Part shown: positions 1 through 64,000 of the stretch, piece after piece
Layout of the letters: each line of letters begins with the position of its first letter
Position numbering within the stretch: position 1 is the stretch's first letter
Source: Calothrix sp. PCC 6303
GTDB lineage: Bacteria > Cyanobacteriota > Cyanobacteriia > Cyanobacteriales > Nostocaceae
Assembly: GCF_000317435.1 (NCBI RefSeq)
Contig: NC_019751.1
Span: forward strand, 1,736,001 to 1,800,000
DNA: 64,000 bases
Reading direction: 5' to 3'
Program-made: the position numbers and the translations under genes
Notes under the pieces: model-generated
What the model saw: the letters and a program-made list of their open reading frames with translations, nothing else
Told to the model about the DNA's origin: nothing
The model's database searches: none

Positions 1-232
1 TTTGATTAACCAGTTCGATCCTGACTTTCATGTCAGCCATAAAAACGCTACAGTCACCACCCCGTAAATGAGAGCGTAAGCGTGAGTATGTGTTTCCAGA
101 TATCAGATTATGTTGCTTGCTACCTCCAGACATGGCAAATACTTGCCCACCAAAGTATTCGTGACGAATTTCGCTGGTTTGTTCTAACTTCAGGTATTCT
201 TCGATGGTGAACATGTTTACAGGGGACTGCAT
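1..232 (-). CDS. Uma2-family (DUF820) endonuclease-like protein, partial
   Basis: The reverse strand reads MQSPVNMFTIEEYLKLEQ, then residues such as EIRHEYFGGQVFAMSGGS and N-x-x-S-G-N, and runs off the window edge after 77 codons. The opening with a short helix (EEYL), then HEYxxGxVxxMSGG, then a segment ending in D-M-K-V-R is the usual N-terminal half of the Uma2/DUF820 family, a PD-(D/E)xK nuclease-fold family greatly expanded in cyanobacteria and of unknown biological role. The catalytic part is mostly outside the window. The start is ATG at 232; a second in-frame Met six codons on is also possible. Family call good, function unknown. Confidence 0.8.
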   Translation of the reverse strand, partial: MQSPVNMFTIEEYLKLEQTSEIRHEYFGGQVFAMSGGSKQHNLISGNTYSRLRSHLRGGDCSVFMADMKVRIELVNQ

Positions 233-587
233 AATTTTTCCCTTGATTTTTATTATAAAGTAATACTTTTCTCTATTGTCCCATAATCGCTAAAGGGCAG
301 GCACGCGATATTGCTTCCTAATACATCAAGGCATTAGTGAGTGTTCATTATTGGGCTTTTTATGGTTCAATAGTGGTCTGTTTATTTACGCCAACCTTTA
401 CTAGGTAGACTACTTGGGGTTTGAATACTGTAAATATTTACGCAAAAAATAATCTAACAGTCTTGTCAAGCCTAACTTTAGTTAAACTTGATTACAAAGT
501 GGAAACATATGCATCACAGCGTGATAGGTTTTGAGCATACTCAGCAACTACTCGGATTTAACAGACCCAACTTAGGAGACGTAAAAA
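233..587. other. Divergent intergenic region
   Basis: This spacer separates the reverse Uma2-like gene from the forward small gene at 588. It should hold promoters for both. The only structure I see is a short inverted repeat ATCAC-AGC-GTGAT at 513-525, about 60 nt before the forward start. No gene or RNA is recognised. Confidence 0.4.
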
Positions 588-794
588 GTGACAACAGAAT
601 CCAGCTTCCAAAAGGGTAAAGAAATCGTACGCGAAGACTTTAGCGAGTACGTAGCCCATCTCCAGCTTCACATGGCACTACAAGCACGTAATTTGGTACC
701 AACTTTGAACCATACTACTGAAGGTAGTAGAGAAAAATTGTTGCATCAAACTCAAGCTGATTTTGAAAAGCTGATTTCACGGCAAGCAAACTAG
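588..794 (+). CDS. Small conserved-looking hypothetical protein (68 aa)
   Basis: A GTG start at 588 follows the ribosome-binding sequence TAGGAGAC at about 573-580. The 68-residue product is soluble and helical with no signal peptide or membrane segment. It carries an acidic N-terminal half (EIVREDFSEYVAHLQLHMAL) and a Gln/Lys-rich C-terminus. I do not recognise a family. Good spacing of the ribosome site and a clear coding texture support it as real. It stands alone, with a strong hairpin about 280 nt downstream. Confidence 0.6.
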   Translation: MTTESSFQKGKEIVREDFSEYVAHLQLHMALQARNLVPTLNHTTEGSREKLLHQTQADFEKLISRQAN

Positions 795-1245
795 ATAAGT
801 TAGTTAAGAGAAGTAAAAAGAAGCATAATAGTGTTTCTTTGCAACGAGTCTTACACTTGATAAAATATGCGTTAACTGCCGACATATCCATTACCCTAAA
901 GCACGGCTCTATCCTACTTTCCGACTCATCGGAATTGACGTATGTCATAGTTAATTAGCTTCACTGAAGTTAATTAGCTTCAAAGCTGCACTCAATACAT
1001 TAACCCAATTTTTTCAAAAATTTGAGGTTGCTAAATTATTTGAGCAAAAATAAAATATAATGGGATTAATGAAAGCGGACTTGACAAAACTGGCAAAATA
1101 GCCATTGCAGGTCTGCTTTTAAATCTATATATCAATGATTATTCTTTAGGAACAGTGATAAAACACTAAAAACCGTTATTATCATTAGTGAAACATATAT
1201 TTACTTTACCCAGTTAACTCAAGCTGAATGGCGGCTTAAATCAAG
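795..1245. other. Intergenic region with short direct repeat and hairpin
   Basis: No gene is supported here. A roughly 14-base direct repeat (AGTTAATTAGCTTCA) occurs twice in tandem around 948-981. A strong hairpin follows at 1072-1120 (separate entry). The reverse-strand reading frame at 715-948 overlaps the upstream gene and has no protein-like features. Confidence 0.4.
1072..1124 (+). terminator. Hairpin with T-rich tail (terminator or sRNA 3' end)
   Basis: AAAGCGGACTTG pairs with CAGGTCTGCTTT (12 bp including two G-T pairs). Inside the loop TGGC pairs with GCCA. A TTTT run follows. It lies 278 nt after the stop of the gene at 588, so it may end a long 3' UTR or a separate small RNA. Confidence 0.55.
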
Positions 1246-2502
1246 ATGGCTCCATTATTACCCCAAAATCTCAGCGTTGCTATCCGACCAGTACAATACC
1301 GGGACTTGGATAGTATTGATCGCCTCAATCAAGAGTCCTTTACAGCTTGTACTCCAGAGGGAGAAGGCTCTGATAAGCAGCAAATGCAGTGGCTGCGTCG
1401 TTGGTATGGCTTGCTAAAATTTGCAAGTTGGTTCCCCAATCCGCTGAGATACCGTTTGTGCGCTTATGTTGCCGAACAGGGACGGGTGCTGTTGGGGATG
1501 ATTAAAGTCTCACCGTTCAACCGCACGCGTAGTACCTGGAGAGTAGATCAGGTTCTTCTCGAAAGGGGTCAGGCACGCTTGGGGGTAGGTTCACAACTTT
1601 TACGCTACTGCTTTGAGTCAATTTTAGAAGCCCGAACTTGGATTCTTGAAGTCAATATTAATGATAAGGATGCTTTAGCTCTTTATCGTAAAAATGGTTT
1701 CCAACGTCTTGCGGAAATTACTTATTGGGAAATTACGCCTGAGTTGTTGTCAGATCTGGCGCAGTCGGAGCCGGATTTACCCAACTTGTTACCTGTGAGT
1801 AATGCTGATGCTCAACTATTGTATCAACTAGATACAGCATCAATGCCCCCATTGGTACGTCAGGTATTTGATCGACAAACCCATGATTTTAAAACCACTT
1901 TTTTTGAAGCATTAACTCATGCTGCCAAACAATGGCTAAATCAAGTAGAAGTTGTTAGTGGTTATGTATTTGAACCTCAACGTAAAGCTGCGATTGGTTA
2001 TTTTGAGATTGTGTTGCACCGCAAAGGGAAGGCAGCACACACGGCAACACTGACGGTTCACCCAGCATACACTTGGTTATATCCAGAGTTGTTATCACAA
2101 CTTGCTCATGTTGTCCAGGAGTTTCCTAAGCAGTCGTTAAAAATTGCGTCGGCTGATTATCTCCCAGAAGGAGAAGAATATTTGGAGCGAATTGGTGCAA
2201 ACAGAATTGAACATACATTAATTATGTCTCGCTCGGTGTGGCACAAAGTCAGGGAGTCCAAATTTGTCTCTTTGGAAGGAATTCAATTACCAGAGATGTT
2301 ACAAGGGTTGCAACCAGCGCGTAAGCCAATTCCTGGGGGAATGTCTTGGCAAGAGCCGAAAAACAAGCTGAAAGAGCAAATTATCAAAAAGAATTCTGTG
2401 AATAATTCGGTTATGTTTCCTTACAAACCCTGTAATGTAGAGTTATCAACTGGTAACAGTGAAGTACCTCAAGGGCAGCAGGAGCCACGTAGTGGTTCAT
2501 GA
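1246..2502 (+). CDS. GNAT-family N-acetyltransferase, two-domain
   Basis: This 418-residue protein begins with a GNAT fold: residues about 8-160 carry the acceptor region, the acetyl-CoA loop around GQARLGVGSQLLRYC and the late strand/helix WILEVNINDKDALALYRKNGFQRL, which is classic GNAT motif B. The C-terminal 250 residues look like a second, degenerate acetyltransferase-like half (IGYFEIVLHRKGKAAHTATLTVHP) followed by a basic, low-complexity tail. The substrate cannot be told. Its 3' end overlaps the next gene (ruvX) by 11 nt, suggesting translational coupling, and the order GNAT - ruvX - DUF3727 - yqeG suggests one transcription unit. Confidence 0.85.
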   Translation: MAPLLPQNLSVAIRPVQYRDLDSIDRLNQESFTACTPEGEGSDKQQMQWLRRWYGLLKFASWFPNPLRYRLCAYVAEQGRVLLGMIKVSPFNRTRSTWRVDQVLLERGQARLGVGSQLLRYCFESILEARTWILEVNINDKDALALYRKNGFQRLAEITYWEITPELLSDLAQSEPDLPNLLPVSNADAQLLYQLDTASMPPLVRQVFDRQTHDFKTTFFEALTHAAKQWLNQVEVVSGYVFEPQRKAAIGYFEIVLHRKGKAAHTATLTVHPAYTWLYPELLSQLAHVVQEFPKQSLKIASADYLPEGEEYLERIGANRIEHTLIMSRSVWHKVRESKFVSLEGIQLPEMLQGLQPARKPIPGGMSWQEPKNKLKEQIIKKNSVNNSVMFPYKPCNVELSTGNSEVPQGQQEPRSGS

Positions 2503-3013
2503 AGATGAAATAATAGTTGAGTCGTTGGGGGAAGAAGTTGTTTCTTCTCCTCAGTCGCAGCAAAAAAACTCTAAGTATGTTTTGGCTTTGGCTTTAGATG
2601 TTGGCACAAAACGCATTGGTGTGGCAGGATGCGATCGCACTGGGTTAATAGCTACTGGAATTACGACAATTGAACGTACCAAGTGGGAATCTGATGTTGA
2701 ACAAATTCGTCAGTTGGTGGAAGAACGTGAAATCAACATTTTAGTAGTTGGTTTGCCCTACTCTATGGATGGTTCCATCGGGTTTCAAGCCAAACAAACT
2801 CAAAAATTCGCCAAAAAACTTAGTAAAATTCTGAAGTTGCCTGTGGAATATGTCGATGAGCGGTTAACTTCCTACCAAGCAGAACAGATGCTACTAGCAG
2901 AAAGAAAATCCCCCTCACGTCATAAAGGATTAATCGATCGTAAAGCCGCAGCCTTGATTCTGCAACAGTGGCTAGATGCTCGTAAGATAAATGTGGAAAA
3001 TCGGAAATATTAA
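2492..3013 (+). CDS. ruvX: RuvX/YqgF-type nuclease (putative pre-16S rRNA nuclease)
   Basis: The RNase H-like fold is visible: ALALDVGTKRIGVAGCD carries the first catalytic Asp, ILVVGLPYSMDGS is the middle strand with the conserved GLP, and VEYVDERLTSYQAEQML carries the DER(L/F)TS motif with the acidic residue. In bacteria the family is linked to 16S rRNA 5' maturation and annotated as a Holliday-junction resolvase homologue. I prefer the GTG at 2492, which has AGGAG seven bases upstream and overlaps the GNAT stop by 11 nt; an upstream GTG at 2459 would give 184 residues. Even so the N-terminus is about 25 residues longer than the catalytic core needs. Confidence 0.88.
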   Translation: MVHEDEIIVESLGEEVVSSPQSQQKNSKYVLALALDVGTKRIGVAGCDRTGLIATGITTIERTKWESDVEQIRQLVEEREINILVVGLPYSMDGSIGFQAKQTQKFAKKLSKILKLPVEYVDERLTSYQAEQMLLAERKSPSRHKGLIDRKAAALILQQWLDARKINVENRKY

Positions 3014-3242
3014 ACCTCTGCTGAAAACTGCGTAAGTAAGAGCAAATAGCCGTACTCCCAAACACAGATGCAAACTACACCCCTACCCCTGATTCTGAGT
3101 TTTTCGTAAAGTTCCAAGCAACCGTGATATTCTGAAATCTAATACTAGTGGTAATGAAATTAAATTGACCGTTAAATTTAACCAACAACGAGTTAGTTGA
3201 TTCATGCGATCGCTAGTAGTTATTAAGTCATATACCTTGGCT

Positions 3243-3815
3243 ATGTTTTCCTCTCAATTTCCCGAAGACAATGACAACGATCAAAATGCCTCCATCACTT
3301 TAACAGATGAGCAAGGACGGCTACTAGATTGTTATGTCGAACACTCGCTTCTAGTAGAAGGGCAAGAGTACGTCTTACTTCTGCCTGTTGACTCCCCTGT
3401 CGAGATTTTTGCTTGGCAGGGTGATGATGAGGAAGAAGAAGCAATTTTAGTGGAAGATGATGCTACCATTGACGAAATTTTTGCTACAGCACAAGCTGTC
3501 CTTTCTGAGCAAAATTTAGCCCTCAAAAATACAGCGTATGCACTCACCGTCGCAGGGGAACTACCACCTGTTGAAGAGTCTGAACTCTTCACCCTCGAAA
3601 TTGAAGACGATAATGCCGATTTAGAACCGGAACAACTTCAGTTGCTTGCCACTTTCTACCACGAAGAACAAGAGTATTCAATTTATACACCACTCGATCC
3701 ACTTCTGTTTTTTGCACGCACAAGCAAATCAGGTAAACCAGAACTTTTATCACCCGAAGAATTCCGTAAGGTTCAACCGCTTTTAGAAGAACAGTTATTC
3801 AATGAAGTTGAATAA
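3243..3815 (+). CDS. DUF3727 (DUF1292-like) family protein
   Basis: A strongly acidic soluble protein with two related halves. Each half has the pattern 'LTDEQGRxLxCYVEHSL..GQEYVLLLPVDSPVEIFAW' or its shorter echo 'FYHEEQEYSIYTPLDPLLFFA'. This is the DUF1292-like repeat arrangement of the cyanobacterial and plastid DUF3727 family. The function is unknown. In cyanobacteria this gene is often found between ruvX/yqgF and yqeG, exactly as here. I favour the ATG at 3243 (MFSSQFPEDND), because the 13 residues added by the ATG at 3204 look non-conserved. Confidence 0.85.
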   Translation: MFSSQFPEDNDNDQNASITLTDEQGRLLDCYVEHSLLVEGQEYVLLLPVDSPVEIFAWQGDDEEEEAILVEDDATIDEIFATAQAVLSEQNLALKNTAYALTVAGELPPVEESELFTLEIEDDNADLEPEQLQLLATFYHEEQEYSIYTPLDPLLFFARTSKSGKPELLSPEEFRKVQPLLEEQLFNEVE

Positions 3816-4018
3816 ATTAGAAATTCAAAATCAAAAATTAAAAAGAGATTTTGCTTAACTTTGTTTTGATCCCGTTGGCGGTAGAACTGATGAGAAAATA
3901 GGGAATAGGAGCGAAATTTATTCCTTCAGCCTTTTACAGGTTGGGGGAATCTGTCGTAAAGTAGGATCCTGGAAAATTTAGAACTGGTTTTCTGACTGTA
4001 GACAATTAATAATTAATT

Positions 4019-4576
4019 ATGACTTGGAACAATCTGTTACAGCCCGATTTAATTTTAGAAGCACCAATTCTCGATTTAACACCAGGGATGATTCAAAAAT
4101 ATGGTTTAAAAGGCTTAGTTTTGGATGTGGATGAAACCTTGGTACCAATGAAAACGGCTGAAGTGTCCACTGAATTACGAGGGTGGATTGAGGAAATTAG
4201 AAAAGTTGCTAGTTTGTGTTTAGTTAGTAATAACATCAGCGAAAATCGCATTGGTGGAATTGCTCGCTCTTTAGATCTACCTTACTACTTAGGTGCTGCT
4301 AAACCATCTCGCCGCAAAATTCGAGCAGCATTGCAACAAATGGATTTACCTGTTAACGAAGTGGGGATGGTAGGCGATCGCTTGTTTACAGATGTTGTTG
4401 CTGGGAACCGATTGGGAATGTTTACAATCCTAGTTGACCCAATCATACATCCTGGTGCCGCACTGCGATCGCATCCCATCCAAAACCTGGAAGTTTTGAT
4501 TTCCCAAATTTTAGGTGTATCGATTCCAGCTAAGAAACAAAGAGTTACAGGTGTTCACAAATCTTCAGATAATTAA
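4019..4576 (+). CDS. YqeG-family HAD phosphatase (class IIIA)
   Basis: The HAD motifs are clear: motif I LDVDETLVPM (DxDxT), motif II with the phosphate-binding Ser/Asn in CLVSNN, and motif III/IV in MVGDRLFTDVVAGNRLGM, with K109-like lysine near AAKPSRRK. At 185 residues it fits the YqeG/GEP4 group. Eukaryotic GEP4/PTPMT1-type members dephosphorylate phosphatidylglycerol phosphate, so a role in PG synthesis is possible but is inference. It follows the DUF3727 gene after about 200 nt, and a strong hairpin lies 130 nt after the stop. Confidence 0.88.
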   Translation: MTWNNLLQPDLILEAPILDLTPGMIQKYGLKGLVLDVDETLVPMKTAEVSTELRGWIEEIRKVASLCLVSNNISENRIGGIARSLDLPYYLGAAKPSRRKIRAALQQMDLPVNEVGMVGDRLFTDVVAGNRLGMFTILVDPIIHPGAALRSHPIQNLEVLISQILGVSIPAKKQRVTGVHKSSDN

Positions 4577-4709
4577 ACTCTCAGCAACAATTATAAAGAA
4601 AACATTAAGGAAATCTTTTTGGGGATCAAAATCTGCGAATATAAATACTAGTTAAAACGGGGTCAAAAAACATAAAAACCCTGAAAGTTAATAAGTCATT
4701 ATATAGCCT

Positions 4710-4758
4710 GTAAAGCGTCGGTTCTCACCTATAGAGAACTGGCGCTTTACGCATTTAG
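4710..4758 (+). terminator. Long hairpin downstream of yqeG
   Basis: GTAAAGCGTCGGTTCTC pairs with GAGAACTGGCGCTTTAC over 17 positions (two of them G-T) around a 7-base loop. A weak T-rich stretch follows. It could end the ruvX-yqeG unit or be a stable small RNA. Confidence 0.55.
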
Positions 4759-4777
4759 AGTTTTTACGTTTATAGTC

Positions 4778-4844
4778 GGTGCGTGACGCAATTCCAGATT
4801 AATCTTGATATCCGAGAATTGTTCCTAGCGTCACACACCCTACG
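4778..4844. repeat. Short inverted-repeat element, copy 1 (GGTGCGTGAC...GTCACACACC)
   Basis: The ends GGTGCGTGAC and GTCACACACC are near-perfect inverted repeats about 43 nt apart, followed by CTAC. A second copy with the same ends lies at 18162-18224 and a half-copy near 19063. The interior sequences differ, so the ends are the conserved part. Confidence 0.6.
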
Positions 4845-4861
4845 TATTAATGCTAAGTTGC

Positions 4862-5854
4862 TTACTTCACAAACTTTGGCATCACTTCCGCAGCAGTAAA
4901 AATACCGTGGATTCCCCGTTGATGTAGTTGCATCCCGGCTTTGAGATAACCAAAAGCAGGTCCACAAACATTAGCTGCCATACTAGTTTCATCACCCAAA
5001 GTAAAAGTATGGGTGGAAATCTTACCTTCAAAAGTGCGTCCAGTGACTTTGACGTTGGTGCTGAGGGGTTTTTTGGGATTGCGAGTATCCACAATGCCTC
5101 CAACTGTAACGCGATCGCGTCCACAAATTCCTGCCAATTCCAACATTACATCATCCGCATGTTCCATATTCTCCAACTTGAGAATACCGTTAGTTTTATC
5201 TAACAACGCTTCCACCTCAGCGTCAGTCATTGCCCTGGCAACATCAACACTGTAACCTGGCATATGTCCAATATCTTCCCGTACAGTTGCCCGGTATGCC
5301 TCCCAGTTAGCAATTCCCACACCAAAAGTAATCTCAACTTGGTGAACTTCCGCATAACTTTGTGCCGCTAAGGCAGCCGCCGCAGTTAGTAATCCAGGTG
5401 TTGCTCCGCACCCAGTCATATAAGTAATTCCCGCTGCTCGGAGTTCCTCACCCATTGCCAACAGTTGCTCAACCGCCGTGGTGCGCTTGATTGCATCCAC
5501 CAAAACACCGCGCCAACCAGCTTGAATAAATTGCTTGGTGACAGAAGGTATAAAATCATTAGGCAAATTTGGCAAAGCCAGAAAATATCCATCCACCTGA
5601 TGATTCCCATCCAGCAAATCCTCAATGCTGTGGTTAGATAAGGTTCCAAATGGTTCAAAGTATCCTACAGAACCCCGTGCTTGATAGTTTTCAATACATT
5701 CCTTCGCGGCTAAACCGTCATTTGCATATGCAAAACCAGCCTTATCTGCTGCTGCCACCAAAATCATTTCACTTTTTGGAGCCAGTACACAAGCCGCAGC
5801 TTGTCCTAGTCCACCGAAACCTAATACTCCAATCCGCGCTTGTTTTGCATTCAT
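4862..5854 (-). CDS. Saccharopine dehydrogenase-like NAD(P)-binding oxidoreductase
   Basis: The N-terminus is a Rossmann fold with the nucleotide loop [12 protein letters not shown] (residues about 7-18). The middle contains [23 protein letters not shown], the conserved Gly-rich segment of the saccharopine-dehydrogenase/homospermidine-synthase-like group. The product is about 330 residues. Substrate unknown. I chose the ATG at 5854, immediately before the first Rossmann strand; in-frame starts at 5887 and 5896 add 11-14 residues of unconvincing sequence. The gene stands alone, with a stem-loop repeat about 160 nt upstream of its start. Confidence 0.7.
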
Positions 5855-5896
5855 AGTCAATTTGGATTTACCTAATACAATTGCCATAACTCCCAC

Positions 5897-6734
5897 TAAA
5901 TTTTATTATCCGGCGGATCTTACTTTCCCATCAGTTTCTTGGTGAAAAATTTCGTTTTAAGTTCTAAAACTCCTCCATCATCAAAACCTGGAGTATGTCA
6001 CTCATTAAAACAAGTGGCAGGTTTTGGGAGTCGGATGATCTCCAAAACCTGCCTTGTCTGTAGCTTGTCTCAAAAACCCCTACTGCCTTCTTCGAGGAAA
6101 ACGACAGTTGTCAAGATAGACGAGGTTTAGGTAAATTTTTGATAAGATTAGCGATTATGAAAGCAGAAAACCCCATACCTAGGGAAAATAATAATAAATA
6201 TTTTCAATAATTTTCATCTAATTCAACCTCTTAATAATTGACATATCTGGCTGTATCCCTTACCTGTAGTGCTTTTGCCACTAATCAGGACACCTAATTT
6301 TCATGCTTGACTAATGTCAAAGGTTAAGGGAAACTTACATATATCAGCAGTAAAAACTAGACAAGATCATAATTTTTGTAAATTTTCTGAGACATATTTA
6401 TTTGGGAGATACAACATTAATAGACAAACCACAAGTTTGTAATTAAAGCTTCCGATAGCTAAATTTTAGCTAAAACAACAGAAGCCCCACATCTATACTG
6501 TAATTAGGCGGCACATTTTGTTAGACATCTGTCCCATAAAAGCCACCTTTTAATAAATTTATAGTCTGCGATAAGGCATCACGTAGACTCAAAACTAGAA
6601 CTCAACACCTCCTCAGCAATAGCCGGAATAGTTGAGAAACCTATACTGTATGTATGCTTACACCAGTATTAGGAGATGTCACCCTTCTGCTACACCAGTA
6701 CATTGTGAGCGTACTTAATTATGGTTGGCAAAAT
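5897..6734. other. Long intergenic region between divergent genes
   Basis: I find no gene in this roughly 840-nt spacer. It contains the conserved stem-loop repeat at 6016-6058 and a small palindrome (TAGCTAAA-T-TTTAGCTA) near 6458-6474. The rest is AT-rich. The part near 6570-6640 may hold the promoter of the DUF2997 operon. The short frame at 5939-6130 runs through the stem-loop and is not credible. Confidence 0.4.
6016..6058 (-). repeat. Conserved stem-loop repeat, copy 1 (loop GAGTCGGATGA)
   Basis: GGCAGGTTTTGG pairs perfectly with CCAAAACCTGCC (12 bp) around the 14-base loop GAGTCGGATGATCT, followed by TTGTC. A second copy at 54011-54053 keeps the loop GAGTCGGATGA and the TTGTC flank while the stem sequence varies. 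Both copies sit 100-170 nt upstream of a reverse-strand gene, so the transcribed strand may be the minus strand. Confidence 0.65.
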
Positions 6735-6944
6735 ATGGAAACATTAGAATTTATCATTTATCCGGATGGACGGGTACAAGAAAAAGTCACTGGCATTGTT
6801 GGGGCTTCCTGTGCTGAAGTAACTGCGGCAATCGAAGCGCAGTTAGGAAAAGTGGTAAATCAGCAGCCAACCTCAGAATTTTTTGCCAAACAACACCTGT
6901 CATCAGAATTGGCAAATACACAATCCGCTTTCAGTGATTGGTAA
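6735..6944 (+). CDS. DUF2997 family protein
   Basis: From the ATG at 6735 the product is 69 residues: METLEFIIYPDGRVQEKV, then GASCAEVTAAIEAQLGKV. This matches the short DUF2997 family, found in cyanobacteria beside DUF1257. A longer frame from 6654 adds 27 residues with no family resemblance, so I reject that start. It is the first gene of a three-gene set with Ycf35 and a ferredoxin (gaps of 35 nt and a 1-nt overlap). Function unknown. Confidence 0.85.
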   Translation: METLEFIIYPDGRVQEKVTGIVGASCAEVTAAIEAQLGKVVNQQPTSEFFAKQHLSSELANTQSAFSDW

Positions 6945-6979
6945 ATTGTCCAAACTAGTTGTATAAAATAAAAAACATC

Positions 6980-7366
6980 ATGTCACACTTTAGTCAAATC
7001 AAGACCCAAATTCGTAACCTTGATTCTTTAAAAGATGCGTTAAATGATTTAAATGTGGATTGGAAATCGGGTCCAAGTCAGGTGCGTGGTTATCGCGGTC
7101 AAACCCATGATGCAGAAGTTACCATCCAGCAGGAAAATGGTTATGATGTTGGCTTCAGATGGAATGGTCAAGAATACGAGTTGGTGGCTGATTTACAATA
7201 TTGGCAACAAGATTTATCAGTAGAAGGATTTCTACGTCAAATTACGCAGCGTTATGCTTTCCACACTGTAATGAAAGAAACCGCCCGTGCCGGGTTTCAA
7301 GTTGCAGAACAACAAAAAAATGAAGATGGTTCAATCCGCTTGGTAGTGCAGCGCTGGAGTGCGTAA
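6980..7366 (+). CDS. ycf35: Ycf35 / DUF1257 family protein
   Basis: The 128-residue product starts MSHFSQIKTQIRNLDSLKDAL and contains QVRGYRGQTHDAEVTI, DVGFRWNGQEYELVADLQYW and FLRQITQRYAFHTVM. This is the Ycf35 family, encoded in cyanobacterial genomes and red-algal plastids. Its biochemical role is unknown. I chose the ATG at 6980; an upstream extension to 6959 is not family-like. The stop codon overlaps the start of the ferredoxin gene (TAATG arrangement at 7364-7368), so translation of the two is probably coupled. Confidence 0.9.
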   Translation: MSHFSQIKTQIRNLDSLKDALNDLNVDWKSGPSQVRGYRGQTHDAEVTIQQENGYDVGFRWNGQEYELVADLQYWQQDLSVEGFLRQITQRYAFHTVMKETARAGFQVAEQQKNEDGSIRLVVQRWSA

Positions 7367-7830
7367 TGGCTGATTTTGCCCCGTCATCAGACAATCAAGA
7401 AGATGGGCGTTCTGGATTAGAACCGGAACTTGGAGGTTTGTTGCGAGATGAACCCGAACGTTCTGGTTTTGAACCAGAATTGGGTGGTTTCTTCCGCCAA
7501 AAAGGTGTTTATGTTGATGAGATTACCTGTATTGGCTGTAAATACTGTGCCCATGTTGCTAATAACACATTTTATATCGAACCAGACTATGGGCGATCGC
7601 GTGTAGTCAGACAAGATGGTGATTCGGAAGAAATTATCCAAGAAGCAATTGATACTTGTCCAGTTAATTGTATTCAGTGGGTAGATTATACGGAATTAAA
7701 AAAATTGGAAGAAGAACGTAGATTCCAAGTAATTCCAGTAATTGGATATCCGGTGGAAGCAGCTGTAGCTGCAACACAACGACGGCGAAATAAACTTAAA
7801 TCAAAAAATAGTAAAAAGCCGAGTTATTAA
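7366..7830 (+). CDS. 4Fe-4S ferredoxin with N-terminal tandem repeat
   Basis: Residues about 15-48 contain two copies of a short repeat, RSGLEPELGGLLR and RSGFEPELGGFFR. They are followed by KGVYVDEITCIGCKYCAHVA and, later, DTCPVNCIQWV. The CxxCxxC...CPVxC spacing supplies ligands for one cubane cluster; the second ferredoxin motif is absent. The C-terminus is basic. The gene is coupled to ycf35 by a 1-nt overlap, so the electron carrier probably serves the same unknown process. A clear terminator follows at 7919. Confidence 0.9.
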   Translation: MADFAPSSDNQEDGRSGLEPELGGLLRDEPERSGFEPELGGFFRQKGVYVDEITCIGCKYCAHVANNTFYIEPDYGRSRVVRQDGDSEEIIQEAIDTCPVNCIQWVDYTELKKLEEERRFQVIPVIGYPVEAAVAATQRRRNKLKSKNSKKPSY

Positions 7831-7918
7831 TCAGGCTGATGTAGAGATTTCTTCTTGAGGTGGTTGCGTAAGTTGCAACTAATTTGGCAGAGAAAGTTTA
7901 TAAAATTATAGAAGTTTT

Positions 7919-7955
7919 GAGGGCTGTAAAATACAGCCCTTATTTTTATTATTTT
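7919..7955 (+). terminator. Rho-independent terminator after ferredoxin gene
   Basis: GGGCTGTA pairs perfectly with TACAGCCC around a 3-base AAA loop, followed by TTATTTTTATTATTTT. It lies about 90 nt after the stop of the ferredoxin gene and ends the DUF2997-ycf35-ferredoxin unit. Confidence 0.8.
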
Positions 7956-8006
7956 GATGACTAAAACAATTTGAGATTCAGAGACTTGATATAAATTGTA
8001 TAAGTT

Positions 8007-8109
8007 CTGCCAATTTGAAAAACAAGGTGACAGATAGATATTTGTAGAGACGTAGCAGTGCTACGTCTCTAGCATTAAATCTGTTGCAATTATTATTTGA
8101 ATTGGTATA
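8007..8109. mobile_element. MITE-like element, copy 1 (about 100 bp)
   Basis: The element begins CCAATTTGAAAAA and ends TTATTTGAATTGGTA, forming terminal inverted repeats. Its centre is a perfect 12-bp palindrome AGAGACGTAGCA-G-TGCTACGTCTCT. A second, closely similar copy lies at 28405-28511 and the left half of a third at about 26806-26840. It has no coding capacity. Confidence 0.7.
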
Positions 8110-8151
8110 AAACTACAGATTAAGTTTTTTCAAAATCCCATCAGCATAGAT

Positions 8152-8424
8152 TTAGATGTCATGCTGAGAAAGTAAACGCTCAACTTTTGCCTCATCAATT
8201 CGAGCGGTTAGTTTGCGAGTTTCATGTAAATCTCGCATGGTTTTAGCAACTGTGAAACTGGAACCTACAGTAAAGGATAAACCCATACCCATAAAACCTT
8301 TGATCCAATTATTCACAGGTAAATTAACTATACCAATTGTAGTCATGGAGATGGAGAGGATAAACGCAGCCCATGTTTGGATAATCCAAGCAGAACTATC
8401 TTTTTGAGGATTTGGGTGTTTCAT
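8152..8424 (-). CDS. YiaA/YiaB-family inner membrane protein
   Basis: A 90-residue protein with two predicted membrane helices separated by a short turn (TWAAFILSISMTTIGIVNLP and KGFMGMGLSFTVGSSFTVA) and a charged C-terminal tail (KTMRDLHETRKL). The two-helix pattern with W-x-x-x-S-F/I-S and a K-G-F/Y-x-x-M-G motif fits the YiaAB two-helix domain family. Function unknown. The gene stands alone. Confidence 0.8.
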   Translation of the reverse strand: MKHPNPQKDSSAWIIQTWAAFILSISMTTIGIVNLPVNNWIKGFMGMGLSFTVGSSFTVAKTMRDLHETRKLTARIDEAKVERLLSQHDI

Positions 8425-8857
8425 ATCATTATTTTATCTAGTTGGATGAGAGATACAGGAAAGTAGTTGGCAAGCATTATTTAATACTTACGCTACATAT
8501 TGCCCATTTTATCAATGGAAATAATCCTTCGGAGTTGTCTAATGCCAGTTAGCAATTGACACAAAGCAGCAAAACTAAGGTTATAGAAGGATATTGTGTC
8601 TATATATATTTACATAAGGTGAATAGGCTTTTACGCAGTCTATACCCAGTATTTATGGTGGTATTTCGTATATTCATCAAAAAAGATTGTAGTTATGCTG
8701 TTATATTTGCGTGTTACTTGGGAATAATGATCCCAAGCATTACGGAAGTAACGTTTTTCGTAGTTAATTTAAATCAAGTAAAAATACTTAGATGTATTGG
8801 CTGAGTTGAAGTACAGGATTTAGCTTCCTGTATTTAATAAAGCCCTTATTTATTATC
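8425..8857. other. Intergenic region upstream of the large repeat protein
   Basis: A 430-nt spacer between divergent genes, probably holding the promoter of the 1430-residue protein. A frame at 8556-8804 begins with TTG and gives a hydrophobic, biased sequence without a ribosome site; I do not accept it as a gene. No RNA structure is recognised. Confidence 0.35.
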
Positions 8858-11800
8858 GTGAAAATCAAGGATTTAATTGTGGCAGCAAATCTATCAACAG
8901 AACTGAATCGCTCATCTATTTCTTTAAGTGAAACTAATTCGTTGACTAATAGTACTCCTCAAGTATTTCCATTGAGCAGTGGGGGTAATTCGACAAACTT
9001 TACACCAGTTCTCAAAGATACAGATGTTAGCCTCAATTCTGTAAATGAAGATGTGGGAAAACCAACCGGAACTGTAGGGACTCTAATTTCTAGTTTGGTA
9101 AAGTTAGGTGTTAACGTTACTGATACTGATAGTAGTGCAATTACAGGTATAGCAATTACAGCAATAAACACTAATAGTGGTAGTTGGTTTTACAGCACTG
9201 ATAGCAATTCTTGGAAAGAAATTAACTTTGCATCTGATACTGAAGCATTAGTACTAGTCGCAAATGACAGTACCAGGATTTACTTTCAAGCATACCCTGA
9301 TTTCAATGGCGCGATCGCATCAGCCCTCAGTTTCCGAGCCTGGGATACTACCGATGGTAGTTTAAATGGTAGTTATACAAATGCTCTATCTGGAAATAGC
9401 GCTTTTAGTTTAGAAAAAGAAATTGCATCTATTGTTGTTAATCCCATCAATGATGCTCCTTTTAATATTATTCCTGAATCTCAATTTGTTGGTGAAGATA
9501 GTACTTTAATTTTTTCTAAAAATAACGGCAATGCAATTAAAATTAATGACATTGATAGTTCAGGAGTAAATAATTTCCAGGTGACATTAAGTGTAGTTGA
9601 TGGAATACTGAGTGTCACGAATACAAGTGATGTAATTAATATTGTTGGAAATGATAGTGGAAAAATTATCCTTAAAGGTTCTATCGACAACATTAATGCA
9701 GTTATCACTGGCTTAGATTCTAATCAGGGATTAATATTCAAGCCAAAATCAAATTTTAATGGAGTCACAAAACTGTCGATTATTAGTGATGATCTAAATA
9801 CTAGTAATAATGTTGACGAAGACTTTGTAAATATTAATGTCATCTCTGTAAATGATGCACCCAGCTTTGTAATTGAACAGAATATTTCGATTGTGGAAGA
9901 TGCAGGTAGGCAACAACTCGATAATTGGGTGAAAAATATTTCTCCAGGTGCGGAAAATGAATCAAATCAGACTGTTCAATTTTTTATAAATACAAATAAT
10001 CCAGCTTTATTTGCTGAATTACCAAAAATAGCTAGTGATGGAACTTTAACTTATCGCATTGGTGATAATTTGAGTGGTAGTGCGACCGTCAGCGTTTATA
10101 CTGAAGATGATGGGGGTACTGAGAATGGCGGAATTAATCGCTCAGTAATTCAAAATTTTACAATTAATGTTGATAGAGTAAATGATGCGCCAGTTAATAA
10201 TGTTCCCACATCTATTACCATCGATGAAGATAGTAATTTTACATTTTCAAATCAGAGTCAACAGTTAATTTCTATAACCGATATTGATGCAGGTACCAAT
10301 CCTATTCAGGTGACATTAACAGCAGAAAGTGGAATGCTGATAGTTAATGGTAGTAATAGTGTCAAAATAGATGGAAATAGCAGCGAAAAATTAACTTTAA
10401 CTGGAACTGTAGATAACATTAATAATATCCTCAATGGATTAATTTATAAACCAAGGATCAACTTTAATGGACAATCGAAGATTGATGTTATCACGACAGA
10501 TCAAGGAAATACAGGTAAAGGTGATATCGGGAAGGATGAAGATACAATTAACATTACAATTAATCAAGTTAATGATATTCCCACTTTCACCAAAGGGGGT
10601 GACTTAGTTGTTAGCGAAGATGCTCCATCACAAATTATTGAAAACTGGGCGAAAAATATTTCCAAAGGTGCCGAAAATGAAGCCGAACAAATTATAGAAG
10701 TTATTATCAAGAATGACAACAATAGCTTATTTGCCCAAGATGGACAACCAGCGATCGCGCTAGACGGGAAAAGTGGTACCCTCAGTTATAAGTTGGCTCC
10801 CAATGCCTTTGGTACGGCGAATGTTACAGTCCAAATTAGTGATGGGATTGATGTCTCTACAACCCAAACCTTTACCATCACTGCAAAATCTGTCAACGAT
10901 GCACCCAGCTTCATTTTGGGTGAAAATCAAATCATCAATGAGGATGCAGGTAGCCAAACTATTCAAAACTGGGCAAGAAATATCTCTAAAGGTGCCGAAA
11001 ATGAATCGCAACAAAAGCTGAAATTTGAGGTTAGCAATAACAAACCCAATTTGTTTGCGGTGCAACCAACCGTGAGCAACGATGGTACCCTGACTTATAC
11101 ACCAGCAAATAATGCCAATGGTACTGCCACAGTTACAATTAAATTGGTGGATGATGGTGGTGTCGAAAACGGTGGGATTAATTCGACTCAAGCCCAAACC
11201 TTTAATATTATAATTAATTCTGTCAATGATGCCCCTCGGTTCACCAAAGGGACAGATATTGCCGTCACTGCGGGTGCAGGTAAACAACTAATTACTCAAT
11301 GGGCAAAAGACTTTGTAGCTGGAAGTAGCGACGAAATTACCCAAACGGTTTCACAATACATCATCACCAACAACAGTGAACCGAAAATATTTGATGTTCT
11401 TCCCAGTATTGATAGTAAAGGAAATCTCACATTTACACCCACTAACAAGCTAGACACACCCACCACTGCCATAATTAGCGTTCAAGTTCAAGATAGTGGT
11501 GGTACAGCAAATGGTGGTGTGGATGTTTCCCAAATTCAAACCTTTGCAATTACCGTTAACCCCTTATTTGCTGATATCAACCCCCCAATTACTAGTATTA
11601 CGGAGGGTAATAGTGCTACTACTGAGTATCAATTTACCGTAAACCTCTCCAAGGCAAGTACAGCAATAGTTACTGTTGATTATCAAACTGAAGACGAAAC
11701 TGCCACCACAGAAGACAATGACTATATTGCCAATAGCGGTACTTTAACCTTCCAACCAGGTGAAATCAGTAAAACCATCAAAGTGAAAATTCAAGGTGAT

Positions 11801-13150
11801 ACGAAATTTGAAGCAAATCAAACCTTCAAACTGAATTTAAGTAACCCCAATAATGTGACTTTGGGTAAAAAATCCAGCAATATCACCATTGTCAACGATG
11901 ATGCTCAACCTGTAATTAAAATTAATAATGTGCGTCAGCGAGAAGGGAATCAGAATTTTAGTCCCTTTGAATTTAGTGTTGACTTATCCAACAGTAGCGA
12001 TGATTTCATCATGGTTGATTATGCCACCATTGATGAATCTGCCACAGTTGCCAAAGAAGACTATCTTCCAACCAATGGTACACTCACCTTTAATCCTGGT
12101 GAAACTCAGAAAACCATTGTTGTGAATGTCAAAGGTGATACGAAATTTGAGGAAAACGAGACATTCAAAATCCGTTTAGATAATTTGAAAAATGCCTCAC
12201 TCATGGTGACAGATAGAAATGGAGTGGGTACCATCGTCAATGATGAGGGTGGAAGCGGTGCCGACTTTAATAGCGATCGCATTCCTGATCTATTCTGGCA
12301 GAATCGTTCTTCTGGGGAAACTGCAATTTGGTTGATGGATGGTAGTAAATTAGAAACAGGAATTTTTCTAGAGCAGGTAGCACCTAGCTGGAAAGTCGAT
12401 GCCCTAGGTGACATGAATGGGGATGGAAATACTGATTTATTGTGGCGTGACTATAAAACGGGGGAAAATGCAATTTGGTTTACGGATGGCACAAAAGTCA
12501 CCGATACCAAATATATTACCCCAGTTGAGGATCTCAACTGGCACATTGAGGCTGTTGCAGACTTTGACCAAGATGGACAATTAGACATCCTTTGGTATCA
12601 ACATCAGTCAGGTGAACTGGCTATTTGGCAAATGAAAAATAGTCAGTTATCCCAAGGATATAGCCTGCCTATAATCGAATTTAATTGGGAAGTAGTGGGA
12701 GTAGCCGATTTTGATGGTGATGGTGGTGTTGATATTTATCGACGCAACCGTAAATCAGGTGAAAATGCTGTTTTATTGATGGATGGATTTAAAGTTGGGT
12801 TAGATGTTCTATTTGACCCAGTTGAAGACCTAAATTGGGATATGATAGAAACTGCCGACTTCGACAGTGATGGTAAAGTTGATATTCTTTGGCGTAACCG
12901 TCAATCAGGAAAAAATGCCATTTGGTTGATGAATGGAGTTAAGAAGCTTGAAGGGATATACTTAGATTCAGCCAGCCCGGAATGGAAAATAACTGGGGTA
13001 TCTGACTTTGCTGGAGATGGAAAATTACATATTGTTTGGCAAAATCAAAATACTGGAGAAAATGCCGCTTGGAGACTGAAAGATACTTCGGTAGAGACTA
13101 CTTTCTTCTTTAAGCAGATTAAAGATACCAACTGGCAGATGGTGTTTTAG
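8858..13150 (+). CDS. Large adhesin-like protein with cadherin-like, Calx-beta and FG-GAP repeats
   Basis: This 1430-residue acidic protein starts at GTG 8858. Residues about 45-210 resemble the VNEDVG...GTLISSLV unit of large repeat proteins. Residues about 210-900 are tandem cadherin-like (tandem-95 type) repeats, each opening with VNDAP and containing EDAG...NWAKNISKGAENE or DDGG...ENGGIN. Two Calx-beta domains follow (about 904-1017 and 1018-1132), and then six FG-GAP/VCBS-like units (about 1133-1430) of the form ADFDSDGKVDILWRN-GxNAIWLM, with DxDxDG calcium sites. There is no Sec signal peptide or membrane segment, so a non-classical or type I route to the surface is likely but unproven. 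Probable role: calcium-stabilised cell-surface or matrix protein. A shared terminator separates it from fabG. Confidence 0.85.
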   Translation: MKIKDLIVAANLSTELNRSSISLSETNSLTNSTPQVFPLSSGGNSTNFTPVLKDTDVSLNSVNEDVGKPTGTVGTLISSLVKLGVNVTDTDSSAITGIAITAINTNSGSWFYSTDSNSWKEINFASDTEALVLVANDSTRIYFQAYPDFNGAIASALSFRAWDTTDGSLNGSYTNALSGNSAFSLEKEIASIVVNPINDAPFNIIPESQFVGEDSTLIFSKNNGNAIKINDIDSSGVNNFQVTLSVVDGILSVTNTSDVINIVGNDSGKIILKGSIDNINAVITGLDSNQGLIFKPKSNFNGVTKLSIISDDLNTSNNVDEDFVNINVISVNDAPSFVIEQNISIVEDAGRQQLDNWVKNISPGAENESNQTVQFFINTNNPALFAELPKIASDGTLTYRIGDNLSGSATVSVYTEDDGGTENGGINRSVIQNFTINVDRVNDAPVNNVPTSITIDEDSNFTFSNQSQQLISITDIDAGTNPIQVTLTAESGMLIVNGSNSVKIDGNSSEKLTLTGTVDNINNILNGLIYKPRINFNGQSKIDVITTDQGNTGKGDIGKDEDTINITINQVNDIPTFTKGGDLVVSEDAPSQIIENWAKNISKGAENEAEQIIEVIIKNDNNSLFAQDGQPAIALDGKSGTLSYKLAPNAFGTANVTVQISDGIDVSTTQTFTITAKSVNDAPSFILGENQIINEDAGSQTIQNWARNISKGAENESQQKLKFEVSNNKPNLFAVQPTVSNDGTLTYTPANNANGTATVTIKLVDDGGVENGGINSTQAQTFNIIINSVNDAPRFTKGTDIAVTAGAGKQLITQWAKDFVAGSSDEITQTVSQYIITNNSEPKIFDVLPSIDSKGNLTFTPTNKLDTPTTAIISVQVQDSGGTANGGVDVSQIQTFAITVNPLFADINPPITSITEGNSATTEYQFTVNLSKASTAIVTVDYQTEDETATTEDNDYIANSGTLTFQPGEISKTIKVKIQGDTKFEANQTFKLNLSNPNNVTLGKKSSNITIVNDDAQPVIKINNVRQREGNQNFSPFEFSVDLSNSSDDFIMVDYATIDESATVAKEDYLPTNGTLTFNPGETQKTIVVNVKGDTKFEENETFKIRLDNLKNASLMVTDRNGVGTIVNDEGGSGADFNSDRIPDLFWQNRSSGETAIWLMDGSKLETGIFLEQVAPSWKVDALGDMNGDGNTDLLWRDYKTGENAIWFTDGTKVTDTKYITPVEDLNWHIEAVADFDQDGQLDILWYQHQSGELAIWQMKNSQLSQGYSLPIIEFNWEVVGVADFDGDGGVDIYRRNRKSGENAVLLMDGFKVGLDVLFDPVEDLNWDMIETADFDSDGKVDILWRNRQSGKNAIWLMNGVKKLEGIYLDSASPEWKITGVSDFAGDGKLHIVWQNQNTGENAAWRLKDTSVETTFFFKQIKDTNWQMVF

Positions 13151-13157
13151 CGCATCC

Positions 13158-13223
13158 AGAAACCTGGTTTTTCCATCACTCAGTATGATGATTACTGATA
13201 TCAACGATGAAAACCAGGTTTCT
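13158..13223. terminator. Bidirectional terminator between convergent genes
   Basis: AGAAACCTGGTTTT on the left pairs with AAAACCAGGTTTCT on the right (14 bp), with CCATC/GATG extending the stem. It sits between the stops of the repeat protein (+) and fabG (-), so it can serve both. The arm sequence belongs to the AAACC(C/T)GGTTT repeat family also seen at 31764 and 53374. Confidence 0.7.
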
Positions 13224-13243
13224 CTCGAAGATGAGAATCTGAG

Positions 13244-14014
<771 letters not shown>

Positions 14015-14150
14015 TTATTCCTTCCGATTCTGAATCACCGCGCTAATTTATATTACAGGGAAGGGGTAACAAGGTAAAATCAGAACTCTGTTTTCCATGC
14101 TTGAATTAGTATTGAAATGATTAAAATATAATTCACGGGTAACTAGATAT

Positions 14151-14468
14151 ATGGCGACAAAGAAAGAATTCGGTAGTTTTGAAGAAATGCTGATTAGCAG
14201 CGACGTACCTGTGTTGGTGGATTTTTATGCTGATTGGTGTGGTCCTTGTAAGATTATGAGTCAAGTTTTGGAACAAGTGAATGCTCAGTTACAAGGACGG
14301 ATGAAGGTTGCCAAAATTGATACTGAAAAATATCCCCAAATTGCCACTAAGTATCAAATCTATGCTTTGCCAACACTGATTTTATTTAAGCAGGGCGAAC
14401 CTATTGACAAAATTGAGGGTGTTATGCAGGCTCCCGATTTGGTGCGTCATTTGGAAGCAAAGTTGTAG
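14151..14468 (+). CDS. trxA: Thioredoxin
   Basis: A 105-residue thioredoxin fold with the redox motif WCGPCK (C30, C33), the buried Asp in LVDFYADWC, the cis-Pro loop IYALPTLILF and the C-terminal GVMQAPDLVRHLEAKL. It is a general disulfide reductase. Cyanobacteria have several thioredoxin types (m, x, y, others) and I cannot assign this one with certainty, so the gene symbol is tentative. It is transcribed away from fabG and ends at a strong hairpin at 14489. Confidence 0.88.
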   Translation: MATKKEFGSFEEMLISSDVPVLVDFYADWCGPCKIMSQVLEQVNAQLQGRMKVAKIDTEKYPQIATKYQIYALPTLILFKQGEPIDKIEGVMQAPDLVRHLEAKL

Positions 14469-14488
14469 AAGGGGGGATATTTAGAGGG

Positions 14489-14522
14489 ATACCCGACTTA
14501 TACTCAAAGTCGGGTATATTTC
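14489..14522. terminator. Terminator between thioredoxin and prmA
   Basis: ATACCCGACTT pairs perfectly with AAGTCGGGTAT (11 bp, 7-base loop), followed by ATTTCCC. It is 20 nt after the thioredoxin stop and 25 nt before the end of the convergent prmA, so it may serve both strands. Confidence 0.75.
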
Positions 14523-14545
14523 CCAAGTTTTTGCAACTATTAGCC

Positions 14546-15466
14546 TTAACAACGGCGAACATTCAGACAACACCACTCTTTACGCTTCCAAAGTGCTGCT
14601 ACAATCCAACCATGCTTTTCTAAAGCATCGACAACACTTTTAGATTGTTCCACTAGGATACCGCTAAATATTCCCCATGTAGTTGATTTAGCGATCGCAC
14701 TAATTTCTGGAACCAGATCTATAATGACATCTGCCAAGATATTACAAACAATTCCATCCACTGGTTCTGACATCAGTGCTGCAACTTTTTCAACGCTGCC
14801 TTCTGCGGCAATTAAAGTATCAGGATTGATGTTATTCATAATCCCATTTTCCATGGTGGCTTGCACTGCTAAAGGATCAATATCCACTGCATAGGCTTTT
14901 TTTGCCCCCAACATTAATGCTCCTACCGAAAGGATACCTGAACCGCAACCAATATCCGCAATTACCACATTCGTAGTTGAGTTATTCTGATGTTTAAAGC
15001 CTTCTCCATAGTCACTAAATCGCATTTCCAAGGCTTCTAAACAAAGTTGAGTTGTGGCATGGTTCCCTGTGCCAAAAGCAACACCAGGATCTAATTTAAT
15101 AATTAAACGTGTAGAATCAGTTGGTGGTTCCAGCCAAGCCGGATTAATCAGAAAGCGATCGCCTATTTCCTGGGGATGCCAATATTGCTTCCAACTAGTT
15201 GCCCAATCTTGTTCATCAATCAAATCCCATACCATTACAGGGGAAGATGAACCAATGCACAAAGCATCTTGACGCAACCACAAGGACAATGCTGCTAAAT
15301 CGACGAAATGTACCTTAAATTGGGGTATATAAGCCTTTACAACGCTGGTGACTCCCTGTTTCTCGATTGCTGTACCACGACAGCCAAAATCCTCTAGCCG
15401 CCAAAAAATTGAATCTTCGAGTTCGGGTTCACAAGTAATTTGTAATTCCCACCAAGTATTAGCCAT
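14546..15466 (-). CDS. prmA: Ribosomal protein L11 methyltransferase
   Basis: This 306-residue protein shows the PrmA layout: an N-terminal L11-binding region ([24 protein letters not shown]), then the class I methyltransferase domain with motif [21 protein letters not shown], the acidic loop [11 protein letters not shown], and the post-I motif [33 protein letters not shown] just before motif I is diagnostic for PrmA. It trimethylates ribosomal protein L11. The protein is slightly longer than the E. coli enzyme. Confidence 0.93.
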
Positions 15467-15662
15467 ATAATTTGGGGTTAGAAACAGTAGGGAGACAGGA
15501 GTGAAAAAAATAAGTGGAGGACAATTGGCTAGAAAGCGGTATTTTATTAGCTACTGTAGCTTGCTTCTGCCAAGGAGTACTCACCTAAAAGATATTACCA
15601 GCATATTCTTTATACATAGACAAAGACAATAAGCTGGTAATAAATAATACCCAATAAATAGA

Positions 15663-16256
15663 TTATTTTGGCGGATTTCCGGGATTTGTTGGGGGTGCAA
15701 TGACGCGGGGTGGGGTAATTGGCAACAGATCTCCTAGTTTATCACTAGCATCAATACAAGTATCCATTGCTTGTACAGAAGCAAAATCTGTTTCGCTCCG
15801 TACACCAACTACACATTGGGCAAACCTTACAGGTAACAAACTACGACCACAATAGCTTAAAGCAGTGGGTGCGATCGCTTCTTGCTCTTTAGCGCTGATA
15901 CTGACGACACAAGCAGCAAATTCTTCAGGACGACGTGCTTGACGACAGGGTATTAAGGTATCCTCAGCTTTGAGTTGTGTCTTTTTTTGAATCTGATTAA
16001 TGCAAACAGAGAATTCTCTGGGACGCAACACAGATGCACAGGATTTGGATGTATCTTCTGCACGAACACCTAATTTTAATAACCGAGCAGCACAAACACG
16101 GTAGTCGTTTAGATATGATGTAGGTACCATATCTACCTCAGCTAAGACTGGAAAGGTGAGGGTAGCTAGGGAAGTAGCAGTTACGGTAACGCTAATTCCG
16201 AGAAAAGCGCCCAGTCGGCTATAATTAAGAAGTTTATTTTTTGAAGTTTTTAGCAT
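15663..16256 (-). CDS. Secreted Cys-repeat protein of unknown function
   Basis: The 197-residue product has an N-terminal signal sequence (LGAFLGISVTVTATSLATLTFPVLA) and no other membrane segment. The mature part has four loosely repeated units, each with paired cysteines in the pattern C-x5-RP-x-EF-x-x-C-V-x-x-I, for example CASVLRPREFSVCINQI, CRQARRPEEFAACVVSI and CGRSLLPVRFAQCVVGV. The regular Cys spacing suggests disulfide-linked helical hairpins in the periplasm. The tail is Pro-rich (ITPPRVIAPPTNPGNPPK). I do not recognise a named family. Confidence 0.75.
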   Translation of the reverse strand: MLKTSKNKLLNYSRLGAFLGISVTVTATSLATLTFPVLAEVDMVPTSYLNDYRVCAARLLKLGVRAEDTSKSCASVLRPREFSVCINQIQKKTQLKAEDTLIPCRQARRPEEFAACVVSISAKEQEAIAPTALSYCGRSLLPVRFAQCVVGVRSETDFASVQAMDTCIDASDKLGDLLPITPPRVIAPPTNPGNPPK

Positions 16257-16515
16257 TATTTATTTTCCAAGCAGCCAAGGCTATGCTACCGCAAATCAGT
16301 AAGTCTAGGGGTTGAGTAGGAATAAATTGTTATTTTTATGTAGGGAAGGCAGAGGGCAGGAGGCAGAAGGAAATAAAATGAATCAAGTATCTGTGTATTA
16401 CGGCAAGTTTCACCTGTTTGAAGCACATCTGTTGTAAGGTTTTAGCACTGCTAAACCCCTACAACGTCTGTCTATTTATCTGAAAATAGCTGTAATCAGA
16501 ATGCTGATTGATGTA

Positions 16516-18066
16516 TCAATGCATAAAATGGCGAATCCCGGTAAACACCATCACTAAACCGAGTTCGTTAGCAGCTTGAATGGAATCTTGATCTCTCATG
16601 CTACCACCAGGTTGAACAATGGCGGTAATTCCGGCTGCTGCTGCGGTGCGTACAGAGTCATCGAAAGGAAAAAAACCATCACTAGCTAAAAATCCACCTT
16701 GGGCTTTATCGCCAGCTTGTTCAAGGGCAATTTTAGCAGATCCAACGCGATTCATTTGCCCAGCACCAACTCCAATGGTAGCGCGATCGCGTGTGACAAC
16801 GATGGCGTTAGATTTGACATGTTTACAAATTTTCCAAGCAAATAATAATTCTGCTAATTCTTTATCTGTTGGTTGTTTCTCGGTGACAAATTTCCATTCA
16901 CTAGTATCGGTAATCATATCATCAGCGGCTTGAGCCAGAAAACCCCCGGCGATGACTTTGATATTTGCTTTTTCTCCCTTACCCAATTCTGGCAACACCA
17001 AAACTCTCAGATTTGTCTTTTTCGCAATAATTTCTGTTGCAGCTTCACTACAACTTGGTGCAACTATGCATTCCAAAAATGTCTTAGTTAATTCTGTTGC
17101 GGTATCGGCATCAAGTTCCCGATTCAAAGCGACAATTCCCCCAAAGGCTGAAGTGGAATCGGCATTAAAAGCTTTGGTATAAGCTTCGTGGAGGGTATTT
17201 CCTAAAGCTGTTCCACAAGGATTGGTATGTTTGATAATTGTTGCTGCGGGTGTATCGGTGAATTCAGCAATAATTTTTCGCGCTGCTTCCAAATCCACCA
17301 AATTATTATAACTGAGTTCCTTACCCTGTAACTTTGTTGCCGCAGCCCATCCGCTAGGGGTTTCCCCAGTTTGATACCAAGCTGCGGGTTGATGGGGGTT
17401 TTCTCCATAACGTAATGCTTGGATTTGTTTTCCAGATATTTTCAAGGTTTCTGGTAATTCTCCCTGACTTTCAACATCGGGAGTTAAATTATTCAAATAG
17501 GTTGAAATTGCCTGGTCATAACTGGAAGTATGCAAAAATCCTTTTAAAGCGCATTGCTGCCTAAATTCTAGAGAAGGTGCATCACCACGACGTAATTCCT
17601 CCAAGTATCCAGCATATTGATCAGGATTACACAACACCGTTAGGTGAGCAAAATTTTTCGATGCTGCCCTTAGCATAGCAGGTCCACCAATATCGATTTG
17701 TTCCACAGCTTCCGCTAAACTAACTCCTGGTTTCGCAATCGTCTCTGCAAAGGGATAAAGATTAACCACCACCAAATCAATGCCGCGAATTTGATTCTTT
17801 TCCAAATCCTCCACATGTTCAGGTAAATCGCGGCGAGCTAAAATACCACCATGGATGCGGGGATGCAGTGTTTTTACCCTTCCTCCTAAAATTTCTGGAG
17901 AACCTGTATATTCAGATACTTTTGTTACAGCTACACCAGCATCTTTGAGAGTTTTTGCAGTACCTCCACTGCTGATAATATCAAAGCCAAACTCTGCTAC
18001 CAAACTTTTTGCCAGTTCCACTAATCCGGTTTTATCTGATACACTCAGCAGTGCTAAACGCGCCAT
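16516..18066 (-). CDS. purH: Bifunctional AICAR formyltransferase / IMP cyclohydrolase
   Basis: The 516-residue protein begins with the MGS-like IMP cyclohydrolase domain (ALLSVSDKTGLVELAKSL, then SSGGTAKTL and GGRVKTLHPRIHGGILARRD). It continues with the AICAR transformylase domain (LRYGENPHQPAAWY, AATIIKHTNPCGTA, SDGFFPFDDSVRTAAAAGITAIVQPGGSMRDQDSI). The conserved K-H of the transformylase site is in IIKHTNPCG. It catalyses the last two steps of IMP synthesis. Monocistronic, with a repeat element upstream. Confidence 0.95.
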   Translation of the reverse strand: MARLALLSVSDKTGLVELAKSLVAEFGFDIISSGGTAKTLKDAGVAVTKVSEYTGSPEILGGRVKTLHPRIHGGILARRDLPEHVEDLEKNQIRGIDLVVVNLYPFAETIAKPGVSLAEAVEQIDIGGPAMLRAASKNFAHLTVLCNPDQYAGYLEELRRGDAPSLEFRQQCALKGFLHTSSYDQAISTYLNNLTPDVESQGELPETLKISGKQIQALRYGENPHQPAAWYQTGETPSGWAAATKLQGKELSYNNLVDLEAARKIIAEFTDTPAATIIKHTNPCGTALGNTLHEAYTKAFNADSTSAFGGIVALNRELDADTATELTKTFLECIVAPSCSEAATEIIAKKTNLRVLVLPELGKGEKANIKVIAGGFLAQAADDMITDTSEWKFVTEKQPTDKELAELLFAWKICKHVKSNAIVVTRDRATIGVGAGQMNRVGSAKIALEQAGDKAQGGFLASDGFFPFDDSVRTAAAAGITAIVQPGGSMRDQDSIQAANELGLVMVFTGIRHFMH

Positions 18067-18161
18067 AATTCCCCTAAATCCTTACGTCGAATGATTACTT
18101 TGGGCAGAAGAACATTTTACAGACTATTGTTCTCAAGTTTGTCTTTTGAGAATCTATCATT

Positions 18162-18224
18162 GGTGCGTGACAGTACAAACCCTTATTTAACGCACACAAT
18201 TTATCGAAGTGTCACACACCCTAC
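18162..18224. repeat. Short inverted-repeat element, copy 2 (GGTGCGTGAC...GTCACACACC)
   Basis: The same 10-base ends as the element at 4778-4844 and the same CTAC flank, with a different 39-nt interior. It lies upstream of purH. A half-copy (GGTGAGTGACACT) lies near 19063. Confidence 0.6.
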
Positions 18225-18317
18225 AGGTACAAATATGCCAACAGGATTTACACATTGACAGAAAAGATTAAATATCGATTGCTTAAAAACAAGAGCTTCG
18301 TAGGTGCTAAGATTTTT

Positions 18318-18932
18318 TTAGATATTCCCACTTATAGGAAATATTCCTAAAATTTCATCAACACCAGCACCTCTAGATACTTCCCCATCAGATGCAAAAT
18401 CGTTGTTTAAATCTACAGGTTGTACACCAGCTTGAAAATAACACTGTAGCTGTACAGCATTCTTTTGTTCGTCTAAGATGTTAAAGTTACCGCTTTTAGT
18501 GGCACATTTAAACTGAGCTTTTTCAATCGCATCAGCGTAACGTGTATTTAATTCTGGGGTATAGGGTGAAGAAGTTGGCAAAGGGATCAAAAACTTCGAT
18601 TCATTTCCCCGCAATGGTAAAGTACCTATATAACTACCGTAACGGTTTTTCTTGTCTTTCTTTGCTTCCCAACAATTAAACCAAACTTGTTGTGAACCTC
18701 TTTCACCGACACCTACTTGTAAACCAAGAATTTGGGGATAGGGACATGCTTTTTCAAATTCCCATACATAATCTGGGTAAAGAGTACGCAAGTCTTTGAG
18801 AACTTTCCCACAATTAAGTTTTCCACAGTTTCCCTTGACAGTATTCACTTTCTGCCGTTTGAAAGTAGCTTCAGCGGGTAAGATATTACTTCCCACTAAG
18901 CAAAGAGAAAATAAAGTTATTTTCCACCTCAT
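18318..18932 (-). CDS. Secreted Cys-containing hypothetical protein
   Basis: From the ATG at 18932 (preceded by GAGG) the protein is 204 residues and begins with a signal peptide MRWKITLFSLCLVGSNILPA-EA. The mature part contains a paired motif GNCGKLNCGKVLKDLRTLYPDY, several further Cys residues (ACPY, FNCW, FKCAT, LQCYF) and an acidic C-terminus. I do not recognise a family; disulfide bonding in the periplasm is likely. An upstream GTG at 18947 would add five residues. Confidence 0.7.
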   Translation of the reverse strand: MRWKITLFSLCLVGSNILPAEATFKRQKVNTVKGNCGKLNCGKVLKDLRTLYPDYVWEFEKACPYPQILGLQVGVGERGSQQVWFNCWEAKKDKKNRYGSYIGTLPLRGNESKFLIPLPTSSPYTPELNTRYADAIEKAQFKCATKSGNFNILDEQKNAVQLQCYFQAGVQPVDLNNDFASDGEVSRGAGVDEILGIFPISGNI

Positions 18933-19332
18933 TACCAAAGTCCTCACCTAAGCTATAACCGCAAAACTGATACTTCGAGATTACAGCAATTTTCCGGCAG
19001 ATAGACTATGTGAACTAAGTTTCACAGAAATACGTCTGACGATATTGTCATAATTAATCGTTGGTGAGTGACACTAGAAACCCTGATAAACCTTATCTAT
19101 TTTGAGAACCGTAATTTCAAGTCAAGATTGTGAGGTTGCTACTCTATGTAGCTTGCTTCTCCGGAGGAGTGAAGCCGAAACATGTGCAATGACAGAAGTT
19201 CAGTTTTCATTATGAACACAGTTGATTAGTTGCTAGTTGTGTAAGTCTTATCAAAAATCAAAAATCAAAGTAATATTTTCTAAACCCTTTCAGTATTGGA
19301 TCAAAGCATTGCGACAAACGGATAAAGTTGAG
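18933..19332. other. Divergent intergenic region with short dispersed repeats
   Basis: The spacer holds a half-copy of the GGTGNGTGAC repeat near 19063 and a short dispersed repeat GTAGCTTGCTTCTCCGGAGG at about 19148. The latter resembles AGCTTGCTTCTGCC near 15560 and the reverse complement of sequence near 31910. No gene is supported; coding upstream of 19333 from a TTG at 19237 would give residues with no counterpart in the paralogue. Confidence 0.4.
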
Positions 19333-20586
19333 ATGATAGTAGCCAAATCCCTATCCAAGAATACATTGCTATTCCCAATTACTACATGGCTATCAAGTAG
19401 GCTATTAATTTGGGTAGCTATGTTGATAATTGCCCCATTATTACCTGCACCACCAAATGGGATTGCAGCTAGTTTTGGTTTGGGAGTATTTGATGGTTGG
19501 GACACAATCCATTTTCGAGCGATCGCTACTTCCGGTTACAGCTATATTGATGGTAAAGGTAATATTGCCTTCTTTCCCCTATATCCTTTGCTGATTCATG
19601 GATTGGGTAGTTTGGGGTTATCTTTTGAAGTTGCAGGTGTGTTAATTAGCAACTTGGCTTTTTTGGGTACAGTTTGCCTTTTATATGTTTGGGTAAAAGA
19701 TAACCATAGCGATTATACGGCTCGGTGGACAGTAGCGATCGCATGTTTGTTTCCCACCTCTGTTTTCGCCACCACCATCTACACTGAAGCATTATATCTT
19801 TTACTGAGTACCGCCACTCTCCAAGCATTTGATCAAAAACGCTATGCTTGGACAAGTTTTTGTGGTGCATTAGCAACTGCCACACGTCCAACGGGAATTG
19901 CACTCATCCCTGCCCTAATTTTAGCAGCTTGGAAACAACGCCGACCTCCCATCGCCTATTTAGCAGCTTTAGCTACTGCCACAGGATTAATTTTATTTAG
20001 TTTGTATTGTGCAATACAGTTTTCTGATCCATTAGCATTCATTAATGGACAAAAAGCATGGCGACCAACTTTCGGATTTGACTGGTCATCTTGGTGGAAA
20101 ATGTTAATGCAAATTTGCATTGGTACTGCCAATTGGAAGCATGGGGGAATTAAAGAACCTCTACATCCTTTGATTTTTTCTTTAATTGCCATCTGCACTA
20201 GCTTACTGTGGTATTTCCGTCATCGAGTCACCCCAGCACAACGGGATTATGGATTCGGAATTTTATTTTTAGCATTATGGCTACTGGCAGGAGATCCATT
20301 CTTAAATACTCTGGTAGTGCTAGGAGGAGTATACTTACTTTGGCACTATCGTCAGCAACTAACTCCAGTCACCCTATTTTACGGTTTGGCAGGTTTTGGG
20401 ATATTAATATTTTCCGGTAAAGCCTGGTCTTTAACCCGTTTAGTATTCGGAATTATTTCCCCCATCATCGCATTTGGGATTCTATTATCCCGTCATCCTC
20501 GTTGGGGTTACATGAGTTTGGGTTTCTGCGGACTATTATTAGTCATTTTTGGCATTAGATTCGCTCAAGATTTGTGGGTAGGATGA
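19333..20586 (+). CDS. PIG-V-like (GT76-type) polyprenyl-phosphate-mannose mannosyltransferase 1
   Basis: A polytopic membrane protein of 417 residues with about nine or ten helices. It shows the PIG-V/GPI mannosyltransferase II pattern: an early luminal motif FDGWDTIHFRAIATSGY with the acidic WD pair, NIAFFPLYPLLIHGL, TTIYTEALYLLLS and ATATRPTGIALIPA. Such enzymes use dolichyl/polyprenyl-phosphate mannose as donor. It is homologous along its full length to the protein at 24113, which fixes the start near MIVAKSLSKNTLLFP. The acceptor is unknown. Next to a DPM-like synthase, the context supports lipid-linked sugar transfer at the cell surface. Confidence 0.82.
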   Translation: MIVAKSLSKNTLLFPITTWLSSRLLIWVAMLIIAPLLPAPPNGIAASFGLGVFDGWDTIHFRAIATSGYSYIDGKGNIAFFPLYPLLIHGLGSLGLSFEVAGVLISNLAFLGTVCLLYVWVKDNHSDYTARWTVAIACLFPTSVFATTIYTEALYLLLSTATLQAFDQKRYAWTSFCGALATATRPTGIALIPALILAAWKQRRPPIAYLAALATATGLILFSLYCAIQFSDPLAFINGQKAWRPTFGFDWSSWWKMLMQICIGTANWKHGGIKEPLHPLIFSLIAICTSLLWYFRHRVTPAQRDYGFGILFLALWLLAGDPFLNTLVVLGGVYLLWHYRQQLTPVTLFYGLAGFGILIFSGKAWSLTRLVFGIISPIIAFGILLSRHPRWGYMSLGFCGLLLVIFGIRFAQDLWVG

Positions 20587-20763
20587 GGGAACAGTGAACA
20601 GTGAACTAAACCTAGTCCATCACGAAAAGCGAAGTTTTGTCATTGCGATGTAAGAAAGCATAAGCCCGTAGGGCTGGCTACGCCTACTTACAATCTTGAC
20701 TAAAACTAGACTTCCGAAAATAGCAAGGTTTAATATCGATAATTCATTCTGTTTAGATACTTC

Positions 20764-20776
20764 ATGGATAAAGACT
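20764..20776 (+). pseudogene. 5' fragment of disrupted methyltransferase gene
   Basis: ATG GAT AAA GAC T is all that remains on the upstream side of the insertion. Joining it to the sequence after the IS, with one copy of the AAAGACT duplication removed, restores ATG GAT AAA GAC TTT TAT TTC and a continuous reading frame. See the entries for the IS element and for 21926-22663. Confidence 0.85.
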
Positions 20777-21925
20777 AGGACTTACGCATTGACGGGATGG
20801 TAAAATAATGCATTGGAAAACGGTGTCGTCTACTTTCAAGGTATCGGACAATTAGAGAAATCAGCAAACCCTCGACAGCACAATGTAATTTGGAACATTA
20901 CACCCTGTTCTTGCTATCGGAGCCAAAGCATGGAGGGTGCAGTCGATTGGCAGAAATCTTGGGAGATGTTTCACATGATAGTGTGAATAGGTTTTTGCTG
21001 AGAGAAAGATACGAGCCAAAAGATTTATTTGACATAGTAAAAGAGATAATCAATATAGAAGGAGGGATTTTAAGTGTTGATGATACAGTAATAGAAAAGC
21101 TGTACAGCAACCCAAAATACGCAGAATTAATTGGATATTTTTGGTCTGGTAAATATCATAAAACGATTAAAGGTTTAAATTTAATAACACTTTATTACAG
21201 CGATATTCGAGGCAATTGTGTTCCCATAAATTACAGGATATACGATAAGAAGGAGGGAAAAACCAAAAATGATTATTTCCAAGAGATGCTAATAGAAGTG
21301 ACTGATTGGGGATTAAAGCCGCGAATAGTCACAGGGGATAGTTGGTACTCAGGAGTAGAAAATCTGAAATTTTTGAGAAACCAGAAATTAGGTTTTTTAT
21401 TCGGAGTTGAAAAAAATAGAACAGTATCAAATGAGCCTGGAAAGTACTGTCAGGTAAGTACTTTAGAGATTTACGATGAAGGTTTGATAACTCATTTAAG
21501 AGAATTTGGATTTGTAAAGTTGTTTAGGAAAGTGTTTAAGAAAGAAGACTCTAGACACTACATATTTTATCAGCCTGATGACGAGAATCAGAAAGAAGTC
21601 TTACAACAAATAACTAGAACTGAATTTATCACTATTCATGACACACATTGGGGTATTGAAAGTTTCCATAGAGCAGTAAAACAGCTATGTGGCATTTGTA
21701 GGTTTATGGTTAGAGATAGCCACGCAATCAAAACACATATATTCTGCTCACTTCAAGCATTTGTTCGTTTAGAGAAAATGCGTTCTGAAAACATCATTGA
21801 CAATTGGTATGAAGTACAAAGGAATCTATTCACAAAAGTTATTCGTGAATATGTTTTGGATAACTTGAATGCTAGTTGTGCCGCTTGAATACATAAACTA
21901 GCTTTCCTGTCAATGCGTAAGTCCT
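20777..21925 (+). mobile_element. IS701-like insertion sequence, complete (1149 bp)
   Basis: The ends are inverted repeats: left AGGACTTACGCATTGAC, right GTCAATGCGTAAGTCCT, exact over 17 bases and continuing after one mismatch. The element is flanked by the direct repeat AAAGACT (20770-20776 and 21926-21932), a 7-bp target duplication. One transposase gene fills most of it. Intact ends, an intact transposase and a perfect duplication indicate a recent, possibly still active insertion. Confidence 0.92.
20890..21888 (+). CDS. IS701-family (DDE) transposase
   Basis: The 332-residue product has the DDE triad regions: GILSVDDTVIEK (first Asp), RIVTGDSWYSGVENLKFL (second Asp) and THWGIESFHRAVKQLCGI (Glu, in a Y/H-R-x-x-K-like signature). 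The N-terminus (HYTLFLLSEPK, SHDSVNRFLLRERYEPKDLF) matches the cyanobacterial IS701-like group. No ATG precedes this region in frame. The TTG at 20890 gives a start matching the family, but the frame stays open back to 20809, so a rare upstream start is possible. The protein looks full length. Confidence 0.9.
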   Translation: MEHYTLFLLSEPKHGGCSRLAEILGDVSHDSVNRFLLRERYEPKDLFDIVKEIINIEGGILSVDDTVIEKLYSNPKYAELIGYFWSGKYHKTIKGLNLITLYYSDIRGNCVPINYRIYDKKEGKTKNDYFQEMLIEVTDWGLKPRIVTGDSWYSGVENLKFLRNQKLGFLFGVEKNRTVSNEPGKYCQVSTLEIYDEGLITHLREFGFVKLFRKVFKKEDSRHYIFYQPDDENQKEVLQQITRTEFITIHDTHWGIESFHRAVKQLCGICRFMVRDSHAIKTHIFCSLQAFVRLEKMRSENIIDNWYEVQRNLFTKVIREYVLDNLNASCAA

Positions 21926-22663
21926 AAAGACTTTTATTTCCAATATGCAGCAGTCGAAGATAAACATTGGTGGTTTGTTGGTCGTCGGCGGATAATAGAT
22001 CGAGTAATTCGTCAGTTAAAGTTGCCTAGTAATCCCCAAATATTGGAAGCAGGCTGTGGAACTGGTGGTAACTTAAAAATGTTATCCCGTCACGGGCAGG
22101 TTTCGGCGATGGAGTTGGAAACAACCGCTTGCGAGTTTGCCAATCAACGTCAAGTAACTTTGGTAAAACAAGGTAGCTTACCAAATGAAATTCCCTTCAC
22201 CGCAGAATACGACTTGATTTTAATTTTGGATGTCATCGAACATTTAGATGATGATTTAGCTGCACTCGAAGCCCTAAAATCACGCTTAAAACCTGGTGGT
22301 TGGTTGTTAGTCACAGTTCCAGCGTACCAGTTTTTGTGGAGTCAGCATGATGAGATTAACCACCATAAACGCCGATACACATTAAAGCAATTAAGTCAAG
22401 TTACTCGTCAAGGGGGATATAAAATTAAATATTCCACATACTTCAACAGTTTCCTATTTCCCATCGTTGCTTTAGTCCGTCTGCTGCAAAAACTATTGAA
22501 AATTGAAAGCAAAGCCAGTATCAGCAACGATTTAAAACTTCCAAGTAAACCCATCAATCAACTTTTAGCGACTTTATTTGCTAGTGAACGTCATTTTATG
22601 GGACGTATTCGTTTACCATTTGGAGTGTCAGCCTTAGTGGTCGTGCAAAAAATCGCAGAGTAG
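21926..22663 (+). pseudogene. SAM-dependent methyltransferase, 5' end removed by IS insertion
   Basis: The frame reads KDFYFQYAAVEDKHWWFVGRRRIID, then motif I PQILEAGCGTGGNLKML, DLILILDVIEHLDDD and LKPGGWLLVTVPAYQFLWS, a class I methyltransferase like those near cell-envelope glycosyltransferases. Conserved protein sequence continues upstream to the IS boundary without a start codon. The native protein would have been 247 residues starting at 20764. The remaining frame could only start at an internal TTG (22022), losing about 34 residues including HWWFVGRR. Probably inactive unless the IS supplies transcription and an internal start is used. The acceptor is unknown. Confidence 0.88.
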
Positions 22664-22678
22664 AAGAGGAGTGGTGAA

Positions 22679-23611
22679 TTGGTAATCTACTCAATCGTGA
22701 TACCGATATATAACGAAGAAGAAAACATCCGTGAAATGTACCGTCGGATTGTAGAGGTGATGGAAAAATTAGAAGGAGAAACCGAAGTAATACTAGTGGA
22801 TGACGGTAGTAGCGATCGCTCTCTCCATTTTATGCGGGAAATTCATCAACGCGATCGCCGAATCCGTTACATTAGCTTTGCCAGGAATTTTGGACATCAA
22901 ATAGCCGTCACCGCAGGTTTAAACTTTGTCCGTGGTAAAGTCACCATAGTCATGGATGCCGACTTACAAGATCCACCCGAACTCATCTTAGACATGGTAG
23001 AGCAGTGGCGGCAAGGATATCAAGTCGTGTATGCACAGCGGATTTCGCGGAAAAAAGAAAACTGGTTCAAACGCTTCATGGCATACAGTTTTTACCGCAT
23101 CCTCAGAATCTTAGCAGATGTTGATATCCCCGCCGACACCGGAGACTTCTGCTTAATGGACAAACAAGTCGTCGATGTACTTAATTCTATGCCAGAACGG
23201 AACCGTTACATACGTGGGTTAAGAGCCTGGGTAGGTTTTCGTCAAACTGCGGTACAATTTGAACGCGATCCCCGCTTTGCAGGCAAAGAAAAATACACCT
23301 TTGGAAAATCATTAGGACTAGCCATTAACGGCATAGTATCTTTATCAAAAATGCCCTTAAAATTGGCAACATACTTAGGAATTATATCAGCAACTGTCGC
23401 CATACTAATGATATTCATGGTATTGTATTGGCGCTTAATCGACTTAGCAACACCATTAATAGGTTACACATTAATTACCATCGCCTTATTCTTCCTCGGT
23501 TCAGTTCAACTACTTTGCTTAGGAATATTAGGAGAATATATTGGGCGAATATACGAAGAAGTAAAAGGTCGTCCAATTTACACAGTAAAAGAAATCAGTA
23601 ACAGTGAATAA
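22679..23611 (+). CDS. Polyprenyl/dolichol-phosphate mannose synthase-like GT2 glycosyltransferase
   Basis: A 310-residue family 2 glycosyltransferase. The N-terminal catalytic domain has [26 protein letters not shown] and the metal-binding [14 protein letters not shown]. Two C-terminal membrane helices follow ([20 protein letters not shown] and [20 protein letters not shown]), ending [19 protein letters not shown]. This is the DPM1/GtrB-type layout that loads a sugar on polyprenyl phosphate. TTG at 22679 seems to be the start, 15 nt after the methyltransferase stop. It is the likely donor maker for the PIG-V-like enzymes on both sides. Confidence 0.88.
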
Positions 23612-23641
23612 ACCCGTTTAAATCTATTAAATAAAAAATCT

Positions 23642-24010
23642 GTGAACCCCCAAGAATTTGCCTTATTACTAATATCCGTCATGGCAAGCGTCACCGGACA
23701 ACTATTTCTCAAACTTGGAGCCAACAAACTAGGCAAAGTCAACACCAGCAACATTTTCAATCAAATCGCAAGTATTATCACCACCCCCGAACTTCTATTC
23801 GGACTACTTTGTTACGGCTTTGGAGCGATCGCCTATATCCTACTACTAACCAGAGTCAAAATCAGCGTCGCCGGACCATCAGCCTCCCTAGTGTACGTCT
23901 TTTCAGTATTAATTGGTTACTTCATCTTCAAAGAAACAATCCCCTCAATCAGATACCTCGGATTAAGCTTAATCGTGTGTGGAGTCATCCTAGTAGTTTG
24001 GCAGAAATAG
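23642..24010 (+). CDS. SMR/EamA-type small membrane transporter (possible flippase)
   Basis: The 122-residue protein starts at GTG 23642 and has four membrane helices: EFALLLISVMASVTGQLFLK, PELLFGLLCYGFGAIAYILL, AGPSASLVYVFSVLIGYFIF and IRYLGLSLIVCGVILVV. The pattern fits a half-size drug/metabolite transporter of the SMR/EamA kind, close to ArnE/F-type lipid-sugar flippases. Located 30 nt after the DPM-like gene, it may flip the polyprenyl-phosphate sugar; that is inference from context. Confidence 0.75.
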   Translation: MNPQEFALLLISVMASVTGQLFLKLGANKLGKVNTSNIFNQIASIITTPELLFGLLCYGFGAIAYILLLTRVKISVAGPSASLVYVFSVLIGYFIFKETIPSIRYLGLSLIVCGVILVVWQK

Positions 24011-24112
24011 GTAGAAAACTTCCCCCTCTTCCTCCATATTTCTCTGCGCTACTCTGCGCTTAACTCCGCGCTACTCTGCGTTAAAAATCTTCCTCCTCTC
24101 TTCCTCCTCCTC

Positions 24113-25390
24113 ATGTTCCAAATCCCCACCAAAAACCTCATATTCCCCACATTAATGTGGCTATCAAGCCGCATCCTCCTCATCCTAGTCATGCTAATTA
24201 TCCTGCCAATAATTAGTAAAAACCCTGAACTTCAAAAATACGGATGGTGGGATGTCTTCTTCGCCTGGGATAGCATTTGGTACCATCAAATAGTTCATTC
24301 AGGTTACAACTACGGCTTAGACGGCAAACAATATTCCGTTGCTTTCTTCCCCTTATATCCCCTCACCATCAAAATTCTGATGTTACTGGGAATCCCCTTC
24401 CCGTGGGCAGCCCTACTAATCAACAACTTAGCATTCTTAGCAGCCCTCATAGTCCTATATCGTTGGGTAGACGAAAAATACGGCGAAAACGCCGCCCGTT
24501 GGGGGACAGCAGCCTTAGCATGGTGTCCCTATTCCATCTACGGGACAGTAATTTACACCGAAGGTTTATTCCTACTATTTAGCACATCTGCATTACGGGC
24601 ATTTGAACGTCGAGAATATGGTTGGGTAACACTGTGGGGAACACTATCCACTGCCACCCGCATCACCGGAGTAGCATTGATCCCCGCCTTTTTACTCACA
24701 TCATTAAAAGAGCGTCGTCCAATAAAAGCTTACATAGCCAGTTGTGCAGTAGCTGGAGGCTTATTACTTTACATTTTGTTTTGTTTCTTCAAATTTGGTG
24801 ATGGCTTCGCCTTCCTCCAAGCCCAGCGAGGTTGGCGGACTTCAGTAGGGTTCGTAGGAGAGGGTTGGTTGCAATTACTGATGCAAATTTTCCTTGGGAG
24901 TGAGAATGTAGAACAGGGTAATATCAGAAACATTACGCATCCAATCATAGTCACCCTGATTTTAGTAGGTGTTGGCTTTATTTGGCGCTTTCACCAGCGA
25001 TTAGGTGAAATCTGGACATGCTATGGATTTTATTTGTTTTGGTTTTGCTTGTGGTTACAAACACGGGCAACTCCCAGCAATAACATCTTTCTGGGTGAAC
25101 CATTAGTCAAAATGACAATTATTTTTGGTGGTTTAGCGCTGTTGTGGTACTATCGCTCACAACTCCCCTTTTCTGCCATTGCCTATGGTTTTACTACCTA
25201 TGGAATCATTTTGAATACTGGATTAGTATTGTCAGTGGAACGGTATACTTATGCGATCGCGCCTTTGTCTTTCGCACTGGGATTACTGCTTTCTCGTCAT
25301 CCTCGGTGGGGATATCCAGCCATGGTATTCTTTGCCATATTGATGGTGTTATTTTCACTCCTATTTGCCCAGGATATGTGGCTAGCTTAA
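24113..25390 (+). CDS. PIG-V-like (GT76-type) polyprenyl-phosphate-mannose mannosyltransferase 2
   Basis: A 425-residue polytopic protein, full-length paralogue of the one at 19333. Shared landmarks are TLMWLSSRILL, FFAWDSIWYHQIVHSGYNYG (the WD motif), VAFFPLYPLTIKIL, YGTVIYTEGLFLLFS, STATRITGVALIPAFL and the C-terminal LLSRHPRWGYPAM. The two copies bracket the methyltransferase, DPM-like synthase and flippase-like genes. They may add successive sugars. The reading frame is intact. Confidence 0.83.
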   Translation: MFQIPTKNLIFPTLMWLSSRILLILVMLIILPIISKNPELQKYGWWDVFFAWDSIWYHQIVHSGYNYGLDGKQYSVAFFPLYPLTIKILMLLGIPFPWAALLINNLAFLAALIVLYRWVDEKYGENAARWGTAALAWCPYSIYGTVIYTEGLFLLFSTSALRAFERREYGWVTLWGTLSTATRITGVALIPAFLLTSLKERRPIKAYIASCAVAGGLLLYILFCFFKFGDGFAFLQAQRGWRTSVGFVGEGWLQLLMQIFLGSENVEQGNIRNITHPIIVTLILVGVGFIWRFHQRLGEIWTCYGFYLFWFCLWLQTRATPSNNIFLGEPLVKMTIIFGGLALLWYYRSQLPFSAIAYGFTTYGIILNTGLVLSVERYTYAIAPLSFALGLLLSRHPRWGYPAMVFFAILMVLFSLLFAQDMWLA

Positions 25391-25734
25391 ATATCCAACA
25401 ACTCAGATTTATTGGAAAATAGCCACTTCTTTGTCCGGAGCGATCGCAATCTGACAAGATAGTTGTTATTGATATATTTCTTCCTGATTCTTGTATAAAT
25501 TACACAAAATTCGATTATTCAATATTTTCGATGCCGCGAAGAAGTAATTCTATGTATGGGTGTAATATCTGTTACTCTATATTTAATTTTTGAAATTAAT
25601 TTATTAAATTAATTTTTGTGATTACTCAGAACAATCGCCCAGTTATTTTCGGAGGAATTTTGAATAACTCTATTAAAGCGTTTTATTAAAAACGCCAATA
25701 TAACCAAAATAATTTAGGGTGAAGGAGCTATGGT
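25391..25734. other. AT-rich intergenic region upstream of first deacetylase
   Basis: No gene is seen. It contains one HIP1 site (near 25440), a very AT-rich palindromic tract (AAATTAATTTATTAAATTAATTT-like, about 25590-25615) and the ribosome site GAAGGAG for the next gene. Confidence 0.35.
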
Positions 25735-26640
25735 GTGAACGTCAAAGAAATTTTTAGATTACCAAAATTTGTCTTTTTTGGACTAGCTGCTTTAGCAGTA
25801 ACTTTAACTGCCGGAATGGCAATACCAATTCAGCAAAATATTTCCAATATCCTCTTCCAGCAAACTGTAGTTGCCAGTGATTTAGCAATTCCAGCCACTG
25901 CAACTAAGCGCATCACAGATCTGAAAAAAGAAATGATGGACAGTTGGCAACAAGAAGCCAAGCAAAAAGGTGTTTATCAAGAAATACCCAAACGCTACCA
26001 AGGAGTCACCCTCAATGCAGTCAAGCCAAATCAAAAAGATAAAATAGTAGCTTTGACATTTGATGATGGTCCTTGGCCCAAGTATACAGAACAAATATTA
26101 GATATTCTCAAAAAAAATAACGTCAAAGGAACGTTTTTTGTGATTGGGAACAACATGAAAAACTTTCCCGAAATCGGCAAACGTATTGTCACCGATGGTC
26201 ATACAATCGCCAACCATACCTGGCATCATTGGTATCATCGTCTGAGTCCTAAAGCTGCCGCTTATGAAATAGACGCTACAGAAGCAATTATTTATAAAAC
26301 CACTGGAGTGAGAACAAATCTTTTCCGTCCACCCGGAGGTGTTTTAGGTAATGGTCCTGCTGCCTATGCAAGGAGTAAAAAGTACTCAGTAATTATGTGG
26401 TCAGCAGATTCCCACGACTACAAACGCCCACCCGCAGCCCGTTTAGTTGGTAACGTCATGCGCGATTCAAAGCCAGGTGGTATTGTGTTGATGCATGATG
26501 GCGGTGGTGTCCGTGATAGTACAGTTAAAGCATTACCAGCAATGATTGAGAAATTTCGGAACTCAGGTTATCGTTTTGTCACGATGCCAGAAATGTTGGA
26601 AATGGAAGATAAACAATTGCAAATAGTAGCGAAAAAATAG
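25735..26640 (+). CDS. NodB-domain polysaccharide deacetylase 1
   Basis: The 301-residue protein starts at GTG (GGAG 8 nt upstream; a nearby ATG is out of frame). An N-terminal membrane anchor or signal (FVFFGLAALAVTLTAGMAIPI) is followed by a linker and the NodB domain. Motif 1 is ALTFDDGP with the catalytic Asp pair, motif 2 is HTIANHTWHH (metal His), motif 3 is LFRPPGG, motif 4 is WSADSHDYKRP and motif 5 is IVLMHDGGG. It should deacetylate an N-acetylated envelope polysaccharide or peptidoglycan. It closely resembles the gene at 27401, evidently a local duplication. Confidence 0.9.
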   Translation: MNVKEIFRLPKFVFFGLAALAVTLTAGMAIPIQQNISNILFQQTVVASDLAIPATATKRITDLKKEMMDSWQQEAKQKGVYQEIPKRYQGVTLNAVKPNQKDKIVALTFDDGPWPKYTEQILDILKKNNVKGTFFVIGNNMKNFPEIGKRIVTDGHTIANHTWHHWYHRLSPKAAAYEIDATEAIIYKTTGVRTNLFRPPGGVLGNGPAAYARSKKYSVIMWSADSHDYKRPPAARLVGNVMRDSKPGGIVLMHDGGGVRDSTVKALPAMIEKFRNSGYRFVTMPEMLEMEDKQLQIVAKK

Positions 26641-26648
26641 TCAGAATA

Positions 26649-26742
26649 AGGGACTTCCAATTTAAAAAATCCTCATGTGATGCGGGCTTCTAGCCTGTTC
26701 CACCAATGCATCTATTGGAAAATTATTTTGTTGGAATTCCCT
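26649..26742. mobile_element. Small MITE-like element between deacetylase stop and terminator
   Basis: The ends AGGGACTTCCAA and TTGGAATTCCCT are inverted repeats (11 of 12 match) bounding 94 bp. A further internal inverted pair (GATGC...GCATC) is present. It begins 8 nt after the stop at 26640 and separates the gene from the terminator at 26762. No clear target duplication. Confidence 0.6.
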
Positions 26743-26761
26743 AAATAAATTCGCTGTATTA

Positions 26762-26797
26762 AAAGCCTAGTTTCGATCAGGAACTGGCTTTTTTTAT
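26762..26797 (+). terminator. Terminator of first deacetylase
   Basis: AAGCC-AGTT(TC) pairs with GGAACTGGCTT with one bulged T, followed by TTTTTTTATT. It is a typical rho-independent terminator, now about 120 nt from the stop because of the intervening element. Confidence 0.65.
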
Positions 26798-27400
26798 TGC
26801 TTATAACAATTTGAAAAAACAATGCGACAGATATAGCAGTGGACATCTCGGTTAGGACATACTATTTGTCTAAAAGGGAACAGTTAAAATATAGATGTCC
26901 TAATCAAAAAGGGTACAGCCATATAGGGCTTGCTGGATAACTATAAAACACTTACTTATCAATGCTTTCAGGATTTTTTATCCTGCGAAAGTGCAAGGAA
27001 ATAAGGGTTTGAGGTTTCAAAAACTTGCATTCAGATTTATTGGACTATAAAAAAACGGAAAAAATAAAGGTAAAACTGTTCCCTGTTCCCTGCACTCACT
27101 AGAAGACTTTTACAGCTAACGCTGCGCTACGCGTTTCTTGGATGCCCGAAAGGGCTATACAGCAGACCCCAAATATAAGTTACCAGTGAACAATAAGTAT
27201 TTTATCTACCTATTTTCAGGAACGATTATTCAAAGCCATAATGAAACTAACAACTAGGTTTTGATCTAAACCTTTGTTAATTTAATTAGTTATTTTCAGG
27301 ATAATTAACGACTAACTTGGTATCTAATATTTAAATAAACTGTGCTATGAAGCACCGTCAGGAGCATGACTGGTGGTTGGATTTGTGAAGGAGCCATGAA
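26798..27400. other. Repeat-rich intergenic region between the two deacetylases
   Basis: It contains the left half of the 100-bp MITE (CAATTTGAAAAAACAATGCGACAG, here cut short near 26840), an inverted pair around GGACATCT/AGATGTCC (26855-26910), and a short dispersed repeat (GCTGCGCTACGCGTTTC, then GCCCGAAAGGGC) at about 27120-27165. No gene. The promoter of the second deacetylase should lie in the last 150 nt. Confidence 0.45.
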
Positions 27401-28312
27401 GTGGAACAGAATAAGTCGTTTGGTTGGTCGCAAGGCATTTTATTTGCTTTGCTAGGTTTAGCGGGTTGTCTGAGTTTAGCTTTAATACTGCCAATTACTC
27501 AAAGTATCCCAAATGGTAAATCCAAGCAAAATAATCTTGATGTCAAAGATACTACCCTAACCCTTGGGAATCAGGAACGGGTAGAAACTATTAAGACAAC
27601 GATGCTCAATACTTGGGAAATTGAGGCTAGGGCAAGAGGTCTTGCTTACGTATTACCAGCAAGGTTTCAAGGTGTAACTCTAAGTGAAGCAAAGTTAATT
27701 AAAGGAGAGAAAGTAATTGCCCTCACCTTTGATGATGGTCCAAGGAAAGGCTCTACTGAGCAAATTTTAGATATTCTCAAACAGAATAACATTAAGGGGA
27801 CTTTCTTTGTTCTGGGGCAAATGCTGCAAGAGTATCCCGATTTAGGTAAACGGGTAGTTGCAGAAGGTCATGCGATCGCCAATCATACATGGCATCATTG
27901 GTATCAACACATGAGTCCTCAAGTTGCAGCGAATGAAATTGATCGCACTACAGATTTAATCTATAAAACTACTGGTGTTAAAACAAACATGTTCCGTCCA
28001 CCAGGTGGAATTATGCATAACGGAGTTGCAGATTATGCAAGAAATCGTAAATATGGAATTATTCTTTGGTCATCTGATTCCAACGATTATAGCCGTCCTC
28101 CCGTACCTCGATTGGTTAGTAATGTCATGCGGGAAGCCAGACCTGGCGGTATTGTTTTAATGCATGATGGTGGTGGGAATCGTTCTAATACAGTGGCTGC
28201 TTTACCGGAAATTATTAGCAATTTTAGAAACCAAGGTTATAAATTTGTCACTATTCCTGAACTTTTAGAAATTGAAGATAAGGAACAGAAGACAATTACT
28301 GCTAAAAAATAA
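27401..28312 (+). CDS. NodB-domain polysaccharide deacetylase 2
   Basis: A 303-residue paralogue of the protein at 25735, with the same layout and the same five NodB motifs: ALTFDDGPRKG, HAIANHTWHHW, MFRPPGG, WSSDSNDYSRPP and IVLMHDGGG. The N-terminus FALLGLAGCLSLALILP reads as a membrane anchor; LAGC resembles a lipobox but hydrophobic sequence continues after the Cys, so I do not call it a lipoprotein. GTG start with GGAG upstream. As in the first copy, an out-of-frame ATG lies 5 nt before the GTG. A perfect terminator follows. Confidence 0.9.
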   Translation: MEQNKSFGWSQGILFALLGLAGCLSLALILPITQSIPNGKSKQNNLDVKDTTLTLGNQERVETIKTTMLNTWEIEARARGLAYVLPARFQGVTLSEAKLIKGEKVIALTFDDGPRKGSTEQILDILKQNNIKGTFFVLGQMLQEYPDLGKRVVAEGHAIANHTWHHWYQHMSPQVAANEIDRTTDLIYKTTGVKTNMFRPPGGIMHNGVADYARNRKYGIILWSSDSNDYSRPPVPRLVSNVMREARPGGIVLMHDGGGNRSNTVAALPEIISNFRNQGYKFVTIPELLEIEDKEQKTITAKK

Positions 28313-28359
28313 TCTTGATATTAAAAAGCATAATAAGCTCTTTTTTCATATCTGGTGGT

Positions 28360-28391
28360 GGAGACGTTAAATTTAACGTCTCCATTTTTTT
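28360..28391 (+). terminator. Terminator of second deacetylase
   Basis: GGAGACGTTAAA and TTTAACGTCTCC form a perfect 24-nt palindrome followed by ATTTTTTT, 47 nt after the stop. A textbook rho-independent terminator. Confidence 0.85.
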
Positions 28392-28404
28392 GAGATGCTA
28401 TGGA

Positions 28405-28511
28405 TAATACCAATTTGAAAAAACAATGCGAAAGATAGATATTTGTAGAGACGTAGCACTGCTACGTCTCTACTGTTTGATGTGTTGCAATCATTATTTG
28501 AATTGGTATAA
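28405..28511. mobile_element. MITE-like element, copy 2 (about 100 bp)
   Basis: Same ends (ATACCAATTTGAAAAA and ATTTGAATTGGTAT) and the same 12-bp central palindrome (AGAGACGTAGCA-C-TGCTACGTCTCT) as the copy at 8007-8109, with most other bases identical too. It lies just after the terminator of the second deacetylase. Confidence 0.72.
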
Positions 28512-28789
28512 ACTTCGTCGATGATGAAACCCGAAATTTTTTAGCGTTTCAAATGCGTCATTGCGACGCAAGGTAGCAATTTCAAGGTCTTTATAAAAAA
28601 CTAGAATTGTCAAGATAAGCTGTTACGCGCCTAATTTGTATATCTAAAGCGGGCAAGATGCCCGCACCACAAAGCTTATAGTTTTTTAATTTATAGGATT
28701 TAGCTGCTACCCAGCTTAGATGAGGTTTAACTCCGTAATCTCTAACTACGTACTGTATAAATAATAATAGTTGCCAATTCTAGAATGAT
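28512..28789. other. Intergenic region with short dispersed repeat
   Basis: Includes GCGGGCAAGATGCCCGCACC at 28649-28668. The same sequence occurs inside the caspase-FGE gene near 30565. The promoter of the Pepco-like gene should lie at the 3' end. No gene is seen. Confidence 0.45.
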
Positions 28790-29155
28790 ATGACTGATAA
28801 AATTTGGATTATCACCGAGGAAATAGCCGAAACATCTACTACTACCAGTGGTTCTAGAAGTGGTGGTGATATTGGTGGAAGAATTGGTGGGGAAATTACG
28901 AAAGTAACTGAAGTTGTTGTTACCAAAAGAAAAATGCTTGAGGTAGCAAAACTCAAAGAGGAAATGTCAGGGTTTTTGCAAGCGATGCGGGAAGTGCTTG
29001 ATGAAGCTGAACAACCTGATTCTAAAATGCAGTTGAATGAGGTTGAGTTATTGGTGGAAATCAACGGAGAAGGGCAAATTAGCCTGTTGGGATTTGGTGG
29101 TGGAAAAGCAGGGGGCAAAGGTGCTATGACTTTTAAATTTAAACGCAAAGGTTAA
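28790..29155 (+). CDS. Pepco-like small protein adjacent to caspase
   Basis: A 121-residue protein: short N-terminal strand (KIWIITEEIAE), a Gly/Ser-rich loop (SGSRSGGDIGGRIGGEI), an amphipathic helix (LEVAKLKEEMSGFLQAMREVLDEAEQ) and a C-terminal strand-rich part (LNEVELLVEINGEGQISLLG, then GGKGAMTFKFKRKG). This arrangement resembles the Pepco/Trypco-type effector-associated domains described beside caspases and trypsins in bacterial conflict systems. The assignment is by eye and from context. It lies 480 nt upstream of the caspase-FGE gene on the same strand. Confidence 0.65.
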   Translation: MTDKIWIITEEIAETSTTTSGSRSGGDIGGRIGGEITKVTEVVVTKRKMLEVAKLKEEMSGFLQAMREVLDEAEQPDSKMQLNEVELLVEINGEGQISLLGFGGGKAGGKGAMTFKFKRKG

Positions 29156-29636
29156 ATTTACTGTAGGAATTTGATATGAAGTTGCAGAATAAAGAACCCC
29201 ACCCTAACCCTCCCCGCTAGCGAGGCTACGGTGTATACACATCTCTGTACAAAATCAAAATCGTCGTAGATCCCCCTAAATCCCCCTTAAAAAGGGGGAC
29301 TTTGAGAGACGTTTGCCCCCTTTTTAAGGGGGTTGGAGGATCAAAAAGCCTGGTAGGCAACTCTAAAAGACTTGTGTGTACACCGTAGGCTAGCGAGGAG
29401 GGAACATGATTCTATAGCGTTTCTCGGTTGTATCCAATACACCGACCTAACCCCCAACCCCTTCCCTGCAAGGGAAGGGGAGCAAGATCAACGTATTTCA
29501 CTCATCTGAAAACCGCTATATTCCCCTCCCCGCCAGCGGGGTAGGGGGTGGGGTAAAATTCTATACAGCTAGCCTTTCTGGTAAGCTTTGCTAACACAAA
29601 GAATTGATCTAAACGAGAAGAATAGGCATTTTGAAG
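29156..29636. other. Repeat cluster upstream of caspase gene
   Basis: The whole spacer is dispersed-repeat sequence. It holds a C-rich repeat (CACCCTAACCCTCCCCGCTAG) interrupted by the 163-bp MITE at 29226-29388, then its remainder (AGGAGGGAAC), then CCTAACCCCCAACCCC with a palindrome (29446-29482), and then CTCCCCGCCAGCGGGG. No gene; the caspase promoter must lie in or beyond it. Confidence 0.6.
29226..29388. mobile_element. 163-bp MITE with 10-bp target duplication
   Basis: The ends CTACGGTGTATACACA and TGTGTGTACACCGTAG are inverted repeats (15 of 16). The element is flanked by GCTAGCGAGG on both sides (29216-29225 and 29389-29398), a perfect 10-bp target duplication. Inside is a second inverted pair, CCCCCTTAAAAAGGGGG and CCCCCTTTTTAAGGGGG. 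No coding capacity, so it is non-autonomous. Confidence 0.85.
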
Positions 29637-31562
29637 ATGGGGAAAAATTGGGCGATCGCAATCGGAATTAACAACTACGATAATTTACAATCTCTCAAAT
29701 ATGCCCAGCGTGATGCTGAAGTTATGGCTGCTTGGTTTGGAGAGGAAGCGAAGTTTGACCAAATTTTTCTCTTTACAGAAAATTCTCCCCCAATTCCTGC
29801 AAATCCACCCATAGTTACACAACCTACTAATGCTCGCTTTCGGCGATTTTTGAATGTTCAGTTTGAAACACCTTTGCTGAATCCAGAGGATAATCTCTGG
29901 TTTTTCTTTGCTGGGCATGGAAAACGGTACAATGACCAAGACTATTTAATGTTTCCCGATAGTGACCCGACAGATAGCACAACGGCTATTTCTGTGGATT
30001 ATATCACTCAGCGATTGCGACGTTGTGGTGCTGATAATGTGGTGTTGTTGTTGGATGCTTGTCGGGATGAAGGTAGTCGGGGAGGATTGGGAATTGGTGA
30101 GGAGAAACATCAAGGGGTAATTACGTTTTATTCCTGTAATGCGAATCAACAATCTTGGGAAATTGATGAATTACAGCATGGTGCATTTACCCATACGTTA
30201 CTGGAAGGATTGCGGTTACAGGGAGAATTTAGTTGCGCGACAGTTGAACGATTAGACCAATATTTGCGCTACAACGTCCCAAAAATTAATTCTAGTTATA
30301 AAAAGCCAATACAAAACCCTTATTTAAAGGCAGAACCACCTTACAAAATGTATTTTATCTTGTTGAAGCAAGCTGCCAGACTTCAGGATGTGATTTTATT
30401 GAAGTACCAAGCATCTCAAGCTGAAAACAAGGGTGATTTATCTTTAGCCAAGCAATTGTGGAAAAGGGTTGTTGCTGCTGTTGGTTATGATTTAGAAGCA
30501 TTTGAAGCAATTGAAAGAATTGCTGTAAGGATTAGTAGTGGGCAAGATGTTCTTAGAAATTCTAGCGGGCAAGATACCCGCACCACAACTAATATCCAGA
30601 CAGTAACCTCTTCAAGAGGAGATAATCAAAATTCTCCCCCTTCCCTGAGATGGAAGGGGGTTGGGGGATTAGCTTCTTTCCAGTTTGATGTGGTGACGGT
30701 AAATCAACAAGGAAAGGAAGTTAACCGAGAAAAACGCGAAGCTGAGTATTTTCGTGAAGATTTGGGCAATGGTATCAACTTGGATATGGTTTATATCCCT
30801 GCTGGTAGCTTCATGATGGGTACCGAAGATGCAGAAATAGAGAGACTTGTTAAAAAATTTAATTGGGATGGTTATAGGAGAGAAAAACCACAGCATCAAG
30901 TCACTGTTCCTGCTTTCTGTATGGGTAAATACCCAATTACTCAAGCCCAATGGAAAGCTGTTGCAGCACTACCCCAAATTAACCGCAAACTGAAAGCAGA
31001 ACCATCTAGCTTTAAAGGCGATAACCGACCTGTAGAACAAGTATCTTGGTACGATGCGGTGGAATTTTGTGAACGATTATACAAAAAAACAGGCAAAGAA
31101 TACCGTCTTCCCAGCGAAGCCGAATGGGAATATGCTTGTCGGGCTGGAACTACGACACCCTTCCACTTTGGCGAAACCATTACTAGCAAGTTAGGGAATT
31201 ACGATGCTAGGAATACCTTTGCAGAACAAGCTAAAGGAGAATATCGCCAACAAACTACCCCTGTCGGGCAGTTTTCAGCGAATGCTTTTGGTTTATACGA
31301 TATGCACGGCAATGTGTGGGAATGGTGTTTGGATGATTGTCACATTAATTATACGGGAGCGCCAAAAGATGGTACTCCTTGGTTTGACAATGAAAATAAT
31401 AATCTTTCTGAAAAAACGGGTAATCCGGTGCTGCGCGGCGGTTCCTGGTACAACGATCCTGGTTTCTGCCGTTCTGCGTACCGTTACTTCAGCTCTTCGC
31501 GCGACTATATCTTCAACAATTTTGGTTTTCGTGTTGTTTGTGGGTTCGGGAGGACTCTCTAG
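29637..31562 (+). CDS. Caspase (C14)-FGE/SUMF1 fusion protein
   Basis: From the ATG at 29637 the protein has 641 residues. Residues 1-235 form a caspase-like (orthocaspase/metacaspase) domain: WAIAIGINNYDNLQSLKYAQRDA, catalytic His in WFFFAGHGKRY (about H94) and catalytic Cys in VVLLLDACRDEGS (about C142). A helical region follows to about residue 300, then a linker derived from dispersed repeats (300-350). Residues about 373-638 form a formylglycine-generating-enzyme/SUMF1 domain: VYIPAGSFMMGTED, VSWYDAVEFC, YRLPSEAEWEYACRAGTTT, LYDMHGNVWEWCLDD and VLRGGSWYNDP. Such fusions belong to predicted conflict or programmed-death systems, where the FGE-like domain may bind a trigger and the caspase acts as effector. 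Both catalytic residues are present. The cytoplasmic location is inferred from the lack of a signal. Confidence 0.9.
   Translation: MGKNWAIAIGINNYDNLQSLKYAQRDAEVMAAWFGEEAKFDQIFLFTENSPPIPANPPIVTQPTNARFRRFLNVQFETPLLNPEDNLWFFFAGHGKRYNDQDYLMFPDSDPTDSTTAISVDYITQRLRRCGADNVVLLLDACRDEGSRGGLGIGEEKHQGVITFYSCNANQQSWEIDELQHGAFTHTLLEGLRLQGEFSCATVERLDQYLRYNVPKINSSYKKPIQNPYLKAEPPYKMYFILLKQAARLQDVILLKYQASQAENKGDLSLAKQLWKRVVAAVGYDLEAFEAIERIAVRISSGQDVLRNSSGQDTRTTTNIQTVTSSRGDNQNSPPSLRWKGVGGLASFQFDVVTVNQQGKEVNREKREAEYFREDLGNGINLDMVYIPAGSFMMGTEDAEIERLVKKFNWDGYRREKPQHQVTVPAFCMGKYPITQAQWKAVAALPQINRKLKAEPSSFKGDNRPVEQVSWYDAVEFCERLYKKTGKEYRLPSEAEWEYACRAGTTTPFHFGETITSKLGNYDARNTFAEQAKGEYRQQTTPVGQFSANAFGLYDMHGNVWEWCLDDCHINYTGAPKDGTPWFDNENNNLSEKTGNPVLRGGSWYNDPGFCRSAYRYFSSSRDYIFNNFGFRVVCGFGRTL
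30535..30590. repeat. Short dispersed repeat within the caspase-FGE linker
   Basis: AGCGGGCAAGATACCCGCAC (about 30564-30583) followed by CACAA matches the intergenic copy at 28648-28672 except at one base. A partial copy (AGTGGGCAAGATG) lies just upstream at about 30536. The frame is kept open and encodes SSGQDVLRNSSGQDTRTTT. Confidence 0.75.
30631..30672. repeat. Second dispersed repeat within the caspase-FGE linker
   Basis: CTCCCCCTTCCCTGAGATGG with GGGGGTTGGGGGATTAG matches the reverse complement of the intergenic repeat at 29446-29482 (CTCCCCTTCCCTTGCAGGG, then GGTTGGGGGTTAGG). In frame it encodes NSPPSLRWKGVGGLAS. Confidence 0.75.
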
Positions 31563-31967
31563 TAGCCCTTTATACTTTTCCCCTTTTCCCCTCTGCTCTT
31601 TTATTTTTTACCCTTCTAAAGCGTAACGGAGTGGAGCGATCTAAAATTTTTGTGAAATAATAAGCTAACTCAATAAACTGGGTTTCCACTTGTAGAACTA
31701 GCCCTTTCAAGCTGCTAATTAAAAAAGCTTGATTTTACGTTGTTTAAAACTTTTCGTTTAGCCGAGAAACCCGGTTTCTCTCGACTAAATACAAAAATCT
31801 TTCGTATTCTAACTGAAGAAACCGGGTTTCGGTCGTTAGTCGCTGCCCACCTTGAAAGGGGTATTCCTAATCATCATAAAACAGGAGGGGCAAACGCCGT
31901 ACTCCGAAACGGAGAAGCAAGCTATACCCCTACCAGATTGATCGGTTTACTGATAACTGACAACTGT
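31563..31967. other. Intergenic region with palindromic repeats
   Basis: Between convergent genes. It holds two AAACCCGGTTT palindromes (GAGAAACC-C-GGTTTCTC at 31764-31780 and GAAACCGGGTTTC near 31818-31830), then a short dispersed repeat (GGCAAACGCCGTACTCCG, GGAGAAGCAAGC) at about 31890-31925. The palindromes may act as terminators for both neighbours. No gene. Confidence 0.5.
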
Positions 31968-34900
31968 TTAATATACAGAAGTTGGTTCTTTTTCAGTTTG
32001 AGATTTGGCTTCTGGACTATCTGCTTCCGAAGGTGGAACCAATTGCCAGAATTTAGGTAGGTATTCTTGCCAGTTGGCGAGGATGATTTTCGCCTTTGGT
32101 GAATTTGTGCGATCGCTATGTGCTTGAATCAGGTCACGGAGTTGTTTTTCTCCGGCAGAGGATTTAAGTTTTTGGATTTTGACGATTTCTGGGTTGACTA
32201 GTTCGGGGAAGTTCCCAACTTCATCCAGGAAGTAAGCAATTCCTCCTGTCATTCCAGCCCCAACGTTACGTCCCACTGCACCCAAGACGACGATGGTACC
32301 ACCTGTCATGTATTCACAACAGTGGTCGCCTGCACCTTCAATTACGGCTGTGGCTTTGGAGTTACGTACGGCAAAGCGTTCTCCTGCTAACCCATTGGCG
32401 AACAAGAATCCACCTGTTGCCCCGTAAAGGCAGGTATTGCCAATTATCACATTTTGTGCTGGGTCATAGTTGACATTTACTGGCGGTTTGATGATGATTT
32501 CACCACCATTCATCCCTTTACCCACATAGTCGTTTGCTTCCCCTGCCAATACTAGGGTCATTCCTGGTAAGTTAAAGGCACCAAAGCTTTGTCCAGCGCT
32601 ACCTTGGAAGTTCAGGTTGATGTGTCCAGCAAAGCCATCATCGCCGTATTTGACGGCAATTTGACCTGCTAATCTCGCACCAACTGTACGATCGGTGTTG
32701 ACGACTTTAAAGGTTTTATTGATGTTGGTTTGATTGCTGATGGCAGCTTGAATATCTGCATCAGCGAGGATTTGGTCATCTAGAACTGCACCGTTGCTGT
32801 GGACTTCTTCATGCACTAACCAACTGCGATTTTCTTTGGTGTCGGGTAACTGCAAGAGGCAATCTAGATTCAAAGCTTGGGTTTTGGTGAGCTTGACACC
32901 TGTACGGGTGGTTAAGATGTCGGCACGTCCCACGATTTCGGCGATGGAACGATAACCCAATTTAGCCAGGAGACTGCGGACTTCTTCGGCGATGAACATG
33001 AAGAAGTTCACTACATTTTCCGGCATTCCGCTAAAGCGTTTGCGAAGTTCTTCCTTCTGGGAAGCGACTCCCACAGGACAGTTGTTGGTGTGGCAAATCC
33101 GCGCCATGATGCAGCCTTCAGCAATCATGGCGATGGAACCAAAGCCAAATTCCTCTGCCCCCATCAATGCACCAACTAGGACATCCCAGCCACTCTTTAA
33201 GCCGCCATCCACTCGCAGAATCACGCGATCGCGTAAACTGTTCTGCATCAGTACCCGGTGAACTTCACTTAATCCCAGTTCCCACGGTGAGCCTGCGTGT
33301 TTAATAGAACTCAGTGGTGATGCGCCTGTACCACCGTCATGTCCAGAGATTTGGATGATGTCGGCGTTTGCTTTGGCAACACCAGCGGCGATGGTGCCGA
33401 TGCCAATTTCTGCCACCAACTTCACGGAAACCTGGGCTTTGGGGTTGATTTGGTGTAAATCAAAGATCAATTGTGCTAAATCTTCAATTGAGTAAATGTC
33501 ATGGTGGGGTGGTGGTGAAATTAGGGTGACACCGGGTTTAGAACGGCGTAACATGGCGATGTAAGGACTAACTTTTGCACCTGGTAGTTGTCCACCTTCT
33601 CCTGGTTTTGCACCTTGGGCAATCTTGATTTCGATTTGTTTGGCACTCATCAAGTATTCTGGTGTGACACCGAATCTACCTGATGCTACTTGCTTGATGC
33701 TGCTAGCTGCCCTGTCGCCGTTTTTCAAGCCTTTGAGGTGGGGTAATGTGGGGGAAAGCCCTTCGATTACGTCATCTAAGACTTTGTAGCGAACAGGATC
33801 TTCTCCACCTTCTCCAGAGTTGGATTTACCACCGATGCGGTTCATGGCAATAGCAAGGGTTTCGTGTGCTTCCCGTGATAATGCACCTAAGGACATTCCC
33901 CCGGTGCAGAAGCGCTGCACGATATCTGCTACTGATTCTACTTCTTCAATTTCAATCGGTGCGCGATCGCTTTGGAAGTCTAATAAATCTCGCAGTGCTG
34001 TTACAGGGCGATCGCGCAGATGTTTCTTGTAGACTTCATAATGGTCATACTGCTTGCCATTAACTGCTTTGTGTAATGCCTTGGCAAGTTCCGGGCTATT
34101 CATGTGGTACTCACCACCAGGACGGTAGTTGAAGAAGCCTAAATTTTCCAACTTCTTCAAACTGAGTTCCGGGAAGGCTTTGGCATGGAAGGAAAGAACT
34201 TCCTGTGCCAAATCCCCCAAACTGATACCACCGATGCGGGAGGTGGTTCCTCGGAAACCTAATTCTAATAAATCTCCACCAATGCCAATTGCTTCAAATA
34301 TTTGTGCCCCTTGGTAACTGGCAAGGAGGGAGATGCCCATTTTCGAGAGAATCTTGAATAATCCAGATTCTACAGCTTTGCGATAGTTTCCTAGGGCTTG
34401 GATTTCACTAAGGGGATTAATTTTACCCCGTTGCATAAACTGTTGGGTTTTAGGATCTGCCCACCAATCCCGTACAGTTGCCAATGCCATGTACGGACAT
34501 ACTGCGGTGGCACCGTAGCCAATTAAACATGCAAAGTGGTGTGTACTCCAACATTGTGCCGTCTTCACAACCAGTGATGCTTGGGTTCTCAAACCAGCTT
34601 TAATCAGGTGGTGATGCACTGCACCAATGGCGAGGAGGGGGGGAATGTAACTATATTCGGTACTGATACCTGTGTCACTACTGTCACTCAAGATGATAAT
34701 ATTTGCCCCATCTTGAACAGCGGCAACGGCTTTTGCTTGGAGTTCTTTAACAGCGGTTTCTAAGCCATCTGGACCAAGTGCTAGGGCAAACAGTGTGGAA
34801 AGCTCTATAGTCTTAAAGCTGGAGGCTTGGATTGCTGCTAGTTCAGCCTCCATCAATACTGGTGACTCTAGCTTAATGCGGCGGGCATATTCTGCCTTAG

Positions 34901-36668
34901 GTTCTAATAAGTTCCCCTTGGCACCCAGTTCCATCTTCAAAGACATCACCAAGTTTTCCCGCAATGGATCAATTGCTGGGTTGGTAACTTGGGCAAATCG
35001 CTGTTTGAAGTAGTCATACAACAGGTGGGGTTTTTCCGAAAGTACCGCTAGGGGGATATCATCTCCCATACAGAAGGTGGGTTCTTTCCCATCCTGTGCC
35101 ATCGGTTCCACAATCATGTCCACGTCTTCGGTAGTATAACCAAAGGCGATTTGCTGTTGGAGGAGTGCTTTTCTATCTATGGGGTTGGCAGAATCTGTTT
35201 TGTAACCATTCCCATTACTATTGCCATTACTATAATGTCCGTTTCCATTCCCATTTGTCGTGGATTGGCTTGCCACCAAACTATTCAAATCTTCGCGGTT
35301 TTGGCTCAACCATTCCCCATAGGGATGCTGTTTGGCAATTCGCTGTTTAATTTCCCAATTTTTGAGAATTTCACAGGTTTCCAAATCCACAGCAATCATT
35401 TGTCCTGGTCCCAATCGACCTTTTTCAATAATATCCTCGTCTGGAAACTCCACTACGCCTGCTTCCGATGCCACCACAATATAATCATCTTTGGTGATAC
35501 AGTAACGAGCAGGTCTTAAGCCATTCCGATCTAAGGTTGCCCCCACGGTACGTCCATCACCAAATACCAGTAATGCTGGACCATCCCAAGATTCTTGTAA
35601 ACCGCTGTAGTATTCGTAAAAATCCGTAATTTCTGGATAATCATGTAAGGAAGGTTGGTTTCGGTATGCTTCCGGCACCATAATCATCAATGCTTCTAAG
35701 GGGCTACGTCCTGAACGTACCAACACCTCAAACACGTTATCTAATGTTGCTGAATCACTATTATCTAACTGTACAAATGGCTTCAGTTCGGCAAAACGTC
35801 CTTCCCAAATGGGATGATCTAAACTGGCTTCCCGTGCCATCATCCAGTTGATATTACCCAATAGGGTATTAATTTCACCGTTATGTCCCAGTAAACGCAT
35901 TGGTTGCGCCAGGGGCCATTTGGGCATGGTGTTGGTGCTAAAACGCCGATGATACACTGCAAAGGAGCTAGTGTAGGCAGGGTTTTTCAAATCAGTATAG
36001 AAATCACCTAAAACTGCCGAACGTACCATCCCTTTATAAATAATTGTCCGGCTAGATAGGGATGCTACATAAAATTCATCGGAAGTGTTTTTTACTGCTT
36101 TAAATAAACGGCGGCGAAAAATATAAAGTTGACGTTCTAAATCATCACCAAGTTTATCTTCTGATACTAAAATTGCCTGCTCAATTTTTGGCAAATTATC
36201 TTTTGCTTGCACACCAAGTAAATCTGGTTGCACTGGAACTTCTCGCCAGCCCAGTACCTTTAATTTCTCTTCGCCAGCTACTTGTGCAAATATGTTACGA
36301 ACTTGTTGCGCTATTTGCTGGTCTTGGGGTAAAAATAGCATTGCTACTGCCATCTTTTCGGTAGTAGGAATTTCCACTCCATTTGCTGCTAATTCTTGTT
36401 GGAACAGTTGCCAGGGGATCGCCGTCAAAATACCTGCGCCGTCCCCAGAATCGCGGTCAGCGCTACAACCTCCACGGTGTTCTAAACAGGTTAAAGCTGC
36501 TAGGGCTTTAGTGATGATTTCGTGACTTCCACGATTTTGACGTTGGGCAATAAAGCCCACACCACAAGCATCACGTTCTTCCACTAGCCAACGTTGTCCT
36601 TGGTAATTGCACCTTATGGAGGAATCAGAATTTGCTACTTCGACTTGGTTTTCTGATTGGTTATTCAT
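31968..36668 (-). CDS. gltB: Ferredoxin-dependent glutamate synthase (Fd-GOGAT)
   Basis: A 1566-residue single-subunit glutamate synthase (often called glsF or gltS in cyanobacteria). The N-terminal amidotransferase has its nucleophile Cys35 in [10 protein letters not shown] and [13 protein letters not shown] further on. The FMN domain has [11 protein letters not shown] and [10 protein letters not shown] with [19 protein letters not shown]. The 3Fe-4S ligands lie in [15 protein letters not shown]. The C-terminal GXGXG structural domain follows ([16 protein letters not shown]). It makes two glutamates from glutamine and 2-oxoglutarate using reduced ferredoxin. Odd feature: an Asn/Gly-rich insertion ([18 protein letters not shown]) at about residues 473-490. 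I saw no convincing NtcA box upstream. Confidence 0.96.
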
Positions 36669-37449
36669 AGACTGTCCCTGACATTAATTCCTGTGTCTTT
36701 ACTACTAATCGGATCAAAAGTTTTCTTAAAAAATAACGATGGAGAAAGCAAACTATCACCAAAATTTAGGGAAAAAAATCCTAACTCCAGGTGTTTTAAT
36801 TTAATGCACCCGTGTTAAAATCATACCGTTATTTTTTTGGGTTTTTGCTGAGTTCGGGAAACTACCTTAGTTCGCGCAGTTTTCTATTTATATACCGAAG
36901 CGATGTATTTCCTCAATTCCCAATCTCAATTAAAAGCTTTTTCTTGCTGATTCAGCTTGTGGCAATGCCTAATGTTTCATCTGTTCTACTAACCGAGGGG
37001 AAAATCTCTGTATCCACCAACAGAATTAGGGTATTACAATACATACTCATTTGACAATTCTTGATCATCATTCTGATACTGCCTCGATTCTTACGCTCAT
37101 GATTATTTGTCACTTGTGTTGTTACCAATGTCAGAGAAACCTCCTCTGACTTCGTAAATACCTCACTTAAGTAGCAAACAGCGGCAAACATGAGCGAGGA
37201 ATTAAAGTTTAGATGGTCATTTGCACCAAAACCGTTCTCCCGGATTTGGTCGTAACTAGCGCTGAACTTCGCTAGTAAATCATTTGTATCTGGTAGGAAA
37301 ACTGTTGATTGGCTAACAAAAGACAAAGACCCACAATAAATTTATCATGTTCTGCAACAAAAGTTATCTAATTTAGCTTTTGATATTTCGAGAATTCCCC
37401 TCAATATTGGTAATTTGGCTACTAAATTTAAACATAGGTAACAAAATAT
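36669..37449. other. Long intergenic region upstream of gltB
   Basis: A divergent spacer of about 780 nt. It contains a small palindromic repeat at 37130-37150. Two overlapping frames (36812-37054 on the plus strand, 36952-37326 on the minus strand) lack ribosome sites and conserved texture; the minus one starts at TTG and translates through the palindrome. I treat both as non-genic. The promoters of gltB and the glycosidase gene should lie at the two ends. Confidence 0.4.
37130..37150. repeat. Palindromic repeat (GTCAGAG...CTCTGAC), short form
   Basis: GTCAGAG-AAACCTC-CTCTGAC, a perfect 7-bp stem, followed by TTCGTAAA. It shares its outer arms and the TTCGT flank with the longer element at 41670-41711 and lacks the inner hairpin. 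Confidence 0.6.
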
Positions 37450-39468
37450 ATGATGAAATGGCAGCAATTTTACTTAACTGAGCTAAACAATTTCCAGAAC
37501 TTATTGAAATCGTCTAAGTTTTGGATTTTACTAGTAGCTGCAACAATACCTTATTTTATAGTGAATAGCCAATGGAATAGGGCATTTGCATCTGAAAATT
37601 ACACCACTATTAGCCAAAGCCTCCCCACACCGAATAAACCTCCAGCGACATCAGGTAATCAAATTATCCTCAATGGACGTACCGTTACAGGTTTTTGGCG
37701 GCAGCAACCACGGAGTAAAAATCAAGTCACCACATACATAGCCGATGGCACGTTACAACAATTAGTAGGAGTGGAACTACTAGATACGAATAATCCCAGT
37801 AAACAACCAATTCGATGGTTCTCACCTACCAACAAACCTCAGATTCTCACAGCTAGACTCATAAGCAATTACCGCTATCTAGATGTAACAAACTTATCTA
37901 AAACATCAGGATGGCAAATTCAAGTTCAGGGTAATATTTTAACTATTTCGACACCGACTGCCAAAATCACCGATATTCGGGAAACTAACCTGTTGGCAAC
38001 ACCTCCCATCCAATTAGTGGGAATTGATTTGGATGTTCCTGTACCTTGGCAAATTCGTCAAGAACCACCAGTCAAAAAAGTTGTCGATGCTGATGCGGTG
38101 AATCCTCAACCGACAGCACCACCAAATCGGGAATGGACAATTATCCTCGATGGAATTGCTGATCAACGGTTAGTTGAACGCTACACACCAATTATTCCTA
38201 TACCGACACCAACTGCACCGATTCCTTTACCCAATCTCCTCAAACAATTACCAACCCCAGAACCAACACCAATTGCCCCGGCAGCAGAATCTGCCGTTAA
38301 ACAAGTCCAAGTTGTTAATAATCAGACATTGATTAGAATCAGTGTTCCCTTCGGTTATGCACCGAGAATTTCATCTGCCTCAAACAATAGTCGGTATTTA
38401 AGTGTAGAAATCCGTCCTGATGCTTTATTAGGTAAAACTATTACTTGGGCACCGGGAATCAAATGGCAGCAACAGTGGTTAAGCTTAGGAAAAGATAGTT
38501 TTCCGGTGGTGCGCTTAGAAATAAATCCCCGGTTGGGAGTCAAACTAAAACCTATAGTTAGTAATCCTGACACCTTAATTGGTACCGCTGCATTAATTCA
38601 AACAGCACCAAAATATGAAGCAGCAGGTGCAATCAACGCTGGATTCTTTAACCGTAATAATAGGTTGCCTTTGGGAGCCATCCGTAGTCAAGGAACATGG
38701 TTATCCAGTCCTATTTTGAACCGAGGTGCGATCGCGTGGAATGATTTTGGGCAGTTTTACGTAGGTCGCTTGGCTTTAGAAGAAACTTTAACTATTATAG
38801 ATAATCCAGGTTCTGGAAAAATCCCCATTTCTTTCCTCAACAGCGGCTATGTTCAAAGCAGCATTGCCCGCTACACAGCAGCTTGGGGAAAAGATTACAC
38901 CCCACTCACCGACACCGAAATTATCTTAATAGTAGAAAATAACCAAGTTACCAATCAAATACCCGTCACCTCCACCACCAAAAATCCGGTTCCAATTCCT
39001 CCTCAAGGCTCTCTGCTGGTGTTTCGGGGTAATACTACAACTAGTGCCAATTTACTCCCAATTGGCACAAAAATCAATATTCAAAGTCGTACTATTCCCG
39101 ACGAATTTAATCGTTATCCCAACATTATTGGTGCTGGACCATTACTTATTCAAAATAATCAAATAGTTCTAGATGCTAAATTAGAAAACTTTAGCAATGC
39201 CTTCATTCGAGAAAAAGCGATTCGTAGCGGCATTTGTACAGATGCTAAAGGCTTAATATCACTCGTCACAATTCACAATCGTTCAGGTGGTGCCGGACCA
39301 ACATTAGCAGAACATGCTCAATTGATGCAGCAATTGGGCTGTACCAATGCCCTCAACCTTGATGGGGGAAGTTCCACCAGCCTCTATTTAGGAGGACAAC
39401 TAATCGATCGTTCCCCTAGTACCGCAGCTAGAGTTCACAATGGTATCGGCATCTTTAGATCGAAATAA
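37450..39468 (+). CDS. Phosphodiester glycosidase (NAGPA/DUF2233) family protein
   Basis: A 672-residue envelope protein. An N-terminal hydrophobic segment (FWILLVAATIPYFIV, about residues 26-40) anchors or exports it. The middle is a Pro/Thr-rich, strand-rich region (AMIN-like texture). The C-terminal domain, from about residue 390, has AAGAINAGFFNRNNRLPLGA, NIIGAGPLLIQNN, RSGGAGPTLAEHAQLMQQLG and ALNLDGGSSTSLYLGG, the signature of the NAGPA/phosphodiester glycosidase family. It could cleave or remodel a sugar-phosphodiester in the cell wall; the substrate is unknown. Single gene, ended by a hairpin at 39504. Confidence 0.85.
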   Translation: MMKWQQFYLTELNNFQNLLKSSKFWILLVAATIPYFIVNSQWNRAFASENYTTISQSLPTPNKPPATSGNQIILNGRTVTGFWRQQPRSKNQVTTYIADGTLQQLVGVELLDTNNPSKQPIRWFSPTNKPQILTARLISNYRYLDVTNLSKTSGWQIQVQGNILTISTPTAKITDIRETNLLATPPIQLVGIDLDVPVPWQIRQEPPVKKVVDADAVNPQPTAPPNREWTIILDGIADQRLVERYTPIIPIPTPTAPIPLPNLLKQLPTPEPTPIAPAAESAVKQVQVVNNQTLIRISVPFGYAPRISSASNNSRYLSVEIRPDALLGKTITWAPGIKWQQQWLSLGKDSFPVVRLEINPRLGVKLKPIVSNPDTLIGTAALIQTAPKYEAAGAINAGFFNRNNRLPLGAIRSQGTWLSSPILNRGAIAWNDFGQFYVGRLALEETLTIIDNPGSGKIPISFLNSGYVQSSIARYTAAWGKDYTPLTDTEIILIVENNQVTNQIPVTSTTKNPVPIPPQGSLLVFRGNTTTSANLLPIGTKINIQSRTIPDEFNRYPNIIGAGPLLIQNNQIVLDAKLENFSNAFIREKAIRSGICTDAKGLISLVTIHNRSGGAGPTLAEHAQLMQQLGCTNALNLDGGSSTSLYLGGQLIDRSPSTAARVHNGIGIFRSK

Positions 39469-39503
39469 TCGAACATTTAATTTGCCCATGTTTGTTTAAA
39501 GTT

Positions 39504-39572
39504 AACAACAAGCTGCTATTTAATTTCATAAAGACTTGATATAGACACCGTAAATTTAGCAGCTGTTGTTTA
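39504..39572 (+). terminator. Hairpin after glycosidase gene
   Basis: AACAACAAGCTGCTA pairs with TAGCAGCTGTTGTT (14 bp with one bulge) around a 38-nt AT-rich loop, followed by TACACCCCCC. The large loop and weak tail make terminator function only probable. Confidence 0.4.
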
Positions 39573-39723
39573 CACCCCCCATTGTGATTTTGCTATGTTA
39601 GCCAAAGACATCTGAATTGCTGATTTTCACGGTTGCGATATTGCACCATATTTTCTCATCAATAGTATAGAAGCAAACAATAATTCTTTTTCTCTCCAAT
39701 TTCTATTTCCACAAGAGGTAACT

Positions 39724-40140
39724 ATGGCTCAAGAAACAGCACAAATCAACACTTTACCCATGCCATCATCTGCAACTACTCGTGGTGTTGCTGCCACAGA
39801 ACTACGTCCTTGGGGTTCTTTTACAATTTTGGAAGAAGGACGCGGTTACAAAATCAAACGGATTGAAGTCAAACCTGGACACCGTTTAAGTTTACAAATG
39901 CACCACCACCGCAGTGAACATTGGATTGTTGTTTCCGGAACAGCTAAAGTAGTCTGTGGAAACGATGAAATTTTGCTCAGTAATAACGAATCCACATACG
40001 TTCCTCAATGTACATCACATCGTTTAGAGAACCCCGGAGTTATCCCCTTAGTTTTGATTGAAGTCCAAAATGGCGAATATTTGGGGGAGGACGACATAGT
40101 ACGTTATCAAGATGATTATTCCCGTACTGAGAAGAAGTAG
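39724..40140 (+). CDS. Mannose-6-phosphate isomerase type II-like cupin
   Basis: A 138-residue single cupin domain. RPWGSFTILEEGRGYKIKRIEVKPGHRLSLQ is followed by HHHRSEHWIVVSGTAKV (metal-binding His residues and Glu), then YVPQCTSHRLENPG and LIEVQNGEYLGEDDIVRYQDDY, the C-terminal signature of the type II PMI cupin. In bifunctional enzymes this domain isomerises mannose 6-phosphate and fructose 6-phosphate; here it stands alone. It may feed GDP-mannose synthesis. Good ribosome site (AAGAGG) before the ATG. Confidence 0.9.
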   Translation: MAQETAQINTLPMPSSATTRGVAATELRPWGSFTILEEGRGYKIKRIEVKPGHRLSLQMHHHRSEHWIVVSGTAKVVCGNDEILLSNNESTYVPQCTSHRLENPGVIPLVLIEVQNGEYLGEDDIVRYQDDYSRTEKK

Positions 40141-40226
40141 ATATTGGCGATTAGCTGTATATTTCAAGTAAATCACAGTACAAAAAGAAAAACCTAGATA
40201 GGTTCAGGTGTAATCTCTTTGTCACC

Positions 40227-40260
40227 ACCCCATCTTAAAATTTTAAGATGGGGTTTCAAT
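40227..40260 (+). terminator. Terminator after the cupin gene
   Basis: ACCCCATCTTAAAA and TTTTAAGATGGGGT form a perfect 28-nt palindrome followed by TTCAATTT, about 85 nt after the cupin stop and 27 nt before the next start. Confidence 0.75.
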
Positions 40261-40281
40261 TTGCAATATTGCCAGAAATTT

Positions 40282-40731
40282 ATGATTACTCTTAGCCCAG
40301 TTGCCATCAACGAAATTAAACGATTACAATCAAAGCAGCAACAGCCAAACACAGTGGTTAATTTGGCGGTTAGATCTGGTGGGTGTTCCGGTTTATTTTA
40401 CGATTTATCATTTTTAGCAGTTGACCACCAAGGGAATATTATCTTAGAAGATTCACCACTGGCAGAAAACCATCAACATGGTGCTACCTCGCAAGAATCA
40501 TTACGTGATGTTATCGAAGCAAACCGCCCAAAGCACGTTCACACTAAAATTGATATATTTGCCGCCAATGGCATCAAGATAATTTCCGACCCTGAGACCT
40601 GTAAATATATTCACGATCTCACAATAGATTATTCAGAAGATCTAATGGGTGGAGGTTTTCGCTTCAATAATCCCCAAGCTACAGCTACCTGTGGATGTGG
40701 AAACTCTTTCTCCATCAGTGAACTTTCGTGA
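40282..40731 (+). CDS. HesB/IscA-like Fe-S assembly protein with internal insertion
   Basis: From ATG 40282 the product is 149 residues. The family landmarks are MITLSPVAINEIKRLQSK, AVRSGGCSGLFYDL (Cys35), IHDLTIDYSEDLMGGGFRF and NPQATATCGCGNSF (Cys137 and Cys139), so all three conserved cysteines are present. Usual A-type carriers have 105-120 residues. The extra 30-35 residues lie at about 55-90 (PLAENHQHGATSQESLRDVI, then a His/Lys-rich stretch), between two strands of the core. An Fe-S carrier role is likely; the insertion may be a loop or degenerate repeat. The longer frame from 40219 runs through the terminator and is rejected. Confidence 0.85.
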   Translation: MITLSPVAINEIKRLQSKQQQPNTVVNLAVRSGGCSGLFYDLSFLAVDHQGNIILEDSPLAENHQHGATSQESLRDVIEANRPKHVHTKIDIFAANGIKIISDPETCKYIHDLTIDYSEDLMGGGFRFNNPQATATCGCGNSFSISELS

Positions 40732-40898
40732 CTAAACCTCGTCTATCTTGAAAACTGTAGTTTTCTACAAAGACCAAGACTTAATTCACAACCCTATTGG
40801 CTACTACAAAATTATTTATTTGCAAAACACGATCAAAAAAGATATAATCAGGATTTGTTAAAAGTTAGACCATTACACAGCTTCACGCGCTGTAACTC

Positions 40899-41279
40899 AT
40901 GCCAACTATACAGCAGCTCATCAGAAACGAACGCGAAAAAGCGCGTCAGAAAACCAAGTCCCCAGCCCTCAAACAGTGCCCGCAACGTCGGGGCGTTTGT
41001 ACCAGGGTGTACACAACCACACCCAAAAAACCGAACTCTGCACTTCGCAAAGTTGCTCGGGTGCGTCTGACTTCCGGATTTGAAGTTACAGCTTACATTC
41101 CCGGAATTGGTCACAACCTCCAAGAACATTCAGTTGTTATGATCCGTGGCGGTCGGGTGAAAGACTTACCGGGTGTAAGATACCACATCATTCGTGGGAC
41201 TCTGGACACTGCTGGAGTCAAAGACCGTAAGCAAGGTCGTTCCAAGTATGGAACTAAGCGTCCGAAAGCTGCTTCCTAA
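40899..41279 (+). CDS. rpsL: 30S ribosomal protein S12
   Basis: The 126-residue protein starts [19 protein letters not shown] and contains [20 protein letters not shown], the decoding-site loop, and [19 protein letters not shown]. It forms part of the 30S decoding centre. It is the first gene of the str operon (rpsL-rpsG-fusA-tuf-rpsJ). Lys in TPKKPNSA is the wild-type streptomycin-sensitive residue. Confidence 0.98.
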
Positions 41280-41827
41280 CTAATTTGGACATTAGGCAGT
41301 TAACTACCTAACAAATCGATTCATCGCATTTTTTAGGCTAGACTCAACCAGTCAAGAACAATAAGCATGATATTCTGGGCGGCAAAGTCCAAGCTTGACT
41401 TTCTACTCAGATCTCTTGCTTCCTACTTCTAAAATCCAAGTTAGCCTCACCAACAAGCGCAGTCAAATCACTTGCTGGTCTAATTGCTCGGATCGCGTTA
41501 AATTAGTAGAGCTTCGTTTATAGCTTGCCCAAGCGCGAGTGTAGAAAATTTTGAGATGCTGTGGGTGTCAGCCACACTCTGATTGGGCATTAAAGTATAT
41601 AATTAATGTCGCCTTGCATATCTGGTTGAGATCGCAAGTATTTTCTAAGTCAGCATCGCTGCAAATGTAGTCAGAGAGACCTCGCCGTGCAACGACGGGC
41701 TTTCCTCTGACTTCGTGAAAAGCAAAACTCTGGGAAAAAATGTAACGTAACGGTGTTCAACCCAGTTACAACTTTCCAAAACGCTCAAACGTCATTTTAT
41801 TGCCAAAGCCGAATTTAAGGGTTAAGT
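41280..41827. other. Unusually long rpsL-rpsG spacer
   Basis: This 548-nt spacer lies within the str operon. It carries a palindromic repeat at 41670-41711, a possible promoter-like TATAAT near 41597-41602 (in AAGTATATAATTAATG), and several short imperfect inverted repeats such as GGGTGTC-AGCC-ACAC near 41563. No reading frame is credible. It may hold an internal promoter for rpsG-fusA-tuf or a leader RNA. Confidence 0.45.
41670..41711. repeat. Palindromic repeat (GTCAGAG...CTCTGAC), long form
   Basis: Outer arms GTCAGAG and CTCTGAC pair perfectly. An inner hairpin CTCGCCGT-GCA-ACGACGGG pairs with one mismatch. TTCGTGAAA follows. The same architecture occurs, within a coding sequence, at 53693-53734, and a short form occurs at 37130-37150. 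Confidence 0.65.
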
Positions 41828-42298
41828 ATGTCTCGTCGTGGTGTTATTCAAAGGCGTCAAGTCCCGCCTGACTCAGTTTACAACAGTCGTCTGGTAAGCA
41901 TGACCATACGTCGCATTATGCGTCATGGCAAAAAGTCGCTGGCTGCACGCATTGTTTATGATGCGATGAAAACAATCGAAGAACGCACTGGTAGCGATCC
42001 CCTCGAAACCTTTGAAAGAGCAGTGCGGAACGCAACCCCACTAGTTGAAGTCAAAGCCAGACGTGTGGGTGGTGCAACCTATCAAGTACCAATGGAAGTG
42101 CGTACAGAACGTGGCACAACATTGGCGCTACGCTGGTTAGTGCAGTATTCTCGTTCTCGTCCTGGTCGGACAATGGCAGCTAGACTTGCAAACGAGTTAA
42201 TGGATGCTGCAAACGAAACCGGAAGTGCCATCAAAAAGCGTGAGGAGACTCACCGGATGGCAGAAGCGAACAAGGCTTTTGCACATTATCGATACTAA
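41828..42298 (+). CDS. rpsG: 30S ribosomal protein S7
   Basis: A 156-residue protein starting [20 protein letters not shown], with [39 protein letters not shown] and the C-terminal [18 protein letters not shown]. It binds 16S rRNA and nucleates assembly of the 30S head. Second gene of the str operon, separated from rpsL by an unusually long spacer and from fusA by 167 nt. Confidence 0.98.
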
Positions 42299-42465
42299 TA
42301 CAAGCGGAATATCTGATCGCCTCATGTTTGAAAATCAATATATCGCCACCGCAAAGTCGTGGTATGTAGGTGTTTAAAAAGGTTGGCGGTTTTCCGTAAA
42401 AGTATAGAATCTTAACAAAGTGTAATATAAAAGATATCATGAGGCGAAAGCTATAGGAGGCAGCT

Positions 42466-44544
42466 GTGGCACGTACAACTCCGTTAGAGAGGGTACGCAA
42501 CATTGGTATTGCGGCGCATATAGATGCGGGCAAAACAACAACAACAGAAAGAATTTTATTTTATTCTGGGGTTGTTCACAAAATTGGTGAGGTTCATGAA
42601 GGAACCGCCGTTACCGACTGGATGGAACAAGAGCGGGAACGGGGAATCACCATTACAGCGGCTGCGATTAGCACTAGCTGGAAAGATCATCAAATAAACA
42701 TTATTGATACTCCTGGTCACGTAGACTTCACAATTGAAGTCGAACGTTCCATGCGTGTACTAGATGGTGTGATCACCGTCTTGTGTTCTGTAGGTGGTGT
42801 ACAACCACAAACAGAAACAGTGTGGCGGCAAGCAGACCGTTATAAAGTTCCTCGTTTCATCTTTGTGAACAAGATGGATAGAACTGGGGCTAGCTTTTAT
42901 AAGGTGTATGAGCAAGTACGCGATCGCTTACGCGCAAATGCCGTTCCCATTCAACTACCCATCGGTGCCGAAACTGAATTTTTAGGATTAGTAGATTTAG
43001 TTAAAATGCGTGCGTATATATATACGAACGACAAAGGCACTGATATCCAAGAGCAAGATATCCCCGCAGATATGGAGGAGTTGTCTCAGGAGTATCGCCG
43101 CAAGCTTATTGAAGCTGTAGCCGAAACTGACGACAACTTGATGAACAAGTATTTTGAGGGTGAAGAGTTAACCGAAGAAGAGATTCGCACAGCTCTACGT
43201 AAAGGAACAATTTCCGGTGGAATTGTCCCCATGATTTGTGGTTCTGCCTTCAAAAACAAAGGTGTCCAATTACTACTAGATGCAGTAGTGGATTATCTGC
43301 CCTCACCTGCTGAAGTACCTCCAATTCAAGGTACCCTCCTCAACGGCGATCCAGTTGAACGCCACGCTGATGACACTGAGCCACTATCAGCACTCGCCTT
43401 CAAAATCATGGCAGACCCCTATGGTCGTCTGACATTCGTCCGGGTTTATTCCGGCATCCTGAAAAAAGGTAGCTATATTCTTAATGCCACCAAAGGGAAA
43501 AAAGAAAGAATTTCCCGTTTGGTTGTCTTGAAAGCAGACGATCGCCAAGACGTAGATGAACTACGGGCAGGTGATTTAGGTGCAGCGTTAGGTTTAAAAG
43601 ATACTCTAACAGGTGACACGATTACTGATGAAGGCTCACCAGTAATTCTGGAATCTCTATTTATTCCAGAGCCAGTTATTTCGGTTGCGGTGGAACCAAA
43701 AACCAAAAATGACATGGATAAGCTGTCTAAAGCTTTACAATCTCTTTCCGAAGAAGATCCAACTTTCCGCGTCAGAGTCGATCAAGAAACAAACCAAACC
43801 GTAATTGCCGGGATGGGAGAATTACACTTAGAAATTCTAGTAGATCGGATGCTACGGGAATTTAAAGTTGAAGCTAACGTTGGCGCACCCCAAGTAGCCT
43901 ATCGGGAAACCATTCGTAAAGCCGTCAACAAAGTTGAAGGTAAGTTCATCCGTCAAAGTGGTGGTAAGGGACAATACGGTCACGTTGTCATCAACCTAGA
44001 ACCGGGTGAAGCCGGAACAGGTTTTGAATTCGTCTCCAAAATTGTCGGTGGTTCCGTACCTAAAGAGTACGTTGGTCCCGCTGAAGCTGGAATGAAAGAA
44101 AGCTGTGAATCAGGAGTTCTGGCAGGATATCCTTTAATTGATGTCAAAGCGACATTAATTGATGGTTCTTACCACGATGTCGATTCATCGGAAATGGCAT
44201 TCAAAATTGCTGGTTCTATGGCAATGAAAGAAGCCGTACTAAAAGCTTCACCTGTGTTATTAGAGCCGATGATGAAAGTCGAGGTAGAAGTTCCCGAAGA
44301 CTACCTTGGTGATGTCATGGGTGATTTGAACTCCCGTCGTGGACAAATCGAAGGGATGGGATCTGAACAAGGTCTTGCTAAAGTCACGGCAAAAGTTCCA
44401 TTGGCAGAAATGTTTGGCTATGCCACTGACATTCGGTCAAAAACCCAAGGTCGGGGTATCTTCTCAATGGAATTTAGTAGCTATGAAGAAGTACCTCGCA
44501 ACGTTGCCGAGGCAATCATAGCGAAAAGCAAAGGGAACGCATAA
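42466..44544 (+). CDS. fusA: Translation elongation factor G
   Basis: The 692-residue protein begins at GTG 42466 with the ribosome site GGAGG upstream. GTPase motifs: G1 [12 protein letters not shown], switch [15 protein letters not shown]3 [11 protein letters not shown]4 FVNKMDR, G5 CGSAFKNKG. Domain IV has [16 protein letters not shown] and domain V ends with [15 protein letters not shown]. It translocates tRNA and mRNA on the ribosome. The tuf gene follows 22 nt later. Confidence 0.98.
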
Positions 44545-44566
44545 CTAAAAAAGGAAACAACTATTC

Positions 44567-45796
44567 ATGGCACGCTCGAAGTTTGAACGGAATAAACCCC
44601 ACGTTAACATTGGTACCATCGGTCACGTTGACCATGGTAAAACCACTTTAACAGCAGCAATCACTATGACCTTAGCGGCATCAGGAAAATCTGTTGCTAA
44701 GGCATACGACCAAATCGATGCTGCTCCCGAAGAAAAAGCACGCGGTATTACAATTAACACCGCTCACGTAGAATACGAAACTGACAACCGTCACTACGCT
44801 CACGTAGATTGTCCTGGACACGCTGACTATGTGAAGAACATGATCACTGGTGCAGCACAAATGGACGGCGGCATCTTGGTTTGTTCCGCAGCAGACGGTC
44901 CTATGCCCCAAACCCGCGAACATATTCTGTTGGCAAAGCAGGTGGGTGTACCTAGCTTGGTGGTTTTCTTGAACAAAGAAGACATGGTGGATGATGCGGA
45001 ACTACTAGAATTAGTTGAGTTAGAAGTACGCGAACTTCTTTCCAGCTACGATTTCCCCGGCGATGATATCCCCATCATCACAGGCTCTGGTTTGAAAGCA
45101 TTGGAAAAAATGGCTTCTGCGCCTAAAACCCAACGGGGTGAAGACACTTGGGTAGACAAAATCTACGCCTTGATGGACGCTGTAGACTCCTACATTCCTA
45201 CCCCTGAGCGGGAAGTTGACAAACCTTTCTTGATGGCGGTAGAAGACGTATTCTCGATTACAGGTCGGGGTACAGTTGCTACCGGACGGATTGAACGTGG
45301 GAAAGTTAAAGTTGGTGACAACGTAGAGTTGGTTGGTTTGCGTAACACCCGCGCTACCACCGTAACTGGAATCGAGATGTTTAAGAAGAGTCTCGAAGAA
45401 GGTATGGCTGGTGACAACGCTGGTTTGTTGCTACGTGGTATCCAAAAAACTGACATTGAGCGCGGAATGGTATTGGCAAAGCCAGGTTCCATCACCCCTC
45501 ACACCGAATTTGAAGGTGAAGTATATGTTTTGACCGAAAAAGAAGGTGGTCGTAAGACTCCTTTCTTTGCTGGTTATCGTCCCCAGTTCTACGTGCGGAC
45601 AACTGATGTAACTGGAACAATTGATGCTTTTACCTCTGATGATGGTAGTGCAGCAGAAATGGTAATGCCAGGCGATCGCATTAAAATGACAGTGAAGCTA
45701 ATCAACCCAGTAGCGATTGAGCAAGGTATGCGCTTTGCGATTCGTGAAGGTGGTCGTACCATCGGTGCTGGTGTCGTTTCTAAAATTATCAAGTAG
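44567..45796 (+). CDS. tuf: Translation elongation factor Tu
   Basis: A 409-residue EF-Tu. [20 protein letters not shown] is G1, [13 protein letters not shown] switch [18 protein letters not shown]3 and [11 protein letters not shown]4. Domains 2 and 3 follow ([52 protein letters not shown]). The length matches cyanobacterial EF-Tu, which has a short insertion in the GTPase domain relative to E. coli. A terminator follows. Confidence 0.98.
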
Positions 45797-45825
45797 AAAC
45801 TGTACATTTTTTAATTGAAGAAAGT

Positions 45826-45868
45826 AGCAGAGATGATATAATTCATCGTCTCTGCTCTTTTATGTCTC
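45826..45868 (+). terminator. Terminator after tuf
   Basis: AGCAGAGATGAT pairs with ATCGTCTCTGCT (12 bp including one G-T), followed by CTTTTATG. It lies between tuf and rpsJ, so rpsJ may depend on readthrough or its own promoter. Confidence 0.7.
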
Positions 45869-45955
45869 CCCAAAAGAATTTAGATTCTAGATTTTGGGTT
45901 AACTCTAAAATCTAATATCTAAAATCCAAAATCACTAGAACCAGGAAAATTTGAA

Positions 45956-46273
45956 ATGGCAACGCTACAGCAGCAAAAAATTAGAATCCGTTTACAAGCT
46001 TTTGACCGACGTTTGCTAGATACATCTTGTGAAAAGATTGTGGAAACTGCCAACAGAACAAACGCTACAGCTATAGGTCCGATTCCTTTACCTACTAAAC
46101 GCCGCATTTATTGTGTGTTGCGATCGCCTCACGTCGATAAAGACTCCCGCGAACATTTTGAAACCCGTACTCACCGACGCATCATTGATATTTATCAACC
46201 ATCTTCTAAAACGATTGATGCTTTGATGAAATTGGATTTACCATCCGGTGTAGATATTGAAGTGAAGTTGTAA
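45956..46273 (+). CDS. rpsJ: 30S ribosomal protein S10
   Basis: The 105-residue protein has [63 protein letters not shown] and [21 protein letters not shown], diagnostic of S10. It is part of the 30S head and also serves in transcription antitermination with NusB. In cyanobacteria rpsJ follows tuf, as here. Confidence 0.98.
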
Positions 46274-46342
46274 GAAATGATAACTTGTTGAGTAGAAACG
46301 TAAGACTACCAACTTTACATAATTATTGTAATAATTAATACT

Positions 46343-46378
46343 AGCCCTGAGATATATTTCTTCAGGGCTTTCTATTTG
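46343..46378 (+). terminator. Terminator after rpsJ
   Basis: AGCCCTGA pairs with TCAGGGCT around an 11-nt AT-rich loop, followed by TTCTATTTG. It lies 70 nt after the rpsJ stop. Confidence 0.7.
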
Positions 46379-46458
46379 CTGTAAAACAAAATGATAGAAT
46401 ATTACTAAGTCAACATAAAGTCATAACTTTTAAAGATTAAACTTATACCAAGGCAAAA

Positions 46459-47109
46459 ATGGCATCCTCTCCTCAAATTGCTGTTCGTGAACTACCTCTA
46501 TTTCCATTACCGGATTTAGTTTTGTTTCCAACTCGCCCACAAGCACTACATGTCTTTGAATTTCGCTACCGAATCATGATGAACACGATTTTGGAAAGCG
46601 ATCGCAGGTTTGGTATTTTAATGATTGATCCAAACACAGGAACAGTGGCAAACGTTGGTTGTTGTGCAGAAATCATTCATTATCAACGCTTGCCTGATGA
46701 CAGGATGAAAATGTTAACCTTGGGGCAGCAGCGTTTTCGAGTGCTAGAATATGTCCGGGAAAAGCCTTACAGAGTTGGTTTGGTTGAATGGATCGAAGAT
46801 GAAACACCAACCGATGATTTACGTCCCTTAGCTTCAGAAGTTGAACAACTTCTACGGGATGTCGTCCGCTTATCTGGAAAGCTAACTGAGCAAAATATAG
46901 AATTACCTGAAGATCTACCAGATTTACCGACTGAACTATCTTATTGGGTAGCTAGTAATTTACATGGTGTTGCACCAGAACAACAAGCATTATTAGAATT
47001 ACAGGATACTGCTGCTCGTTTAGAGCGGGAAGCAGAAATTTTGACCTCAACTCGTAATCATTTAGCTGCTCGCACAGTATTGAAAGATACTTTTAATCAA
47101 AAGCTGTAA
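46459..47109 (+). CDS. LON peptidase substrate-binding (LON-N) domain protein
   Basis: A 216-residue stand-alone LON-N (PUA-like) domain. Landmarks are VRELPLFPLPDLVLFPTRPQ, LHVFEFRYRIMMNTILE, FGILMIDPNTGTVANVGC and LTLGQQRFRVLEY. It has no protease or AAA+ part. The C-terminal half is helical. Its role is unknown; a cyanobacterial str operon is commonly followed by this gene. Confidence 0.9.
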   Translation: MASSPQIAVRELPLFPLPDLVLFPTRPQALHVFEFRYRIMMNTILESDRRFGILMIDPNTGTVANVGCCAEIIHYQRLPDDRMKMLTLGQQRFRVLEYVREKPYRVGLVEWIEDETPTDDLRPLASEVEQLLRDVVRLSGKLTEQNIELPEDLPDLPTELSYWVASNLHGVAPEQQALLELQDTAARLEREAEILTSTRNHLAARTVLKDTFNQKL

Positions 47110-47201
47110 TTCAGGAATATATTCAAATTGCCCCTACTCCCCCTTCGGTGTGTTGAGATGTTGTGTACTTGCAAAATTTTTTAGCCGAAGGATCGGGTAG
47201 T

Positions 47202-48074
47202 TCACAGGTTGTTACTTGAGAGAACACCATAACTGCCAAAAATCTTTAAAATTTCCGTATTGCTTGCTAATTCTGTGAAAGCGGATTCCATTGGCTCATT
47301 AATGCTTCCTGATTCGATATCAATAAAGAAGAGATATTCACCAAGCGATCGCTTAGTGGGACGAGACTCGATTCTACTAAGGTTTAGATTTAAATTAGCG
47401 AATATTTTGAGATTTTTGACCAATGCACCAGGTACATTTGCTGGGACACTAAATGCTAAGGAAGTATGAGTTGGATTGATTTTAGACGAGTCAATAATTG
47501 GTGGAGTAGCATTCTGACTCACAACCCAAAAACGCGTACAATTATCTGGATAATCATTGATTCCATCTGCCAGAATAGGCAAATTATACAGTTGTGCAGC
47601 ACGGTGTGAAGAAATCGCCGCAGCAGTTGTATCTTGTTCTAAAGTTGGCAACGCCGAAGTTGTTGAATTTGTGGCAATTAGCTGTACATTTGGTAAAAAT
47701 TTCTCCAACCAAACTTGGCATTGTGCTAAACCTTGGGGATGGGAATAAACTGTTTGGATTTGCTCTAAATTTTCAGCACAAGATATCAAAACATGAACAA
47801 TTGGCATATTTAATGCTAATTGAATTTGCAATGTGTCTAGTTGCCACATTGCGTCCATTGTCATTGTCACGCTGCCTTCAATTGAGTTTTCCGCTGGAAC
47901 AACCGCAAGTTTTGTTTTACCTTCAGCAACAGCTTTGAGGGATTGGGCAATGCTGGGATGAGGACACAAAATAGCTTTTATCCCGGTGGTTCGGGCAAGC
48001 CAATTAGCATAGTAAAGTGCAGCTTGTTCGCTATGGTTTCCAGGCGGTCCTAAATGTGCAATTGAAAGATTCAT
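47202..48074 (-). CDS. pheA: Prephenate dehydratase
   Basis: From ATG 48074 the protein is 290 residues. The dehydratase domain shows SIAHLGPPGNHSEQAALYYA, KLAVVPAENSIEGSVTMTMDA, VYSHPQGLAQCQVWL, AAISSHRAAQLYNL and NCTRFWVVS. An ACT domain follows (HTSLAFSVPANVPGALVKNL; LSRIESRPTKRSLGEYLFFID), giving Phe feedback control. It converts prephenate to phenylpyruvate. It is the monofunctional type, without a chorismate mutase domain. Confidence 0.95.
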   Translation of the reverse strand: MNLSIAHLGPPGNHSEQAALYYANWLARTTGIKAILCPHPSIAQSLKAVAEGKTKLAVVPAENSIEGSVTMTMDAMWQLDTLQIQLALNMPIVHVLISCAENLEQIQTVYSHPQGLAQCQVWLEKFLPNVQLIATNSTTSALPTLEQDTTAAAISSHRAAQLYNLPILADGINDYPDNCTRFWVVSQNATPPIIDSSKINPTHTSLAFSVPANVPGALVKNLKIFANLNLNLSRIESRPTKRSLGEYLFFIDIESGSINEPMESAFTELASNTEILKIFGSYGVLSSNNL

Positions 48075-48350
48075 CAAGTTATATCCTTAAAATCTAGTTT
48101 TTAGGTAATTAGGAGCGGAAATTTAGTAACATGCAATATTACTTCTGATCTCGGTAACTGAAATATATAACATTCTCAAGTCCAGAATCAAAAGAGAAAG
48201 TTGACTAGTAAGTATAAATTTTTATGACTAAAACTGTACGGATCTGGATGATTATATTGTTTAAAATTAAGATATCTTGTTTTTATAGGGAAAGATATTC
48301 TATTTATTAAAAGATATTAGAATTATTAACATAAACGTTTACATTAATTT

Positions 48351-48932
48351 ATGCTGACTAAGTTTACAGCTGCCCAATCCTTAGAAATAGATGTTGCTGA
48401 ACAACCAATTCCAATTCAGCATTACCTACGTCAACCTCAGCGTCTGGTCAACGCACTAGTTGATCCTAGTCGGATAGTTCAACTATCAGAAGAAATATTT
48501 CGGTTAAAGATGCGTCCCCTGTCGTTTATGTCGGTAAGTATTCAGCCAACAGTTGATATGAGGGTTTGGACGGGGGCAAATGGTATAGTTTGTCTCGAAT
48601 CGGTAGATTGTGAAATTATTGGAGTTGAGTATATTAATCAACGGTTTTCACTTCAGTTGAAAGGGTATTTATATCCAGAACAGTCAAAAGCTGGAACTCG
48701 TTTAAAAGGGCAAGCTGATTTAAAAGTACAGGTAGATTTACCACCACCATTTTCTTTTATGCCGAAAATGATTGTGGAGACGGCTGGAAACGGTTTACTT
48801 AAAAGCGTGTTAATGACAATTCAGCAAAGATTGCTACGGTACCTTTTAAAAGATTATCAACAATGGGCTATTTCCCAAACTAAAAATGTGGATGCTAGTG
48901 GGGTTAATCCTGATGGAAAGCTGCTAAATTAA
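48351..48932 (+). CDS. DUF1997 family protein
   Basis: A 193-residue protein typical of the cyanobacterial/plant DUF1997 family: PIQHYLRQPQRLVNALVDPS, FRLKMRPLSFMSVSIQPTVD and LPPPFSFMPKMIVETAGNGL. Function unknown. It is single and convergent with rnhB. Confidence 0.85.
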   Translation: MLTKFTAAQSLEIDVAEQPIPIQHYLRQPQRLVNALVDPSRIVQLSEEIFRLKMRPLSFMSVSIQPTVDMRVWTGANGIVCLESVDCEIIGVEYINQRFSLQLKGYLYPEQSKAGTRLKGQADLKVQVDLPPPFSFMPKMIVETAGNGLLKSVLMTIQQRLLRYLLKDYQQWAISQTKNVDASGVNPDGKLLN

Positions 48933-48944
48933 AGAAGAATTTCT

Positions 48945-49604
48945 TCAGCACTGTTTGTCTTGACATGGACTAAAAGATTTACGGTGCAGTATACAGGTAC
49001 CAAATTGTTGAATAGCTTCTAGATGGCGTTGGCTACCATAGCCTTTATTGCGGTGTAAATCATACATTGGATACTTAGATGCTAACCGAATTACCAAGTC
49101 ATCGCGCCAAACTTTAGCGACTATACTGGCAGACGCGATCGCTAACGACAACGAATCACCTTTAATTATAGTTTGTTGGGGAATTCCTAAATCAGGAATG
49201 TATTGATTGCCATCCACCAAGCAAAGTGTCGGTTGTACTTTCAGTTTGAGTACAGAGCGCTTCATCGCCAACAATGAAGCCTGTAAAATATTAATACTGT
49301 CAATTTCGGCAGTTGAAGCAAAACCGATTTTCCAGTCTGTAGCAAGCAGACAAATTTGCTGTGCTAATTGAGTGCGACGTAAACTTGATAACTTTTTACT
49401 GTCTTTGACTCCCATTGCAGCTAATTCGGGTAATGCAGTGGTTGGGAGAATCACCGCTGCTGCTACAACTGGACCAAATAATGCACCTCGTCCCACTTCA
49501 TCCACACCAGCTATAATTCCTTGAGTATTAGATAATGTAGATAGTTCAAGCCAATTAGATGTTTCGGGAAACAAACTTGGAATTGCTGGCTTTTTTTTTA
49601 CCAT
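48945..49604 (-). CDS. rnhB: Ribonuclease HII
   Basis: The 219-residue protein has the catalytic DEVGRG motif in GIIAGVDEVGRGALFGPVVA, DSKKLSSLRRTQL, and the C-terminal MYDLHRNKGYGSQRHLEAI. It removes RNA from RNA-DNA hybrids. It lies downstream of lysS on the same strand with a palindromic repeat between them. Confidence 0.95.
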   Translation of the reverse strand: MVKKKPAIPSLFPETSNWLELSTLSNTQGIIAGVDEVGRGALFGPVVAAAVILPTTALPELAAMGVKDSKKLSSLRRTQLAQQICLLATDWKIGFASTAEIDSINILQASLLAMKRSVLKLKVQPTLCLVDGNQYIPDLGIPQQTIIKGDSLSLAIASASIVAKVWRDDLVIRLASKYPMYDLHRNKGYGSQRHLEAIQQFGTCILHRKSFSPCQDKQC

Positions 49605-49662
49605 TTTAGTTGTTATATTTCTAAACGCGATCGCGTTGCTGTAGTCTTTCCCCTTGGAACTC

Positions 49663-49686
49663 AGAGACGCGATAGATCGCGTCTCT
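49663..49686. repeat. Palindrome AGAGACGCGAT-AG-ATCGCGTCTCT
   Basis: A perfect 11-bp-arm palindrome in the lysS-rnhB spacer. Its outer bases (AGAGACG...CGTCTCT) match the centre of the MITE copies at 8007 and 28405. A second, HIP1-containing palindrome (AACGCGA-TCGCGTT) lies at 49624-49637. Confidence 0.6.
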
Positions 49687-49697
49687 ACGGGGTGAAA

Positions 49698-51233
49698 TTA
49701 CTCTGGGGATTCAGATGAAATTTGATCAGAATCCGGTTTTTCCGGCTTTAGTAATGGGAATGCGATCGCGTCTTTAATACTGGCACAATCTGTAAGTAGC
49801 ATCACTAATCTATCGATACCGATGCCTAAACCCCCTGTAGGAGGCATTCCGTACTCCAAAGCTGTGATAAAGTCCTCATCAACTCCCTGCGCTTCTAAGT
49901 CCCCCTCAGCTTTCCTCGCAGCTTGTGCTTCTAGTCTTTGTCTCTGATCGATCGGATCTGTCAACTCAGAAAAACTATTCCCTGTTTCCCTACCCACAAT
50001 AAATAACTCAAACCTTTCCACCAAACCAGGTTTAGAACGGTGGGGTTTTGCTAAGGGTGAATTTTCGACTGGGTAATCAATCACAAATGTTGGTTGAATT
50101 AAAGTTGTTTCCACCTTCTCTTCAAAAGCCAAAACCAATAATTTACCAATTGAAGTGTGTTCATCAACATCAGGAATTCCCGCATTTTTACATGCCGTTT
50201 TTGCCTCTTCCACAGTGGAAAAAGTTGTGAAATCTAAGCCAGTGGCATCTTTTACCAAATCATGCATTGTCACCCGTCGCCAAGGTGGTGTCAAATCTAT
50301 ATCTTGTCCTTGGTAGTTAATTTTTAAAGTTCCCAAAACATCCTGGGCAACGGTGGTGATAATTCCCTCCGTGAGGTTCATCATGTCATCGTAATCGGCA
50401 TAAGCCTGATAAATCTCAATGGAAGTAAATTCAGGATTATGACGGGTAGAAATTCCCTCATTACGGAAAATTCTCCCCATCTCAAATACCTTTTCAAAAC
50501 CACCCACAATTAACCGTTTCAGGTGTAACTCCGTGGCAATCCGCAAATAAAGCTGAATATCTAGGGTATTGTGGTAAGTCACGAAGGGACGCGCATCAGC
50601 ACCACCTGCTTCTGCTTGCAATACTGGGGTTTCAATTTCTAGAAAATCACGTTCTTCCAAGTATCTGCGAATACCCGCAGTAATTTTGGCACGACGACGA
50701 AAAGTCTGTTGTACCTCAGGATTAACAATTAAATCTATGTATCTTTGACGGTAACGTTTAGCAACATCTGTTAAACCATGCCACTTATCTGGTAAAGGTA
50801 ACAACGACTTTGTTAAAATCGCAAATTCCTTCACATAGACCGATAATTCACCCTTTTGCGTTCGTTTAATGGTTCCCTTTACACCCAGGATATCGCCGAT
50901 ATCCATGAGTTTATCTAGAGATTTAAAGGCATTGGGAATTATTTCACCCATGCCATCATCAACAGCTTGCTTATCAAGATAAAGTTGGATTTTACCAGTT
51001 TCATCTTGGAGAGTGGCAAACGCCAGTTTACCCATAAACCGACGTGTCATGATGCGTCCTGCGATCGCAACATCGATATTCACCTCTTCACTACTGGGCA
51101 AATCGACAAATTGCGCTTGCAACTGTTCGGTGTGATGGGTTATTTCCCAGCGATAAGCATAAGGGTTCATCCCTAACTGCTTTAATTGTTCTGCTTTTTC
51201 TAGCCGTGTAGCACGGATATCTTCTTCCGACAT
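49698..51233 (-). CDS. lysS: Lysyl-tRNA synthetase (class II)
   Basis: From ATG 51233 the protein is 511 residues. The N-terminal anticodon-binding OB domain ([23 protein letters not shown]) is followed by class II motifs: motif 2 [21 protein letters not shown] and motif 3 [36 protein letters not shown] with [19 protein letters not shown] is typical of LysS. It charges tRNA-Lys. Confidence 0.97.
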
Positions 51234-52210
51234 GGTTAACAAACTTGTTCAGGACAAATTTAACGGTGAATAATGAATAGTCAACAGTTATCAGATCATA
51301 GGATCAAAGTTCCCCAGTTCTTACCACCACATGAATGCAGTTTGCGTTGCCCGCAGTGGTTTAGAAGTGTCACTGAGCTTCGTCCTCAAGGCTCCCTCTG
51401 ATAACTGTTCACTGATAACTGATAACTTTTTTAATGGATCAGACCAGCCAAATTGTACATTCATAATTGCCAGACTAGCGTCCGTATCCCAGGGAAATAC
51501 ACTGATAGAATAAAGAAGCAGCAGTTATTAAATCCAAATTTTCTCCTGTAATCCATTAGTTAAGGGTGAATACACGTAAATCAAGTAGTTAGTATTTTCA
51601 CATAATTAGGGTATGAGTAATTTTACTACTCAGCCTTACCGCACAATCAATCGAAGAATACCAAGAATAAATAACACCTAATTTTTGTAAGCGATGTAAC
51701 CTTCTTAATGCAATCAAAACGTTATCATTGAGTAAAGTTATTCGTTACAACTTCCTAAGGATTGTAAACATTTAAAATAATAAGTTGAGGTAGAGCAATA
51801 ATATACTGACAGCAGATTCACAAAAGTTTATTAAATTACACGTATTCTGCTTCCTAACTGGTGCTGTTTGAATCCATAACACACAAGCACTTGAGAGCAT
51901 TTTAAGATCAGAGATTTTGATTTAAATTTTGTTCAGTAAAAGTACCAGTGACGCTAGTGCTGTCATCAGGCTACAACCAAAGAGAAATTACAGAGATACG
52001 TACTCACATCAAAGTTAGTTATACCCAATTATTATCTAGATGGGTTCTAACAATCTTAATCAAAATTTAACAATTATTCAGTCATGGGTTAAAACAAATA
52101 TCCCTAGGTAAGTAGCTTTTTATTCCTCTACTTACCCCGGATGTTGTTGGAATTTTGAGTCAAAAAATACATCAAAAAACATCATTAATATAGTATTCAG
52201 GAAGCAACCT
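51234..52210. other. Long intergenic region upstream of WD40 gene
   Basis: Nearly 1 kb with no credible gene. Near 51400 there are imperfect repeats of TGATAACTG (TGATAACTGTTCACTGATAA). A short dispersed-repeat-like stretch containing GCGTTGCCCGCAG lies around 51340. The rest is AT-rich. The frame at 51331-51513 is a repeat shadow. Confidence 0.4.
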
Positions 52211-53284
52211 ATGTATACACCATCCCGCCAATCCGACAACAGTTCTCGCGCTTTATCTACAAACAATATTGCCAATAGCCTTGGATACCAGTCTCAAGAG
52301 AAAATTCAAGAAAACTTATTTTCCGCAGTCGTTGGTTCTGGTGTTACCAACTTATTTCCCCGTTACATTGACAAATTAGAATTAAACAATACCAATACCT
52401 CCGCGAATTTATCAGAATGGCGATGTGTACGCACATTAACATGTGATTCCTATGCTGTTGCATTTAGTCCAGATGGGAAAAAACTAGCAAGCGGCAGCAC
52501 TCATATTAAACTTTGGGATTTAGAAACTAAAGAACTAATTTGTACTTTCAAACGATATTCCGGGATTCTCAAAACATTGGCATTTAGTCCCGATGGTAAA
52601 ACCCTAATTAGCGCTGGTTTAAGCCAAAGTATTGAATTATGGGATGTGGAAACTCAAGAAGAAATCCGCAAATTTGCCCCCTACGCATACGCAGTAAATT
52701 CCATCGCCTTTAGCCCCAATGGTAAATTATTTGTCAGTTGCGATCGCGGAAAAACAATTCAAATTTGGAATCCCAATTCACAGCAACCAACAACTACATT
52801 TCTGCAACACCAAGATTGGGTGAATTCTGTTAGTATTAGCCCTGATAGTCATGTTCTTGCCAGTGCCAGCCATGATAGAACCATTAAATTGTGGGATTTG
52901 TCAACCAGAACCGAGATAGTCACCTTAATTGGGCATTCCTCACCTGTATACTCCTTAGCTTTTAGCCCAGATGGACAAATTCTTGCTAGTGGTAGTGGTG
53001 ATGGAACCATAAAACTGTGGCACCTAGAAACAGGAAAGCTTCTGAGAACCCTCACAGGACATGCAGATGAAGTCTACTCCGTGGCTTTTAGTGCTGATGG
53101 ACAAACCCTCGCTAGCGGCAGTGGTGATGCCACAATTAAACTGTGGCACCTAGAAACAGGAGAGGAAATAGAAACATTAGTAGGTCATAAATACGCTGTT
53201 AGGTATGTAACTTTCAACCCCAATCAGCAAATTTTGACAAGTACCAGTGCTGATGGTGTCACCAGGATTTGGCAACACAGCTAG
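52211..53284 (+). CDS. WD40 repeat protein, seven-bladed
   Basis: After about 75 low-complexity N-terminal residues the protein has seven WD40 repeats: VRTLTCDSYAVAFSPDGKKL, then LKTLAFSPDGKTL, VNSIAFSPNGKLF, VNSVSISPDSHVL, VYSLAFSPDGQIL, VYSVAFSADGQTL and VRYVTFNPNQQIL, each ending IKLWDL or a variant. Seven blades make a complete propeller. It has no catalytic domain or membrane segment and probably acts as an interaction scaffold. A terminator follows. Confidence 0.9.
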   Translation: MYTPSRQSDNSSRALSTNNIANSLGYQSQEKIQENLFSAVVGSGVTNLFPRYIDKLELNNTNTSANLSEWRCVRTLTCDSYAVAFSPDGKKLASGSTHIKLWDLETKELICTFKRYSGILKTLAFSPDGKTLISAGLSQSIELWDVETQEEIRKFAPYAYAVNSIAFSPNGKLFVSCDRGKTIQIWNPNSQQPTTTFLQHQDWVNSVSISPDSHVLASASHDRTIKLWDLSTRTEIVTLIGHSSPVYSLAFSPDGQILASGSGDGTIKLWHLETGKLLRTLTGHADEVYSVAFSADGQTLASGSGDATIKLWHLETGEEIETLVGHKYAVRYVTFNPNQQILTSTSADGVTRIWQHS

Positions 53285-53373
53285 AAGAAATATAAGCACA
53301 AAACCAGTTTTGGCTTATCAATGCTTCTCAAAACTGTCGAGTTTGTCATAATTTATGCACACAACCAAGATAT

Positions 53374-53415
53374 ACCCGGTTTCTAGATTGAGAAACCGGG
53401 TTTGTTTTTGCTTTT
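53374..53415 (+). terminator. Terminator after WD40 gene (AAACCCGGTTT family)
   Basis: ACCCGGTTTCT pairs perfectly with AGAAACCGGGT (11 bp, 6-base loop), followed by TTGTTTTTGC. It ends the WD40 gene and lies near the end of the convergent gene at 53423. Confidence 0.78.
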
Positions 53416-53422
53416 TTCTTTT

Positions 53423-53860
53423 CTATTTTTTCAACGCTTCCAACTTGAGAGTATACAGTTGTTGAATTGTTTGTAGGATTTCACGCTGTTTAGATGATAT
53501 TTCCAATTTAGCGATCGCTTGATCAAAACTATTCCCACCGTGAACGAGTTTCCTCAAATCTCCTTGTTGATCAGAATTCAAAACTTTATGAATCTCTAAA
53601 TTACGACGTTGCCGTACAGCTTGTTGGCGCTGAAGTTGTTGAGGAGTTATATACTGTTGTCTAAGATTATTAGCTTGCAGCACATTCGCCAAGCTAGAGG
53701 AAGCTTCACCGTGCAACGGCGAAATCTCTCTAACAGCAAAAGCAGCCTGAGTGCTAACTTGCGCGATCAGCTTAACCTCAGGAAGCAAAAACGCCAATCC
53801 AACACAAATAACTAAAAGTAGCAGTCGCTTGGGAAAAATAATGGACATATACCGATACAT
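53423..53860 (-). CDS. Secreted helical protein with embedded palindromic repeat
   Basis: From ATG 53860 (or 53848) the product is about 145 residues. A signal peptide (RLLLLVICVGLAFLLPEVKLIA) precedes a mature helical part rich in Gln, Arg and Leu (ITPQQLQRQQAVRQRRNLEIHKVLN, then DLRKLVHGGNSFDQAIAKL). Residues REISPLHGEASSSL are encoded by a 42-nt palindromic repeat (53693-53734). The overall pattern recalls small periplasmic Spy/CpxP-like helical proteins, but I do not claim membership. Function unknown. Confidence 0.65.
   Translation of the reverse strand: MYRYMSIIFPKRLLLLVICVGLAFLLPEVKLIAQVSTQAAFAVREISPLHGEASSSLANVLQANNLRQQYITPQQLQRQQAVRQRRNLEIHKVLNSDQQGDLRKLVHGGNSFDQAIAKLEISSKQREILQTIQQLYTLKLEALKK
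53693..53734. repeat. Palindromic repeat inside a coding sequence
   Basis: On the minus strand the sequence has outer arms GTTAGAG and CTCTAGC (one G-T) and an inner hairpin TTCGCCGT-TGC-ACGGTGAA. It resembles the intergenic element at 41670-41711, and the frame runs straight through it. Confidence 0.7.
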
Positions 53861-54205
53861 TTGAACAGAAAACGCCCCATAAAAACAAAGAACAGGACAC
53901 AACCATAATTCTCAGTAGTAGTAGATATAACATAAAGGTGTCTTTCTGATTCCCCCACTTCTACTAAGTGGTTCTCATAACCCCTGCGGGATACAAACTA
54001 CAGTGGGAACGGCACTTTTCGAGAGTCGGATGACCCCCAAAAGCCACCTTGTCGAATCGACATCTGCCGCATTCTGATTTTTCTTTTTTAGTATGAAACC
54101 ACCCTGCTAAGTAAGTAGAGAGTAGTGAGTAGGCAGCAGTTGAAAAATCCCTTACATCCTTGACAGTGAAAAAATTTTTTTCATCGTGACAGCCTCTTCT
54201 TAAAG
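53861..54205. other. Intergenic region with conserved stem-loop repeat
   Basis: Apart from the stem-loop at 54011-54053, the region shows an imperfect inverted repeat (CCACTTCTACTAAGTGG at 53957-53973) and a T-rich tract after 54079. No gene; the minus-strand frame at 53964-54233 only translates these repeats. Confidence 0.4.
54011..54053 (-). repeat. Conserved stem-loop repeat, copy 2 (loop GAGTCGGATGA)
   Basis: GGCACTTTTCGAGAGTCGG continues TGACCCCCAAAAGCCACC and then TTGTC. It shares GAGTCGGATGA, the CCAAAA stem strand and the TTGTC flank with the element at 6016-6058, while the stem bases vary. It lies about 150 nt upstream of the reverse-strand gene at 53423-53860. Confidence 0.6.
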
Positions 54206-54466
54206 TCATTTTTCGAGACGCACCGCATACCACTGTAAGTATTTTCCCCGACCCACATCCAACTCACAACTTGTATCCAGTAAATGTTTAGCCTGTAACT
54301 CCACTGAATTGAACCTTTGTAAATCTTCCGGCAGGTCTTCACTCTGAAATAGTTGCAAAACTGATTGTAACTTTTCTAGCAATTCTGGTTCCGTTAAAAA
54401 CTGTTCGGGTTGGTCTGTTTCCAAGACGACATAATTGTCCTCTTGATACATTAACGAATTTGCCAC
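54206..54466 (-). CDS. Chlororespiratory reduction 7 (CRR7) family protein
   Basis: The 86-residue protein has DNYVVLETDQPEQFLTEPEL, LPEDLQRFNSVELQAKHLLD and CELDVGRGKYLQWYAVRLEK. The ending CEL-x(4-6)-LQWYxVRLE and the LPxDLxxF motif match the CRR7/DUF3571 family. Plant CRR7 is needed for assembly of the chloroplast NDH-1 complex; a similar role in cyanobacterial NDH-1 is inference. GTG start. Confidence 0.78.
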   Translation of the reverse strand: MANSLMYQEDNYVVLETDQPEQFLTEPELLEKLQSVLQLFQSEDLPEDLQRFNSVELQAKHLLDTSCELDVGRGKYLQWYAVRLEK

Positions 54467-54936
54467 AATAAATTACTACCTCTATAAACAACTAATTTAG
54501 GTGATTCCCAGCGTAACGAAGCACAAGCTTCACGTTTCTGGAATGCCATGACTATACGCAAGACTATAAAACGCCTTAATTATACCGACTCTCTACTAGT
54601 GCTAGGCTAGTCTATAAAAATACAGCCCATACAAGTTAGTATTATGCTCAGATCACTGAATAAATATTTTCAGCCTTTAAATACCAGCAATTAAGACAAT
54701 GATGGGAATCTTAGAAGATATTCCCATAGTTTTCCAGATTATGAAAATTGTGGTTTATTTATTGGGAACTATAAATAATAATATTCCTTAAACCATAACA
54801 CTGGCATTCACAAACCATTTAATTATGCAAATAATTTTCCCCGCAGATTAATTTAATTTTTACCTAGTAGTACTTATGTATCTACCAAACCAACAATTTT
54901 TTATTCCAGAATTTAATTTTCATTAGAACGCAACCC
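54467..54936. other. Intergenic region between crr7 and the REC-GGDEF gene
   Basis: A short dispersed repeat (GCGTAACGAAGCACAAGC, TTCACGTTTCTGGAATGCC) lies at about 54510-54550. It resembles the one near 27120. The rest is AT-rich and should hold the promoters of both divergent genes. No gene is seen. Confidence 0.4.
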
Positions 54937-55986
54937 ATGTCAGGCATAAGTCCTACCAATATCTCGAATCAACCCCCTCTCATTCTCGTGGCTGATGACG
55001 ATAAGACCATACGACTATTGTTGCGGGAATTTATGGAGAAAGAAGGCTACCGAGTAGTCGAAGTCGGCAACGGCAAACAGTGTTTACAGGCTTTTCAAGA
55101 AATGAAACCCGATCTGATTCTCATGGATGCCATTATGCCGGAGATGGATGGTTTCACATGTTGTAAACATCTTATTCAAATTGCCAGAAATAATTTAGTA
55201 CTTGCATTGGCAAATTTTGAGAATGGCGATTCATTTGGCAGTAACATTATTTCCAGCTTGTGGGAAAAAACTCCAATTTTGATGATCACAGGTTTAAATG
55301 ACCCAGAATCAGTTGATCGTGCTTTTGAATCGGGAGCCAGTGATTTTGTCACCAAACCAATTCATTGGGCAGTATTACGTCAACGTGTACGTAGATTGTT
55401 ACAACAAGCACAACTTTACAAACAACTGGAAGCTGCCAACCAAGCATTACAACACTTGGCTAATATGGACGGGTTAACAGGAGTAGCCAATCGCCGTCAT
55501 TTTGATCAACATTTGAACTCACAGTGGTTGACTTTGGCTCAGGATAAAGCTCCTTTGTCATTGATTTTGTGTGATATTGATTTTTTCAAACGTTACAATG
55601 ACAAATATGGTCATCCAGCTGGTGATTCTTGCTTGCAGAAAGTGTCAGATGTTCTGGGTGGTGCTGCTCAAAAACATCAAGATTTAGTTGCCCGTTACGG
55701 TGGTGAAGAATTTGCTGTAATTATGCCTCGTACCCCAGCTACTGGTGCTGTTCATATTGCGGCAACTATTCAGGCTGGCATCAGAGAATTGCAAATTACC
55801 CATATGGAGTCGGCAGTGAGTCAGTATGTAACATTGAGTTTAGGAGTCGCCACAATTATTCCTAACTTTGATCTATCACCACAGGATTTGGTGATTATTG
55901 CCGATAAGGCACTATATGAAGCCAAAGAACATGGACGTAATCGGATTATTCTCAAGCAAATGGAATATCCATCACAGTTAGTCTAG
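54937..55986 (+). CDS. Response regulator with GGDEF domain (PleD-like)
   Basis: A 349-residue protein. The REC domain has ILVADDDKTIRLLLREF (acidic pocket), phosphoacceptor Asp in LILMDAIMPEMDG, the Thr in ILMITGLND and Lys in DFVTKPIHW. A coiled linker (YKQLEAANQALQHLANMDGLTG) joins a diguanylate cyclase domain with the active GGEEF motif (VARYGGEEFAVIMPRT). The usual RxxD inhibitory site reads KHQD, so product inhibition may be weak. The REC domain has about 20 extra residues (ARNNLVLALANFENGDSFGS) between the helix after the phosphoacceptor and ILMITG. Confidence 0.92.
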   Translation: MSGISPTNISNQPPLILVADDDKTIRLLLREFMEKEGYRVVEVGNGKQCLQAFQEMKPDLILMDAIMPEMDGFTCCKHLIQIARNNLVLALANFENGDSFGSNIISSLWEKTPILMITGLNDPESVDRAFESGASDFVTKPIHWAVLRQRVRRLLQQAQLYKQLEAANQALQHLANMDGLTGVANRRHFDQHLNSQWLTLAQDKAPLSLILCDIDFFKRYNDKYGHPAGDSCLQKVSDVLGGAAQKHQDLVARYGGEEFAVIMPRTPATGAVHIAATIQAGIRELQITHMESAVSQYVTLSLGVATIIPNFDLSPQDLVIIADKALYEAKEHGRNRIILKQMEYPSQLV

Positions 55987-56051
55987 TACATGAAGGCAAA
56001 GGTGAGTAGGCAGAAAGCGCAAAAGTGGTTTATAAGAACCCATTACAGATA

Positions 56052-56090
56052 GAAACGCCGAGGTAAACAGTGTTTATCTCGGCGTTTCCA
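56052..56090 (+). terminator. Terminator-like hairpin after REC-GGDEF gene
   Basis: GAAACGCCGAGGTAAAC pairs with GTTTATCTCGGCGTTTC (17 bp, one G-T) around a 3-base loop AGT. The T tail is weak, and it sits 65 nt after the stop. Confidence 0.6.
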
Positions 56091-56331
56091 GATAAATAGG
56101 TTTTAAAAAACTGGGTTTTAATCTAAAATTGACCCATTTAAGTAAACTATGGTGTTTTTTTATTTTCAGGGTCTTTAAATTAGCTGACCCCGTTTGATCA
56201 CAATAACAGCATCTCAGAAATTTTCAAAATCTCAAGTTTTATAAGATTTTCTTAATTTTTTGCCAGAAATAGCTCAAAAATATTAATTTATATAAAGAAA
56301 TATAAGGCAAGCATGAAAAATCTAAGATTTT
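56091..56331. other. AT-rich spacer between convergent genes
   Basis: About 240 nt, AT-rich, without a recognised gene or a strong structure other than the hairpin before it. Confidence 0.35.
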
Positions 56332-56625
56332 TCACTTTTTGTCTTCGCCTTGACTCCCGTTTCGTGAGTCTAACCGCCACAAAAAACCCATTAAGAAAAC
56401 CACACCTATTTGTAGCGCTAAGTTTTGTAACGTATCTTCAGTATTTCGTCCAGCCAGAAATTGCATCAAGAAGATAAAAGCCCCAATCATTCCTGAAGCC
56501 CCAAAGCTAAAGTAAAAAAACTTTCGCAGGCTGCGAAACGGGGCAGTTGCTTCAGCTTTCAGACGAGCATATTTTTCCGGGTCAAGTTTCTTGGGATTGC
56601 GATTTTGAGAATTTGATTTCACCAT
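56332..56625 (-). CDS. DUF3493 / LPA3-like membrane protein
   Basis: A 97-residue protein with a basic, helical N-terminus (LDPEKYARLKAEATAPFRSLRKFFY) and two membrane helices (FSFGASGMIGAFIFLMQFLAG and LALQIGVVFLMGFLWRLD). APFRxLRxFFYxAFxASGxIG is the signature of the DUF3493 family, which includes plant Low PSII Accumulation 3. A role in photosystem assembly is inferred from the plant member only. It is divergent from the tRNA gene. Confidence 0.83.
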   Translation of the reverse strand: MVKSNSQNRNPKKLDPEKYARLKAEATAPFRSLRKFFYFSFGASGMIGAFIFLMQFLAGRNTEDTLQNLALQIGVVFLMGFLWRLDSRNGSQGEDKK

Positions 56626-56661
56626 TGGCTGCTGATTGTGTTATGATTCATTACTGTTTGT

Positions 56662-56733
56662 GCCGATGTGGCTCAGTGGTAGAGCACTCGATTCGTAATC
56701 GAGCGGTCGCGGGTTCAAATCCCGCCATCGGCT
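56662..56733 (+). tRNA. tRNA-Thr (anticodon CGU)
   Basis: Acceptor GCCGATG pairs with CATCGGC. The D-arm is GCTCAGTGGTAGAGC. The anticodon stem CTCGA/TCGAG holds the loop TTCGTAA, so the anticodon is CGT (codon ACG). The T-arm is GCGGGTTCAAATCCCGC and the discriminator base is T. The 72-nt cloverleaf is complete; CCA is not encoded. Confidence 0.96.
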
Positions 56734-56889
56734 TTAATTGGGGCGTGGCAACGATAAAAAAAAGAGTCGAACTCTAGTCGCCTCATTTTTATGTTTGTCC
56801 TCTTCAGTCAGGATAATTGTGACTATCTGGATTTTCGGCTGTGTCCAAAATTTTCCAATACCGTCACCCAGATTTAAAAATATTCACAA

Positions 56890-57837
56890 TTAATATATTC
56901 CCTTAAGCCACTGCCATTCTTGACTCAAACCTTCACGTAGTGACACCTGTGGTTGCCAACCAAGAAGCTTCTGTGCTTTGAAGATATCTGCCCCGGTGTG
57001 TCTAGCATCACCTATTGCCCTGTCAATAAAGTTACGTTTGATGGGTTTACCGACAATTTGCTCCATCATATTCAACACTTCTGACAATATCACCCTACTG
57101 CCACCACCAATATTGAAAATTTGACCAACTGCTTCAGGAATTGTTGCTGCAGCTAAGTTTGCAGCGACTGCATCGCTAACATAGGTAAAATCTCTAGTTT
57201 GTTCACCATCTCCAAATACTGGAATTGCTTGATCTTCAATTACAGCTTTGAAGAACTTGTGAAACGCCATATCTGGACGTTGCCTAGGACCATAAACGGT
57301 AAAGTAGCGTAATGCCACAAAGGGCACACCAAAGTTTTTGTAATATAGTCCGCATAGAGATTCAGCGGCTAACTTTGTAATCCCGTAGGGTGAAACTGGT
57401 GCTGGACAAATTCCTTCATGGGTGGGGAAGGTTTCTGCATCACCGTAGACACTGGAACTGGAAGCAAATACTAACCTTTTGAGAGTGGTGGCATCTTTTG
57501 CAGCTTCTAACAATATTTGTGTAGCGTTAATATTGCGCTCTGTATATGAACGGAAACCCTGACCCCAAGATGCTCGAACTCCAGCTTGTGCCGCTTGGTG
57601 GTAGACTACTTCAGTGTCTTGTAAAAGTTTTTGCCAATTGAGTAGTTGGATATCGCGCTCGATGAATTCAAACCCCGGATAACTTTGTAGATGGGCGATA
57701 TTTTTCTGCTTAAATATTGGGTCGTAGTAATCATTGATTTCATCAACACCAATTACTTGCTGTCCCTGTTTGAGAAGGTTTTCGGCAATATGGGAGCCGA
57801 TAAAGCCCGCTACTCCTGTAACAATATTCTTACTCAT
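56890..57837 (-). CDS. NAD-dependent sugar-nucleotide epimerase (UDP-glucuronate 4-epimerase-like)
   Basis: A 315-residue extended SDR. NIVTGVAGFIGSHIAENLL is the NAD loop (GxxGxxG), VVYHQAAQAGVRASW and FASSSSVYGDAETFP carry the catalytic Ser, and SPYGITKLAAE the YxxxK pair. VYGPRQRPDMAFHKF and DFTYVSDAV follow. The RASW and YGPRQRPDMA motifs favour the UDP-glucuronate/UDP-galactose 4-epimerase branch. It probably supplies sugars for exopolysaccharide. Exact substrate uncertain. Confidence 0.88.
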   Translation of the reverse strand: MSKNIVTGVAGFIGSHIAENLLKQGQQVIGVDEINDYYDPIFKQKNIAHLQSYPGFEFIERDIQLLNWQKLLQDTEVVYHQAAQAGVRASWGQGFRSYTERNINATQILLEAAKDATTLKRLVFASSSSVYGDAETFPTHEGICPAPVSPYGITKLAAESLCGLYYKNFGVPFVALRYFTVYGPRQRPDMAFHKFFKAVIEDQAIPVFGDGEQTRDFTYVSDAVAANLAAATIPEAVGQIFNIGGGSRVILSEVLNMMEQIVGKPIKRNFIDRAIGDARHTGADIFKAQKLLGWQPQVSLREGLSQEWQWLKGIY

Positions 57838-57993
57838 AAGTAATGATTGTTTGATACGTTGTGAGATTCGATCTTATATTAATTTTATACAAGGCTGTAT
57901 AAGATCCCCTCAGTCTAAAAGCTTGGGACTACAATGACTCTGATATTTTAAGTATTTGTACGGTCAAACTAATTTATATGAATCTAAAGATAC

Positions 57994-58662
57994 TTATCTG
58001 CCGAGGGAGTGTAATTCATTTATTGCCGTTGCACAGTTCTGGGTGATTAGTTCCAGTTCTTCCTTATTACTAGAAGTTGGAGCCTCAATAACTGTACCAA
58101 TTCTGATAGTTACAGGAACTGAACGGGGAAAACCACCTTGTTTTTCGATTTCTTGGGTACCCCAGAGAGAAACAGGTAGTAAGGGTGCTTTGGCTTTTGC
58201 TGCGATTAAAGCTGCACCGCGTTTGGGATCATTAATACGTCCGTCGGGGGTGCGGGTACCTTCTAAAAATAAGCCGACTGCCCAACCTTGTTCTAAAAAT
58301 TCTAGAGCGGAACGAATCGCTTGGCGATCGGCACTGCCACGATTTACAGGGTATGCTCCGTATAGTGCGATCGCTTTATTCAACAAAGGAACTTTAAATA
58401 GTTCTTCTTTTGCCATGTAAGCAACTGGACGACAGACACAATTAGAGACGATTGGTGGATCAAAGTTGCTAGCATGGTTACTGACTATTACTAATGGTCC
58501 TTGTGGGGGGACATTTTCTGCACCATAAATCTTTCCCCGGAAATAGCTATGAAGCATGGGGCTAATAATTGACCATTTTAAGGTATGGTACAGCAGCAAA
58601 CTAGCAAATGGTTCTCGACTTTTAACCACGGGCGTTTGGACATTCCTCTCAATCAAATACAA
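57994..58662 (-). CDS. plsC: 1-acyl-sn-glycerol-3-phosphate acyltransferase (PlsC family)
   Basis: A 222-residue acyltransferase with catalytic NHASNFDPPI (NHx4D), FLEGTRTPDGRI (EGTR), GAYPVNRGSAD and PLLPVSLWGT. It should acylate lysophosphatidate in membrane lipid synthesis. No ATG is available before the conserved region; TTG at 58662 (right after an in-frame TAG) is the first start, and another TTG is two codons on. The symbol is a family label, since cyanobacteria have more than one PlsC. Confidence 0.88.
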   Translation of the reverse strand: MYLIERNVQTPVVKSREPFASLLLYHTLKWSIISPMLHSYFRGKIYGAENVPPQGPLVIVSNHASNFDPPIVSNCVCRPVAYMAKEELFKVPLLNKAIALYGAYPVNRGSADRQAIRSALEFLEQGWAVGLFLEGTRTPDGRINDPKRGAALIAAKAKAPLLPVSLWGTQEIEKQGGFPRSVPVTIRIGTVIEAPTSSNKEELELITQNCATAINELHSLGR

Positions 58663-58724
58663 CTAGCATACAGCAGCTTGTAACTAGATTTGTGATAAAA
58701 TTGCCGACTTTTTCGCGGATATCG

Positions 58725-59330
58725 TCATGGTGTATCGTTACATGATCCACCTGTAAGTGAATAATCATCTACTTGTACCCAACTATCTTGCCCTAATGCC
58801 CAAAATCCGGTGAAAATATTGTATTCAGTTTCGCTATTGGTTCTAAATTGTAATGTCAGAGTTTTGTAATTAGCTGAACTACCAAACTTGAGTTCAGAAT
58901 AAACCTTTTGCCTTGCATCTCTAACCCCAAAATAACCATCTGTAACGTTGGCGGATGTGCGGACGTAGGCTGTTAACTTATACTGAGTATTTGGTTGCAG
59001 GGTGATTCGCTGACGGATTCCATTCCATCCTGAGACATTACGCATCCAAGCGTTATTTTTTCCTGTACGACTATAGTTTAAACCTCTATCTATACCTGCT
59101 CTACCTTCAGAAGCCCATTTTCCACTAACTCTTTGAGCATTTTGTTCCTCAAAACCTTTGTCGTAAGGTAAAGCGACACATAAAGCTTCAGCTTTGGAGG
59201 GAGTGAGACTAATTGTGATGGGGGTGCTAATAAGGAGGGTGAGTAGGGAAGGGATAAATACAGCAACTTTAGAAAGTGATTTTTGAGTAGGAAACATTTT
59301 GCTCAATCTTCTCGCTTGTACAGGTGGCAT
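58725..59330 (-). CDS. Secreted carbohydrate-binding-like (CBM4/9-like) protein
   Basis: A 201-residue exported protein: signal sequence in VAVFIPSLLTLLISTPITIS with cleavage near SKAEA, and then a single jelly-roll-like domain (FEEQNAQRVSGKWASEGRAG, ITLQPNTQYKLTAYVRTSAN, WVQVDDYSLTGG). The phrase Q-x-x-x-L-x-P-N-T-x-Y-x-L-x-A-x-V and the terminal DDYSL are typical of CBM4/9-type galactose-binding folds. No catalytic domain. ATG at 59330 or 59297. Confidence 0.72.
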   Translation of the reverse strand: MPPVQARRLSKMFPTQKSLSKVAVFIPSLLTLLISTPITISLTPSKAEALCVALPYDKGFEEQNAQRVSGKWASEGRAGIDRGLNYSRTGKNNAWMRNVSGWNGIRQRITLQPNTQYKLTAYVRTSANVTDGYFGVRDARQKVYSELKFGSSANYKTLTLQFRTNSETEYNIFTGFWALGQDSWVQVDDYSLTGGSCNDTP

Positions 59331-59537
59331 GAATCAACTTACACATGTATATGTTGAGTAATTCCACTTTATGCAATAAGTGAGGATTCAAAAATAATTC
59401 CTTTAAATTAATTAATCGGCTAATTTACGAAAAATCTCGCAGCTGGGCATGATTTTCGGTACCATATTTCCCATACCTATTCACAGCATACGCTTGGGGT
59501 ATTTAAAATCTCCAGCCGCAAAATCATAATACATATC

Positions 59538-60578
59538 ATGAATACTTCCCCCGATACCTGGTCAAATTTACTCCAACAACTTCTTAACCACGAATCACTC
59601 ACTCGGATTCAAGCTGCTGAATTGATGCAGGGTTGGTTAGCTGAAGCTATACCCCTAGAATTATCAGGTGCAATTCTCATTGCCATCCAAGCTAAGGGTG
59701 TTTCAGCAGTGGAATTAGCAGGTATGGCTGAAGTTCTCCAATCTCAATCTTCCCAATCTCAGGATTTAGGGCTTCCGATTTTGATTGATACCTGTGGGAC
59801 TGGGGGGGATGGTGCTTCCACCTTTAATATTTCCACCGCTGTTGCATTTGTTGCTGCGGCTGCGGGGATACCCGTAGCTAAACATGGTAATCGTTCGGCA
59901 TCGAGTCGTGTGGGTAGTGCTGATGTTCTGGAAGCTTTGGGAGTAAATTTAACTGCACCTAGTGAGCGAGTCAGGGCAGCAGTGGCAGCAGTGGGAATAA
60001 CATTCTTATTTGCTCCAGGTTGGCATCCAGCCTTAAAATCGGTAGCGACTTTACGGCGGAATTTAAAAGTAAGGACTGTATTTAATTTACTTGGTCCATT
60101 AGTAAATCCACTACACCCAACTGCCCAAATTATTGGTGTATTTGACTCAAAATTGTTAACAACCATGGCGGAAGCACTACAACAACTAGGTATAAAAAGG
60201 GCTTTTGTATTGCATGGACGGGAAAAGCTGGATGAAGCTGGTTTAGCTGATATTACTGATGTAGCAATATTAGCTGATGGTATTGTTAAATTAGATACTT
60301 TGAATCCTGAAGAACTAGGATTGACCCCGGCACCCACCACAGCGTTACAGGGTGGTGACGTGGAAGAAAATAAGCAAATTCTGACAGCAGTATTACAGGG
60401 AAAAGGAACTGGCGCTCAACAAGATGCGGTTGCGTTAAATGCCGGGTTAGCTTTACAACTTGGGGGTGTGGTGGAATTTCGAGATCATGCTAAATCAGTA
60501 GCAATGGCAAAGGAAATCCTAACTAGCGGGGCGGCTTGGGATAAATTGGTACAGCTGGTCGATTTTCTAAAGAGTTAA
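59538..60578 (+). CDS. trpD: Anthranilate phosphoribosyltransferase
   Basis: A 346-residue enzyme with [20 protein letters not shown] (PRPP-binding GTGGD), [20 protein letters not shown] (KHGN) and NLLGPLVNP. It transfers phosphoribose to anthranilate in tryptophan synthesis. Its last 56 nt overlap the end of the convergent gene at 60523. Confidence 0.96.
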
Positions 60579-61587
60579 TTCCGGAAGAATAGGTAGATGT
60601 TTGGAGATGGGGACGGAACTCTACGACATTCTGCTTGATGGTGATGTCATAATTTCCAAAAAAGTCGTGTCCCAATAAACCTGTTTCTAATTCTGACCCA
60701 GCAATGGCAACTGCCACTCGATTTACCTGAACCCCGGCAACTTCTATGGAGTTGACATAACCAATGGCAAACTCCACCGATTTGGAACTAGCAGTATTTG
60801 CTTTAGCCTTACCAACGGCGATAACTGGTAAGGTTGCTGCCATTTTTTGAGTAATTACTGTACCACTAGCTCCAGTATCAACAATCATCTCAAACTTTTG
60901 GTTCCCGTTAAAAGTAACTTCAATTACGGGTGTACCACCAGCACGACGTTTGATGGGGACTGTGTAAACTGGGGTTTGTTGTGTGAGTAGTTCTGTAGAT
61001 TCCGAATTGGGGATAATTAGGGGTTTGGTAATTTTTGGTTCTGGAGGTGGGATGATTTTAGTTTGGGTTGGAGGTGAAGCGGTCGGGATTTTGGCAGATA
61101 CAACTGCTTGGGGAACTACAACAATAGTTTCCTTGGGAGTGGGGGATGCTACTTCTTGTTGGGGACGTAACGTGACTTTTTGTTGCGCGATTTTGATCCG
61201 GCGTTGATATTCGGTAATTTTAGATTGCGCGATCGCGTAACTGGAATCTTGGGGATTCACTTGTTTCAATAATGCGATCGCATCTTGGTATTGACCCGCA
61301 ACCAACAGCCAATCATCACCAGATTTCGCCGTTTGACTGATACTATAAGCACCAGCCGCTCGATTTAAACCCAATTCAAACAAATTCGGTTCTGATTTGG
61401 CAGCAGCTAACACCTGTTGTGTTTCACTGGGTGCTGGAAAATTTGTGGGACTTGAAGCACTAGAAACACTTTGATGTCTTTCACTAGCAGAAGTTGTCTG
61501 TTTGTCCTGCCGACAGCCAACAGTTAAACCAACTAGTGCGACCGATACAAGTAACAGTGCTGAACGCAACAGAGAAAATTGAAGCAT
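60523..61587 (-). CDS. Retropepsin-like aspartyl protease lipoprotein
   Basis: A 354-residue exported protein. The N-terminus [20 protein letters not shown] has a lipobox (TVGC), so it is a probable lipoprotein. Residues about 60-125 are TPR-like helical ([20 protein letters not shown]). A Pro-rich linker follows, and then a retropepsin-like domain with catalytic [14 protein letters not shown] (DTGAS) and [13 protein letters not shown] single DTGAS motif implies a homodimer like retroviral proteases. The substrate is unknown. It overlaps trpD tail to tail by 56 nt. Confidence 0.85.
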
Positions 61588-61698
61588 AATTGTCTGCTAT
61601 TCTAACTTTCTGGAGGGACACAAATCTACTAGTAGTTATGATTTTTCTTGAAAAAATAATCATCCATCAACCCCCAGACCTTTACAACCCTAATTCTT

Positions 61699-62877
61699 AT
61701 GCCTCTATCTGACCCAACCCCAGCTTTATTAGTATTAGCAGATGGTACATCCTATCGTGGTTGGTCTTTTGGTGCCACCGGAACCACCATTGGTGAGGTC
61801 GTCTTTAACACTGGCATGACTGGATACCAAGAAGTCCTAACCGACCCCAGCTATTGCGGTCAGATAGTTGTGTTCACTTATCCAGAATTGGGCAACACCG
61901 GAGTTAATTCAGAAGATGAAGAATCAGAACGTCCTCAGGTACGCGGTGCTATCTCCCGTAATATTTGTCACAAGCCAAGTAACTGGCGTTCTACCGAGTC
62001 ATTACCTGACTACCTGAAAAAAAATCAAATTCCTGGAATTTACGGTATCGATACCCGCGCTCTAACCCGTAAAATTCGCATTCACGGGGCAATGAACGGC
62101 GGCATCTCCACGGAAATTTTGGACGAAGCCGAATTATGGGAAAAAGTCCAAACAGCCCCCACCATGGCAGGACTCAACCTTGCCCGCGAAGTGACAACTT
62201 CCTCAGTTTACGAATGGTCTGAACCCACAACCGAGATTTGGGAATTTAATCCCAATTGTCACACAAATGCAAATGAAACCTTTACAGTTGTTGCTCTGGA
62301 CTTTGGCGTTAAACGGAATATTCTTCGTCGTTTAGCAAGCTATGGTTGTCGAGTGGTCGTTGTTCCCCTCCACACTAGCGCTGAAGAAATCATGAAGCAC
62401 AACCCTGATGGTATCTTCCTCTCCAATGGACCAGGAGATCCATCTGCCGTTACAGAAGGGATCGAAACCACAAAAGAACTGCTCAAAAGCGAAAAACCCA
62501 TGTTTGGCATTTGTATGGGACACCAAATTCTTGGTCATGCATTGGGAGCAGAGACGTTTAAACTCAAATTTGGTCATCGTGGTTTAAATCAACCAGCAGG
62601 TTTGCCGTCTGATTTACAAGCACGGGTGGAAATCACCAGCCAAAATCATAGTTTTGCCCTCGATCCCAAATCTTTACCAAACACAACCGTTGAAATTAGC
62701 CATCTCAACCTCAACGATCAAACCGTTGCAGGGGTGCGTCACCGGAATCTACCAATTTTTTCTGTTCAATATCACCCTGAAGCTAGTCCCGGTCCCCATG
62801 ACGCTGATTACTTATTTGAGCAGTTTGTTCAAGTTATGCGAACCGCAAAACAAGCAAAAATCGCCAGCGTGATGTAA
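61699..62877 (+). CDS. carA: Carbamoyl-phosphate synthase small subunit
   Basis: A 392-residue glutaminase subunit. The N-terminal domain has [38 protein letters not shown] and [17 protein letters not shown]. The class I amidotransferase domain has [14 protein letters not shown], nucleophile Cys in [16 protein letters not shown], and catalytic His/Glu in [20 protein letters not shown]. It supplies ammonia to the large subunit (carB), which is not next to it here. Confidence 0.97.
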
Positions 62878-63058
62878 AACAGAAAAAGGCTATTTGCTAG
62901 AGATCAAAATTAGAGGCTCAAGGACATTAGAATCAAGTCAAGTTTTGAATTTGATTCTGATCAATTTGAAGTCACTTTTTTTCTTCTACACATAGCTTAT
63001 AGACAACGTACAAACAAAACACATATACTGGAGCGTTAGCCCAAATGAGGAGGGAGTT

Positions 63059-63427
63059 ATTGCTGAGTCACTTAATCTAACCGTCAGCCTGAGAGGCACC
63101 CGTGAAGTTCGTGATAACTGCCAACTATTCCGTCTCACAGGCTTGTTAGATGCTTTTTCGGAGCCAACATTTCGCAAGGTTCTCAGCAGCAAAATTGAAG
63201 AAAGTCCCAAGCATATTGTTTTGGATCTGTCTCAAATTGACTTTGTTGACAGTTCCGGCTTGGGAGCGCTTGTACAGTTAGCAAAACAAGCTCAAAGCGC
63301 TGAAGGTACCTTACAAATTGTTACCAATGCTCGCGTTACTCAAACGGTCAAGCTTGTCCGCTTGGAGAAATTTCTGATGTTGCAAACATCTGTTGATGCC
63401 GCTCTAGAAAACATCAAGTCGTTTTAA
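63059..63427 (+). CDS. STAS-domain (anti-sigma factor antagonist-like) protein, probable ATT start
   Basis: A STAS domain of about 122 residues: VSLRGTREVRDNCQLFRLTG is the first strand, HIVLDLSQIDFVDSSGLGAL carries the phosphorylatable-Ser-type loop (DSSGLGAL), and QIVTNARVTQTVKLVRLEKF is the C-terminal part. The conserved domain clearly begins upstream of the first ordinary start (TTG 63143), yet no ATG, GTG or TTG exists in frame there. ATT at 63059 lies seven bases after the ribosome site GAGGAGGG. Likely partner-switching regulator; partners are not visible in the window. Confidence 0.82.
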   Translation: MAESLNLTVSLRGTREVRDNCQLFRLTGLLDAFSEPTFRKVLSSKIEESPKHIVLDLSQIDFVDSSGLGALVQLAKQAQSAEGTLQIVTNARVTQTVKLVRLEKFLMLQTSVDAALENIKSF

Positions 63428-63454
63428 TTGCTTGACCGGATTAAAAAAAATTTT

Positions 63455-63492
63455 GCTATCCGATGTTTTAACCGGATAGCTTAATTTTGTGA
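63455..63492 (+). terminator. Terminator after STAS gene
   Basis: GCTATCCG pairs with CGGATAGC (8 bp, 10-nt loop), followed by TTAATTTTGTG. It lies 28 nt after the stop. Confidence 0.7.
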
Positions 63493-64000
63493 AAAATCTC
63501 ATTTATCTAGTGCAAGAAAACCAAAATAGAGATATCATAGTGGAATTGCTAAAAAACTAAAGAGGTTTTGCTGCTGGATTTAGCTCCTGAAGTATAAACA
63601 GGAACTGCTAAAGGAAACTACTGGCGATGATCAAGGCTCTAAATCTTGAAATTAAAGCACCAACAAGTAAGTAACTTGATTTAGTTATAGCTACATCAAG
63701 GAAACCTAAACTGCAAATAAATTATCATAAAAGTATAGTTAATATTTATCACTATTGCTTCAGTACATTGCAATGCTTATGAATCAAGCATAAACGGAAA
63801 GACTCACTTTTTGTTCGACATTAGATTTGTAATCCCATAGTGTGGAGATTTTCAGCAGCTTCCCCGCACTTCAATTTGCAGCCAGAAATTTAAGAATTAA
63901 TTCTTGAGATTATCAGCCTTTCCGAATTTCAGTAGGAAAGATGTCAATAGTGCAATGATACTTTATAGACTTGTGGGTCTAGATATGGTTAAAATAGTTT
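63493..64000. other. Intergenic sequence at window end
   Basis: About 500 nt, AT-rich, with no credible reading frame on either strand and no recognised RNA. The next gene must start outside the window. Confidence 0.35.

Follow-up and report, generated by a model that had tools for sequence, protein, structure and literature searches.

To our knowledge, the movement of protein-coding palindromes has no settled mechanism. The palindromic miniature elements derived from IS200/IS605 have a hairpin, a preferred site beside one end and no clear duplication, and a preferred site beside one end without a clear duplication is typical of single-strand (Y1) transposases. Nostoc punctiforme is said to carry very small palindromic, mobile-looking repeats of 21-27 nt, the SDRs, and RNA intermediates have reportedly been proposed for small repeats of the cyanobacteria. 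Intragenic REPs occur in many bacteria, and GTAG families, including GTAG-12/15/16, in cyanobacteria, according to passages of PMC3733652, which also indicate that RAYT-type Y1 genes can be missing. Palindromic repeats known as RPEs, and cases in Wolbachia, are reported in passages of PMC10969869 and PMC2996958, with a length of about 150 bp given for RPEs in a review passage (PMC10969869/PMC2996958).

The window, by which we mean the whole 64,000-nucleotide stretch that was analysed (C3:1736001-1800000 of the 6.96-Mb genome G000), contains a segment that is very likely a cyanobacterial mobile element of very small size and non-autonomous kind, i.e., a 45-nt nested palindrome that would insert before GTNAA-like sites and leave the frame open, with selection keeping copies in tolerant loops and linkers. 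The features concerned are as follows.

53423..53848, minus strand: host gene of a small exported protein, with a signal peptide (recognised by eye), a variable linker that holds the insert, and a conserved, helical-looking domain
53690..53734, minus strand: putative insertion unit, read in frame as VREISPLHGEASSSL and followed by GCGAA, which is diverged from the usual GTNAA
41670..41714, plus strand: intergenic 45-nt copy, R1 (the covariance model described below) E 9e-17, copy inside the model; followed by GTGAA
37130..37153, plus strand: short form of 24 nt, consisting of the outer arms and the TTC tail, R1 E 5.4e-7, copy not in the model; followed by GTAAA

That a 42-nt double palindrome lies at 53693-53734 had been claimed in a sequence-only reading, and this was confirmed: it is present on the minus strand, folds as RNA to -18.9 kcal/mol compared to -9.0 +/- 2.4 kcal/mol for 200 shuffles (z -4.2), and is read in codon phase 0 of an open frame, the ORF at 53423..53902 of the minus strand. 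Better limits for the unit are 53690-53734, i.e., the double palindrome and a 3-nt tail, 45 nt in all. The same reading had put the palindrome in frame and after the signal peptide of a protein at 53423-53860, and of this the frame and position stood while the start had to be moved, since the alignment of relatives favours the ATG at 53848.

Two relatives of the palindrome that had been noticed from the letters, a long form at 41670 and one with outer arms only at 37130, proved to be real. A degenerate long-form pattern produced two window matches versus 0.00 expected, and a short-form pattern one versus 0.01 expected; both patterns were composed after the copies had been seen, and the stronger test was therefore R1, a covariance model of nine aligned copies from which the window copy, the 37130 copy and C3:1280540 had been left out. 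Over the window, R1 gave five rows, which represent three places (41670, the window copy and 37130) plus the opposite strand of 41670 and 37130, and nowhere else. The window copy, absent from the model, was matched at 53684-53734 with E 3.7e-9 for the window and 4.0e-7 for the 6.96-Mb genome. Judging from the flanking ORFs (named by eye, as are all ORFs here unless backed by a match), both relatives are in all likelihood intergenic, as had been supposed: the first lies between rpsL-like and rpsG-like ORFs, and the second between a glutamate-synthase-like ORF and a 672-aa ORF, where it is overlapped only by a 124-aa ORF that we took as spurious. By its position in the rpsL-like/rpsG-like spacer, the copy at 41670-41714 could affect an essential operon.

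Beyond the window, R1 returned 69 rows from its genome at E up to 10, and the 38 rows at E < 0.01 amount to 37 places, two of the rows being the two strands of one place. Nine of these places are the training copies of the model, and the copy at C3:1280540 was recovered at E 3.8e-8 from outside it. By this homology the window segment is one copy of a dispersed family, and that family extends through the order, with 40 of 388 genomes (own genome included) carrying it at E 1e-4, a lower bound because 15 candidates were scored per genome. The carriers are divided among family f20 (25), whose named members are Pleurocapsales, f18 (5), f8 (5), f32 (3), f16 (1) and f1 (1), and those with names include Hyella, Xenococcus, Pleurocapsa, Myxosarcina and Hydrococcus (33 stretches). 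Relatives yielded a match at E 0.01 in five of 80 genomes, own included, and the 47 other genomes of its own family yielded none at that threshold. This genome may thus have acquired the element from elsewhere. A search of viral contigs with one strict pattern gave no match.

The element has the layout GTCAGAG-AGA-inner hairpin-CTTC-CTCTGAC-TTC. We tabulated 136 copies, comprising 50 own-genome rows that reach an E of about 0.7 (some of them perhaps due to chance) and 86 copies from nine other genomes; the unit is 45 nt long in 92 of the 136, a multiple of three in 109, 24 nt in four short copies, and at most 93 nt in any. In the 123 copies with AC before the tail, the 5' flank is unconserved except for a weak G at -1, and the 3' side consists of the tail TTC followed by GTNAA, in which the N is free, a degree of conservation that is overstated because R1 contains nine tail positions and these copies were filtered for AC before the tail. 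Copies stand beside this short preferred site without a target duplication past 2-5 bases assignable to either side, and the site itself is not invariant, as is evident from the GCGAA that follows the window copy and from the recJ and GNAT genes considered below. On the opposite strand, the element comes after a TTNAC-like sequence and ends with CTGAC or CTAAC.

The arms of the palindrome covary. Among 89 distinct 45-nt units, drawn from 104 copies, there were 31 cells in the outer arms in which both partners had changed and still paired, compared with a maximum of 16 in 300 shuffles, and 85 both-changed cells in the inner hairpin compared with a maximum of 52, the relatedness of the copies persisting through the shuffles; when the partner was slid as a control, both-changed cells numbered at most 10 in the outer arms and 49 in the inner hairpin. 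An unpaired C.A occupies position 16-26 in 53 of the 89 units. Variants of the unit were also seen. Five matches of 54 nt in G066 (L118, L119, L121, L122 and L126) represent a sister form, with the tail CCGTTG for TTC and then GTYAA, and a unit of 48 nt if GTYAAN is excluded. Seven others (L110, L111, L112, L115, L116, L163 and L173) have extra sequence within the inner hairpin and matches of 60-99 nt, suggesting nested insertions, and one of them, L110, is read in frame within what looks by eye like a J-domain protein. From L206:1501 onward, two full 45-nt units abut exactly and a third starts at the contig end, so that the next GTCAG replaces the target, an arrangement that is possibly an assembly effect.

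Empty sites at the DNA level were obtained for two genes of G066, a Myxosarcina MAG, and it is these that define the unit. Its GNAT gene has exactly 45 nt extra between agaaattg and gttaaa, missing in all six of the congeneric orthologues aligned (eight of 12 genomes were matched, carrier included, and one partial match was omitted), and GTNAA is found only in the nearest of the six empty sites, in the orthologue with 80% identity. Its recJ gene also has exactly 45 nt extra, missing in each of the ten aligned orthologues from the genus (11 of 12 genomes, the carrier among them, gave a match); the empty sites read GTNAA in six, GTNAG in three and GTCCG in one, and the carrier has GTGCA after the unit. 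In the genome of the window, the gene at C3:1280540 has 15 residues between KYIVKVSVK and NNTTYATGM that are missing in 23 of 23 aligned relatives (29 of 48 genomes matched, own included, with five matches, of which four stop close to the insert, left unaligned), and the GAF domain of the kinase at C3:4390996 was aligned to PDB 6uv8 (E 3.6e-65) with gaps of 2 and 13 residues, 15 in total. A hydrolase of G276 has an insert that is common to G292 (96% identical) and absent from G178 (87%), seven of 11 matches having been aligned; its loop varies and it was therefore not counted as an exact empty site, and one relative in that search has an internal stop. The insert in a kinase of G276 begins at GGKIWVES, and two solved-kinase alignments end there or three residues later, while in G066 a cNMP-binding domain match spans an insert of the 48-nt type. 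The palindrome is thus in frame in protein genes that have empty sites in relatives, and its translation is predicted.

In the nine other genomes, 13 of 86 copies fall within ORFs of 100 aa or more and are preceded there by 20 or more residues, the 3' side being unconstrained. G066, with 25 element matches at 23 places, has five places well inside an ORF of more than 100 aa and one each near a start and near an end, and G062 has one of its three copies inside an ORF. The 50 own-genome rows include three copies well inside genes (the window copy, 1280540 and 4390996) and three in C-terminal tails (5760252, 1247665 and 6549598), which we mention and do not use as proof. Left out of the in-gene count were copies upstream of an evident start (C3:4042301, 2414466, 1010491 and 5763241) and those in ORFs shorter than 100 aa. 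A further candidate, C3:982633, in antisense 0 of a 271-aa ORF, was rejected for its E of 0.029.

The copies well inside longer ORFs are read in sense 0, 1 and 2 and in antisense 1; antisense 0 is weaker, being limited to copies close to a start, within a short ORF or with a weak E, and antisense 2 was unseen in any ORF counted. Of 104 units, 98 have no stop in sense 1, 87 none in antisense 0, 84 none in antisense 1, 44 none in sense 0, 10 none in sense 2 and eight none in antisense 2. The three copies in sense 2 (L126, L129 and L212) have altered outer arms and the usual stop is absent from them, the arm changes being fully compensated in two (GTCACAG/CTGTGAC and GTCGAAG/CTTCGAC) and partly in one. 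A genome-wide scan for a preferred frame and peptide, as had been proposed, did find copies in coding frames, but no one frame or peptide stood out as preferred from genome to genome, since several frames are used and are stop-free; within the genome of the window, sense 0 is used in five of six gene-linked copies. The two empty sites at the DNA level, the copy at C3:1280540 missing from all 23 aligned relatives, and the in-gene copies in several frames support the earlier idea of a mobile repeat tolerated as protein sequence. The palindrome observation holds, and its interpretation largely does.

The host gene of the window copy was matched in 39 of the 80 genomes searched, own included, no close orthologue was among these matches, and no Pfam family scored above its cut-off. 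A QRRNxEI-type core is kept in 29 aligned relatives (30 loci, own included), in which the distance from the start to the core is 56-79 residues (median 70), compared to 81 in the window protein and 66 without its insert. The sequence-only reading would have been contradicted by orthologues that conserve the segment as protein where the DNA palindrome is absent, and no such case was found, a peptide like REISPLHGEASSSL occurring in none of the 29 aligned orthologues. The linker is naturally variable and the closest relative, at 38% identity, is too distant, and for these reasons the empty site in the window is supported rather than proven, and the insertion event that we infer there rests on the homology of its DNA to the family. 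The position of the insert, just after the signal peptide, is in a linker where change is tolerated; the copy would be translated as 15 extra residues, and the secreted protein very probably bears a 15-residue patch from a mobile hairpin. A different repeated hairpin, around GAAACCGGGTTT, occurs at 31766-31830 and 53381-53403, the second copy lying just past the 3' end of the host gene.

It could be argued that the window segment is ordinary linker protein sequence in which the DNA palindrome is incidental, and the long and variable linker of the host family would fit. However, like DNA is found between genes in the window and the genome, R1 finds the segment (E 4e-7) when built without it, and the unit is also in unrelated genes with empty sites while its peptide is missing from all 29 aligned orthologues of the host gene, which together leave this idea with scarcely any probability. 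Nearly as improbable is that in-gene copies sit in spurious or decayed frames: some of the ORFs are 5' leaders or C-terminal tails, and there is the internal stop in one hydrolase relative, but GNAT, RecJ and GAF similarity is high on both sides of the insert, and the cNMP-binding domain match runs across another.

A different proposition, to which we would give somewhat more weight and which we nonetheless regard as unlikely, is that the palindrome is kept as a working RNA or DNA (an mRNA hairpin, an attenuator or a protein-binding site), the in-gene copies being functional hairpins and not passengers. The covarying arms agree with this, as does the finding that most examined copies are outside genes, one of them between the rpsL-like and rpsG-like ORFs; yet a hairpin required for movement would be expected to covary just as much. 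The genes that hold copies are unrelated and, where they were compared, the copy is mostly confined to a single genome, and Rfam gave no match up to E 1 for 36000-56000 of the window. Moreover, no gene family stands beside most copies: the clustering of 543 ORFs near copies produced, among its 15 largest clusters, sensor kinases at 12 loci, an ABC transporter at five and others at four or fewer, in a tally that ignores orientation.

In the reading we favour, that of a small mobile element, the 45-nt palindrome would insert ahead of GTNAA-like sites. As its commonest length is 45 nt, or 15 codons, and it has stop-free frames (mostly sense 1 and antisense 0 and 1), it can enter a gene without closing the frame, and selection would then keep the copies in tolerant loops and linkers, where an extra loop would presumably be neutral. 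A transposase acting in trans would move it, perhaps one of the single-strand HUH/Y1 kind, the hints being the hairpin, the lack of a clear target duplication, the site beside one end, and an end, CTRAC, that resembles the TTNAC of the other strand. Pfam Y1_Tnp gave 33 matches in five of six carrier genomes, most of which are drafts, and no Y1 match in G066. No parent element was found near Y1 genes, R1 having given no element match over 30 Y1 loci with flanks of about 1.5 kb in five genomes, and the mobilising enzyme was not found in this search. That the element moves by way of an RNA intermediate, with a DDE transposase or through a replication error, and not by HUH/Y1, has an appreciable chance of being correct, if one short of even. 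It draws on those same 30 loci, on the RNA intermediates reportedly proposed for small cyanobacterial repeats, and on a two-locus ORF cluster near copies in different genomes (L079 and L158) that is transposase-like by eye with a DDE-type look, but a preferred site at one end without a clear duplication fits single-strand transposases. More speculative, and in our estimation rather doubtful as a whole, is a single-strand transposition system of cyanobacteria that disperses a hairpin cassette of 15 codons (45 nt, or 48 nt in the sister form) beside GTNAA-like sites. In this view the cassette, whose length and stop-poor content suit genes, would repeatedly add one loop to folded enzymes and would be an invader of proteins whose unit and site are defined.

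Set beside the SDRs of Nostoc punctiforme by description only, the element is likewise a very small, palindromic and mobile-looking cyanobacterial repeat, and it differs in length, 45 nt versus a reported 21-27 nt. With the IS200/IS605 miniature elements it shares the hairpin, the preferred site at one end and the lack of a clear duplication, but no autonomous parent with matching ends was found near the Y1 genes of the six genomes, mostly drafts. Its resemblance to RPEs lies in palindromic repeats that are in frame in unrelated genes and are tolerated as an extra protein segment; the bacteria are unrelated, however, the cyanobacterial element has exact DNA empty sites and a preferred site, and its 45 nt (in 92 of 136 copies) contrasts with the length of about 150 bp given in the review passage. 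The parallel with Rickettsia genes that the palindrome had first called to mind therefore stood for the shared behaviour and not for the length. As passages of PMC3733652 describe the GTAG/CGTC REPs, these are also small, mostly intergenic palindromes, some of them within ORFs that include DNA-repair genes (here recJ), whereas the 45-nt element has no terminal GTAG/CGTC tag, its ends being GTCAGAG and CTCTGACTTC with GTCAG part of the stem, and no Y1 gene among the 30 loci has the element beside it.

By the descriptions of RPEs and intragenic REPs, the 45-nt element appears to be a separate cyanobacterial family, set apart from both. A prior description was not found in the titles, abstract openings or passages of the open literature, and papers matching three short strings of the repeat were unrelated by title, among the matches listed. 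A 45-nt hairpin has spread in some cyanobacterial genomes, at times entering genes without breaking them. With its unit, boundaries, preferred site and exact empty sites now defined in cyanobacteria that live freely and are in part available from culture collections, its mobility and what 15 additional residues cost a protein are directly testable. There is also a warning here: an unusual loop in a cyanobacterial protein may in fact be mobile DNA.

The window holds other repeats as well. Two 94-nt copies at 8018-8111 and 28419-28512 are 88% alike, with a palindrome GTAGAGACGTAGCA-TGCTACGTCTCTA that looks GTAG-type or SDR-type, and a 43-nt repeat at 6016-6058 and 54011-54053, 79% alike, has GAGTCGGATGA in its middle.
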